Shown here piece after piece: positions 1 to 64,000 of a stretch of DNA of 64,000 nucleotides. The number at the start of each line of letters is the position of its first letter. Within the stretch, counting starts at the first letter, position 1. The notes under the pieces are model-generated. The model was not told the DNA's origin. It made no database searches and worked only from the letters and a program-made list of their open reading frames with translations. The translations under genes were made by a program, and so were the position numbers. Source of the stretch: Diphasiastrum complanatum (taxonomy: Eukaryota > Streptophyta > Lycopodiopsida > Lycopodiales > Lycopodiaceae); assembly GCA_029204225.1 (NCBI GenBank), contig CM055098.1, positions 18,259,303 through 18,323,302 of the forward strand, in the 5' to 3' direction.

Positions 1-2238
1 CTAGGGAACGAAGAAATCCGCAACTAAAATATGAGCCGAAAACGTCATTTTATACCTGTAGAACGTCCCATTATATTCACACGTGTGATGTGACACCTCC
101 ACTCCCTGCATGTGTGGTCACGCGTGTCACCTATGAAGGATTTTAGATCATTCAAGATCCAATCCATGTCTCTGATCTTTGGTTACAATAAGGAGCAAAC
201 CAACAATCCTACCAATGTAGAAAAATCAGCATCTACATACAAAATGAGATGCAAACTATAAGAGATATTGATCAAACATGAACCAAAACATAAAATATGT
301 TTGTTGTCCATACAATTACAGTACCCTACTGTATTTCACACATATGGAACCAAAAATAGCAATAAATGAGCATTCTACACACAAGATTGCAAGATAATAC
401 CAAGATAGTGCACCAATGAGTAGTAGAACCCAAAGATAACCATGTATAATGATGAAATGAGAGATAGAAGAGAGAAGATATGTCTCTCCATGAGTTACAT
501 CCTTTTATAGAGTGTCCAAACCCTATTTGGCCACTTGGCTTTCCCTCCAAAATGTAAACCCTATTAATTTTGGGTCTAGATTCAATGTACCCAAAGTTCA
601 AATTTGAATCTCTCTCAAACTCGACTACCAACTTTCCCACACTTTCAAAAAGTGTTTATTGAATGTATTTTAAACTAATATAACTTCAAAAAGTTTATCT
701 CTAAGTCTAAAATGAGTTTTGGCCTCTTATTGACAATTTACCAAAATATGACTAAACAAGACTAAACTAGTTGAAATCTCCCACACTCCCTCTTCAACTA
801 GTTTTGGCATAGTTTTGACAATAGAACTTTGATCCAACTTTAGAATGATCTCCATACTAAGTATAGGTCTCCTTTCTAAGGTTCTAAAGTATCTTTCATA
901 ATTGATATAGAGAATAGTGTCCAAATTGGATGCTTCACTATTTCTTACATCAATTTTACACATCAAGATATAATTAGAACATGAAGAACCAAATAGAATG
1001 TGAATAAAATGATTCCTCCATGTTTCAAACTTTGAAATCTCTGGAGAATTACAAAAACCAAACAATAAATGTGAGTGATGACCATTTGCTTGCTTGTCTC
1101 CTCCAACTTTGTCCTTTCTTGATATGTCTCCACCATAAAACTCCATGAATGAGCCTCCATCTCCATCTTGCCACAAGAAACCATCAAACCTTGGAAATAC
1201 ATGAGTAGGTGAGTACATAAACTATGCAAATCCAGCACCACATGAGTCCATAAACCAAATAGGTTTCACTAGTCCATCTTCAAGATCTACTTGACACAAG
1301 AAAATGACCATGAATTCACCAAAAATTGACAATCTCCAAACATTGGCATCAAGTAGCTCAACACTTGAGAACTTGATCATGGATGAGTGACATAATGAAC
1401 CTCCAATAGCTTCATTTCCATCAACAAAACCAGCCAAGAATGCTAGTACAACTCCAACAATAAGATATTGCAAAACAATGTAGCTAGTTTCACCATATCT
1501 TGACAATTTGCACACATCCACATGAAATAGCTCAAATATGAGATAGAACAAGTAAAGTAAACTTGAACAACACTTCCTTGCTGCTCCTTTGACCTTACTT
1601 TAATCTTCAATAAGCTGCAAAAGCATATCCAAAACATCTTTGCCAAATAAGCTTCCTTTGATGCTCTTGACTAGCTCCAAATTGCCACCTTTCCTTTTGT
1701 GTTTTTGAAGATCTTTGAGACCAACCTCTTGATCTTCCTCTTGACCATAAAAGTCATTGAACAAACTTTGTTTTCCAGATTCATTACTTTCTTTTCCAGT
1801 ATGAAAACCATGAGAACCAATATCCACTTGCATAGCATCATCTACACAAGAAAATTCTCCAAAACATGTGATAAAGCAAAATGAGTCGCTTCCACTTGCT
1901 TACCTTTCTCTTGATCATCAAAGATATCAAAGATATGAATATCTTCAGACTTGAACCTCTGGAAATACTCCCTCTCAAACATATGATCATGATCCAACAA
2001 GATCTCATCAATGCTTGATCTCGAATTTCCACAAAGGTTAGTGAAAATAGTGTCACCAATGTCACCATCATAAATCAAAAGATAGATTCCAAACTTTTCA
2101 TCCAACATGAAGTATAGTAGGTGAAGATGAGTATCAAACCTAATAAATCCAGCCCTCTTGAGTCCATAACAAACCTCAATAAGCTCACCAATGAGATCTC
2201 CCTTGTCTTAAAAAATTGCCTCTCGATTTGCTCCATGT
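1..2238 (-). pseudogene. degenerate internal region of a copia-derived LTR element
   Basis: Several overlapping short minus-strand reading frames fill this stretch, none intact. Around 910-960 the minus strand reads CKIDVRNSEASNLDTI, which resembles the CKLL-R-SEA-x-x-x-DTYI module found in the two LTR elements at 2239-7290 and 30373-35444. This is therefore probably the damaged inside of a third member of that family. G-box/E-box-like palindromes of the type seen in those LTRs occur near 78-130. No retrotransposon catalytic motif is visible. The LTR element starting at 2239 interrupts it on the right, and the left side continues outside the window. The assignment rests on one short motif and on similar composition. 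Confidence 0.4.
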
Positions 2239-3061
2239 TGTTGATTTCACACGTGTGGACTGTCCACAACATGTACTTGTGATATCCTAAGTTGTGTAGA
2301 TGCACCAAGATCAAGACTAGATTGAGATCCAAGATCTATTTTTGATTCTATGGCAAAAACACACTACTACATGCATTCAATCACTTCCAACTCTCACTCA
2401 CACATGTGGAAGTGTTCCAAAAGTAATCTAAGTAGAAATAAGTTGCTCTCCTTGAGTAGAGAAAGAAAATCATCAATAGCTCTCGGGTAGAGAGAGAAAA
2501 CTAGAAAATCACTTACACTCAAAATCCACTCAATCTCAAAATCAATTAGATCCAAATGAGGAGTACAATGATACTAGTAGATCCACGAGCTACCATTATG
2601 CTTAACTATGATTGGAACACACTTTGCCACCTCTTAATCCTATTGGACCATTAATCCATGCACCTCTAAATTCTATTGGACCATTTTCAAGCAAACCTCC
2701 AATTCTATTGGACCACTCATGGTTCCACCTCTAAATTTTATTGGACCTCTTAAACTTCATCAAACAAAAGCATTACACTTGTCTACACTCTAATTTGCAC
2801 AAGTTTGGCCTCCTACTCTATTTTGGCTCAATAGTGGCATTACAAGTGGAAATGGATAATTTGCCATCTATGCCAAATTTGACCCTATCAACATCCTACA
2901 CCTAAATGCTTGACTATGAAATTCTATGAGACCCCTATATAAATTTTTTTTTATTAAGTTTACAATTCTCCACATGTGGGAACATCCTCCACACATGTGA
3001 GATTCACTTACAAACTTCTATCATAAAAAATACCAAGCTAGATTTTTGCCAATTTCTCACA
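2239..3061 (-). repeat. 3' LTR of the element at 2239-7290
   Basis: The LTR starts with TG and ends with CA on the plus strand. The right edge was set at 3061 because the minus strand there has a purine run (TTTTTTGAGGAG) directly followed by TGTGAGAAATTGG, the usual polypurine-tract/LTR boundary and the same arrangement as at 34772-34781. It carries five ATTGG (inverse CCAAT) boxes at 2611, 2642, 2675, 2707 and 2740, and CACATGTG/CACGTG palindromes near 2248, 2400, 2970 and 2990. Confidence 0.85.
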
Positions 3062-3184
3062 CTCCTCAAAAAATAGCTTGGAAAGGTACTAGATCACTTG
3101 AGAAGTTTGTAAATCTTTTTGAGTGGATCCTTTGGTATGCATGAGAGGTGAAGATCAGCCAAGGGATCCATCATAGCAGTACCC

Positions 3185-4870
3185 TCACCATATCCATGAT
3201 AAGATCTCTTTGGTAGAGATCTCTTGCCAATGCCTTTGAAGAGTGCTCCACCAATATGCCACTATGATCATGGGCTTCCTCCATGCTTGATGATGATTTT
3301 TGCTTTGAAAGTTCCACTTGCATGATGGATGCACCATAAATAGAGAGATCTGAGGCTTCAAAGCCTCATAAGGATCATGGAGATCAAGATCATAAGATGT
3401 GAAACAATGAGGATTATCAAGATTATGCTTTCTAGCTTGACTAGTCCACATACAATGAACTATATCCATGATGGATCTAATCTTGATATCAAAGACTATC
3501 TTGACCTTTTTTAGGCTAGTTACTCTCTCAAGGATGTAAGTGTTCACTTTGAATGCTTCACTTAATCGCAAGAGGAGTTTACAATTTGCCTCAAAACATG
3601 TGAAAACATGATTTTCAAAAAAGTGAGTACCAAGCTCAATCTTGTTCTTACTAGAACCAAGAGCATACTTTTGACAATACAATATCTTGCTTTTAAAAAG
3701 TATTGGAAATACATCTAAGTCAATAATGACAAGAAACATGTCCATACCATAAGCATCATACAAAACTAGTATAGCTTTTCTTGAACTTTGAGATCCAAAA
3801 AATTCAATGAAGCAAGATAGCATTTCAAGCAAAGGAGGAGAAGCATATATGAATGTGTTGTAGTAGATACAACATGAAAGATGCCCCTCTTTGCTATGTA
3901 AGGTGAGCCATAAATACTCGGCCATGCATCTTGAAGATCTTCTTGAAATCATATGAAGAATAAACTCCTCCTCACACATTGGCCCCATCATAACTTGAAT
4001 ACCTTCAAAAAAGATAACTTCTGATGCTTCTTGAGAAGCCTTGATCTCGGCCACTTCCAAGGTTGAATCTTCATGCAATGTGACATCTCTATTCACAATC
4101 ACTTTTGAAATAGAGAGTGTAAAGACACTAAAGGCCTCCTTGATGGATGAGTATCCAATCATGATCCATGAGCTTGGATCATCCTTCCTTCTTGTTTCCA
4201 AAGGAATATGTGCAAAGCAAGCACTACCAAGTTCACTAAGGTGATCAACCTTAGGCTTCATCTTGAATAAAACTTCATATGGTGCTATTCCTTCAAGAGC
4301 TCCAATACTCCTAAAAGCTTTGATCTTCAATGAGAATTTCTTTTCAACATATGCTTTGAATAATAAGGAATAATCATACACCATAATACTTGAAGAGAGA
4401 AGATATGTGCATCTTGTGTGATCATCCTCCTTTGAAATATTGGACATATAAGAAACATCAAGAGATTTTGCACTCTCACTTGGATCCAATTTGTATATGC
4501 CTTCAAATCTTGATCCACATGCAAGGATCTCACCATCCTTCTTGATCACACAATTGTCAATATTGAAATTGACATCAAAGCCACTATCAAGAAGTTGGCC
4601 AACACTTAAGATGTTCTTTGTAAGCTTTGGGACAAAAAGAACATTGTTGAGAAAGAGATCTTTGGAAGATGCAAGCTTCAAGGGAATAATCCCTACTCCT
4701 TCAATATTGCACTCATGCTTACTTGCAATGTATATGGTCTTCTTGACTCCATCATAAGGCATAATAGATGAAAAAGAGTGCTTGGAGCCACACATATGTG
4801 AAGATGCTCCACTATCAATATACCATGAGTCATCCTTGTTGAAGGTGGAAGAGGAGAAGCTTGATGCCAT
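3185..4870 (-). CDS. copia protease/partial integrase fused to an RT-replacement module
   Basis: This 561-residue open frame starts with a copia aspartic protease (DDSWYIDSGASSHM, with catalytic DSG intact). A pre-integrase segment follows (NVLFVPKLTKNILSVGQLL). Then, after a deletion of the integrase catalytic core, comes the integrase C-terminal part (PYEVLFKMKP, HIPLETRRKDD, KVIVNRDV). Beyond residue about 290, where a reverse transcriptase should start, the sequence is unrecognised. It contains FEANCKLLLRLSEAFKVNTYI near residues 420-440, shared with 33521-34570. There is no YVDD. That the frame has stayed open for 560 codons despite loss of the polymerase is unusual. The true initiation is at the gag ATG; the Met at 4870 is only the first after the TGA. 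Confidence 0.7.
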   Translation of the reverse strand: MASSFSSSTFNKDDSWYIDSGASSHMCGSKHSFSSIMPYDGVKKTIYIASKHECNIEGVGIIPLKLASSKDLFLNNVLFVPKLTKNILSVGQLLDSGFDVNFNIDNCVIKKDGEILACGSRFEGIYKLDPSESAKSLDVSYMSNISKEDDHTRCTYLLSSSIMVYDYSLLFKAYVEKKFSLKIKAFRSIGALEGIAPYEVLFKMKPKVDHLSELGSACFAHIPLETRRKDDPSSWIMIGYSSIKEAFSVFTLSISKVIVNRDVTLHEDSTLEVAEIKASQEASEVIFFEGIQVMMGPMCEEEFILHMISRRSSRCMAEYLWLTLHSKEGHLSCCIYYNTFIYASPPLLEMLSCFIEFFGSQSSRKAILVLYDAYGMDMFLVIIDLDVFPILFKSKILYCQKYALGSSKNKIELGTHFFENHVFTCFEANCKLLLRLSEAFKVNTYILERVTSLKKVKIVFDIKIRSIMDIVHCMWTSQARKHNLDNPHCFTSYDLDLHDPYEALKPQISLFMVHPSCKWNFQSKNHHQAWRKPMIIVAYWWSTLQRHWQEISTKEILSWIW

Positions 4871-4993
4871 AAGAGAGCCTTCTCCATCACTTGCAATATA
4901 GTCTTCTTTCTCATTGGTGATGTTGGCTTGATTGAGTTGATTTTTCTTCTTGAAGCAATTGGTGGCATAATGGCCTTTCTTGCCATAGTAAAA

Positions 4994-5758
4994 TCACTTG
5001 ATCTTCTTCTTCTTGAGATTTGAATTAGAAGCATGAGAGGTATCCTCCTCCTCTCCATCTTGGTCTTTAGCTTTGTCATTAGAGAAGTGATGATGTTGCT
5101 TCTTACTCCTCTCTTTGTGCTTGGCAAATAGAACTTTGCCATCATCATGATTGAGTGATAGCTTGTCCATCCTCAAGAGTTTGTACTCTTGTCTTGATTC
5201 TTCAAAAATAAGCACACTTTGAAGGGCCTCCAAACTTGGTAGCTCCTCCTTAATGGCATAGGATTGGACAAGGTTGTCATATTCATCTCTCAAGCCATTG
5301 AGAATGACTTGGACTAGTTCACTTTGATTGATTGAGTCACCAATACATGCAAGCTCCCTATGAATATCCTTGACTCTCAAAACATAATTACATGCACTCT
5401 CATCACTCTTTTGGCTACTTTGGAAGATTTGATTTCTAAGAGTGAGGAGCCTAGAGGTGTTCTTAGCCTCATAGATGGACTTGAGACAATCCCAAGCTTC
5501 CTTGGATGTAGAACAATCACCAATCTCCCTCAATATCTCATTAGAGACATTCATCTTAATGTAGTGGAGAGTCATCCTAGCTCTCTTCTTGTATTTTTGT
5601 ACTTCTTGAAGGACTTGAGGCTCCTCCTCAATCCCAAGTACAATGTCCATCACATCTTGGAGTATCAAGATGGACTCTATCCTCAACTTCCATATTGAAT
5701 AATTGGAAGTAGACAATCTCTCGCTTAGTTGCAACAAGTATGAACTCATTGAAGTCAT
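4994..5758 (-). CDS. copia Gag (UBN2-type), ends at an in-frame TGA
   Basis: The 254 residues have the layout of a plant copia Gag: an N-terminal segment with KLRIESIL, then EAWDCLKSIYE, LRNQIF, and VILNGLRDEYDNLV near residue 155. It would form the capsid-like particle. The TGA at 4994-4996 lies in the same frame as the protease-containing reading frame that follows (start at 4870), so the two were once one polyprotein of roughly 850 codons. The stop takes the place of the first Cys of the zinc knuckle; the next codons read FYYGKKGHYATNC, where the second Cys is Tyr. Two of four zinc ligands are thus lost. The Met at 5758 is the first in the frame. Confidence 0.85.
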   Translation of the reverse strand: MTSMSSYLLQLSERLSTSNYSIWKLRIESILILQDVMDIVLGIEEEPQVLQEVQKYKKRARMTLHYIKMNVSNEILREIGDCSTSKEAWDCLKSIYEAKNTSRLLTLRNQIFQSSQKSDESACNYVLRVKDIHRELACIGDSINQSELVQVILNGLRDEYDNLVQSYAIKEELPSLEALQSVLIFEESRQEYKLLRMDKLSLNHDDGKVLFAKHKERSKKQHHHFSNDKAKDQDGEEEDTSHASNSNLKKKKIK

Positions 5759-6502
5759 GGAAAGTGGAGATAAATAAAAGTGATGAACAAAAAATGTTGC
5801 TTCTCTCTCACTATAGGATCCAATAATGGTGTGCTACCATCTCCTATGAAAGATCTTGCAAGAAACTGTGAGATGATTCTCACTAGCTATCTCAATCTCT
5901 CCAAAACTAGATCTACTTCACATCAAATGATGGAGTATAGGCAAAGTTAGGATCAAACCCTCTTAGAACGTGTAAAATACACTAAGAAACCAAATTTGAC
6001 TCAAATACAATGATATTGCAGGAAACAAAATGGCTAAGATCTCAAAATAGTGCCTAGATCACATGTAGATGAGATTGGTAAGCATTCAACTGTGATTTTG
6101 GATCAAACAAGCAATCTCTTGACCAAACCAAATGTGTCCACCCAGGTCTAGGTGCCCTACCTAACCCTCTTCAAAAGCTTAGAACTTTTGATTGCAAGAA
6201 CCAAATGGAATGAAACTGATTGCTTCATAAACTAGACAAAAATAGCTTCAAAACAAGCTATCAAACAAGATAAATGGATCAAGCATGAGAGAGAACTTCC
6301 AAACTGAAATTGGATGTTCCTCACACATGTCTGAGCACCTGATTCCGTACAGTACCAGGTCAGACCCAATCAATGTCCTTTTGATCTCTTTTGATCCAAA
6401 ATTGAACAAGATAGCTAGGAAAATGGACCTTGACAAGTTCTAGCTCAAGATTGATGAATAGTTTTCACTTAAATGGATCAAAATGGATGGTAACCTTAGG
6501 TA

Positions 6503-6515
6503 GGATCTGATACCA
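6503..6515 (-). other. primer-binding site, initiator tRNA-Met type
   Basis: Read on the minus strand, TGGTATCAGATCC follows the terminal CA of the LTR with no spacer. TGGTATCAGA is the standard copia primer site complementary to the 3' end of plant initiator tRNA-Met. It fixes the orientation of the element. Confidence 0.85.
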
Positions 6516-7290
6516 TGTTGATTTCACACTTGTGGACTATCCACAACATGTACTTGTGATCTCCTGAGGTGTGTAGATGCACCAAGATCAAGACTAGATT
6601 GAAATTCAAGATCTATCTTTGATTCTATGGCAAAAACACACTACTACATGCATTCAATCACTTCCAACTCTCACTCACACATGTGGGAAGTGTTCCAAAA
6701 GTAATCTAAGTAGAAACAAGTTGCTCTCCTTGATTAGAGAGAGAAAATCATCAATAGCTCTCGGGTAGAGAGAGAAAACTAGAAAATCACTTACACTCAA
6801 AATCCACTCAATCTCAAAATTGATTAGATCCAAATGAGGATTACAATGATACTAGTAGATCCACGAGCTAACACTATGCTTAACTATGATTGGGCCACAC
6901 TTTGCCACCTCTTAATCCTATTGGACCATTGATCCATGCACCTCTAAATTCTATTGGACCATTTTCAAGCAAACCTCAAATTCTATTGGACCACTTATGG
7001 TTCCACCTCTAAATCCTATTGGACCTCTTAAACTTTATCAAACAAAAGCATTACACTTGTCTACACTCTAATTGGCACAAGTTTGGCCTCCTACTCTATT
7101 TTGGCTCAATAGTGACATTACAAGTGGAAATGGATAATTTGCCATCTATGCCAAATTTGACCCTATTAACATCCTACACCTAAATGCTTGACTATGAAAT
7201 TCTATGAGACCCCTATATCAAACATTTTTATTTACTTTACAATTCTCCACATGTGGGAACATCCTCCACACATGTGAGATTCACTTACAA
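6516..7290 (-). repeat. 5' LTR (truncated) of the element at 2239-7290
   Basis: It matches 2239-3013 closely and starts at the same TGTTGATTTCAC. The match stops at about 7290, so roughly 50 bp of the outer end are lost and replaced by another copia fragment. The ATTGG boxes recur at 6889, 6920, 6953, 6985 and 7018. Confidence 0.85.
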
Positions 7291-7995
7291 ACATGTGAAA
7301 CTTTTCTAGAACATACTCTAGGTATTTTTGCTGGCTAAGATAGATCTTCATATTAGATCTTGACCTAGATCTAGCATAAGGAAGCTTTTTAGACTTTGCA
7401 TAAGATCCGCCAATCTTATTGATGCTAAAAGGAAACTTTGAAAGTTGAGACCAATCTCCTTTTCCATTCCATCCTTTTTGTTAGCCATAACAAAAGCATC
7501 AAGCTTGAAAAGTCTACCTTGTCTATTGCCCCTAGCAACCAAGATTTCTTCCTTTGTAATGAAACAAGCATCACCACCAAACTTTACCATGTATCCTTTC
7601 TCTATCATTTGACCAACACTTAGCAAATTCTTTGAAAGTGAAAGAATGTAAAGAACACCATCAAGTCTTGCTTTCCTATTAGTAGAGAGACAAACAGGAA
7701 TTGAACCAATACCTTCAATCACACACTCACCACCATTGGCCATGTGAATTGCTTTCTTGGCTCCATCATAAGTGACCAAAGAAGTAAAGAACTCCTTGTG
7801 ACTAGTCATGTGTAAACTAGCTCCACTATCAATCCACTATGAATCTTTTTCACCTTCACTTGATATTAGACTTGAATAACACATCAAAAGAGAATCCCCA
7901 CCACCTAGGTCCTCATCATTAGTAGTAAAGTTGATTTTCTTGCTACCTTCATCTCTTTGCCTCTTCAAACATGGGCAAGTGGCATAGATGCCCTT
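7291..7995 (-). pseudogene. copia protease/pre-integrase fragment
   Basis: The minus strand reads a damaged zinc knuckle (KGIYATCPC) near 7970-7990, then a protease site WIDSGASLHMT just left of 7850, preceded by an in-frame TAG. A pre-integrase segment follows (LDGVLYILSLSKNLLSVGQM). The longest open piece is 7348-7809. It is a different copia copy from the element on its left and breaks off against that element's LTR at 7290. On the right it grades at about 7990 into the first exon of the plus-strand gene 2. Confidence 0.75.
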
Positions 7996-8712
7996 CAAAG
8001 GATGCTATCTGAGAGCAGGGCATATGAGGCTAATATGCCGAGTGAGGAGGAGTTTTTGGCTATTCAGAAAAAGTATCTGCCACCTCCCATATATACTATT
8101 CCAGTTGACCAGCAATCCACCATTATTGCTGGTCACAATTTATAAGCTACTGGTGTGATCCAAGCTGACGAGGAGGATTTGGTAAGTACACCTTCTCACA
8201 AAAATCATTTACTATTTAAAGTGTAACTGATGATTGATCTGCTAGTTTGACTAACACTTGATTATGTGTTGTAGGAAATCGTTGAAACTGATGCCTTTGC
8301 TAGTAGGCATGGAGGATTGAGAGAGAGACCAGGCGGGAGACAGAAGGATGCTTCATTGGATCATTATTTGAAACATTTTGTAAATAAAGAAATTTGTATT
8401 CTTCATGAAAGGTTTTTTGTGAATGCAGGAACCTTAATCATGGCCATCAAGGCCCTATCTTATTTTGCCCAAGGGCATAAATATCCAAAAAATACATATA
8501 GAATCATTTTTGTCAAAAGAGATGTTGCTCTTAAAGTGTTCAATTACGTGCCAGAAAATGTTCCTATGAGATCATCTACTCTGGCAATTCTATCAGGATA
8601 TATAGATCTGAGCAAAAGGCGATCCACTCAATTTTTGGATCCGTATGGTAGGAAAAAGTTCCTTCATGGCCACACAGCAAAAATTGTCCTTAGAGACAAT
8701 GAAAAAAAATGA
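7995..8712 (+). CDS. gene 2 of the convergent pair (lineage 1), orphan small protein
   Basis: It has two exons. Exon 1 runs from about 7995 to 8181 (SEEEFLAIQKKYLPPP) and has one in-frame TAA near 8144. A clear donor GTAAGT (8182) and acceptor TTGTAG (ends 8274) bound a 93-bp intron. Exon 2 is 8275-8712: ASLDHYLKHFVNKEICIL, then KALSYFAQGHKYP, IIFVKRDV, NVPMRSST and LDPYGRKKFLHGHTA. The same protein, at roughly half identity by eye, is encoded downstream of and convergent to gene 1 at 26697-27134 and 48024-48461, with the same acceptor. I do not recognise the family. It shows no signal peptide, membrane segment or catalytic signature, is mostly mixed alpha/beta in character, and has a charged tail. 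The start lies at or before a break with copia sequence and is unknown. Confidence 0.6.
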
Positions 8713-8793
8713 TTGTACTCTTTTCCATTTAATGTATGTGAAATTTGAGAATTTTTGATCACACGCGTTTGATCTTTATTGAATGCCATCAAC

Positions 8794-11442
8794 CTAATTT
8801 TGGCTTATAAATTTACATGCTTTTTTGAATCTTTGATATTCAGTTGATCTTGTTGTGTATCGAACTTGAGCTCGTCTATAAAACCATTGGAATAGCTGAA
8901 TGATGTAACTATTTTTTGAGGATGTCCCACCATGTTGTGTATTTCGATGAAATGCTGCTCTTGCCTGCCAATGTGATTTCTCCATTCCTTTTGAGGACCA
9001 TATACTCAAACTGCCATACTTTTTTGCAAAAAATGAAGCATGATGCCTTAGTATGTGCTGCAATATCAAAGATTTATGCATTGGTTAGAATCTATCAAGC
9101 AAGTTATACTAAAATCATAAAATTGTAAGACATTGTTCAGATGTATCTTACCATGTAGTGGGTGATGTGATCTGAGCCCCAAGCCACCCGAACTGCTCTA
9201 CAAACTGTATTGCTGTTTTCTCCAATAGGAGTGCATCTGCATATGAAATTGTGTCTTTTCTAAGCACTTCAATCATATTATCGGGCTTTTTCCAAACTTC
9301 AACCTTCCTTACCCTTGTTGTTCCTTTATCTTCAAAGTCTTCTGTTGCAGAAATAACATCTTTCCAAATCGAGCATTGGACCTTAGACGACTCTTTAGAA
9401 TGATTTGATAAAAATCGATGAGCTTTGACTCCTCCTATGCTAGGTTTATTGGGTACGTTTCCTATTTTTCCCGAAAGCTTTTAATCTTTTTGTATTTTAA
9501 CATGGCCTTTATGAAGGCCTGCTTTTGACAACACTTCCTCTAATCGAGCGATTGTTTGTTTTGATGCTGACTCTGGCATAGTATTCCATGCAAACAAGAT
9601 ATGAAGATATATTAATTTCTCTATGATCCTCACCTCTCCATGAAGTGTGCAAATATGCACATTTTGTAAAGGAATTGGTAGTACTGGTTTCCAGTTGGGA
9701 TCTTCAATATCTCTTGAAACTCTTGTGTTCCTTGGAATGTCATTTGATGATTTCATAGAATATAGACATGGATGTTTCAATTTGCTCCATGAGATACATT
9801 GAACATGCATTTGAATGACTTCAAGTCTCTAGCTAAATGCCATTCCACAAAAAATTCACCTCTTTCAGGAACACTAAGTATTTTGCCATTCATATGATCC
9901 TTTATGATATCTCGATAACATGTTTTGCTACAAATTCTGGAAAAAACATCGTGATCCTCCTTGATAACTTGTTCAACATATGGAATCACAAGTTTTTATA
10001 TATTCAAAACAATTACCAAAAGAAATTGCACATGAATAACAGCCACTTTTTACTTGAAAACATGCTAGCCACCATATGTTGTTTTCTGATTGCACACTGA
10101 AGTTGAGATCCCTTGAGTTTGTTGCATTGCTCAATGCTCCATTCACGAGAGTAATACTTACTCTTTCCAACTTTTGTCCTTTTATAACTTCCGATTCATC
10201 TAGCTTGACCACCATAATAAGTTTGCTTATACTAACACTAGTAATATTATAGCACTTCACTATAAATCTCAATAAATGATTCAAATCCACAAATAAGTTG
10301 TTGGTAGAATTATATGACAAACTGCCAGACTTTGAATTGTAAATCTCATTGATGCGAAAAGAGATTCCAATGACATTTTGCATACCCTTATTCAATACAT
10401 CTCTCTCCAATCTTATCTGAAAAGGGCGAGGAATGGAAAATTTTCTTACATGCAATTGTCCAAAAGCCTCTTTGATTATTTTAAATATACTGGCATATGC
10501 CTCCCTGCTAATACCTGAGAAATCACATGCTCTTTGAATTAACGTTCGGTCGATAACCTTACCGACCTCGTTCATCAAAGCCTCAGTGACCTTGGAGTTG
10601 ATTCAGATTATCGTCCAATAAAGACTTTGTGGACTTGGTTGTCAATACCGAACTCAGTGATTTTCTGATCAGGTCATTGTCCTTCAGATGCTCATTTGCA
10701 ACCAATGCTGATCTGCAAATGATTATGAAAATCAAGAAACCGAGATAGGACACATAATAAATGTCATGCTACTTCACAAAACTAAAATAAAACTGATTCA
10801 AATCAAATCCTTACTTGAATGCTTGAATCTTTTTTCTCCGTTGGCCTCCATTCAGCTAAAGCTCATCAATGTCCTTCATAATTCTTTTTTGCTTGTTGCT
10901 TATTAATTTCTTATCTAGTATGCGAGTTTCTTCTTTTAACTGGTCATTTGATATACATAATGTTTGAACAACTTGTCGGAATTGATCATTACTTGCATTC
11001 AAATTTAACATAATATTATGTAAACGTGCATTATCTTCTTTTGTTTGTAATAATGCGGTCTCTTTTTCTCTATAGTTAGCAAGCAAACCATTAACATACA
11101 TTCTAAACTTTGTATTTTCTGAACCGAGTTTGCAACACCATAAGTCGTCAATCTTTCAAAACAACCCAGTAAACCGTTTTCTCCATCACACAAAAACTTT
11201 ATAAATTGTGTGATGGATTGGAATTGTGGAGCTTGCATCGAGCTCGGATCCAAAGGATACAAACTTCCGTCAATCCACAAATCATAATTCTTTCTTTGGT
11301 TGATTCTGTGAGCGATCATATCAAGTGGATAACTGTGGATTCTTTCACTACTACTCTTTTAGCTATCAGAGCATTCTCGGTAGGGAGAACAATGTGTAGA
11401 TGAAACTGAGACATCTCTACAAACATCAGATGATGGACCAAA
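8794..11442 (-). pseudogene. gene 1 of the convergent pair (lineage 1), DDE-transposase-like, four exons
   Basis: The exons, in minus-strand order, are 11442-10815, 10712-10054, 9968-9152 and 9057-8794. Exon 1 has an N-terminal QFHLHIVLP segment, then YDLWIDGSLYPLDPSS and a coiled coil ending KQKRIMKDI. Exon 2 has QRACDFSGISREAYASIFK, LFVDLNHLLRF and the first candidate acidic residue in KLDESEV. Exon 3 has EWHLARDLKSFKCMFNVSHG with the second Asp, then KHPCLYS, where the array copies have CLYC. Exon 4 has SSKGMEKSHWQARAAFHRN with the candidate Glu. Donors GTAAGG and GTAAG are intact; the exon 3 acceptor has AA where AG is expected. Frames break near 11330, 11130, 10590, 9780 and 9470, so this copy is dead. 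It faces gene 2 tail to tail across 81 bp. The DDE assignment is inference from motifs. Confidence 0.65.
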
Positions 11443-11740
11443 AAAAAAATAGACACTATTCTTCATCCATGGCGTACTTGAGATTCTATGTTTATTCTCT
11501 CGCTAGTTAAAATGAGGGACACAATCTCATTTTCAAATTTGAAAAATTTAGTTAATGAGCATCATAGGTTCGTGAAGTCGTAGTTGCATGTGTCATAATC
11601 GTGTCATGTTAATTACACATTACTAGTAAGGTAAGCTAAATTGGACCTGAAAGTCTATCGAAGTTTTAAAATTTGACATTTTTTTTGGTCCTACGTGGCA
11701 TTTCTTAGACGGCCCTTTTGATGTTTGTAACTCCTCTAAT
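11443..11740. other. spacer with no recognisable gene
   Basis: This AT-rich sequence lies upstream of gene 1 and presumably holds its promoter. I see no repeat match elsewhere in the window and no reading frame of interest. Confidence 0.5.
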
Positions 11741-12006
11741 GTGAAATTTGCATTTGTGTGGCACTGTCAATTACCCTCGAAAGTTGCCATGCATGGCAAA
11801 ATTTTAAAAAGAGTGCCATGCATGGAAAAATTTGCCACACATTGCAAATTTTACTATGGAAATTCCTTTGCAAATTTTTCAATGGTGTGGAAATAAAAAA
11901 GTGTACATATTTGCATCTTCTTAAAAAGGGAGTCATGCTAACACCAGGCTTTCCTACTTTTGTGAATTAAAAAAATACATTAAATCTAAGAAGAATTAAA
12001 AGCTTC
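11741..12006. repeat. palindrome-rich end of a family G element
   Basis: The stretch has TTGCCATGCATGGCAA, a perfect 16-bp palindrome at about 11785-11800, and a near copy at about 11815-11830. Both lie downstream of the family G gene. Similar sequence lies at 59200-59330. The right part (11897 onward, AAAAAAGTGTACATATTTGC) recurs in block X copies near 19216, 28422, 38949 and 60036. Confidence 0.6.
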
Positions 12007-13097
12007 TTAGTCATCGCCCTCTTCTCTCTCATCATTGTCCAAAGCTGAATGTTGTACTTCGTCTTCGCCTTTGTCTCTGTCATCTTCGTCCCCTTCTTGT
12101 CTTTGGTTTCCTCCCAAACTTTCCTCCTTAAAGGAAGCGTATGTTCTCTACATACACATCCACAAAACAAATGAAAGATTATCAGCAAAACACATGTCAT
12201 AAAAATAAAGAAAATGAAATGAAAAGAAAATTATGTACCAAATATATATGAAATGAAAATTATGTAGCAAAAATCTACCCTTGGATATATGCCTTGTGCC
12301 GCAAGATGATTGACCAAGGCACCATAGCCTTGGTGATGATATCCATTGTTGTACTCTACATTTGTATATTTGCAAGTGATTTAGGGAAAACACAAAATGA
12401 TTGATAATAAAAAATATATCAAACATAATCAACTAAAAGATCAAGGCTTACAAATTGGGTGTGCAAATTAGCCTTGCCTCCCCATCCAAGGTGGGATTGG
12501 CCTAGAACTTTAAGTCTTGATTTTGTCGCCTCTCTTTGTTGCTTAAAGCCCTCAAGAGTTGGGTGATTGGATTCATAAACAACCTTCGCCCAATCTTTTT
12601 TAGATGGCCATTACATAATCTTCTTAATGATTGGCATTTATGATAAATATGCGTACACATACTCATCAATGCCCATTTCGTATTAAACTGATTGAGTTGT
12701 GGAAACTCACATAATAACATTCTAATTATCTTGTTTTTGTCCCCTTGGTCTTGTTGCTCCCAAGGGTTAAACACCAAAGTATTTGAGGGCAAGGTCATGC
12801 ATCCTATTGATGACGATTTTACCCCTAATGTCCATGATATGAAGCCATCATAATCAAGGTTATAGAATACATGCATGGATCCTTCCAATTGTATCTCCAT
12901 CGAAGTTAACCCACAATCTTGTAACATTCTCCTTCGAAAAGACAAAGTGCTTTCATCCTTTGACTTTTCCCAAGAGACAATGAACTATATAAATCTCGCA
13001 TGACTCGATCAGATTGATCTGATCTGGATGCTTGTCCTCTTCCACCGAAAGAGGATCTTGGCCTCCTCCTTGATCCACCACTACCACTAGTAGACAT
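12007..13097 (-). pseudogene. family G repeat gene, three exons, function unknown
   Basis: Exon 1 (about 13097-12452) begins MSTSGSGGSRRRPRSSFGG, a Ser/Gly/Arg-rich head. It then shifts frame to a globular part with LEGSMHVFYNLDYDGFISW and PWEQQDQGDKNKIIRMLL, and has one in-frame TAG near its end. The donor is GTAAGC. Exon 2 (12355-12279) reads EYNNGYHHQGYGALVNHLA. Exon 3 (12147-12007) reads LPLRRKVWEETKDKKGTK and an acidic tail. Exons 2 and 3 are repeated at 19326-19603, 28532-28806 and 39059-39335 with the GYGALV core and the PLPLWRK.WEETK core kept, which supports their being real exons. I do not recognise the family. Repetition and the palindromic flank suggest a mobile element. Confidence 0.5.
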
Positions 13098-14537
13098 GTC
13101 TTTTGAGGAGAAAAAAAGAGAAAGATATAAAAAGAGAGAGATGGTGAGAGGGAGAGAGTAACAAGACATCACATAGTCCCTCTTGACAAGTCAAGACCAA
13201 ACCCTTTTAACCCTTTAATTTATAATATAAAAGGTTGAAACATAGTTGTATAAAGTCTTACAATATATAGTATCATGAAGTGAAGCAAGTTCTAGGCGAC
13301 CCAGCTTTTACCTGCCACCATCCCACAGAACAAAACCACACGAGTTAGTTACGTGAGGAAGATTGGTGTCATAGCTAAGCATCAGTTGTCATCCATGTCC
13401 GAAATAAGATTCACTACCTTATCAGCTTAATTTCAATTAGGTCCAATCTTCCCAACATGCATTCCATAAATAGCAATACATTCTGCCCTTTTAACATAAC
13501 CGTATAAGGGCAGATGCCATACTGAACAGTGGAAGAGCAAAAAGAATGTATTAAGTTCACATAAACATGATACAAGTAAGAAGCTATCTTTCCATGCACA
13601 ACAGAAAAGAGTTGTGACTTTGGCAACAATGATAGGTACTAGGGCGGATCCATGTCATACTAGTCCCAAAGACATCCCATGCAAAATTTGGGAGTCCAAG
13701 CACCTTACGGCTGGGGCAAATCCATGCCATTCAAGCATGTCAAAGTCAAACTCTGTATAAATCCATTGCTACTTACACAGGCTGCTCTAATTTTTTTTTT
13801 TTAAACCAAAACTTGTAAAAAGATAAAAAGACCAATGCTTATAAAAATCAAAGCATGTAATGTAAGCACCTATTCGGGTCATAGGTTTTTTTCTTAAAAA
13901 TATTCACTTAACTTAACTCTTGAAGTTCCAAAAATCTGCATTAATCATATATTAGTATAGGGTAGACTACCTTCCATGCTGGTATAACTTCACAAAGTTT
14001 TATACTTGAATGTGAGGTGAGGTCATTTCTTGCGAGATACCCATCTCTTTACTACTTTACGCAAAACCCTACTTATGTATTACTGATTTCAAACCAAAAG
14101 TAGAGAGTTAATGGTAGTGCAATCTCCTTCAAAGAGTATCGTAGTATTACAATGGTGTTAAAATCAATCATATAGATTCATAGTCAAAAGCCAGTGCTAA
14201 CGTATCCAAATGTAATAGAGTCATTCCGTTATAAACTCGCATTTCGAATATTAGCACTTCTAAAACGAAAGTACACTTGTTGGAAAATTCAGATCTACCA
14301 AAGATTTGATCTACATAAGAAAAAGCTCCGAAAAAGCATCACAAATTGGCCTTCAAGGACAATTCTCCATAAAACCACAAAGAATCCCAAGAGTCATGGA
14401 TCTTAGCAGGATGCAAATTGAAACTAGGATAGTACACCCACTTGCACACTTGCCATCCACCTTGGAAGAGAATTTCCATGGATCCAATCCAAAATTTCGA
14501 CGAAAGGTAGAGCTATCTCTGAGTAACTGTAACTTTG
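13098..14537. other. non-coding stretch, nothing recognised
   Basis: No convincing reading frame, repeat copy or element terminus is visible. It has scattered A/T runs (a T10 at about 13790) and short open frames that look like chance. It lies between family G and the left end of the composite array. Confidence 0.5.
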
Positions 14538-14539
14538 TT

Positions 14540-17075
14540 TGAATTAAGCACTTATGCTAATAAGCAGTAAGCGCAATAGCAAAACTCTAAATTATTTCTA
14601 AAGAAATGAGCTAGATGCTCAAGAGTGTTTATGCTCACAGGCTTGAGAGAGATGCTAACTATGCTTCAAAGACATTATTATGATAGAAGTATATTTATAC
14701 TAAGCAATGAGAGAGAGAGAGAGAGAGAGAGTGAGTCTCCTGAGTGGATCCGAATACAAAGGAAATGGTCTTCTTTTATACAAAGAAATGGTGGGTTTAA
14801 TCTTTTGCTCCCCATTGGCCATTTTATTTTTACTTGGATCACAATGTCAACCGTTAAGGTTATTTAAATTTGTGTTTCTTGAGGTTGAATTGTGTTTCTT
14901 GAAAAGTACAAGTTTAACAAATTTATTTGAGTAGATTTAAAAGCTTGTGAAGTGTAGGTTGACAGAACTTATTTAGTTCATTTGTGCCCATGACACTTCC
15001 TAGCCTAATTAGGCCTCCAAGTTGGCCTTACACTTGCAGAATGCTAGCTACATTGAGGGCGATACAATGGCCCTTCAAAAACAAAAGAGGATTGGAAGTG
15101 TGGCTCCTAAGAGCCCTTTCGTAGGAGAAGGGCCTTGGAAGTTGATCGCACCCACCCTCCCCCCCCCCCAAAAAAAAAAAGAACAAAGTAAATGAACAAG
15201 TCCTTTTTTCTCATCTCTTGTTAAATAATATCCTTGTTATGTTAGTCTCATGTTGGCATTTTACTTCATATGTTTGACTTGGATTATATCATGCAAAACA
15301 CAACATTCGTGTGGAATTATGGACTTTTTGTGCAATACAACTTGCTTTATGAAAAAGGACAGTGTATTATCTTTTGTGAAAGGGCATAAAAAAGGTTATG
15401 AAACTTTGAAGTCAAAAGTAATTTATAGCTCATAACAATGTTCACTAAAAAATTTGTGATAGTACATTACATCCGTAAAAAAAACCAAAATGTATTTTTT
15501 ATTAAAAAAAAATTCAGCAGCAAAGTAAAATGTCTAAGGATCCTTTATGTTTGAAAAACATTTTTTTAACATAATTATGGCTCTATGATAGTTTTGAGAT
15601 TGCAAAGCTCTTAAGAAAAAAATCATTCTCCAAAACAAAGCCATACCATGATTAATATAACTCTCCTCCAACTTCCATTAATAATAGCTTCTTTGATTCC
15701 CAAAATAGGTACTATCGTCCTTCCTAAATGTACCTCCAGCAAAGCGCATGTCAGTCTCCGAGTCAAAAAAGCACTCAAGATAATACATGCATATGACTGC
15801 AAAAATGGAGCAAAAAATGCCATCCAGGTACATCCCCCCTCTCTCTCTGAAATAAGTCACAGACCATTCTAGAATGTTCTTTACTTTTTGACAAACTGAA
15901 GGGGCATCTGCCGGTCACTTGAAACGCTAAAACGCGTTAACTCCATATCACATACATTTCCAATCTCGAATCTCACTCAGTCTCAGTAACTTTCGTTCAG
16001 AATTTCAGACACACTCATCTCTTGAAAGATCTAACTATATGCTCTCCATCTCTAACATCTATTTGTATTTCAATTTTTCAGGCTTCGAAACTGAGGCCGC
16101 AAAGCTTTTTTCGGGCAATGCAACCAAATAGATCCCCTACTACACAATATAATACTAGACATATATCCCTTAGTGGGCGCACTATATATGTCTTTCTGGA
16201 CGAATCAAGAGAGCAAAGGTGAGAAGATGCTATAGCCCCGTTTAATATGTATCTGTCTTGGAGTGTTCTGTTCCGCCTGCAATGGCAAATTTCTCGCTTT
16301 CATTTCCCTTGCAGGCCACTGATCACTTGGGGGGAAGCGGTTCTGCTTTCAGTACAGCAGTGTAGGACCCGATGGAGGTAACGGTTTGACGGTCATTGAA
16401 CAGGAAACAATGCAGAACTGACGTTGAGGGACTACTGGCATCTTCTCCGATCCTCCAGTAGATTACAGTGATGCTGCTATATATAGACTCTGATGGAATT
16501 TCAGTGCCTGTTCATCGCTGCGTTTTAGCATCTCGCAAGCAGCGTTTTCTCCACGCCTGCCACTGAAGCGGTCCTTTACCCGAGAAAAGTAAGGAAGCTT
16601 TGTCCTCTAAGCACGAATTTGATATAAATCGGCTCGTTACTTCCGGGAGGAGTGGATGCAAGCCATTAATGATTGCATTACGCTATTTTTATGGTGGCTT
16701 ACTCAAGGGAGTCAACGAAGCTTGCTCTGTGTCTTGCATGGATGCATTGTGTTCGCATATCTGCCGTTGGCATGCATGTTCGTCCTTCTAAGGCGTCTCC
16801 TCAGATCTTTTCATGGCCGAAATGTCAACTAAATTTTGCAGTCTTCTCCAAACTAACTTGCCCGAGAAAATAGCTTATTCAGTGTGTCTTTCTTTCCTAA
16901 GCACTCTCTCGATTTTGGTTGTAATTTTTGTTATCTGCTTATCAAATGACCGGTTTCCCTCGTCTTCATCTTCAAGATTGTAAATCTTGCCAGTTTCTGA
17001 TAGCCTCCAATACTTTATCATATCGCTCTAAATTAGCAGAGTATGAACAGTTTGGACGAGATATTAAGGTATAGA
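14540..17075 (+). repeat. copia LTR remnant plus block X, unit 1 of the composite array
   Basis: From about 14540 the sequence matches 49611 onward, first across the copia LTR with its GA tract and then across a long non-coding stretch here called block X. There is a C-run/A-run at 15160-15180. Relative to the copy at 49.8-52.7 kb this one lacks about 376 bp near 16155 and has about 75 extra bp near 16430-16500. The right part (16541-17075) is the best preserved and recurs near 27503, 37973 and 51958. Short open frames here are not conserved as protein, so I regard block X as non-coding. Confidence 0.7.
14709..14731. repeat. GA microsatellite in the copia LTR
   Basis: About eleven GA units lie at the same LTR position where the paralogues carry about 30 bp (37943) and 103 bp (49741). 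Confidence 0.95.
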
Positions 17076-17091
17076 TTAATTCTTTGGACAG

Positions 17092-18277
17092 GTGCTGAAA
17101 GAGGATCATGATATATTATCATGGATATTCTCAAGGACATCTTATCCTAGGATCATCAAGGACCATATGGATGGAGGACTTCTCAATGTTGCAGGAGTTG
17201 GAGACTTCAATGTCGAATGGCACTTAGCAAGTGATTTGAAAACATTGAAATGTATGTATAATGTCTCTCACGGTGCTACATCAAAACACCCTTGTTTATA
17301 TTGCATGAAAATGGCAAAAGATGTAAATAGGAGTACAGGAATTACTAGAGAATATGTAGATCCAAACTGGAAGCCTGTGTTGCATATCCCCTTAAAAAAT
17401 GTGCATGTTTGCACTCTTCATGCAAAAGTTAGATTAATAGAAAAGATCATTTATCTTCATATAGTTTTTGCTTGGAATACTAAGCCAGCATCATTAGCAA
17501 AGGAAGCTATCTCTCGATTAGAAGATCTTTTATCAAAAGCAGAACTTCATAAAGGACATGTCAAAATTCAAAAAGATGAAAAGCTTCCATGAGCTTTCAA
17601 AGAATGGGAACATCCCAACTAAGCCAAGCATTGGACGAGCAAAAGCACATTGTTTCCTATCAAATCATACTGGTAAGGCTTCTAATATTCAACACTCAGT
17701 CTGGACAGATATTATTGCTACCACTCAGGACTTCGAGAAAGACGGCAAAACCAGAGTACTAAAAGTTGATGTATGGAAAAAGCTTGATAGTATGATTGCT
17801 ATTTTAAGAAAAGAAAAATACTTTGATATTGATAAGAAAGCTATCCAAAGGACTTGTGTTGAGTTTCTTAATGCAGTATCAAAAGCATGGGGAGAAGATC
17901 ACATCACTCATTACATGGTTAGTATAAAATTTTCAAAATGCTTTCAAATTTTCATATATATTTAGATCCAAACATAAGACTAACATTACGATTTTCACAT
18001 ATGCAACACATACTAAGAGATCATACAACATTTTTTGCAAATACATATGGAAGCTTGAGTGTATGGTCATCACAGGGGATGGAGAAGTCACATTGGCAAG
18101 CACGAGCAGCATTTCATCGAAATACACAACACGGAGGAACCAATGAAAAACAACTACATTTGTCAATTGTTTCAGTTGTTCTATCGTAGAGTTCAGATTC
18201 AACATGTAACAAAGTCCACACAATACAACAAGTTTAGAAAAGCATGCAAGTTCATACAGGAAGAGAAAGTTAGATGA
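17092..18277 (+). pseudogene. gene 1 fragment (exons 3-4)
   Basis: Exon 3 is 17092-17917 and starts after the intact acceptor TTTGGACAG. It keeps EWHLASDLKTLKCMYNVSHG and KHPCLYC (second Asp, CxxC). A short internal duplication near 17585 shifts the frame. Exon 4 starts at 18007 and holds SSQGMEKSHWQARAAFHRN; a short deletion near 18150 shifts the frame again. The acceptor before exon 4 reads GCAA rather than GCAG, as in the other array copies. Exons 1 and 2 are absent. Confidence 0.75.
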
Positions 18278-18411
18278 TTGCTGAGTAGAAGATCATCATT
18301 GTCATCGAATCATGACATGTTCAGAATTGCTTTGCAAATTTATTGAACAAGAGAGGAGAAATACTCAATGTAAATGTATTGATTGTATTATACCAAAATA
18401 CAAAGTGTAAA

Positions 18412-18580
18412 CTATTCATCATCAGATCTTGTGTCAGATTCTATGGCAGTAATGTCATGAAGAAATTCTCTGCTAGCATATGCATCTAATAGATGTGCAT
18501 TATCCTTATTTTCACTAAGCTTAATATAAGTGGAATACAATGAATAATGGGAGCTCCTTAAAGGAACATTCCTTTAAATA
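18412..18580 (-). pseudogene. gene 2 fragment (3' end)
   Basis: The last 55 or so codons of gene 2, ending at the stop at 18412-18414, include AHLLDAYASREF and ESDTRSDDE. The upstream side is cut at the joint with block X. It is convergent to the gene 1 fragment, as in the full copies. Confidence 0.7.
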
Positions 18581-18592
18581 AATCAACTAAAT

Positions 18593-19325
18593 TTTGCAGT
18601 CTGCTCCAAACTAACTTGCCTGAGAATATAGCTTATTCAATGTGTCTTTCTTTCCTAAGCACTCTCTCGATTCTTGTTGTAATTTTTGTTATCTGCTTAT
18701 CAAATGACCGGTTTCCCTCGTCTTCATCTTCAAGATTGTAAAGCTTGCCAGTTTCTGATAGCCTCCAATACTTTATCATATCTCTCTAAATTAGCAGATT
18801 ATGAACAGTTTGGATGAGATATTAAGGTATAGAATAGAGCGCATGGATGACCTGCAGGCTGCTACATGAGCTATGTTAACTAGCGAATGTTCATCCTATG
18901 CGTATATACTTCAATGGACCATACAACTTTATATTGTTAAGCCAGTGACCTACAACGAGCTGGTTAGTTATTGTCTATTATTGGTTCTGTTGTATGTCCT
19001 CATTTGTATGACTACATGGCATCCTTGAAGGAAAGAGACTATCCAAGCAATACATGGGGTATGAGATTCTACACCTTAAATGATGGTTTTGTTTGTCTTC
19101 TATGGTTAGTATAGGTTTACAATGAGTTTATAAATAATGAAATAGAGAAAAATAAACAATAAACAATCAATTCATACATAATGAAATAGAGGTGATGAAA
19201 TATTCATACTCCAAAAAAGTGTACATATTCGCATTTTCTTTAAAAGGGCTTTCATGCTAACACCCTCTTTTCTACTTTTGCAAATAAAAAAAACACATCA
19301 AATCTAAGAAGTAATTAAAAGCTTC
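18593..19325 (+). repeat. block X continuation, unit 1
   Basis: This matches 27734-28531, 38250-39058 and 52240-52680. It holds no gene. From about 19019 it also matches 59828-60110, so this part belongs to the family G 3' flank rather than to the composite alone. Confidence 0.7.
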
Positions 19326-19603
19326 TTAGTTATCGTTCTCTTCTCCCTCATTGTTGTCTTTCGTGTTCACCTTTGTCCCCTTCTTCTTCTTGGTTTCCTC
19401 CCAAATTTTCCTCCACAAAGGAAGTGGATGTCCTCTACATACACATTCACAAAAGAAATGAAATACTATTAGCAAAACATATGTTTTAAAAATAAAATAA
19501 AAGAAAATTATTTAGAAAAAAATCAACGCTTGATATATGCCTTGTGTCGGAGATAATATCAACCAAGGCACCATAACCCTAGTGATATCCAATGTTGTAG
19601 ATA
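19326..19603 (-). pseudogene. family G exons 2 and 3, partial copy
   Basis: Exon 3 (19434-19326) reads GHPLPLWRKIWEETKKKKG and an acidic tail to a TAA. Exon 2 (about 19603-19530) is the GYGALV exon, damaged. Exon 1 is absent. The copy runs at about 19603 into CRYCK-type copia sequence, of which only some 12 bp remain here. Confidence 0.6.
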
Positions 19604-22211
19604 CTGCAAACAGGGCTAAACCTTATTGATCTAACCCTGTCTATTGTGAGAGGATCGATGAGGATATTAAGAAATTGCTAGATGTTGGCTTCATTTATGA
19701 AGTTCAACATACTAATTGGGTGTCACCCATTTTGGTTGTACCGAAGAAAAACGGCAAGCTTCGTATCTGTGTCGATCTTAAAAACCTTAATGCGGTTACG
19801 AAGAAAGACCATTTTCCCTTGCCTTTAACGACCCAAATCTTAGAGGAAATGGCAGGAGCTGAAGCTTTCAGCTTCTTGGATGGATTCAGCGGTTATTTCC
19901 TTGTTCAAATAGCCCTTGAAGATAAACATAAAATGGCCTTGGCCATAGAGAACGGGGTTTATGCTTATAACATTACGCCTTTTGGCTTATGCAACGCCCC
20001 TTCAACATTCCAGAGGGTCATGCAACTAGCCTTCCAAGACCTATTACATCGGATTGTGGAGATTTATCTCGACGATCTGGGCGTACATTCCTCAGTAGCT
20101 ACGCACCTTGACGCATTGGAGAAAATCTTCATTCGCTGTCGTAGATTCGGAATTTCACTAAACCCTGATAAATGCCAAATATGGGTCACCCATGGGGTTG
20201 TACTTGGGCATATAATTTCAAAGGACGGTATTTCTACCGACCCATCAGAAATCAAGGTTATAGTCGAAATGCCCTTACCTGCAACAGTGAAGAAAGTATA
20301 TGTCTTCCTCGGTCATACAAATTATTATTGCATCTTTATAATCGACTGTGTCGGCAAGGCACGCCTCGTTTATTTAGTTTTGGTAGATCCTCGTTGGACC
20401 AAAGAATGAATTAAAGCCTTTGAGGAGTTCAAAGCAGCCCTTACCACGACACCCATACTCCGCTCGCTGGATTATACGAAAGAGTTTCATGTGCATACTG
20501 ATGCAAGTAAGTATGCCATTGGAGGTCTTCTTGCACAACCGGACGAGTATGGCAAAGACTTTCCAATACGTTTCTTGAGCAGACAACTGGTGCTTGCTGA
20601 AGTAAACTATACAACCACTGAAAGAGAAGCATTGGCTATGGTATGTGTTGTACAACAACTAAGACATTATTTACTAGGCCAGACCTTTGCGTTCTACACT
20701 GACCATCAAGCCCTATTATATATCGTTAATAAATCCTGTAAAACGGGACATATAGCTCGATGGATGTTCATATTAGAGGAATTTAATTTCCACGTAGTCG
20801 CTCGGAAAGGGACCCAACATTTCATGGCGGATCACTTTTCTTGACTACCGAATGTTGAAAAAGCAACTGCACCAGTCAACAATGATCACCCTAATACATG
20901 CCTTTTTCAGATTGATGCTACACCCCGGAGATTACTTAGTTTCTAACAACATGCAGACTCAAAGAAGACCTAAGTACGGCGGCAAAAAAAAAATTTTTGC
21001 TAAAAGTATCGCCCTTTCAGTTAATAGCGGGACAACTTTACAAAAGGGGCATTGATAGCATCATTCGACGATGTGCCTATGAATCTGAGACACGACCGAT
21101 CATATGTCAGGCTCATGCGGGCATTGGCAGCGGCCACTTTTCTGCTGAAGCCACAACTAAGATTATCCTACAAGCAAGATTGTGCTAGCCATCTTTATTA
21201 AAGGACACGTCTGCTGTCATTAAAATGTGTGATGTCTGTCAACCAGCCAAGAAAAATACCAAAGCAAACTTGACACCACTGACTCCCATTATAGAAGGCA
21301 AAGCCTTCCATAAGTGGAAAATTGACTTTGTTGGACCAATCAGTCTAGTAGCAAAACATACCCAAGCTCGTTACGTCCTCATATCCACAGATTACGCCAC
21401 TAAGTGGGTTGAGGCTCGAGCAACAAAGGACGCCAATGCAAAAACTGTCGTGTGTTTTCTTTACGAAAACATTATTACACATTTTGGCTGTCCTATAGAG
21501 CTCGTTAGTGATCACGGCACACATTTTTTAAATGTTGTCGTTGATAATCTACTAGGTCATTACCTTGTCGTTCACAGAAAGAGTACACCACCGTACTATC
21601 CTAGACGTAATGGCTAGGCTGAATCAACTAACAAGATGATATGTAAGATTTTGAAAAAGATAGTTGATACCAGTTGCTCTGATTGGGAAACAAAAAAATT
21701 TTCAGCTATCTGGGATTACCGCACCACCCCGAAGAAAGCCACTGGGTGGATTACCCCTTTTCACTAAGTATATGATCAAGAAGCGGTAATGCCCGTAGAA
21801 TTCTTAGTCCCTTCGCTAAGAGTCATGGAAGCTTTTTCTAACGATATATGTGAAAAAGCTACAATTGAGCAACAAGTCAAAACCAAGCTATTTACGTTAG
21901 CCCAGTTATGTGAGACAATACTTATATCTTACCATGCACAACTATTTAACAAACGACACCAAAAGGCCTAGCATGACTGTCACTTACGCAATAAAGATCT
22001 ACACTTAGGTGACCAGGTGCTTCTCTATACATCGAAGAAGCACCCAGGAAAATTAAAATTCCGAAGTGAGGGACCGTATGTTATTAATAAAATCTTTCCT
22101 AATGGTGCAGTCCAACTGCAAACACTTGACGGAATACTCCTAGACACTGTCGTCAATGGCGGTCGTCTACGATGGTATTACAAAGAGTTTTTTTTTGTTG
22201 ACCCAATTTAA
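19604..22211 (+). pseudogene. Ty3/gypsy RT-RNaseH-integrase, unit 1
   Basis: The start is truncated in the RT N-terminus. RT: LLDVGFIYEVQHTNWVSPI, KKNGKLRICVDLKNLNAVT, ITPFGLCNAPSTFQRVM and the active-site motif IYLDDLGVHS. RNase H: FHVHTDASKYAIGGLLAQ, EREALAM and TDHQALLYI. Integrase: an HHCC finger ending CDVCQPAKKN, IDFVGPISL, STDYATKWVEA, SDHGTHF and AESTNK. The long-spaced integrase and STDYATKWVEA type fit the Tat/Athila side of plant gypsy elements. Stops lie at 20407, 20842 (in DHFS*LPN), 21187 and 21616 (just before AES); the last two-thirds are otherwise readable. No gypsy LTR was found. It joins the copia knuckle at about 19610 by a deletion compared with 39343-40215. Confidence 0.85.
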
Positions 22212-22615
22212 CACCTTTTTCCTAGTGTCTATTTTACATTTTTATTATTATTATTTTTATTTTATTTTCTTATTTCCTTGTTTGTTCTACTCATTTTGCA
22301 TGCCATTTTTTTAACCTCGTTTCTTGTTCATAATTCATACCTGTACTTATTTACTTTCTATGCATTTTTTCTTTTTCTATGAATACCCATTTGTCATGAC
22401 TGTTCTAGGTCAACAAATGTTAGGCTACACCATATGAAAAAGATTTTGACTCTTTCCTCCACCTCATTTCTGTCTGTCTGATGTCTCAATATTCCCAATT
22501 ACGCATACACTCATGTATTGAGATTTTTTTTTTCCATAAGTACTTTTACTTTGAGCCACAGTCATATTTTTCCCCTTGAAGTTCTTCACTTGCATCACTC
22601 AGTTCCATACAGGAG
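22212..22615. other. AT-rich 3' tail of the gypsy segment
   Basis: The non-coding, T-rich sequence is nearly identical to 43557-43960. It may be the gypsy 3' untranslated region. No LTR or polypurine tract could be fixed. Confidence 0.5.
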
Positions 22616-22618
22616 TCC

Positions 22619-22913
22619 TGTCAGATCTCAACCGATGAATCATGTCAAATCTCAACCGATACGTTCTCTCAGATCTCAACCGACGGGTTCGTCTCAACTC
22701 TCATCTGACAGGCACTCATTAGATCTCAATCGAAGCATACAGTCAAATCTCGACCGATGCGCACCTATCAGATCTCGAACGACGAACTATCAAATCTCAA
22801 CCGGAGCGCCCGGAGCGCTTCTATCAAAACTCAACCGGAGCAACCTATTCCATCTCGACCGGCGCATACTGTTATAACTCGACCGAAGTACCTATTAAAT
22901 CTTGACCGGAGGT
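22619..22913 (+). repeat. 24-26-bp tandem repeat array (unit 1)
   Basis: About eleven imperfect units share the core TCAAATCTCAACCGAT or TCAGATCTCAACCGA. The copy at 43966-44251 matches. In one frame it gives RSQP-like repeats, but the frame is not held in both copies. Confidence 0.85.
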
Positions 22914-22964
22914 TCCAAATTCAAAATTTAATGAACCGGCACGTTCCATCTCATCCGAAACTAG

Positions 22965-23900
22965 ATGACGGCACCCATAAACGCCACCACCCCGATGCCA
23001 TTCGCACCTCAGCAAAGTGCGAATCCTGGCATTTTCTTGCGACAATCTGTTGGCGATTTCCTTGCTACTGTGTTCGATCCTGACGCTTTGTTGTTCAGTA
23101 CTTTTTTCATCGTCTCCACACCATCTCTGCAGACTATCAACCATCCTCGTTTGCATACCATTGAGAGCGCCATCACCAAACACCTTCAAACCTAACATCG
23201 CCGACAGACAACACATCATCTTGCAGTTTTTTGCATGCAAAGGGGTAGTGTCACGCGAGCATTCACCAAGCTCCCGTTACACTATTGACTATACTATCAT
23301 CAACATCACAAAACTTGTATTTACCTACCATTTCATTTCCCACAGATATCCACCTTCACCTCATCTCCATTCTTGACCAACATCTCCACATTAGAGGAGT
23401 TCTCAATATCAAAAATACCCTTTTAGGAATGCCATGTAGGATATAGAAAAATATCAAAATAAAAAAAACAATATTGTTTATTTGCTTGCCCACACCACTC
23501 CCAAGGCCTCCCCAACTCCCAATGATCTAACCATAGTGTCTATAGTCACAGTTAAGAACTGTTAACAGTTTGCAGTATAGCTTGACTAAATTCAAAAATA
23601 TTCCCTCCATTGGTTACAAAAAGGGCAATATTTTCAATGGATCTAGAATATGACCGCCATCCCCAAATTCCAATCAGGAAAAATTGCAAAATGTTTACAT
23701 ATGCATTCCTTCCACGAGAATGGAAATATGAGTGCCAACTACCTATTGGAATGAAAAAATGAGCGACATTTCCAAATTTGAATCAAGCATACAAGCATGG
23801 AGATTGGATTCATCGTACATAGTATATCATATAATCAAAGATGAGTATTTTGTTTTGCTTCATAGAATTTGGTCATAGTACTTTGATGCAACTGATTACT
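22965..23900 (+). other. spacer upstream of gene 1 with two weakly protein-like stretches
   Basis: One 76-codon frame (22965-23195: FAPQQSANPGIFLRQSVGDF) corresponds to 44303-44533. A second stretch near 23640-23815 corresponds to 44948-45154, which reads REWKYERQLPIAIKATFPN; here it is broken by a short insertion near 23757. The second could be an extra 5' exon of gene 1 or part of a third gene. The evidence is only that the two array copies agree, and they are recent duplicates. Confidence 0.35.
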
Positions 23901-23911
23901 CTATTATTTTT

Positions 23912-26562
23912 TTGATGATGACAATGTATCATCTACATGTGGATATCCCTATTGATTTGGCACCTTTGCAGAGAAGAGGAGGCAAAGAAATTCAAATAGT
24001 TGCTGAGAATCGTTCTCGTTACAGTGCAGAAGGAAAAAAAAAACTTGGATTTGTGGATAGATGGAACATTATACCCACAAGATCCAAGCACTTTGACACA
24101 TCCCACATTCTCTTCAATAACTCATTTAGTTACATGGATATGCAACGGGCATAGTGGATTACTAGGATATTGCGAAAGATTGCAGAACCATGGAAAACAA
24201 CTTTATATGAATAAAGTTCATTTTTTAGAAGGTGAGTTGATTTGGATATCCTCTTATTGTCAGAATAGAGATTGTCATCTCCAAAAGACGTTAGAAGAAA
24301 ATGAACAACTTAAAAAAATTAATGAATCATTAGAGAAGATAACAATCAATATCAAATCAGAACTAGAGCAAATGCAATCAGTCTTACAGTCTATTCGTAT
24401 TGAAAACTTACAATTATTGAAGGATGTGGATTTGACAAAGAAGAAGGCTGAAACTAAGAAGCAAAAGCGACAAAGTTGCAAGGATATTCAAACACTTTCA
24501 AAAGGAGGTTATTGAAATAGAAGGATCTATGTATGCAAGTAAGCATATTCTGATTTCTGTAAGTTTTTCAATGACATTTGGATTTAATTTCAGCTATGGT
24601 GATATTCTGTAAACTATCTGTTTTTTTTGCAGATCTGCATTAGTAGCTCCTCAGAATATTAAAGACAATGCTTCACTACGAATGTCATTGGGCACAATAT
24701 TGACTTGCAAATCCACGGAGCGTATCATGATGAACAATAGGATTTCAAATATAAAGTGTAAATTAGCAGAGTCTTTGATGGTGGACATTAAAAAAAAATT
24801 TGATAAGACTATAGTTCGAGGTGCTTGTGATTTTGCAGGTATTAGCAGGAAAGCATATGCAACAATATTTAAACTAATTAGAGAAGCTTTTAAGCAAGTT
24901 CAAATTAGAAAAATCCCAATCCCTAGGACATATCACTTGAAAAAAGAGAGAGATACATTAAACATAGGTATGCATAAGATCACTGGAAGTCCATTTCATA
25001 TTGAGGAGGTGTAAGAAACTGATGGAAGATCGATATTCTATAATTCATCAAACGATTTATTTGTTGATCTAAATTACTTGCTGAGATACATCGTCACATT
25101 CTATGATATAACCTATGAAAAGGTGAATGGCAAAATAATCATAGTACTTAAGTTAGATGAGTCAGAAATTGTTTGGGCAGAAGATGGAGAGGGTTAGTAT
25201 AACTCTCATGAATGGAGCTCTATCACAAACAGAGAACCAAGAAGATTTCAAATTCAGTGTCCAAGTAGAAAATGATATATGGTGGCTGGCAGCGTTTCAG
25301 GTAACTAGCCTCATTATTACATTACATTCATTGAATAGTATCAATACATTGTAAACTAAGTCTGATTAATTCTTTGGACAGGTGTTGAAAGAGGATCATG
25401 ATATATTATCATGGATGTTCTCAAGGACATCTTCTCCTAGGATCATCAAGGACCATATGGATGGAGGACTTCTCAATGTTGCAGGAGTTGGAGACTTCAA
25501 TGTCGAATGGCACTTAGCAAGTGATTTGAAAACATTGAAATGTATGTATAATGTCTCTCATGGTGCTACATCAAAACACCCTTGTTTGTACTGCATGAAA
25601 ATGGCAAAAGATGTAAATAGGAGTACAGGAAGTACTAGAGAATATGCAGACCCAAACTGGAAGCCTGTGTTGCCTATCCCCTTAAAAAATGTGCATGTTT
25701 GCACTCTTCATGCAGAAGTTAGATCAATAGAAAAGATCATTTATCTTCATATAGTTTTTGCTTGGAATACTAAGCCAGCATCATTAGCAAAGGAAGCTAT
25801 CTCTCGATTACAAGATGTTTTATCAAAAGCAATACTCCATAAAGGACATGTCAAAATTCAAAAAGATGAAAAGATTTCAGGAAAGAATGGGAACATGCCA
25901 ACTAAGCCAAGCATTGGAGGAGCAAAAGCACGTCGTTTCCTATCAAATCATACTGGTAAGTCTTCTGATATTCAACACTCAGTCTGGACAGATATTATTG
26001 CTACCACTCAGGACTTCGAGAAAGACGGCAAAACTAGAGTACTAAAAGTTGATGTATGAAAAAAGCTTGATAGTATGATTGTTATTTTAAGAAAAGAAAA
26101 ATACCTTGATATTGATAAGAAAGCTGTCCAAAGGACTTGTGTTGAGTTTGTTAATGCAGTATCAAAAGCATGGGGAGAAGATCACATCACTCATTACATG
26201 GTTAGTATAAAATTTTCAAAATGCTTTCAAATTTTCATATATATTTAGATCCAAACATAAGACTAACATTATGATTTTGACATATGCAACACATACTAAG
26301 AGATCATACAGCATTTTTTGCAAATATATATGGAAGCTTGAGTGTATGGTCATCACAGGGGATGGAGAAGTCACACTGGCAAGCACGACCAGCATTTCAT
26401 CGAAATACACAACACGGAGGAACCAATGAAAAAGAAAACTACATTTGTCAATTGTTTCAGTGGTTCTATCGTAGAGTTCAGATTCAACATATAACAAAGT
26501 CCACACAATACAACAAGTTTAGAAAAGCATGCAAGTTCATACAGGAAGAGAAAGTTAGATGA
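23912..26562 (+). pseudogene. gene 1 of the convergent pair (array lineage, unit 1), DDE-transposase-like
   Basis: The exons are about 23912-24538, 24633-25300, 25382-26200 and 26290-26562. Exon 1: YHLHVDIP, LDLWIDGTLYPQDPSTLTHP and a coiled coil of about 90 residues ending KKQKRQSCKDIQ; an A10 run at 24034-24043 shifts the frame. Exon 2: RGACDFAGISRKAYATIFK, a TAA at 25012, LFVDLNYLLRYIV and KLDESEIV (first candidate Asp, 25156), then a shift. Exon 3: EWHLASDLKTLKCMYNVSHG (Asp at 25523), KHPCLYC (Cys at 25583 and 25592), then a TGA at 26057 where sister copies have Trp. Exon 4: SSQGMEKSHWQARPAFHRN (Glu at 26362). Donors GTAAGC, GTAACT and GTTAGT are normal; the last acceptor is GCAA. It is a DDE-like nuclease by inference. 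This copy cannot be expressed intact. Confidence 0.7.
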
Positions 26563-26696
26563 TTGCTGAGTAGAAGATCATCATTGTCATCGAATCATGA
26601 CATGTTCAGAATTGCTTTGCAAATTTATTGAACAAGAGAGGAGAAATACTCAATGTAAATGTATTGATTGTATTATACCATAATACAAAGTGTGAA

Positions 26697-27134
26697 CTAT
26701 TCATCATCAGATCTTGTGTCAGATTCTGGGGCAGTATTGTCATGAAAAAATTCTCTGCTAGCATATGCATCTAATAGATGTGCATTATCCTTATTTCCAC
26801 CAAGCTTAATATAAGTGGAATACAATGAATAATGGGAGCTCCTTAAAGGAACATTCCCATCAGTAAAGCCTAAAATATTCAAAACATAAGATCTTTTTAC
26901 AAAAATGATCTTATTTGTTTTAACGAATTGATGTCCTCCTAGATAAAATGATAAAGCTTTAACTACCATTGTAAAACTCTCCCTGACTGGGCTCAACTTG
27001 GAATGAGCAATACATATCTCATCCTTCAGGAAATGCCTATGATAGTGGCCCAATCCACTGTCCCTCTAGAACGAGGATGCGTGTTCTCTGAAACCAGCTC
27101 GTCTCGCAGCAAAATCATCTATTATGAGAGCATC
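26697..27134 (-). pseudogene. gene 2 of the convergent pair (array lineage, unit 1), exon 2
   Basis: The exon starts after acceptor TTGTAG and reads DDFAARRAGFREH, a TAG near 27065, then GHYHRHFLKDEICIAHSK, KALSFYLGGHQF, IIFVKRSYVLNILGF, GNVPLRSS, AHLLDAYASREFFHDN and a DDE-rich tail. It aligns end to end with 8275-8712. Exon 1 is missing: upstream of a 77-bp intron with donor GTAAGT the sequence is copia gag. It converges on gene 1 with 134 bp between stop codons. Function is unknown. Confidence 0.65.
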
Positions 27135-27218
27135 CTACAATAGAAAATATGTTAGCAAAAACACATTCAGTGATTAAAAACATTCTAATGCAAGGAAGTT
27201 TTAACACTTACACATGTT

Positions 27219-27502
27219 CTCATATGTAGAGGGCAGGCTTGAAAGCAATGTCATAATTGCATCTTGATCGTCTATGACTGATTCGACAGCGGCCATCTAT
27301 TGCAAGAGATTCTTGAATTGGTTAATATGATTATGAAGAGAATCATTGTTTGACATCTTGAGTATGAAGAATTTCCTTCGAAGATGAAACTCGGTACTTA
27401 CGTCTCTCACATCATATAGTGAGCTCAGAATGTCTTCTTTCGATGTTTTAGCTTCAGCTATTTGGCCAATTTGAGTAAATGATATATTCAGAATAATAAA
27501 CA
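27219..27502 (-). pseudogene. copia gag fragment
   Basis: It reads AIMTLLSS-type, HINQFKNLLQ, LRRKFFILKMSNNDSLHNH and ILSSLYDVRDVS, matching 36700-36985 and 48550-48830. It is cut on the right at 27502 within the six bases CACGAA shared with block X, and on the left at the gene 2 intron donor. Confidence 0.8.
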
Positions 27503-28531
27503 CGAATTTGATATAAATCGGCTCGTTACTTCCGGGAGGAGTGGATGCAAGCCATTAATGATTGCATTACACTATTTCTAAGGTGGCTTACTCAAGGGAG
27601 TCAACGAAGCTTGCTCGGTGTCTTGCATGGATGCATTGTGTTCACATATCTGTCGTTGGCATGCATGTTCATCCTTCTAAGGCGTCTCCTCAGATCTTTT
27701 AACGGCCGAAATGTCAACTGAATTTTGCAGTCTTCTCCAAAGTAACTTGCCCGAGAAAATAGCTTATTCAGTGTGTCTTTCTTTCCTAAGCACTCTCTCG
27801 ATTTTTGTTGTAATTTTTGTTATCTGCTTATCAGATGACCGGTTTCCCTCGTCTTCATCTTCAAGATTGTAAAGCTTGCCAGTTTCTGATAGCCTCCAGT
27901 ACTTTATCATATCGCTCTAAATTAGCAGATTATGAACAGTTTGGACGAGATATTAAGGTATAGAATCTATAGAGTGCATGGATGACCTGCAGGCTGCTAC
28001 ATGAGCTGTGTTTACTAGCGAATGTTCACCCTATCCGTATATACTTCCATGGACCATACAGCTTTATATTGTTAAGCCAGTGACCTACAACGAGCTGGTT
28101 AGTTATTGTCTATAAGTTCTCTTGTATGTCCTCATTTGTATGACTACATGGATGTTAGAATTTACAGTGATTCACTAGTTATTGTCTATTATTGGTTCTG
28201 TTGTATGTCCTAATTTGTATGACTACATGGCTTCTTTGAACGAAAAGAGACTATCCAAGCAATACATGAGGTATGAGATTCTACATCTTAGATGATGGTT
28301 TTTGTTTGTTTTCTATGGTTTGTATAGGTTTACAATGAGTTTATAAATAATGAAACAGAGAAAAATAAACAATAAACAATCAATTCATACATAATGAAAT
28401 AGAGGTGATTCATACTCCAAAAAAGTGTACATATTGGCATTTTCTTTAAAAGGGCTTTCATGCTAACACCCTCTTTTCTACTTTTGCAAATAAAAAAAAC
28501 ACATCAAATCTAAGAAGTAATTAAAAGCTTC
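27503..28531 (+). repeat. block X, unit 2
   Basis: Block X enters in the middle of its sequence at CACGAATTTGATAT. It contains no gene. At 28153-28175 it holds TGTTAGAATTTACAGTGATTC, identical to the outer end of the copia LTR at 52681, followed by a second copy of the preceding 50-bp flank. Confidence 0.75.
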
Positions 28532-28806
28532 TTAGTTATCGTTCTCTTCTCCTTCATCGTTGTCTTTTGTGTTCACCTGTGTCCCCTTCTTCTTCTTGGT
28601 TTCCTCCCAAACTTTCCTCCACAAAGGAAGTGGATGTCCTCTACATACACATTCACAAAAGAAATGAAATACTATTAGCAAAACATATGTTTTAAAAATA
28701 AAAGAACAAGAAAATTATGTAGCAAAAAATCAACGCTTGATATATGCCTTGTGTCACAAGATAATCTCAACCAAGGCACCATAACCCTAGTGATATCCAA
28801 TGTTGT
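28532..28806 (-). pseudogene. family G exons 2 and 3, partial copy
   Basis: Exon 3 (28640-28532) reads GHPLPLWRKVWEETKKKKG and ends in a TAA after an acidic tail; exon 2 (about 28806-28735) is the GYGALVE exon. No exon 1. It adjoins the copia knuckle directly. Confidence 0.6.
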
Positions 28807-28808
28807 AG

Positions 28809-29500
28809 ATACTACAAACGAAACAACCACGAAATACAAGATTGTCGAATACTTCAAGCGAAGAACAACAGCAAAGGGCAGTTAAATCAAGTGGCAAATG
28901 CAGCTGCAGAAGCTCCACAGGTCATTCAAGAAGCGGATCATGATGCCTTCATGACCAACCATCAAGGAGCATCTGGCGACAGTTCTTGGTTCCTAGATTC
29001 CGGAGCCACTCAGCACATGACTAGCCTGATTGGCTGTTTCGAGTCCTATACATCTTACAGTACCCAATAATTCGTTATCCTTGCCGACAATAGCACACAA
29101 GCTATTAAAGGTGAAGGAACTGTAAAATTATGCTTTGCAAATGATCAATCTAAGCTACTCTCCAAAGTTCTGTATGTACCTAAGTTATCCACAAATTTGC
29201 TCTATGTAAGCAGAATCACAGATCTAGAACACAGAGTAGAATTTGAATGTGATCAATGTAAAGTAGTTGATAGGACGGGCAAGATCCAAGCACTCATAAA
29301 GAGACATGGATACTTGTATAAACTAAGTCATTGCTTTTCTGCCTCTAGTCAGGCTCTCAGTACTTCAATTCAATCAAATAAAGGCTCTAAGGAGACAGAA
29401 ACCAAACAATCAGATGAAGCTTCCACCTCATGTAGTGACTCAACAAAGATGATTTCCAAAATCCCCGACAACTTTGTAGAACCACCTTTTGATCTTCCAT
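28809..29500 (+). pseudogene. copia zinc knuckle, protease and pre-integrase start (unit 2)
   Basis: It begins at the copia knuckle YCKRNNHEIQDC, then SSWFLDSGATQHMTS (protease, DSG intact) with a TAA near 29068, KVLYVPKLSTNLLYVSRI and KRHGYLYKLSHCF. Beyond this the true copia element at 35.4-36.2 kb continues with its pre-integrase histidines, but here the sequence changes to a Ser/Thr-rich linker and then gypsy. It is the left half of a copia-gypsy chimera also present at 39340-40027. Confidence 0.8.
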
Positions 29501-29524
29501 GAAAGTTCAGAGATTTCACACTAG

Positions 29525-30036
29525 ATGACGTTGTTATCCGGCTACCACAGCCACACCGGGAACCTACACCACGTTCCAACTCCTTTGAAGGACCTGCTAA
29601 GACAATTTGCATGGAATTATACAGAAATGAAAGGAATCCCACCTGAAATAGTGGTCCGCAAGATTCTTTTAGAAGACAATGCTAAGCCTGTTAGGGCTAA
29701 ACCTTATAGATCTAAGAGTGTCTATTGTGAGAGGATCGATGAGGATATTAAGAAATTGCTGGATGTGGGCTTCATTTATGAAGTTCAACATACTGATTGG
29801 GTGTCACCCATTGTGGTTGTACCGAAGAAAAACGGCAAGCTTCGTATCTGTGTCGATCTTAAAAAACTTAATGCGGTTACGAAGAAAGACCATTTTCCCT
29901 TGCCTTTAACGACCCAAATCTTAGAGGGAATGGCAGGAGCTGAAGCTTTCAGCTTCTTGGATGGATTCAACGGTTATTTCCTTGTTCAAATAGCCCCTGA
30001 AGATAAACATAAAATGGCCTTTGCCACAGAGAACGG
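29525..30036 (+). pseudogene. gypsy RT N-terminal half (unit 2), truncated
   Basis: It reads LKDLLRQFAWNYTEMKGIPP, HKILLEDNAKPVRAKPYR-type, LLDVGFIYEVQHTDWVSPI, LRICVDLKKLNAV and FSFLDGFNGYFLVQIAPED, then breaks at 30036, before the YLDD motif. The right-hand sequence is unrelated. Confidence 0.85.
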
Positions 30037-30162
30037 GGTAAAAATTTCGTCTTTACAATGCTTAAATAGGACCAGAGTTTGTAATAATTGCCCTCGTACA
30101 CGTTTTTCAATGATGTCCATTTAATATCTCTTTAATATTTGTTTAATGATATCGGAAAAATT

Positions 30163-30312
30163 TTAGGGTCAGGGCTAATGATGATTCAAAGAGGCTAGTG
30201 ATAGACTATTTAATGTATTCTACCGTAGGTACAAATCTTAGGGTCAGTGCTAATGATGATTCTAAGAATCTTGTGATAGACTATTTAATGTATTCTAGCG
30301 TAAGTACAAATT
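30163..30312. repeat. two tandem copies of a 75-bp unit
   Basis: Units starting at 30163 and 30238 both begin TTAGGGTCAG and run to ACAAAT. The surrounding 30037-30372 has no other recognised feature. Confidence 0.85.
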
Positions 30313-30372
30313 TGTCTCACTCTGATAGGTGGATAAATAAAGGTTGCGGTCCTCAATTCACTATTTGACAAA

Positions 30373-31205
30373 TGTTTGAGAAATGCAAAAATAAGCTTGG
30401 TAGAGGCCAAAAATCTTGTATACAGAAGAACACACATGTGTGGAGCCTGTTCCCATGTGTGAAAATAGTGTACTTGTCATGTACCATAATCATATAGGTG
30501 ATACATATGATTTAATTCAAGTTCTAGTGGCTAAAAAGGCCAAAAACTAGATTTCTACACATATGACCCATGGCAGCAATCTATTGATTGCATGAGCCAC
30601 ATCCTTTGGTTAGGTGTCATATCCCATGTGTAGAGGACAGCTCACATGTGTGGAATAAGCTGAAGTAGGTGAATTTTGACTTCTAGAAGATTTCCAAGTA
30701 GATCTCCATATAGAAGGAAAATGGACCAAAAGTGCTCAAAATAGAAGGTTTTGTCCAAGTGTCAGTTTTGCATGATGAATCATCATATGACAAAGCACCT
30801 TCACACATGTGGGATCATAGGGATGATCAGTACCACGAGCTCCCAGTTATTGTATATATAGAGCCACATTTGTCCATATCAATGTGAGACACCAATCTTG
30901 GTTTTGGAAGCAATTTTGAGTGATTCTCTCCATTTGTCTACATTTGTTTTGATTGTTTTGAGGTTCTATCAATGTGTACTTGATTTTCAAGTTGGAGTCC
31001 GTACTCAGACAGTGTTTCACACGTGTGAAACCAGAAAGTACACTTACCTTCAATTAATGATTGTTCTTGTTAGGATTTTGTGTCTAGAATTGATCTAGAT
31101 TGATCTTAATCCGAAGTAGATTGATAGATCAAGTAATATGACAACCAATCCCTCTTGAGGATCAGATTAGTATCCACTCTTGGTCCTTTTTGTACCTTTT
31201 CCACA
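30373..31205 (+). repeat. 5' LTR
   Basis: It ends in CA directly before the primer-binding site. It matches 34781-35444 from GAAATGCAAAAATAAGC onward. It carries CACATGTG-type palindromes near 30433, 30452, 30648 and 30804, a TATATATAGAG promoter-like box at about 30853, and the perfect palindrome TTTCACACGTGTGAAA at 31015. Confidence 0.85.
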
Positions 31206-31218
31206 TGGTATCAGAGCC
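31206..31218 (+). other. primer-binding site, initiator tRNA-Met type
   Basis: TGGTATCAGAGCC abuts the LTR end, the canonical plant copia priming site. Confidence 0.9.
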
Positions 31219-32820
31219 TAGTACAAGAGGTTTTGAAATTGATAGGGTTAATCCAAATCAAAGCCAAAATTAGCAGTTTTTTGGAAACTAGTCAAATTTT
31301 GGGTAGCGATTTGGATTTGATAGATATTCTCAAAAATTTTGGACCAGAACTTGTTGTGGGCTGTAGGAACCCTTTTCACACATGTGAGGCCGTACAGCTC
31401 CAGTTTTGGTTGAAAAAATTCAAAAATTTGTACAATTTGACTCACACACCCAATTTGAGAGATTTTTGGTGCAAAATCAAGCATTTTCTATAGAGAATCT
31501 AGTCCCTTGATTAGTTCTTGGATTAGATCAGCCAAGAAATCAAATTTGAAGCTTGAAATAGGTGCATTAATTGATCATCTCTTATTTTTTGAGTGCTAGA
31601 TTTGTTCAAGAGTGATAGGGTAAAATTTAGAAGCATCAATTTGCTAGAAAACATCTCTGTCATCCAAGTGAAACCTTTGAGAGTTTCTAGTGCATATAGA
31701 GCATCTATGCAAATATTTTGTAGAATTTGACATAGATTGGCTTAAATTGAGAGTTCTAGAAAAGAAATTACTCAATTTGTTTGAGTGATTGTAAGGTTTG
31801 AAAAGAGTCATTAAGGTGTCTATGGCAAATGTGTAGAGAGAGATCCAATTTTCTAAGAGTTCCTTCCTTTGTAGAGGGCAAGATCTAGAAGCTCATTATG
31901 TGTTGTTGTTGGTGGAGAGTTTGTCTCTTCCTAGGTGATCAAATCTTTCTAAGTGGCATTAGCTCTTTCAAGCACAATATCTTATTGAGAAAAATCACAA
32001 CTTTTGATTTTGAATTTCATTCCAAGTCTTTAGAGGTAGAGTAATTGGTGGAATCCAATAGAGGTGATTGAATCAATTTATTGAGAAAACATTGACATAG
32101 TATGTATGAAACTCAAATTAGTTCTATTCAACACACTATGCAACGAGGCCATTTTTTCTCTCTAGACATAATGTTCGCTATTACAGTGGATGCCATATTT
32201 TCTTTGTGAGAGTGTGAGGGTCAATTTGAGATCCCATTGGATGTCTAGAATGAGGAGGAGTCCATATTTGAGTATTTATGCATGGTTGAGATCTTTGTGA
32301 ATCTCTAGTTGTCTAATTTTTTAAGCTTTGTGAAAAATTGGTGGTATAGTTTGTTGTCAAATCAAATAAATTCATTCTAAATCTCAAGTGTGAGATTATT
32401 GGGGTCAAGAGTGATTCCAAAAGAAGTGATTAACTTTGATTTTCATGTATTTGAAACAAAACCCATCTTTTGTTCAAGAATCTCAAGTGTTGAGAGAACT
32501 AGTCAAGTGAAAAGGAAAATCTAGGTGTCAAATCTTTTTCATATCCATTTCAACTTTCAAAGAAAAGAGTCATTGGTATTTGATGAGTCCAATAGGATAT
32601 TGGATCTGATTTCTTTTGTGATTTGATTCAAAGATTGTGTGCTTTTGTCTTAGTGATCAAAGCAAAGTTTCCAAGTGACTAGTCATTAGTGTGAAGATTG
32701 ATTCTTAGGTTTGTGAGCTAGATCTTTTGTAGATCCTTCTAGATTATTGAAAATGTTCAAATCTAATCTCTTGAAAGTCACAAATTACATTTGTAGAATC
32801 ATGTCATAGGTTTTTATTCA
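31219..32820 (+). other. long leader/decayed gag region
   Basis: This 1.6-kb stretch lies where a gag domain is expected. Its short open frames do not resemble Gag. It is probably decayed coding sequence or an untranslated leader. Confidence 0.4.
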
Positions 32821-32821
32821 C

Positions 32822-33475
32822 ATGACATCAATAGGTGGCATCCTATTGAAGGAAAGAAAGGATCCTAAGTACAACCTTTGTGGCAAGGGAGGATATATTT
32901 TCTCAAGATGCTACAAAAAGAAGACCAATCCATCCAAGGAGAACCAAAGCAAGGTGGCCGAGGTGAAGGATGGAGCTTCAAGTTTGAAATGCAAATACAA
33001 GAAGGACAAGTCCAAGGGAAGGTGTTTCCTTTGTGGAAAGGTGAATGAGGCTTGGAGTCTCACAAGGACTTGCAAGATTTGTCTTCAAGAGTCCATCACA
33101 ACACATGTCAAATCTTTTGAAATTTTTCATTTGGAAGTGCATTGTTTGGTTCAAGATGCAAAGATAGATGTCACTTTCATGAAAGTAACTTGGATTTATT
33201 TTATGTCCTTGGAAAGTATTTTGCTTGGAACTTTAAATAAGCTCAAACTTATTATTATGATCCAAGAGAAATCAATCAAGAATAAGGAGCAGCAATCACA
33301 AAATGAAAATAGTTTCATTTTTGCTATCATGTCAACTTATGAAGAACCATTTTGCTTTGAAGACATTTTTGTATCTCAAAGGTGGATTAAGGCAATACTA
33401 GTTGAGTGTGATGCCCTAAAAGATAGCAAAATATGTTTTCCTTGTAAGATTACATTAGTTATGAAGTCAAGGTAA
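32822..33475 (+). CDS. gag zinc-knuckle remnant joined to an RT N-terminal scrap
   Basis: The 217 residues include YNLCGKGGYIFSRCYKKK, a CCHC knuckle with first Cys and His replaced by Tyr, and GRCFLCGK, half of a second knuckle. The end, EEPFCFEDIFVSQRWIKAIL, resembles the copia RT entry segment (E-P-x-x-F-x-E-A ... W-x-x-A-M). Protease and integrase are missing between them. The Met at 32822 is only the first in the frame. Confidence 0.5.
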   Translation: MTSIGGILLKERKDPKYNLCGKGGYIFSRCYKKKTNPSKENQSKVAEVKDGASSLKCKYKKDKSKGRCFLCGKVNEAWSLTRTCKICLQESITTHVKSFEIFHLEVHCLVQDAKIDVTFMKVTWIYFMSLESILLGTLNKLKLIIMIQEKSIKNKEQQSQNENSFIFAIMSTYEEPFCFEDIFVSQRWIKAILVECDALKDSKICFPCKITLVMKSR

Positions 33476-33520
33476 TGGAAATATCTTCATAATGTAGGAT
33501 CTTTTGGTTTCAATAAGATC

Positions 33521-34570
33521 ATGAATGATGTGTTCATTCATAAAGATGAAAATTGTAAGTTTTCAATCTTAAAGGCAATTTGTAAACTTCTTATGAGAAT
33601 AAGTGAAGCATCCAAAGTGGACACTTATATCCATAAGCAAGTAGTTAGCCTTATTGAGATGGAAATGCCTTTTGATTTCAATATTAGAAAAATCATGCCA
33701 AGTTGTGGTGATTTTTGGACTTATGTTTCTAGCATAAGTAATTTTGATAATCATAGGAAGTGCATATTGTGTGGTCATAGTTGTTGTGATCATTATGAGA
33801 CATGGAGGTCGCGGATTTCCATCAAGAAGGAGCACCATGAAGAGGATCTTAAAGAATCATCTCAAGGTTCAAGTGTGCCAAGGATTGAGGAGAAGAGACC
33901 TTCTCAAGTTGTGATTCCAAAAAGAAACCCAAGAAATATGGTTGATTTCATGTGGCTCACACAAGGGAAAGAGGAGCATATCTCATGTGGTATACATCTC
34001 ATACTTACTTCTCTTATGTCATTTGATAAATCAATTTGCTTTAATGAGATCGTTGCATCTCAAAATTGGAGTAAAGCCATACTAGTTGAGTATGAAGTCT
34101 CTCTTGAGAACATAGATGATGTTCTTAAAAGGTCGAAATTGATTTTAAATCAATTAGAAAGCAAATGGTTATTTCATCAAATGTATGCTCTTAAGTCATG
34201 TAAGAGGAAAAGTGATTTGTTCACTCATAGTTTGAAAATTTGTATTGAGGCAAATTGTAAACTCTTTATCAGAGTAAGTGAATCATCTTCTATAGACACT
34301 TATCTCCATAATAAAGTATTTAGCCTAATTGGATCTGAGATTAGCATGGTAAACAAGCATGAAGATATGATACAAACACTTTGTTATTATAGCATGCATA
34401 GTCTTGCCAATCTGGATGAGTCTAATTCTCTAGATTGTGGTAACATGATGGTAGATCTTTGTGGTCCTAATATATCAAGAAGAAATCTTTATTTTCTCAT
34501 GAAAGAGCATGCACATGAAGAAGGAGCAAGCCTCAAGGTCAAGCATCTACATGAAAATTGGAAGGAATGA
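33521..34570 (+). CDS. RT-replacement module, orphan protein of 349 residues
   Basis: This is an unbroken frame with two copies of one motif: AICKLLMRISEASKVDTYI near residues 18-36 and EANCKLFIRVSESSSIDTYL near 243-262. Between them lies ICFNEIVASQNWSKAILVEY, an RT-entry-like scrap that repeats the one at the end of the preceding frame. So the module seems to have arisen by duplication of [RT scrap + CKLL motif]. The same motif is in the minus-strand element (about 3540-3610) and near 910-960. There is no known catalytic site. The first Met is at 33521; the frame may be part of a larger polyprotein. Function is unknown. Confidence 0.55.
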   Translation: MNDVFIHKDENCKFSILKAICKLLMRISEASKVDTYIHKQVVSLIEMEMPFDFNIRKIMPSCGDFWTYVSSISNFDNHRKCILCGHSCCDHYETWRSRISIKKEHHEEDLKESSQGSSVPRIEEKRPSQVVIPKRNPRNMVDFMWLTQGKEEHISCGIHLILTSLMSFDKSICFNEIVASQNWSKAILVEYEVSLENIDDVLKRSKLILNQLESKWLFHQMYALKSCKRKSDLFTHSLKICIEANCKLFIRVSESSSIDTYLHNKVFSLIGSEISMVNKHEDMIQTLCYYSMHSLANLDESNSLDCGNMMVDLCGPNISRRNLYFLMKEHAHEEGASLKVKHLHENWKE

Positions 34571-34771
34571 ATTTTGGAGGTGCTAGGATGGTGCAAAGCT
34601 CTCAAGCTCATCAAAGATGTCAACATCAAAGAAGCACTATCATGGATATGGTGATTTCAGATCAACATCAAGCTCATTTGCTGATCTTCACACCTTTTGA
34701 ACCAACAAAGACCAATTCAGCCCATGGAGTCAAGTTCAAGATCATCATGTTTTCCATCAAGCTAGATTTTT

Positions 34772-34780
34772 GAGGAGGAG
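34772..34780 (+). other. polypurine tract
   Basis: GAGGAGGAG sits directly before the TGTGAAAAATGC start of the 3' LTR, the expected site for plus-strand priming. Confidence 0.8.
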
Positions 34781-35444
34781 TGTGAAAAATGCAAAAATAA
34801 GCTTGGTAGAGGCCAAAAATCTTGTATATAGATGAACACACACATGTGGAACCTGTTCCCATGTGTGAAAATAGTGTACTTGTCATGTACCATAATCATA
34901 TAGGTTGTACATATGATTTAATTCAAGTTCTAGTGGCTAAAAAGACCAAAAACTAGTTTTCTAGACATATGACACATGGCAGCAATCTATTGATTGCATG
35001 AGCCACATCCTTTGGTTTGGTGTCATATCCCATGTGTAGAGGATAGCTCACATGTGTGGAATAAGCTGAAGTAGGCGAATTTTGACTTCTAGATGATTTC
35101 CAAGTAGATCTCCATATAGAAGGAAAATGGACCAAAAGTGCTCAAAATAGAAGGATTTGTCCAAGTGTCAGTTTTGCATGATGAATCATCATATGACAAA
35201 GCACCTTCACACATGTGGGATCATAGGGATGATCAGTACCACGAGCTCCTAGTTATTGTATATATAGAGCTACATTTGTCCATAATCAATGTGAGACACC
35301 AATCTTGGTTTTGGAAGCAATTTTGAGTGATTCTCTCCATTTGTCTACATTTGTTTTGATTGTTTTGAGGTTCTATCAATGTGTACTTGATTTTCAAGTT
35401 GGAGTCCGTACTCAGAGAGTGTTTCACACGTGTGAAACCAGACT
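34781..35444 (+). repeat. 3' LTR, truncated
   Basis: It matches the 5' LTR up to TGTGAAACCAGA, then is cut. The lost part is about 165 bp. Confidence 0.85.
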
Positions 35445-37347
35445 AAGGTTCTGTTTCTCAATGCCATTGTTAAGACAATACTCCTTGAGTTCGGTGAAGA
35501 TGTATTCTCCCCCGTTGTCGGACCTCAATGCTTTGATTCTTTTGCCAGTTTGATTTTTTGCATGCTCTTTGAATTGTCTGAACTTGATGAAATCTTCTGC
35601 TTTATGTTTAATGAAGTAAACAACTATTCTTCGAGAGAATTCGTCAATAAAAGTAATTAAATACTTTGTATCTAGCAATGAAGGAGTTTGCATAGGTCCA
35701 CATATATCTGAATGAATAACATGTAACAGACCTTTTGCTGCATGTCTATAACTCGATCTAAAAGAAATCCTAGTCTGCTTTCCAAGGATGCAGACAGGGA
35801 GGTCGACTTTGTCGGTTGGATAGTCAAGATCAAGTGCTAGGGATTGTCTGGACATGTTCGATACAGATGCATGATTCAAGTGTCCTAAGCAATAATGTCA
35901 TAGTAATGCTTTATTGACAAGAACAAAAGTTTTCAAGACTTGACTAGAATCAAAATAACAATGTGCTAATCTATATAAGTATCCATGCCTCTTGCCAAGT
36001 CCAAGGATTTTATTGCTCCTATCGATAATTCTGCATTGATCAGACTAAAACTCCACCTTATGACCTAAATCTGTAATTCTACTTACTGATAACAGATTTG
36101 TAGAGAGTTTAGGAACATACAAGACTTTTGACAGTAGTTTGAATTGATCATGCTAGAACCTCAATCTTACAGAACCTTCACCTTCGATAGTGTGCATGCT
36201 ATTATCACCAAGACAAACATACTTCTTTGTTTTGTAAGGCATATAGGAATGGAAAATCTCACGATGATTGATCATATGTTGAGTAGCTCTAGAATCCAAA
36301 AACCACGACTCATCCAAATTTGCATATTTGTCTTTGACCATAAAAGTGTCTTCATCCATTTTGACATCAAGAGATGTTGTAACTGTATTTGCTTGTTGAT
36401 CATGTTGCTTGGTTGCACTCTTTGCTTTGAGAATTCGGCTATCCTGGATCTCATAATTATTGCACTTGCAATACCTACAAAATAGTTTCTTTTTCGACGA
36501 ATTTGGATTCGATGATTGTTCTTGACCTTGAGTCTGTTTCTGATTCAACGCGGACTACTTGAAACCTTTCCGCTCCTGTCGTTTCGAGCCCTTGTTGACA
36601 TATAGAGCATGATAAGAAGAGGTACACGAAGTGTCTTGACGTAACCTAGTGATAACTCTGGTAAGAGTTAAATCTGAGTGTGTCATGATGATCATCACCC
36701 AGTTCTCATATGTAGAGGACAGGCTTGAAAGCAATGTCATAATTGCATCTTGTTCGTCTATGACTGATTCGACAGTGGCCATCTATTGCAAGAGATTCTT
36801 GAATTGGTTAATATGATTATGAAGAGAATCATTGTTTGACATCTTGAGTATGAAAAATTTCCTTCAAAAATGCAACTTGGTACTTACGTCTCTCACATCA
36901 TATAGCGAGCTCAGGATGTCTTCTTTCGAAGTTTTAGCTTCAGCTATGTGGCCAATTTGAGTACCTGATATATTCAGAATAATAAACACGAAAGTTTTAC
37001 CATCCTTCGACTTCCACTTTGAGTCAACTTCATCGACTTAAGGCTTCACTTCGATACCTATAACAACATCCCACAACTCATTGGCTATTAGCAAGGTCTG
37101 CATCTTAAATTTCCATAAATGATAATTGGATCCATTCAGCTTGACTGCGATAAGATCGGCTTTACTTTGAAAATCCATCTGGAACATCAGACTATCGATA
37201 ATTTGATTGTCATTAAGAGAAAGATATAGTGTTGTGCTACAATTGAAAATCAATTCTCTGATACCGAAATAAATCAATTTGAACTAAAGATATCAAGTAT
37301 AAGAGCTTGCACGCTAATAAATAGTATTAGATCTTGAAGAAGAAAAG
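35445..37347 (-). pseudogene. copia gag-protease-integrase fragment
   Basis: In minus-strand order: Gag (37277-36555: LNGSNYHLWKFKMQTLL, DAIMTLLSSLSSTYENW), knuckle YCKCNNYEIQDS, protease ESWFLDSRATQHM with DSG changed to DSR, pre-integrase, and integrase start (HSDICGPMQTPS, FIDEFSRR, LRSDNGGEYI). It ends just past the second catalytic Asp, where the LTR of the neighbouring element cuts it at 35445. Several stops lie near 36550, 36030 and 35895. The primer-binding site at 37348-37359 shows the right end is 5'. Confidence 0.85.
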
Positions 37348-37359
37348 CTCTGATACCAT
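37348..37359 (-). other. primer-binding site of the minus-strand copia
   Basis: The minus strand reads TGGTATCAGAGC immediately inside the LTR that starts at 37360. Confidence 0.9.
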
Positions 37360-37940
37360 GTTGGAAAGAGGTGTGTGAAAGATAGATCGAATAGAGCCGA
37401 ATAAAAAAAATTGAACGACAAGAAAAAAACTTATCGTGCACAACGGAATAAACTATCTTTCTCTTTGTCTATGCATGACTACACCTATCAATTTCAAACA
37501 AAACAATATTGATAGAAATCATGTTCGATCTTAGAGTAACTAACTTTGAAATTATTAGTACTACAGTGATTACGTAGCCAAACATTAAAGCATTGAATTA
37601 TCAGACAAATAGTAAGTGATTATCAGTTACAAAAGCATTACAAATTAGAATTCATACTGACATGATACTTCAGGCAATAAAAGATAGATTGATTCAATAA
37701 AAGAAACAAATCGGAATGGAAATGAGCACAAAGGAATTGCAGATCAAAGTCGTGTGCTCAACAACTCTGTCTGAATTAAGCACTTTTGCTAATAAGCAGT
37801 AAGCACAATAGCAAAACTCTGAATCAACTCTAAAGAAATGAGCTAGATGCTCAAGACTGTTCATGCTCGCAGGCTTGAGAGAGATGCTAACTATGTTTCA
37901 AAGACATTATTATGACAGAAGTATATTTGTACTAAGCAAT

Positions 37941-37972
<32 letters not shown>
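37360..37972 (-). repeat. copia LTR (partial), ending in a GA tract
   Basis: It starts TGTTGGAAAGAGG, like the LTR at 49200. A GA microsatellite lies at 37943-37972, after which the rest of the LTR is missing and block X begins (AGCAGCGTTTTCTCC). Confidence 0.8.
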
Positions 37973-37976
<4 letters not shown>

Positions 37977-39058
37977 AGCGTTTTCTCCATGCCTGCCACT
38001 GAAGCATTCCTTTACCCGAGAAAAGTATGGAAGCTTTGTCCTCTAAGCACGAATTTAATATAAATCGGCTCGTTACTTCCGGGAGGAGTGGATGCAAGCC
38101 ATTAATGATTGCTTACTCAAGGGAGTCAACGAAGCTTGCTCGGTGTCTTGCATGGATGCATCGTGTTCGCATATCTACCGTTGACATGCATGTTCGTCCT
38201 TCTAAGGCGTCTCCTCAGATCTTTTCATGGCTGAAATGTCTACTCAATTTTGCAGTCTTCTCCAAACTAACGTGCCCGAGGAAATAGCTTATTCAGTGTG
38301 TCTTTTTTTCCTAAGCACTCTCTCAATTTTTGTTGTAATTTTTGTTATCTGCTTATCAGATGACTGATCTCCCTCGTCTTCATCTTCAAGATTGTAAAGC
38401 TTTCCAGTTTCTGATAGCCTCCAGTACTTTATCATATCGCTCTAAATTAGCAGATTATGAACAGTTTGGACGAGATATTAAGTTGTAGAATAGAGCACAT
38501 GGATGACTTGCAGGCTGCTACATGAGCTATGTTTACTAGTGAATGTTCACCCTATCCGTATATACTTCCATGAACCATACAGCTTTATATTGTTAAGCTA
38601 GTGACATACAACGAGCTGGTCAGTTATTGTCTATAAGTTCTCTTGTATGTCCTCATTTGTATGACTACATGGATGTTAGAATTTATAGTGATTCACTAGT
38701 TATTGTCTATCATTGGTTCTGTTGTATGTCCTCATTTGTATGACTACATGGCTTCTTTGAACGAAAAGAGACTATCCAAGCAATACATGAGGTATGAGAG
38801 TCTACATCTTAAATGATGGTTTTGTTTGTTTTCTATGGTTTGTATAGGTTTACAATGAGTTTATAAATAATGACATAGAGAAAAATAAACAATAAACATT
38901 CAATTCATACATAATGAAATAGAGGTGATGAAATATTCATACTCCAAAAAAGTCTACATATTGGCATTTTCTTTAAAAGGGCTTTCATGCTAACACCCTC
39001 TTTTCTACTTTTGCAAATAAGAAAAACACATCAAATCTAAGAAGTAATTAAAAGCTTT
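37973..39058 (+). repeat. block X, unit 3
   Basis: It is colinear with 27503-28531 with small indels and contains no gene. The LTR-terminus footprint seen at 28153 recurs at about 38672. Confidence 0.75.
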
Positions 39059-39335
39059 TTAGTTATCGTTCTCTTCTCCTTCATCGTTGTCTTTTGTGTT
39101 CACCTTTGTCCCCTTCTTCTTCTTGGTTTCCTCCCAAACTTTCCTCCACAAAGGAAGTGGATGTCCTCTACATACACATTCAGAAAAGAAATGAAATACT
39201 ATTAGCAAAACATATGTTTTAAAAATAAAATAAAAAAAAAATTATGTAGCAAAAAGTCAATGCTTGATATATGCCTTGTGTCGCAAGATAATCTCAACCA
39301 AGGCACCATAACCCTCGTGATATCCAATGTTGTAG
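39059..39335 (-). pseudogene. family G exons 2 and 3, partial copy
   Basis: Exon 3 (39167-39059) and exon 2 (about 39335-39262) are present; exon 2 reads YNIGYHEGYGALVEIILRH. This is the clearest array copy of the GYGALV exon. Confidence 0.6.
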
Positions 39336-39339
39336 ATAC

Positions 39340-40027
39340 TGCAAACGAAACAACCACGAAATACAAGACTGCCGAATACTTCAAGCGAAGAACAACAACA
39401 AAGGGAAGTTGAATCAAGTGGCAAATGCAGCTGCAGAAGCTCCACAGCCCATCCAAGAAGCAGATCATGATGCCTTCATGACCAACCATCAAGGAGCATC
39501 TGGCGACAGTTCTTGGTTCCTGGATTCCGGAGCCACTCAGCACATGACTAGCCTGATTGGCTGTTTCGAGTCCTATACATCTTACAGTACCCAGTAATTC
39601 GTTCTCCTTGCCGACAATAGCACACAAGCTATTAAAGGTGAAGGAACTGTAAAATTATACTTTGCAAATGATCAATCTAAGCTACTCTCCAAAGTTCTGT
39701 ATGTACCTAAGCTATCCACAAATTTGCTCTATGTAAGCAGAATCACAGATCTAGAACACATAGTAGAATTTGAATGTGATCAATGTAAAGTAGTTGATAG
39801 GACAGGCAAGATCCAAGCACTCAGAAAGAGACATGGATACTTGTATAAACTAAGTCATTGCTTTTCTGCCTCTATTCAGGCTCTCAGTACTTCAATTCAA
39901 TCAAATAAAGGCTCTAAGGAGACAGAAACCAAACAATCAGATGAAGCTTCCACCTCATGTAGTGACTCAACAAAGATGATTTCCAAAATCCCCGACAACT
40001 TTGTAGAACCACCTTTTGATCTTCCAT
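39340..40027 (+). pseudogene. copia knuckle/protease half of the chimera (unit 3)
   Basis: It has the same arrangement as 28809-29500: knuckle, SSWFLDSGATQHMTS, a TAA near 39595, LLYVSRITDLEH and KRHGYLYKLSHCF, then the Ser/Thr-rich linker ending FVEPPFDLP and a TGA at 40027. Confidence 0.8.
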
Positions 40028-40051
40028 GAAAGTTCAGAGATTTCACACTAG

Positions 40052-41682
40052 ATGACGTTGTTATCCGGCTACCACAACAACACCGGGAACCCACACCACG
40101 TTCCAACTCCTTTGAAGGACCTGCTAAGACAATTTGCATGGAATCATACAGAAATGAAAGGAATCCCACCTGAAATAGTGGTCCACAAGATTCTTTTAGA
40201 AGACAATGCTAAGCCTGTTAGGGCTAAACCTTATAGATCTAACCCTGTCTATTGTGAGAGGATCGATGAGGATATTAAGAAATTGCTGGATGTTGGCTTC
40301 ATTTATGAAGTTCAACATACTGATTGGGTGTCACTCATTGTGGTTGTACCCAAGAAACATGGCAAGCTTTGTATCTGTGTCGATCTTAAAAACCTTAATG
40401 CGGTTACAAAGAAAGACCATTTTCCCTTGCCTTTAACCACTCAAATCTTAGAGGAAATGGCAGGAGCTGAAGCTTTCAGCTTCTTGGATGGATTCAGCAG
40501 TTAATTCCTTGTTCAAATAGCCCTTGAACATAAACATGAAATGGCCTTTGCCACAAAGAACGGGGTTTATGCTTATAACATTATGCCTTTTGGCTTATGC
40601 AACGCCCCTTCAACATTCCAGAGGGTCATGCAACTGGCATTCCAAGACCTATTACTTCGGATTGTGGAGATTTATCTCGATGATCTGGGTGTACATTCCT
40701 CAGTAGCTACGCACTTTGACGCATTGGAGAAAATCTTCATTCGCTGTCGTAGATTCGGAATTTCTCTAAACCTTGATAAATGCCAAATATGGGTTATCGA
40801 TGGGGTCGTACTTGGGCATATAATTATAAAGGACGATATTTCTACCGACCCGTCAAAAATCAAGGTTATAGTCGAAATGCCCTTACCTGCAACAGTGAAG
40901 AAAGTATATGTCTTCCTTGGTCATATAAATTATTATTGCATCTTTATAATCGACTGTGTCGGCAAGGCAAGCCTCGTTTATTTAGTTGTGGTAGATCCTC
41001 GTTGGACCGAAAAACGAATTATTAAAGTCTTTGAGGAGTTGAAAACAGCCCTTACCACGGCACCCATACTCCGCTCACCAGATTATACGAAAGAGTTTCA
41101 TGTGCATACTGATGCAAGTAAGTATGCCATTGGAGGTCTTCTTGCACAACCGGACGAGTATGGCAAAGACTTCCCAATACGTTTCTTGAGCAGACAATTG
41201 GTGCCTGCTGAAGTAAACTATACAACCATTGAGAGAGAAGCATTGGCTATGGTCTATGTTATACAACAACTAAGACATTATTTATTAGGCCAGACCTTTG
41301 CGTTCTACACCGACCATCAAGCCCTATTATATATCGTTAATAAATCCTGTAAAACGGGACATATAGCTCGATGGATGTTGATATTAGAGGAATTTGATTT
41401 CCACGTAGTCGCTCAGAAAGGGACCCAACATTTCATGGCGGATCACTTTTCCTGACTACCAAATGTTGAAAAAACAACTGCACCAGTCAACAATGATCTC
41501 CCTGATGCATGCCTTTTTCAGATTGATGCTACACCCTTATGGGCTGAGGAGATCACTTAGTTTCTAACAATAGGCAGACTCAAAGAAGACCTAAGTACGG
41601 CGGCAAAAAAAAAATTCTTGCTAAAAGTAGCGCCCTTTCAGTTAATAGCGGGACAACTTTACAAAAGGGGCATTGACAGTAT
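40052..41682 (+). pseudogene. gypsy RT-RNaseH (unit 3)
   Basis: The RT runs from LKDLLRQFAWNH through DWVSLIVVVPK and FSFLDGFSS to a TAA at 40502, then on through MPFGLCNAPSTFQRVM, IYLDDLGVHS, HTDASKYAIGGLLAQ, EREALAM and ADHFS to the TGA at 41455 also present in unit 1. A solo LTR interrupts it at 41683, before the integrase. Confidence 0.85.
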
Positions 41683-42419
41683 TGTGAAGAATTGAAAAAG
41701 ATTATCTATGTTAGATATAGGGGTCTTATGTTTTTTCCATCAAGCATCTAGGTGTAGGATGTTGATAGGAATAAATTTGGCATAGATGGCAAATTATGCA
41801 TTTCCACTTGTAATGCCACTATTGAGCCAAAATAGAGTAAGCGGCTAAACACGTGCCAATTAGAGTGTAGACAAGTGTAATGCTTTTGTTTGATAAAGTT
41901 TAAGAGGTCCAATAGGATTTAGAGGTGGAACCATAAGTGGTCCAATAGGAAATTGAGGTGTGCTTGAATATAGTCCAATAGAATTAAGAGGTGCATGGAT
42001 CAATGGTCCAATAGGATCAAGAGGTGACAAAGTATGGTCCAATCATAGTTAAGCATAGTGGTAGCTCGTGGATCTACTAGTATCATTGTAGTCCTCATTT
42101 TGTATCTAATTGATTTGGTGATTTCATGGATTTTGTGAGTTATTGAATTTCTAGCTTTCTCTCTCTACCCGAGAGCTCATGATGTTTTTTCTCTCTCTAT
42201 CCGAGGAGAGCAGCTTGTTTTTACTTAGATTATTTTTTGAATACTTCCCACACGTGTGAGTGAGAGTTGGACGTGATTGAATGCATGTAGTAGTGTGTTT
42301 TTGCCATAGAATCAAAGATAAATCTTGAATCTCAATCTAATCTTGATCTTGGTGCATCTACACACCTTAGGAGATCACAAGTACATGTAGTTGACAATCC
42401 ACACGTGTGAAATTCAACA
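41683..42419 (+). repeat. solo LTR of the 2239-7290 family
   Basis: It starts TGTGAAGAATTG and ends GAAATTCAACA, the ends expected for this family in plus orientation. CCAAT boxes lie at 41909, 41942, 41975, 42008 and 42039; CACACGTGTG palindromes near 42250 and 42400. It has split the gypsy integrase finger region. Compared with the empty site at about 21058, flanking bases join exactly with no duplicated target bases. Confidence 0.85.
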
Positions 42420-43556
42420 CATTCAACGATGTGCTTATGAATCTGAGACACGACTGATCATATCTCAGGCTCATGCGGGCATTGGCAGTGGCCACTTTTC
42501 TGCTGAAGCCACAACTAAGATTATCCTACGAGCAGGATTGTGGTGGCCATCTATATTAAAGGACACGTTTGTTGTCATTAAAATGTGTGATGTCTGTCAA
42601 CGAGCCAAAAAAAATACCAAAGCAAACTTCACGCCACTGACTCCCATTATACAAGGCGAAGCCTTCCATAAGTGGAGAATTGACTTTGTTGGACCAATCA
42701 GTCTAGCAGCAAAACATACCTAAGCTCGTTACATCCTCATATCCACAAACTACGCCACTAAGTGGGCTGAGGCTCGAGCAACAAAGGACGCCAACACAAA
42801 AACTGTCGCACGATTTCTTTACGAAAACATTATTACACGTTTTGGCTGTCCTATAGAGCTCGTTAGTGATCACGGCACGCATTTTTTAAATGTTGTCATT
42901 GACAATCTACTAGGTCATTACCTTGTCGTTCACATAAATAGTACACCACCATACTATCCTAGATGTAATGGCTAGGCCGAATCAACTAACAAGATGATAT
43001 GTAAGATTTTGAAAAATATAGTTGATACCAGTTGCTCTAATTGGGAAACAAAACTTTTTTCAGCTATATGGGCTTATCGCACCACCCCGAAGAAAGCCAC
43101 TGGGTGGATTACCCCTTTTCACTTAGTATATGGTCAAGAGGCGGTAATGCCCATAGGATTCTTAGTCCCTTCTCTAAGAGTCATGGAAGCTTTTTCTAAC
43201 GATATATGTGAAAAAACTACAATTGAGAAACAAGTCAAAACCAAGCTATTTACGTTAGCCCAGTTATGCTTATATCTTACCACGCACAACTGGTTAACAA
43301 ACAACGCCAAAAGGCCTGGCATGAACGTCACTTACGCAATAAAGATCTACACTTAGGTGACCAGGTGCTTCTCTATACATCGAAGAAGCACCCAAGAAAA
43401 TTAAAATTCCGAATTGAGGGACCCTATGTTATTAATAAAATCTTTCCTAATGGTGCAGTCCAACTGCAAACACTTGACGGAATATTCCTAGACACTTTCG
43501 TCAATGGCGGTCGTCTACGATGGTACTACAAAGAGTTTTTTTTGTTGACCCAATTT
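42420..43556 (+). pseudogene. gypsy integrase (unit 3), right of the solo LTR
   Basis: It has the HHCC finger (HAGIGSGHFSAE, CDVCQRAKKN), IDFVGPISL, a TAA at 42721, SDHGTHF, a TAG at 42975 before AESTNK (shared with unit 1), then AIWAYRTTPKKATGW and a C-terminal domain to RWYYKEFF. All three catalytic positions can be placed, but the frame is broken. Confidence 0.85.
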
Positions 43557-43960
43557 AACACCTTTTTCCTAGTGTCTATTTTACATTTTTATTATTATTA
43601 TTTTTATTTTATTTTCTTATTTCCTTGTTTGTTCTACTCATTTTGCATGCCTATTCTTAACCTCGTTTCTTGTTCATAATTCATACATGTACTTATTTAC
43701 TTTCTATGCATTTTTTCTTTTTCTATAAATACCCATTTGTCATGACTGTTCTAGGTCAACAAATGTTAGGCTACACCATATGAAAAAGATTTTGACTCTT
43801 TCCCCCACCTCATTTCTGTCTGTCTGATGTCTCAATATTCCCAATTACGCATACACTCATTTATTGAGATTTTTTTTTTCCATAAGAACTTCTACTTTGA
43901 GCCACAATCATATTTTTCCCCTTGAAGTTCTTCACTTGCATCACTCAGTTCCATACAGGA
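43557..43960. other. AT-rich gypsy 3' tail
   Basis: It matches 22212-22615. No gene seen. Confidence 0.5.
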
Positions 43961-43965
43961 GTCAT

Positions 43966-44251
43966 GTCAGATCTCAACCGATGAATCCTGTCAAATCTCA
44001 ACCGATACGTTCTCTCAGATCTCAACCGACGGGTTCGTCTTAGATCTCATCCGACGGGCACTCATTAGATCTCAACCGAATCATACAGTCAAATCTCGAC
44101 CGATGCGCACCTGTCAGTTCTCGACCGATGGACCTATCAAATCTCAACCGGAGCGTTTCTATCAAAACTCAAGCGGAGCAACCTCTTCGATCTCAACCGG
44201 CGCATACTATTAAAACTCGACGGAAGTACCTATTAAATCTTGACCGGAGGT
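43966..44251 (+). repeat. 24-26-bp tandem repeat array (unit 3)
   Basis: It has the same core (TCARATCTCAACCGA) and order as 22619-22913, with a few units changed. Confidence 0.85.
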
Positions 44252-44302
44252 TCCAAATTCGAAATTTAATGAACCGGCACGTCCCATCTCGTCCGAAACT
44301 AG

Positions 44303-45243
44303 ATGACGGCACCCATAAATGCCACCACCCTGACGCCATTTGCACCTCAGCAAAGTGCAAATTCTAGCATTTTCTTACGACAATCTGCTGGCGATTTTCT
44401 TGCTATTGTGTCTGATCCTGACGCTCTGTTGTTTAGTACTTTTGTCATCGTCTCCACACCATCTCCGCCAACTATCAACCATCATCGTTTGCATACCATT
44501 GAGAGCGCCATCACCAAACATCTTCAATCCTAACATCGCCGGCAGACAACACATCATCTTGCAATTTTTTGCATGCAAAGGGGTAGTGTCACACGAGCAT
44601 TCACCAAGCTCCCGTTACACTATTGACTATACTATCATCAACATCATAAAACTTGTATTTACCTCCCAGTTCATTTCCCACAGATATCCACCTTCACCTC
44701 ATCTCCATTCTTGACCAACATCTCCACATTAGAGGAGTTCTCAATATGGAAAAGACCCTTTAAGGAATGCCATGTACGATATAGAAAAATATCAAAATAA
44801 AAAAAACAATATTGTTTATTTGCTTGCCCACACCACTCCCAAGGCCTTCCCAACTCCCAATGATCTAACCATAGTGTCTATAGTCACATTTAAGAACTGT
44901 TAACAGTTTGCAGTATAACTTGACTAAATTCAAAAATATTCCCTCCATTGGTTACGAAAAGGGCAATAAGTTTAATGGATCTAGAATATGACCGCCATCC
45001 CCAAATTCGAATCAGGAAAAATTGCAAAATGTTTACATATGCATTCCTTCCACGAGAATGGAAATATGAGCGCCAACTACCTATTGCAATAAAAGCGACA
45101 TTTCCAAATTTGAATCAAGCATACAAGCATGTAGATTGGATTGATCGTACATAGTATATAATATAATCAAAGATGAGTATTTTGTTTTGCTTCATAGAAT
45201 CTGGTCATAGTACTTTGATGCAACTGATTACTCTATTATTTTT
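44303..45243 (+). other. spacer upstream of gene 1 with protein-like stretches
   Basis: The frame 44303-44533 matches 22965-23195. The stretch 44948-45154 reads YDRHPQIRIRKNCKMFTYAF and REWKYERQLPIAIKATFPN, richer in aromatic and basic residues than chance AT-rich sequence would give. It may be an exon. Nothing else recognised. Confidence 0.35.
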
Positions 45244-47889
45244 TTGATGATGACAATGTATCATCTACATGTGGATATCCCTATTGATTTGGCACCTTTG
45301 CAGAGAAGAGGAGGCAAAGGAATTCAAATATTTGCTGAGAATCGTTCTCGTTACAGTGTAGAAGGAAAAAAAAAACTTGGATTTGTGGATAGATGGAACA
45401 TTATATCCACAAGATCCAAGCACTTTGACACATCCCACATTCTCTTCAATAACTCATTTAGTTACATGGATATGCAACGGGCATAGTGGATTACTAGAAT
45501 ATTGTGAAAGATTGCAGAACCATGGAAAACAACTTTATATGAATAAAATTCATTTTTTAGAAGGTGAGTTGATTCGGATATCCTCTTATTGTCAGAATAG
45601 AGATTGTCATTTCCAAAAGACGTTAGAAGAAGATGAACAACTTAAAAAAAATAATGAATCATTACAAAAGCTAACAATCAATATCAAATCAGAACTAGAG
45701 CAAATGCAATCAATCTTACAGTCTATTCGTATTGAAAACTTACAATTATTGAAGGATGTGGATTTGGCAAATCAGAAGGCTGAAAGTAAGAAGCAAAAGC
45801 GACAAAGTTGCAAGGATATTCAAACGCTTTCAAAAGGAGGTTATCGAAATAGAAGGATCCGTGTATTCAAGTAAGCATATTCTGACTTTTGTAAGTTTTT
45901 CAATGACATTTGGATTTAATTTCAGCTATGATGATATTCTGTTATCTGTTTTTTTTGCAGATCTGCATTAGTAGCTCCTCGGAATATTAAAGACAATGCT
46001 TCACTACGAATGTCATTGGGCACAATATTGACTGCAAATCCATGGAGCGTATCATGAGGAACAATAGGATTTCAAATGTAAAGTGTAAATTAGCAGAGTC
46101 TTTGATGGTGGACATTAAAAAAAAAATAGATAAGACTATAGTTCAAGGTGCTTGTGATTTTGCAGGTATTAGAAGGAAAGCATATGTAACAATATTTAAA
46201 CTAATTAGAGAAGCTTTTAAGCAAGTTCAAATTAGAAAAGTCCCAATCCCTAGGACATATCACTTGAAAAAAGAGAGAGATACATTAAACATAGGTATGC
46301 ATAAGATCACTGGAAGTCCATTTCATATTGAGGAGGTGTAAGAAACTGATGGAAGATCGATATTCTATAATTCATCAAACGATTTATTTGTTGATCTAAA
46401 TTACTTGCTGAGATACATCGTCACATTCTATGATATAACCTATGAAAAGGTGAATGGCAAAATAATCATAGTACTTAAGTTAGATGAGTCCGAAATTGTT
46501 TGGGCAGAAGATGGAGAGGGTTAGTATAACTCTCATGAATGGAGCTCTATCACAAACAGAGAACCAAGAAGATTTCAAATTCAGTGTCCAGTTAGAAAAT
46601 GATATATGGTGGCTGGCAGCGTTTCAGGTAACTAGCCTCATTATTACATTACATTCATTGAATAGTATCAATACATTGTAAACTAAGTCTGATTAATTCT
46701 TTGGACAGGTGTTGAAAGAGGATCATGATATATTATCATGGATGTTCTCAAGGACATCTTATCCTAGGATTATCAAGGACCATATGGATGGAGGACTTTT
46801 CAATACTGCAGGAGTTGGAGACTTCAATGTTGAATGGCACTTAGCAGGTGATTTGAAAACATTGAAATGTATGTATAATGTCTCTCACAGTGCTACATCA
46901 AAACACCCTTGTTTGTACTGCATGAAAATGGCAAAAGATGTAAATAGGAGTACAGGAATTACTAGAGAATATGCAGATCCAAACTGGAAGCTTGTGCTGT
47001 CTATCCCCTTAAAAAATGTGCATGTTTGCACTCTTCATGCAGAAATTAGATTAATAGAAAAGATCATTTATCTTCATATAGTTTTTGCTTGGAATACTAA
47101 GCCAGCATCATTAGAAAAGGAAGCTATCTCTCCATTAGAAGATGTTTTATCAAAAGCAAGACTCCATAAAGGACATGTCAAAATTCAAAAAGATGAAAAG
47201 CTTTCAGGAAAGAATGGGAACATGCCAACTAAGCCAAGCATTGGACGAGCAAAAGCACATCGTTTCCTATCAAATCATACTGGTAAGGCTTCTAATAATC
47301 AACACTCAGTCTGGACAGATATTATTGCTACCACTCAGGACTTTGAGAAAGACGCCAAAACCAGAGTACTAAAAGTTGATGTATGGAAAAAGCTTGATAG
47401 TATGATTGCTATTTTAAGAAAAGAAAAATACTTTGATATTGATAAGAAAGCTGTCCAAAGGACTTGTGTTGAGTTTGTTAATGCAGTATCAAAAGCATGG
47501 GGAGAAGATCACATCACTCATTACATGGTTAGTATAAAATTTTCAAAATGCTTTCAAATTTTCATATATATTTAGATCCAAACATAAGACTAACATTATG
47601 ATTTTGACATATGCAACACATACTAAGAGATCATACAGCATTTTTTGCAAATATATATGGAAGCTTGAGTGTATGGTCATCACAGGGGATGGAGAAGTCA
47701 CACTGGCAAGCACGACCAGCATTTCATCGAAATACACAACACGGAGGAACCAATGAAAAAGAAAACTACATTTGTCAATTGTTTCAGTGGTTCTATCGTA
47801 GAGTTCAGATTCAACATATAACAAAGTCCACACAATACAACAAGTTTAGAAAAGCATGCAAGTTCATACAGGAAGAGAAAGTTAGATGA
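45244..47889 (+). pseudogene. gene 1 of the convergent pair (array lineage, unit 3), DDE-transposase-like
   Basis: The exons are about 45244-45870, 45961-46627, 46709-47527 and 47617-47889. It is nearly identical to the unit 1 copy and shares its A10 shift (45366-45375), TAA in exon 2 (46339) and GCAA acceptor before exon 4. Exon 2 also lost one base near 46032, giving a new shift. Exon 1 here reads on to RNRRIRVFK at the donor. Exon 3 is open throughout its 273 codons, with WHLAGDLKTLKCMYNVSH, KHPCLYC and AVSKAWGEDHITHYM. Exon 4 has SSQGMEKSHWQARPAF. This is the best copy for reading the C-terminal half. Confidence 0.7.
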
Positions 47890-48023
47890 TTGCTAAGTAG
47901 AAGATCATCATTGTCATCGAATCATGACATGTTCAGAATTGCGTTGCAAACTCATTGAACAAGAGAGGATAAATACTCAATGTAAATGTATTGATTGTAT
48001 TATACCATAATACAAAGTGTGAA

Positions 48024-48461
48024 CTATTTATCATCAGATCTTGTGTCAGATTCTATGGCAGTATTGTCATGAAAAAATTCTCTGCTAGCATATGCATCTA
48101 ATAGATGTGCATTATTCTTATTTCCACTAAGCTTAATATAAGTGGAATACAATGAATAATGGGAGCTCCTTAAAGGAACATTCCCATCAGTAAAGCCTAA
48201 AATATTCAAAACATAAGATCTTTTGACAAAAATGATCCTATTTGTTTTAACAAATTTATGTCCTCCTAGGTAAAATGATAAAGCTTTAACTACCATTGTA
48301 AAACTCTCCCCGACTGGGCTCAACTTGGAATGAGCAATACAGATCTCATCCTTCAGAAAATGCCTAAGATAGTGGCCCAGTTCACTGTCCCTCTAGAACG
48401 AGGATGCGTGTTGTCTGAAACCAGCTCGTCTCGAAGCAAGATCATCTATTATGAGAGCATC
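48024..48461 (-). pseudogene. gene 2 of the convergent pair (array lineage, unit 3), exon 2
   Basis: It starts after TTGTAG at 48461 and ends at 48024. It reads DDLASRRAGF-type, a TAG, HFLKDEICIAHSK, KALSFYLGGHKF, RIIFVKRSYV, GNVPLRSS and AHLLDAYASREFFHDN. As in unit 1, exon 1 has been replaced by copia gag beyond the intron. Confidence 0.65.
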
Positions 48462-48540
48462 CTACAATAGGAAATATGTTAGCAAAAACACATTTAGTGA
48501 TTAAAAACATTCTAAAACAAGGAATTTTTAACACTTACAC

Positions 48541-49118
48541 ATGTTCTCATATGTAGAGGGCAGGCTTGAAAGCAATGTCATAATTGCATCTTGATCGTCT
48601 ATGACTGATTCGACAACGACCATCTGTTGCAAGAGATTCTTGAATTGGTTAATATGATTGTGAAGAGAATCATTGTTTGACATCTTGAGTATGAAGAATC
48701 TCCTTCGAAGATGCAACTCGGTACTTACGTCTCTCACATCATATAGTGAGCTCATGATGTCTTCTTTCGAAGTTTTAGCTTTAGCTATGTGGCCAATTTG
48801 AGTATTTGATATATTCAGAATAATAAACACGAAAGTTTTACCATCCTTCGCTTTCCACTTTGAGTCGACTTCGTCGTCTTCAGGCTTCGCTTCGATACCT
48901 ATAACAACATCCCACAACTCATTGGCAATTAGCAAGGTCTTCATCTTAAATTTCCATAAATGATAATTGGATCCATTCAGCTTGTCTGCGATAAGACCGG
49001 CTTTACTTTGAGAATCCATCTGGAACTTTAGACTATCAATAATTCGATTGTCATTAAGAGAAAGATATAGTGTTGTGCTACAATCGGAAATCAATTCTCT
49101 GATACCAAAATAAATCAA
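48541..49118 (-). pseudogene. copia gag (5' two-thirds)
   Basis: The minus strand from 49118 reads GSNYHLWKFKMKTLL, DVVIGIEAKPED, LRRRFFILKMSNNDSLHNH and AIMTLLSSLPSTYEN as one open frame of about 190 codons, then runs into the gene 2 intron at ENMCKC. The primer-binding site (49188-49199, TGGTATCAGAGC on minus) and LTR follow to the right. It is the most intact gag of this copia family in the window. Confidence 0.85.
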
Positions 49119-49187
49119 TTTGAAATAAAGATATCAAGTATAAGAGCTTGCGCGCTAATAAATAGTATTAGATCTTGAAGAAGAAAA

Positions 49188-49199
49188 GCTCTGATACCA
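49188..49199 (-). other. primer-binding site of the minus-strand copia
   Basis: The minus strand reads TGGTATCAGAGC with no spacer from the LTR that starts at 49200. Confidence 0.9.
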
Positions 49200-52680
<3,481 letters not shown>

Positions 52681-53070
52681 TGTTAGAATTTACAGTGATT
52701 CTGTGTGGGAATTATGTAAGCATGCAGCGAGGCAGGCAGAATCCAAGACACGATTGATCTCAAAACAAAAGGATATATTAAGTGCAAAGGTAGACAGTAC
52801 ATATGAGTATTGATCCAAAGGAACAGTAATCAGAGCTGCAGTACGTCCTACGAAAGACGAAAACTTTCAACTATCATCTATCAACCTATCTCCTTTTATT
52901 CTCTGATTAATCCTAGCGTCTACACTTAATCGTTGCCAAGAAGTCGTCGGCGTCCTTCATCCCGCGTTAGCAGACAGTCAGCTGATCGGCGTCCTTTCAT
53001 CAGCGTCCTCCCACATTATCGATCCGCGCCAGCAAACAATTAGCCGTGTTCAGTTGATAATCGTTGTCCA
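52681..53070 (-). repeat. copia 3' LTR, 390 bp
   Basis: It starts TGTTAGAATTTACAG and ends GTTGTCCA, matching 57800-58176. It is richer in GC than its surroundings. Confidence 0.9.
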
Positions 53071-53077
53071 TGGATAA

Positions 53078-53590
53078 TCACATTCCCATTGCAGTGCACA
53101 AGTTTTGTTGCTGATCTCTGGGCAGCAGCTTTATAAATATGTTTGCAATCATTCGCTTGGTAGGGCAATATTCTATATTCAACCTTCCTTCCTCTATGAG
53201 CTCTCTCACGAATCTGTATTGCAAGTCTATATGCTTGCTTCTCTTGTGATATCCCTCGTTCTGGCTGACTGAGATGCAACTTTGATTGTCGTTCAAGATC
53301 AGCATGGTCTTCTGTGGAAGACTCCATTCTGTTAGGAGGTTTTGTAGCCACATGGCTTCTTTGGCAGCATGACACAAGCTCATGTGTTCTGATTGCATTG
53401 TGCAGATCTGTCTGACACTACCCCAGGTTACCGCCCTCCAGTGCACATGAAAATGAAGCCTGAAGTCGACCTGCTCGTGTCTGCGTTCCCCCCCCCAGTC
53501 TGCATCCGCGTAACCCACGATCCTTCTTGTGGACTGATGATAGCATAATTTCTGATCCATGCTGCCTTTCACATATTGAAGAATTCATTT
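53078..53590 (-). pseudogene. copia RNase H
   Basis: It reads VGYADADWGG, SEHMSLCHAAKEAMWL, LNDNQSCISVSQNEGYHKR and KHIDLQYRFVRELIEEG. The catalytic acids D (YADADW), E (SEHM) and D (NDNQ) are all present. A longer-than-usual or shifted segment follows DWGG. Confidence 0.85.
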
Positions 53591-53619
53591 GGCAGTCTTC
53601 CAGTGTGTCTTACCTAGGT

Positions 53620-54663
53620 TATGAGCATATTGGCTGACCTTATTGACACTGAAGGCAATGTCATGACGAGCGCATACTGCAGCATACATCAAGGAACCCA
53701 CCAAGCTTCTGAATGGCTTTTCAGCCATCTTGTAACTATCATCCTCTGTTTTGGGCACATGCTTGAATTTAGATCCAATCCTCGCTCTCTTCCGCTGACA
53801 GGATTAGATTCCATCATTCGATATCTAATAAGCATTTCCCGAATGTATCTCTACTGTGATAGTGTGGTGTTGCCTTGTTCGATATTTCTCGTAATTTCAA
53901 TCCCCAGACAATAGGCAACTTCCCCCAGCTTCTTAACTTGAAATTTGCAAGCTAGGGCACATTGTATCTCCCTGATCTTTTGATCATCGTTGCCAGAAAT
54001 TAATATATCATCAACATATATTGTAAGCAGGACCACACTGTCATTCCATATGTAGCTATATACACTATCATCAGTGTGGCAGTTCTTCATATTCAACTTC
54101 TTGAACGATTCATCAATTCCATTCTCTGCACCCCTATTTCAAGCCATAGATGGCCCTGTGGAGGTGACAGACCAGTCCAGATTCATCATTAAACTCAAGA
54201 GCTGCACCATATAGATTGTTTTCTTGAGTATGCCATTAAGGAAGGTCGTCTTAACGTCTGATTGCCATACCTTCCAACCAAATTGAGTGGCCAGTCACAG
54301 CATCAAACGAATGGAAGCAATTCTCACTACGAGAGCATAGGTCTCGTTGTAGTCTATTCCTTTAGTCTACGAGCATTCTTTTGCGACCAATCTAGCCTTG
54401 AATCTGTTGATGCTTCTATCAGGCTGGACCTTGATCTTGAACACCCACTTGCACCCAACTGCTCTTCGTCCTTCAGGCAAATTGGCTAGGCTCCAGACAT
54501 TATTCTCATGCATTGAATCGATATCTTCATCCATAGCAAGTCTCCATTGAGGCCAGTACTTCGATTCTTTGGCCTCAACAAGGGTTTTGGGTTCCAGAAC
54601 AAAATCCTTGGCTTCCTCCATGATGTAGATCATGTCGTCAAACTTCTTTGGAGCCCTACGCAC
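53620..54663 (-). pseudogene. copia reverse transcriptase
   Basis: It enters with YWPQWRLAMDEDIDSM, AVGCKWVFKIKVQPD and RFKARLVAKECS, then a stop at about 54367. The middle is shifted. The active site LLTIYVDDILISGND and LGEVAYCLGIEI are readable at 53851-54096, and further stops follow. The YVDD motif is intact but the frame is not. Confidence 0.85.
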
Positions 54664-54717
54664 GCGGTCTGATTGCCTGAGTTCTGTGTTTGCAGGGGCT
54701 TCAATTTCCTCTATCTG

Positions 54718-55708
54718 CTATCTGTGTGTTTGCTCAGATCTTCTAGCTATTGCAGCCGGCTCCTCCATACATCTTGGTTTTGCCACATTAAGTGGTATAG
54801 CTACTTGGCCTTTGACTGGCAGTGACGACATCTCGAGATAGCTGATTTGCGCCTCTGTTGGATGAGTGTCCCCATATTTGTAGTATGAGTCAAACTTATG
54901 AAATTCTACATTTCGAGAAACAACAACCTTTCTGAGCTTTGGCACATAAATTCGATATCCCTTTTGGCCAATTGGATACCCAACAAAAAGATCTCGTCTG
55001 GCCCTTGGATCCAATTTGTGTTTACCAGGTCCCTCCACTAGGACGTGACAGAGACATCCGAATGTTTTGATGTGTGTCAAGCTAGTTCGTCTGTCACTCC
55101 ATTCTTTGATAGGCGCCTTCCAGCGGATTCTTTCAATAGGCAAACGATTGTAGATGTAAGTGGTGGTTGCTAATGCCTCTCCGCAGAAAGACTTGGGCAT
55201 GCCTTTAGCATGGAGCATGCATCGCATGCTATTCAATAAGGTCCTGTTCATTCGCTTGCTCAGTCCATTTTGCTGGGGATTGTAAGGACATGTGAATTCC
55301 CTCTTAATTCCATTCTCCCTACAAAAACTCTCAAAGTCTTTGCTGATGTATTCTCCCCCATTGTTCGTTCTGACAGTGGATGGAATTATGTTGTTCTGTT
55401 GTCTGCATGCTGTCACATACTCCTTAGAAGAACTCGGATGCTTGAGATTTACTCAAAATTTTTACTGAGCAATACCTGGAGTAATCGTCAGTTATTGTCA
55501 TGAAATATTTTCCTCCGCCAATTGATTGAGTCTTTATTGGTCCACACAAATCATTGTGCACCATGTCAAGAGACTGTCTTGCAAAACTTGTGGTTTGTTT
55601 GGGAAATGGCCTTTTGGTCATTTTTCCCTTGAAGCATGTCTCACACTTGTTGCACAGTGCAACATCTTCTTTGCTCCATCCTTCTATCTTATATCCATTC
55701 TTCACCAA
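54718..55708 (-). pseudogene. copia integrase with altered catalytic residues
   Basis: It has finger end CNKCETCFKGK, HNDLCGPIKT (first Asp), then a frameshift near 55420. RTNNGGEYI has Asn for the second catalytic Asp, and GLSKRMNRTLL has Lys where AERxNRTL has the catalytic Glu. The C-terminal part (FGCLCHVLVEGPGKHKLDPR, FVGYPIGQKGYRIY) is well kept. Confidence 0.85.
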
Positions 55709-55789
55709 CTTGCTCTAGTAGTGAAGAAAATTGTTTGATGATATATTTTTAATATCCATCTTTCTTATATATATTTTCTTATATCCATA

Positions 55790-56569
55790 CTTCATGCCTT
55801 CTTGTTCCATCACATTCGATTTTTCCCTTATTTGTAGAGCTTTGAGCTTTAGTTTGACGGGGCAGACTTTTGCCATGTGATTATCAGTGGAGTCACATAC
55901 AAAGCATTTCCTTTCGAACCTCCTTTTGCTATCCTTCTTTCCTTTGGAAGGAAACTTATCATGTGTCTTGGGCTCCTCTGTACGCTACTCAGTGCAACTG
56001 GGAGGAATTTTTATTACTAGTGCATGTTCCTGATTTGCATGACCGGATATCTTGTCTCTCCTCATCTTGCATTGAGTGATTCTCTTCATAGCTATATTTA
56101 GTGTCAATAGATCCTCCCTTTGATCAGCATACTATGCCTCTAGGGCCACGATGGTGGGTTCAAAGGAGGATGGCAGCCCTCCGAGAAAGAATGCAGCCAC
56201 ATCTTTCTCTTTCATAGAGAATCCTAGAGCAGTCAGCCTTTGGTGTACATCCTTGAACCATTATACGTATGAGTTGATGGACTCTCCTTCGCCAACTCTC
56301 ATGTTGGTTAGTTCCTTTTGCAGCACGATCTTGGCTATCAGACCAGACCCCTGACTCGCATCCCTTAGCAGGCACCACACTCCCTTTGTCATCTTCTCAT
56401 CTCTGACTTGGGCCGAAGGAGTGTCTCCTAGCGCAAGACAGATCATGATCTTTGCATGTTTGGCTCTATCTCTATATGATCTACTTTTCTAATCTAGGAT
56501 CACCTCTGCAGCTTGAAGAAACAAAACGTTTTTGTTTACAAAGCCTTGCTAGGTTTCAGCCCTCTGCCT
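55790..56569 (-). pseudogene. copia gag, C-terminal part with zinc knuckle
   Basis: It reads LQAAEVIL, MICLALGDTPSAQV, MTKGVWCLL, FKDVHQRLTALGF, FFLGGLPSSFEPTIVALEA and knuckle CFVCDSTDNHMAKVC. Stops near 56490, 56261 and 56130. Sequence after the knuckle jumps straight to the integrase finger, so the protease is deleted. Confidence 0.75.
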
Positions 56570-56574
56570 GACAA

Positions 56575-57486
56575 AGATGTTCGCGAACACGAAAGTCAAG
56601 AGACATGAATCACGAAAGTTTTGCGAACACCTGACAAAAAGACACAAACACGAAAGATTCGCGAACAAGAATCTTTTGCGGTCGAACACGAGAAAGTCAG
56701 ACGACGGAGACGAAACCAATGACGTGACATGAAAAACGTCGCGAAAGACTTTCTGCCCTCATGCTCCAAAGAGTACCAGCAAAGATCATGCAAGTACCCA
56801 AAAGTACAGATATTTGACCTGATGGGATGACGTCAGTAGATACACTCTAGGTCGTGGCTAATTAGCCACTCTTGTAATTTCCTGATTAGTTGTAGATGCT
56901 TAATCACTCTAATCTGAAAGATTACACAGAGCGACTATATACTTACTGGATGATACTTGATAGAGAGATGATGTGATAGACAGATGAAGCAGTCTGATGC
57001 TAGTAAGCAATCAAGACGAAATACAGACAAGAAGTCCGCCTGCGTGCGAGACATGTTCTGTGATCAGGATTCATAGAGATCCACAAGTCCGCTTGTAAGC
57101 GAGACATCTATTCATGAGAGAACTGTATTTCTCTCACACCAATGCACTATGTGGATCTGCATGCAGTGCTTGAAGAATCAAAGAAAACAATAGATGATCT
57201 TGTAGCCATCGTGCACACGTGTTCTTTTATGTTGTATGATCTCGAATGCAAATGTTTGATGTTATTCGAGTGTGTGATTCTCCCATTCATTTCAATTCCG
57301 CACATTGGTTAAATTTGTTGTATGCTATATTAATTTATAAACATAGACCAGCAGTGCCTGACTACATTTTGGAGGACTGTAGGAGTGATTCAGTTGGCAG
57401 TGTCCAGTGCCCACATCTGAACTCCATCCGAGTCGCAAGAGAATCACGGTTGCTTCGCTTTCGCGAAAGTTTCGTGAAAGATTCGC
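56575..57486. mobile_element. 0.9-kb insertion in copia gag with CGCGAA repeats
   Basis: Gag sequence stops and resumes around this stretch, and GACAA stands on both sides (56570-56574, 57487-57491), a candidate 5-bp target duplication. Both ends are full of TTCGCGAA and CACGAAAG motifs in both orientations. The middle has no coding frame. It could be a non-autonomous DNA transposon; true terminal inverted repeats were not clear. Confidence 0.5.
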
Positions 57487-57491
57487 GACAA

Positions 57492-57668
57492 CCATTTTCT
57501 CATCACAACTAGAGTGCTTTCTCCTATCAATTCAGGTTCCGGTTCCTCTCTAGAAACTATCTCCTAGAGACCCTTTTTGTCAAGCAGCATCTGTATTTTC
57601 CATAACCAGCTCTCATAGTTGTCTCCTTCTAGCTTTGCGATAGATCAGATCTCTTGTTGTTGAGCCAT
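57492..57668 (-). pseudogene. copia gag N-terminus
   Basis: It starts MAQQQEI, then a TGA, KLEGDNYESWLWKIQMLLDKK and EIVSREEPEPELIGE. It is cut by the insertion on its left. Confidence 0.75.
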
Positions 57669-57799
57669 TTCCTTCCCTGTGTTCTGGATTTATCTGAGCA
57701 GGTTCGTTTATGACACACTCTTCAGGATGATCCTGGCTTTCTTGCGATTGATCAATCCCTGAGGAGGATCTCCTGCATGTGTCGTGGGCCCATAACCAT

Positions 57800-58176
57800 T
57801 GTTAGAACTTACAGTGATTCTGTGTGGGAATTATGTAAGCATGCAACGAGGCAGGCAAAATCCAACACACGATTGATCATAAAACAAAAGGATATATTAA
57901 GTGCAAAGGTAGATAGTACATATGAGTATTGATCCAAAGGAACAGTAATCAGAGCTACAGTACGTCCTACGAAAGACAAAAACCTATCTCCTTTTATTCT
58001 CTAATTAATCCTAGTGTCTATACTTAATCGTTGCCAAGAAGTCGTTGGCGTCCTTCATCCCGCGCTAGCAGACAACCAGCTGATCGGCGTCCTTTCATCA
58101 ACGTCCTCCTTCCACATTATCGATCCGCTCCAGCAGACAATCTATTTAGCCGTGTTCAGTTAATAACCGTTGTCCA
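57800..58176 (-). repeat. copia 5' LTR, 377 bp
   Basis: It matches 52681-53070 with small indels. The sequence just inside it, read on minus, is TGGTTATGGGCCC, which may be the primer site but is not the initiator-Met type seen elsewhere. Confidence 0.85.
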
Positions 58177-59199
58177 CACGAAAACGCTCGTTCCGTTGAA
58201 TGGCAGCCGGTTTCTCGTTCCGTTAAATGGCAGCTGGTTCCTCACGATTGTCCATTGATCGGGTGAACTTAACAATGGAATCCAACCCATGAACTCATGA
58301 AGTAGAGAGAGATCTTCACCAAGATGTCTCTTATTGCTAAAGCAATTTTCACATTTATTCTTCAGATCAAACACACTTATGGTGTGGTAGTTGCATGTTC
58401 ATGCAAGCAATCTGCAGGTAAAGTAAAGACTATGCTGCTTTGGAAATGACTTGCCTGCGAGCCCAATTTTTTTTGACAACATAAGCAGTTAGCATGGTCA
58501 ACTTTCTTAACTAAGTTGTTTAATTACTTGCTTAAATCTTGTAGGAACAATGCACTCATGCACTTACAATACTTCGACATGCCGTACTTCCAGCTATCTT
58601 AGCTAGTGACGTACATCAAGCACTAGGCTTTTTATAGCTACTTTGTGAGATTGTTGTATGGTTATAGTTGATGTACATTATCTCAATTCGCCTTATGGCT
58701 TTACACTTTGTACATGCATTCCCTTGTACTCCGATGGGTTTCCCCATATTTTATTAATAAAAATAGGAAGTCTCTCTTCCTAGACGCGGTTGAAAAAGAT
58801 CAGATAGACGATGTTCTACAGATCATGGTAGGCACTTTCAGAAATGGGGCCACATAATTGAAGGAACTATGCATTCAAGATTTGGCATTGTCTAACGTCG
58901 ACTTGTTTTTGACAAAAAGTTTCCAATAGAATTCTACCAACAAATAAGTGCTCTGCATTTGAAACTTGGTTTGTTGGACTCCATTCACAAGTACACATAT
59001 GGGCGTTTTGCCACCGCACATAAAACGGGGATCAAATTTGACCCATCGGGCCTCATGTGACAATGTCCTTGGCAATTGCATGGCAATGAGCATGACAATG
59101 GTCGCGTGGCACTGCCACTACGCCAACAAACTTTCTGTCATTGGTTGTCCCTCCAACGAGGTTTTGGGAGAAGTTTTGCTAAAAAAGTTTGAAATTTAA
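58177..59199. other. spacer, short tandem repeat, no gene
   Basis: At 58187-58241 two 27-28-bp units share CTCGTTCCGTT-AATGGCAGC. The rest is AT-rich without a recognisable frame or repeat. Confidence 0.5.
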
Positions 59200-59433
59200 A
59201 TTCATGTGGCACACTGCCAATTACCCTCGAAAATCGCCATGCATGGCAAAATTTTACAGAGAGTTTGCCACGCTTGGCAAATTTTCAAGGAAATTTTTAT
59301 GCAAATTTTGAATGGTGTGGAACTCTTGGCACTACTACGCAAAAGTTTTGAATTTATAAAAACAAAAACGCACGGAATGAAAATTGGATTCCCCCGACTC
59401 TTTTTGGGAATCAATCAAAGGAAATTCATTTGT

Positions 59434-59435
<2 letters not shown>
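59200..59435. repeat. copy of the palindrome-rich family G end
   Basis: Sequence from GGCACACTGCCAATTACCCTCGA onward matches 11760 onward and contains GCCATGCATGGC and a looser TTTGCCA/TGGCAAA inverted repeat. A GA microsatellite follows. Confidence 0.65.

Positions 59436-59498
<63 letters not shown>
59436..59498. repeat. GA microsatellite
   Basis: A perfect GA run of about 63 bp. Confidence 0.97.
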
Positions 59499-59503
<5 letters not shown>

Positions 59504-59520
59504 TGAAGTGTGGATAAATT

Positions 59521-59800
59521 GATTTTTGTTGATTGGTTGGTAAACTAACAATGATTCTTTGAAAACAAGATTAATGAATGATTTGTTTTTTATTGTTTTC
59601 TTTTGTAAAAAAAAACCGACGCATTTTTTATGTAAATGAGACAATTCAAACAAATGCATGAGGTATCTTATACATCTCAAATTGCTGGACATTACATTTG
59701 ATTTATAAAATGCATTTCATATTAGTTTGATTTTTGTTGATTGGTTTGTAAACTAACAATGATTCTTTGAAAACAAGATGAATGAATGGTTTGTTCCTCA
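59521..59800 (+). repeat. direct duplication of about 70 bp, 208 bp apart
   Basis: GATTTTTGTTGATTGGTT and the following 55 bp occur at 59521 and again at 59729 with a few changes. Confidence 0.8.
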
Positions 59801-59824
59801 TTATTTGCTTTTTTAGAAAGCAAA

Positions 59825-60115
59825 AGATGCATCTTTGAAGGAAAAGAGACAATCCAAGCAATACATGAGGTATGATCTTCTACATCTTAAATGATGGTTT
59901 TGTTTGTTTTCTATTGTTTGTAAAGGCTTACAATGAATTTATATATAGTGAAATAGAGAAAAATATACAATAAACAATCAATTCATAGATAATGAAATAG
60001 AGGTGATGAAATAGATGAGTTTATATTCATACTCCAAAAAAGTGTACATATTTGCATTTTCTTAAAAAGGGCTTTCATGCGAACACCCTCTTTTCCACTT
60101 TTGCAATAAAAAGTG
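59825..60115 (+). repeat. family G/block X flank copy
   Basis: It matches 19019-19290 and its paralogues. The family G exons that follow elsewhere are absent; the match ends at about 60115 and unrelated sequence follows. Confidence 0.75.
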
Positions 60116-60640
60116 CACAATGATATTCTTGTAAGGAACTTAATCAGTTATCACTGGGTAGAGCCATTTGTGGTTATCTATCGGTGATTTCTTGTGGAAT
60201 CCATTGGGATCTATAAGACAGATAGCGAGTTTTTTGTGGGAATTTCTATGCTGTCGAGGTCCTAATTTTTTCCAACAAAAAGCTTCACCCCAAAATGACT
60301 TTGGAAGATTTCCTTGATCACCATAGATCCAAACACAATATGATGAACTTTTGCCAACATTTAAGATTAAAACACACTTTCCAGCAACTTAAAATCAAGA
60401 AATCGTATCAAATTTAGGGTTTCACCAAAAATGCAAAATATTGAATCAAGCAAAATCTACATGCAAAAGCTATAATCTAGATATCTCATCTAATAGGATG
60501 TAGCATCCACAATCACAAGCAATTTTTGTCTCCAAATTCTAGTAAGTGGCTTAAAAAAGCAGCCATCTATAAATATTTTGATCTAAAATAATTTTAATAT
60601 CACAAAGATCCAAATCTATACTTTAAACTACAAGATTTGA
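60116..60640. other. spacer, nothing recognised
   Basis: AT-rich, no convincing frame or repeat. Confidence 0.5.
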
Positions 60641-60644
60641 ATAT

Positions 60645-61525
60645 ATTTGTATGAACAACATCTAACAGACCTTTTGTTGCATGCCTATGGAAGGAATCTT
60701 AGCCTGCTTTCCAAAGACACATCTATGACGGATAGGGAGATCGACCTTACTAGAAGGATAGTCGAGATCAAGAACCCTGGATTGTTTGGACAAATTCAAA
60801 ATAGATGCATAATTAAGTGTCCTAAGCGATGATGCCATAGTAACGCTTTATTGACTAGAACAGAGGTATTCAAGGCTTGACTAGACTCAGAATAACAATG
60901 TGCCAATCTATATAAGTAACCTTGCCTCTTGCCGAGTGCAAGGATCTTATTACTCCTATCAATAATTTGGCATTGATCAGATTCGAATTCTACTCTATGA
61001 CCTAAATCTATAATTCTACTTACTGATAACAGATTTGTAGAGAGTTTAGGAACATATAAGACCTTTGATATTAGTTTAAATTGATCATGCTGAAATCACA
61101 ATCTTACAGTATCTTCACCTTCAATAGTGTGAGTACTATTGTCGCCAAGATGAATAAATTTATTCATGTTGTAAGACATGTAGGAGTTGAAAATCTCACG
61201 TTGATTGGTCATGTGTTGAGTTGCTCCAGAATTAAGAAACCATGAATCATCCAAAAATGTGCTTTGGTCTTTGACCATGAATGCGCCTTCATCCACTCCG
61301 ACCTGGGAAGATGATGAAACCGTGTTTTCTTGCTGATCAGGTTGCTTGGATGTGTTCTTCGCTTGGAGAATTTGGCAATCCTTGATCTCATGGTTATTGC
61401 ACTTGCAATACTTGCAAAACACCTTCTTCTTCGACTATGGATTTGATGACTGTAGTTGACTTTGAGTCAACTTTTGATTCGTTGCAACCTTCTTGGAGCT
61501 TTTCTGCTTCTGTCGCTTGGAGCAC
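60645..61525 (-). pseudogene. copia knuckle/protease/pre-integrase fragment
   Basis: It reads FCKYCKCNNHEIKDCQIL (complete CCHC-type knuckle), DDSWFLNSGATQHMT (catalytic Asp changed to Asn), then a pre-integrase region colinear with 35730-36150. It belongs to the same family as 35445-37347. On the right it is fused at about 61528 to a different copia fragment. Confidence 0.8.
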
Positions 61526-61527
61526 AT

Positions 61528-62016
61528 ACAAGAGATTCACCCCAAAAAGATTTGGGCAAACAAGCATCCAATCTTAAAGCCTTAGAACATTCACATAATG
61601 TTCTATTCCTTCTTTCAGCAAGAAGAAGTCTCTTTCTTGATCCCTTCCTCCTCACAAAAGGCCTTGAACTCATTGGAGATGTATTCTCCACCATTGTCAC
61701 TTCTAAGAATCTTGATGCTATGATTATGATGCTTTTCTACAAACAACTTGAACTTTACAAAAGTATCAAATACTTGAGACTTGAAGGAAAGTAATAACAC
61801 CCAACAACATCTTGAGTACTCATCAATGCAGGTAAAAAACATGGATGAACCTCCATTAGATTTGGTGCTAGCAATATGCACATCCAAGTGTATGAGTTCA
61901 AGAGGATGAGATGACTTTGTGATGGAGTTATAAAACACCTTCTTATGTGCCTTGGATAAAGCACATGCTTCACAAACCTGTAGGGTCGAAGATCTCACGT
62001 AGTAGTAGCCCTCCAC
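61528..62016 (-). pseudogene. copia integrase fragment
   Basis: It reads CEACALSKAHK, LIHLDVHIASTKSNGG, FIDEYSR-type, ILRSDNGGEYISNEFKAFC, a short deletion and shift, then AERRNRTLCECSKALRLDA. D, D and E are all present but in two frames. It is similar to the plus-strand copy at 62423-63200. Confidence 0.8.
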
Positions 62017-62216
62017 CTGTCAACAAGAGTTAGAACACTGGATAGGTGCCTAACTATGAATAGATGCTACTTTTAGATAGTTCTCTACTTTTTCTTTAAC
62101 TCTATCACCACTAACACTACACACCCCTAACTCTACTCCACTAAACTTACATTCATCATGATTTTGTGAAGGAGAAGAATAGAATAGAAGAGAGGAAGAG
62201 AGTAATAGAGAGAAGG

Positions 62217-62220
<4 letters not shown>

Positions 62221-62266
<46 letters not shown>
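62221..62266. repeat. GA microsatellite
   Basis: A perfect GA run of 46 bp, at the junction between minus- and plus-strand copia fragments. Confidence 0.97.
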
Positions 62267-62271
<5 letters not shown>

Positions 62272-62279
62272 GGTGGAGG

Positions 62280-64000
62280 TTAGCTCAAATAAGAGATGTA
62301 TCTTCACTGCAAGTGATCAAGAATGTGAGATTGTAGTTGTTGGATCCATTCCTTTATGTCTAGGATCATCTTAAAAAGTAGATCTAGACAATGTTCTTTA
62401 TGTACCTTCAATTACAAAGAACTTGTTGAGTGTAGGACAACTTATGGATAGTGGATTAGAGGTACATTTCAAGCATGGAGCATGTTCTATCTTGAAAGAT
62501 GAAAAATGTATTGCTAGTGGTTTCAAGCAAGAAAAGTTATTCAAATTGGATGCTAATGTGATGGTTGGAAGTGTGAACATGGCAAGGGAGGAGCTCACTC
62601 AAGTGGAATTATGGCACAAAAGGTTAGGCCATCCTAAATACAAAGCTATGGAGACCATGGTGACAAAGGAGCTAGCAAGAGGACTTCCCAAAACCATATC
62701 CAAGTGTGGCAAGCTTTATGAAGCTTGTGGACTCTCCAAATCTCATAAGCTTCTTTTCAAGAGATCTTTGATAAGATCTAACTCTCCTCTTGACCTTATA
62801 CACTTAGATGTTCATTCATTTTCACATGAATCAAATGGTGGAGCTCTTATGTATGTCACTTTTATTGATGATAAATCAAAATACTCTTGGGTTTATCTCT
62901 TGTCTAAGAAAAGTAAAGTTTTTGAGTCTTTTGTAAAGTTCAAAACTCTTGTGGAAAAGCAACTTAATACTAGCTTGAAAGTTTTAAGAAGTGATAATGG
63001 AGGAGAGTACATCTCCAATAGGATGAAAGAGTTTTGTGAAACTAATGGCATAAAGAGAGAGTTTATTTGTACATATACTCCAAAATGGAGTAGCTGAGAG
63101 AAAGAATAGGACACTATGTGAGTGTGCTAAAGCTATGAGATTAGATGCATCTCTTTCTATTTCATTTTGAGGAGAAGCTATTTTATGTGAAAACTTTCTT
63201 TGTAATAGAATGACTAATAGTGCCATTAAAGGACTTATACCTTATGAATTATTGTTTGGCAAAAAGCCAAATCTTAGTGATTTGAAAGTTTTTGGATGTA
63301 CTTGTTATGTACATATTCCTTTAGAAACAAAGAAAAAGGAAGATGCCACTTCTTTCAAAGGCATCTTTGTTGGTTATAGTGAAAGTAAGAAAGCTTATAG
63401 GATATATGATCCTATTACAAAAAAAGTTGTTGCTAGTAGAGATGTATTTTTTGATGAATCTCTCCAAGCCAAAGGAAATGTAACTTCCAACAACACTCAA
63501 CTTGTCAAAGATCATGCTATGGCCGAGGAGGAGCTTCATGAAGATGAAGACCAAGTGGAACCTACTCCAAGTCCAAGGGTGCCAAGAAGATCAACAAGGA
63601 CAAGGATTGAGCCATCAAGGCTCACTTATAGTGACAAAGGGGAGCAAAGGGAATATTCTCAACTACTCAACTCTTATACTTTCTTGACTACTATGCTTGA
63701 AGAACCAACTAGTTCCGAGGAAGCAAATAAATCTCAATATTGGAGGAAAGCTATGCAAGTAGAGTTTGATGCATTAATGGAAAATCAAACTTGAAAACTT
63801 GTTGATTTACCTTATGGAAAGAAGCCTCTTACTTGTAAATGGATATATAGATTGAAATATAATCAAGATGGTTCCATTCATAAGTACAAAGCTAGACTTG
63901 TAGCAAAAGGTTTTTTGAAAGTCAAAGGCATAGATTATGGTTCCTTGATATACTTAACCATCACTAGGCCAAATCTTAGTTTTTGTGTTGGCAAGTTGAG
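62280..64000 (+). pseudogene. copia pre-integrase, integrase and deleted RT, runs off the window
   Basis: Pre-integrase: LDNVLYVPSITKNLLSVGQL and ELWHKRLGHPKYKAM. Integrase: LIHLDVHSFSHESNGG, RSDNGGEYISNRMKEFC, a frameshift at about 63094, then VAERKNRTLCECAKAMRLDA (D, D, E all present), a stop near 63167, YELLFGKKPNLSDLKVFGC and GIFVGYSESKKAYRIYDP. RT: SQYWRKAMQVEFDALMENQT, a TGA at 63792, CKWIYRLKYNQDGSIHKYK, then from KGIDYGSL it jumps to YLTITRPNLSFCVGKL. The central RT with YVDD is deleted. It is probably a relative of the parent of the 2239-7290 family (IPLETKKKEDA versus IPLETRRKDDP). Confidence 0.85.

What the first reader, a model, noticed from the sequence alone, without database searches (positions are those of the whole stretch)
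7995..11442. A convergent two-gene mobile element of unrecognised type
Gene 1 (four exons) and gene 2 (two exons) lie tail to tail here and again at 23912-27134 and 45244-48461. The two lineages differ widely in DNA, yet the proteins align along their length and order and orientation are the same. A multi-exon DDE-like gene plus an obligate orphan partner does not match any plant transposon family I know (hAT, CACTA, MULE, PIF, Helitron).
Basis: partly seen in the sequence, partly recalled or inferred. Interest (0 to 1): 0.9.

Follow-up and report, generated by a model that had tools for sequence, protein, structure and literature searches.

The report
RAG1-like plant transposon carrying a histone
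In what looks like a clubmoss genome, a very abundant jumping gene whose cutting enzyme resembles the antibody-gene enzyme RAG1 inserts without the usual duplicated target bases and carries its own version of the DNA-packaging protein histone H3.

Summary
The gene pair is real but is only the left part of a larger element. Three complete copies elsewhere in the same genome are 8.1-9.4 kb with identical 35-bp terminal inverted repeats. The exact 22-bp terminus occurs 709+728 times, reversed control 0+0. Insertion duplicated no target bases at the two sites that could be tested. Right of the pair lie gene 3, a histone H3-fold protein (Pfam Histone E 1.6e-26), and gene 4. Another lineage also carries an H3-like gene: 58 of 145 gene-1 places have one within 12 kb, 56 convergent, 51 of these at 3.9-4.3 kb; chance 0.3. 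Gene 1 keeps D, D and HxxxxH...E with the RAG1 spacing at the last motifs; its profile beats 500 of 500 shuffles against RAG1, but hhalign probability is only 7.7% and family and PDB searches stay sub-threshold or empty. It fails the RAG-like/Transib hallmarks (TIR starting CAC, 5-bp duplication). Two of the three window pairs are one insertion duplicated; all are truncated. Best reading: a new group of TIR transposon with a RAG1-type core and an H3 gene; the histone's role is inferred.

The parts
7971..11741 (-). E1: right-truncated element copy, lineage E1
   Evidence: terminus and truncation
11707..11741 (-). left terminal inverted repeat of E1 (CATTAGAGGAGTTACAAACATCAAAAGGG...)
10815..11319 (-). 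gene 1 exon 1 of E1 (WIDGxLYPxDPS, then coiled-coil-like; frameshifted)
10054..10712 (-). gene 1 exon 2 of E1 (first Asp, KLDE; one frameshift)
9152..9968 (-). gene 1 exon 3 of E1 (second Asp, DLK; frameshifts and a stop)
8794..9057 (-). gene 1 exon 4 of E1 (HILRHH ... GME, open)
7971..8181 (+). gene 2, exon cut off at its 5' side by copia (one stop)
8275..8712 (+). gene 2, last exon of E1, open to its stop
23389..27215 (+). E2: right-truncated copy, lineage E3 type, same insertion as E3
44727..48542 (+). E3: right-truncated copy, lineage E3 type
46709..47527 (+). gene 1 exon 3 of E3 (open; second Asp and CxxC)
17074..18572 (+). E4: internal fragment of a copy (gene 1 exons 3-4 and part of gene 2)

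Best explanation
The window holds truncated copies of a large, high-copy DNA transposon. Complete copies are 8.1-9.4 kb with 35-bp TIRs and carry, left to right, gene 1 (rightward), gene 2 (leftward), gene 3 (rightward) and gene 4 (leftward). Shown: termini, gene order, dispersal, insertion without target duplication at two sites, a histone H3 fold in gene 3, and protein-level constraint between lineages. Inferred: gene 1 is the transposase, with an RNase-H/DDE core of the RAG1 type; it would bind the TIRs, cut both ends and join them to the two target strands at the same position, so no bases are duplicated. Inferred and less certain: gene 3 helps the element in chromatin. Its product starts like H3 and keeps lysine 4, but position 9, the place of the silencing H3K9 methyl mark, is Asp in one lineage and Ala in another, so nucleosomes built with it could not carry that mark. 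Genes 2 and 4 would be DNA-binding or assembly partners.
Against: RAG1 kinship is weak by search: hhalign probability 7.7%; Pfam RAG1 below cut-off in 4 of 22 members (best 0.054), while irrelevant families appear too, one at 0.002 in 2 of 22; PDB profile searches did not return RAG1; end-gap-free global alignment no better than shuffles (79 of 200). CxxC is CxxS in the lineage-C copy and in window E1. TIR start and target duplication differ from RAG-like elements. Gene 3: 8 of the 11 long gene-3 readings share a TAG after SLFF; within that lineage dN/dS is 0.45-1.16. Gene 1 exon 3 against lineage C gives pN/pS 0.56-0.57 with saturated silent sites. No H3-like gene linked to the E1 lineage (0 of 150; capped lists). 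No expression or activity data.
Confidence: 0.66

Rival explanations
1. Gene 3 is a centromere-type H3 (CENH3-like) that ties the element to centromeric chromatin, either to steer insertion there or to use its state.
For: 28 of 100 listed termini, all on contig C1, fall in 1.8 of 101.6 Mb.
Against: Identity is highest to ordinary H3 (47 of 85) rather than plant CENH3 (41 and 44 of 85). Whether C1:64.9-66.7 Mb is a centromere was not testable; the listing covered C1 only.
Confidence: 0.25
2. Gene 3 is passive cargo: an H3 gene captured by the element and carried along without function for it.
For: 8 of 11 long gene-3 readings share a TAG, so copies spread with a broken gene 3; within the lineage dN/dS is 0.45-1.16.
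Against: An H3-like gene occurs in three sublineages, in fixed arrangement in one, with pN/pS 0.35-0.44 between lineages; 112 of the 150 best lineage-C matches have no stop in the matched part (my count).
Confidence: 0.25
3. Gene 1 is a DDE transposase of another or undescribed group with a similar Cys/His insert; the RAG1 likeness at the last motif is convergence.
For: hhalign aligns only about 50 residues with confidence; Pfam and PDB support is sub-threshold or absent; TIR and target duplication are not RAG-like.
Against: No other transposase family appeared in the Pfam scans of gene 1 pieces; order and spacing of several motifs follow RAG1.
Confidence: 0.4
4. Genes 1-4 are not one element: a two-gene transposon and an H3-carrying repeat merely often lie side by side.
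For: Two listed places have the H3 part inverted (C1 and C729); most listed H3-like hits lie away from listed gene-1 hits (lists capped).
Against: Three copies run from TIR to TIR through all four genes; fixed spacing in lineage C.
Confidence: 0.05

Closest known systems
RAGL / ProtoRAG transposons (RAG1L + RAG2L)
   Same: Convergent genes between TIRs (PMC7204232 passages); gene 1 keeps D, D, HxxxxH and E with RAG1 spacing at the last motifs
   Different: No Kelch/RAG2-like gene found; TIR begins CATTAG, not CAC; no 5-bp duplication; a histone H3 gene instead; plant host (inferred)
Transib transposons
   Same: RAG1-type core is shared with Transib by recalled family relation
   Different: TIR and duplication as above; several genes and introns here; no Transib sequence was aligned (6pqn appeared only as a RAG1 relative)
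Spy transposons (PHIS superfamily)
   Same: DDE transposon without target-site duplication (PMC4482050 passages)
   Different: Spy inserts within AAATTT; the flanks read here show no such motif; no PHIS-type transposase model matched
Fungal DNA transposons with TET/JBP genes
   Same: DNA transposon carrying a chromatin-related gene (PMC12730594; only the start of the abstract seen)
   Different: Cargo is an enzyme on methylcytosine, not a histone

Membership tests
RAGL / ProtoRAG | RAG1-like DDE core | tested here: inconclusive
   hhalign E 0.0045, probability 7.7%, 0 of 500 shuffles; Pfam RAG1 in 4 of 22, below cut-off; PDB searches no RAG1
RAGL / ProtoRAG | RAG2-like (Kelch) partner gene | tested here: not met
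   pieces of genes 2, 3, 4: no Kelch family in Pfam; gene 3 is a histone
RAGL / ProtoRAG | TIR beginning CAC | tested here: not met
   CATTAG in both lineages whose termini were read
RAGL / ProtoRAG and Transib | 5-bp target-site duplication | tested here: not met
   0 bp at 2 of 2 empty sites; of 7 complete copies none has a 5-bp repeat, one has a 3-bp and one a 1-bp match
Transib | alignable Transib transposase | not tested
   no Transib sequence was aligned
Spy / PHIS | no target-site duplication | tested here: met
Spy / PHIS | insertion within AAATTT | tested here: not met
   flanks
hAT, CACTA, MULE, PIF, Helitron | family transposase or helicase domain | tested here: not met
   no such Pfam model for the pieces scanned, up to E 1 or 10
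Histone H3 | H3 histone fold | tested here: met
   PF00125 1.6e-26; H3 chains in the PDB, best 3.2e-21
CENH3 | longer loop 1 | tested here: inconclusive
   one residue longer than H3, LIPRAPF, but closest by identity to H3 (comparison letters recalled)
CENH3 | centromere localisation | not testable with these tools
   needs ChIP or imaging

The most novel reading that the evidence does not exclude
A RAG1-kin transposon group thrives in a seedless plant, joins its ends to target DNA with zero stagger, and encodes its own H3 variant that cannot be methylated at position 9, so that it packages itself in chromatin the host cannot silence.
Probability: 0.25. Interest if true: 0.97.

Novelty: new variant of a known kind. 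Interest (0 to 1): 0.87.

Why it matters
RAG1-type transposons gave rise to antibody gene recombination and the paper seen here reports them from animals (PMC7204232 passages). A RAG1-like plant element would widen that history. A transposon that keeps a histone H3 gene across divergent lineages would suggest that mobile elements can fight silencing at the level of the nucleosome, which becomes directly testable by expressing gene 3. Joining without target duplication by a RAG1-like enzyme would also be mechanistically unusual.

Tried and rejected
Two-gene element of 3.4 kb: rejected, copies continue past gene 2 to a right TIR. The 7971 junction as the element's natural end: rejected, L036 and L037 continue gene 2 there. 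Relatives in viral and prokaryote contigs: none confirmed. A 1939-codon open frame at an H3-like hit: the neighbouring stretch fetched reads N throughout, so I take the frame for an artefact. E1 lineage and H3-like genes: 0 of 150 and 0 of 150, undecided because lists are capped. Global alignment with RAG1: no signal. Pfam hits of gene 1 exon 4 to RAG1 (1 of 3; the lineage-C piece) first looked strong; 4 of 22 with other families alongside showed them to be weak. For one search I kept 145 of the 150 rows listed (300 matches in all) and dropped five rows that match only the later part of the query; four belong to genes already kept, one (C7:11830053) does not.

Full report
What was claimed and what is there. 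The window lies in a 1.74-Gb genome (G000, contig C7). From its size, some 23-24 contigs with megabase coordinates in the listings, and its LTR elements I take it to be a lycophyte such as Diphasiastrum complanatum; this is recalled, not tested, and one paper search did not help. Gene 1 and gene 2 are convergent in E1 (7971-11741), E2 (23389-27215) and E3 (44727-48542); E4 (17074-18572) is a fragment. E2 and E3 have identical flanks on both sides and belong to one duplicated block of 6.4 kb at 95% identity. E1 is a separate lineage, 68% in DNA. Gene 1 has four exons.

Termini and extent. I fetched 20 copies (about 9.9 kb each) found with E3 exon 3. For 11 of them I printed the left boundary: all break at CATTAGAGGAG; the flanks differ, except that L010 shares the flank of window E3. 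The copies do not end at 48542, where the window copies stop. The right TIR was found in L042. Three copies could be read from TIR to TIR: 9384, 9335 and 8091 bp, with 35-bp termini identical at both ends. The E1 lineage has the related left terminus CATTAGAGGAGTTACAAACATCAAAAGGG; 117 forward and 123 reverse places with at most one mismatch in 26 bases, control 0 and 0. The exact 22-bp E3-type terminus occurs 709 times forward and 728 reverse, control 0 and 0; a degenerate form 766 and 759, control 0 and 0.

Target sites. Seven complete elements had both flanks read. None has a repeat of 5 bp; one has a 3-bp match (TCA), one a 1-bp match, five nothing. Of the seven joined flanks, two found an empty site in the DNA I held. 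The first, from an insertion in a copia pol gene, aligns ungapped to the window's copia (99 columns); sent to the whole genome it matches 40 of 40 scored sites at 94-97%, 39 with no change of length and one 3 bases longer. The second aligns ungapped over 199 columns to a gypsy copy in the window; a poorer second match has one 10-base gap away from the junction. So at both sites insertion added and removed nothing. No target motif was apparent.

Gene content. To the right of gene 2 lie gene 3 and gene 4. Gene 3 begins MDRRKQTRRDFFS, contains a histone H3 fold (Pfam Histone 1.6e-26; PDB H3 3.2e-21) and a C-terminal extension of about 200 residues. 14 of the 20 fetched copies have it, whole or in part. 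Of 134 listed gene-1 hits, 25 have one of 150 listed H3-like hits within 12 kb, 23 on the same strand and two inverted (both lists capped). Pieces of genes 2 and 4 match no Pfam family above its cut-off. Gene 2 keeps a C-x2-C-x3-C stretch in two lineages.

Divergent lineages. Inside the fetched stretches lie pieces of other lineages: L012b with gene 1 and gene 2 in the same order; L011a with gene 3 followed by gene 4 in the same order (its histone begins MARTKSTAHA); L023b (lineage C) with gene 1 and an H3-like gene. Lineage C gives 300 matches, 150 listed, many in open frames up to 767 codons, and at least 150 H3-like places, 112 of which have no stop in the matched part by my count (best-scoring matches, so biased to intact ones). 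Of 145 gene-1 places, 58 have an H3-like place within 12 kb, 56 of them convergent downstream, 51 of those at 3897-4262 bp; chance expectation 0.3. In lineage C the histone gene is thus itself convergent with gene 1. A third H3 sublineage also has at least 150 places.

Selection. E3 against E1 type, gene 1 exon 3: dN/dS 0.105 (272 codons) and 0.119 (269). Against lineage C the silent sites are saturated and pN/pS is 0.56-0.57 for that exon. Gene 4 between two lineages: 0.149 and 0.181 (173 codons), silent changes near saturation. Gene 2: pN/pS 0.345 (76 codons). Gene 3: pN/pS 0.35-0.44 with saturated silent sites, 78-80 codons. Within the E3 type, gene 3 gives 0.45-1.16 and one gene 4 pair 2.3, as expected for decaying copies. 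Of 11 long gene-3 readings, 8 share a TAG after SLFF; L014 has Glu there, and two (L022, L028) are out of frame at that place. One search lists many copies without stops.

How it may work. Gene 1 would cut at the TIRs and join both ends to the target with no stagger. Gene 3 would be built into nucleosomes. Counting from the start, H3 lysine 4 is kept; lysine 9 is Asp in 10 of 10 copies whose start my pattern found (the pattern fixed residues before it, not position 9) and Ala in the one copy read of another lineage. The anti-silencing role is inference.

Known families and print. RAG-like transposons have convergent genes, TIRs starting CAC and 5-bp duplications (PMC7204232, abstract and passages). 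Spy elements lack duplications but insert within AAATTT (PMC4482050, passages). Paper searches for transposon-borne histones, plant Transib/RAG elements, duplication-free DDE elements and new plant superfamilies listed nothing like this (listings only). That is absence in those searches of open-licence papers, not proof of novelty.

Noticed in passing
G000 C1:64.9-66.7 Mb: 28 of the 100 listed exact termini (all on contig C1, 101.6 Mb) fall in 1.8 Mb; possible centromere or insertion hot spot.
   Followed up: partly
window 2239-7292: Copia element on the minus strand with LTR-like ends 2239-3015 and 6516-7292 (95.5% alike); a related stretch, reversed, stands at 41683-42419, exactly at the break between two otherwise continuous duplicated blocks.
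   Followed up: partly
window 14531-52701: Large, partly tandem duplicated units (gypsy pol, copia pieces and the element copies), mostly above 90% identity.
   Followed up: partly
G000 C1:49901532-49905275 and C1:50386284-50390026: Two pairs of outward-facing termini with almost equal spacing (3722 and 3721 bp), perhaps a duplicated segment between two elements.
   Followed up: no
L017 (C1:28592004-28601870) and C729: H3-like gene (and, in L017, gene 4) inverted relative to gene 1: a rearranged form seen twice.
   Followed up: partly
gene 3 of fetched copies, e.g. L020 8143-9126: A shared in-frame TAG after SLFF in 8 of 11 long readings, although copies without it exist.
   Followed up: partly
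G000 C1:66476150-66476660: An H3-like hit with a 1939-codon open frame; the neighbouring stretch reads N throughout, so the frame is taken for an artefact.
   Followed up: yes
L056 240-300: The lineage-C copy lacks the intron between exons 2 and 3 that the window lineages have.
   Followed up: no
window 46628-46708 and 47528-47616: E2 and E3 have GCAA where E1 has the acceptor GCAG before exon 4, so the window's E3-type copies may not splice there.
   Followed up: partly
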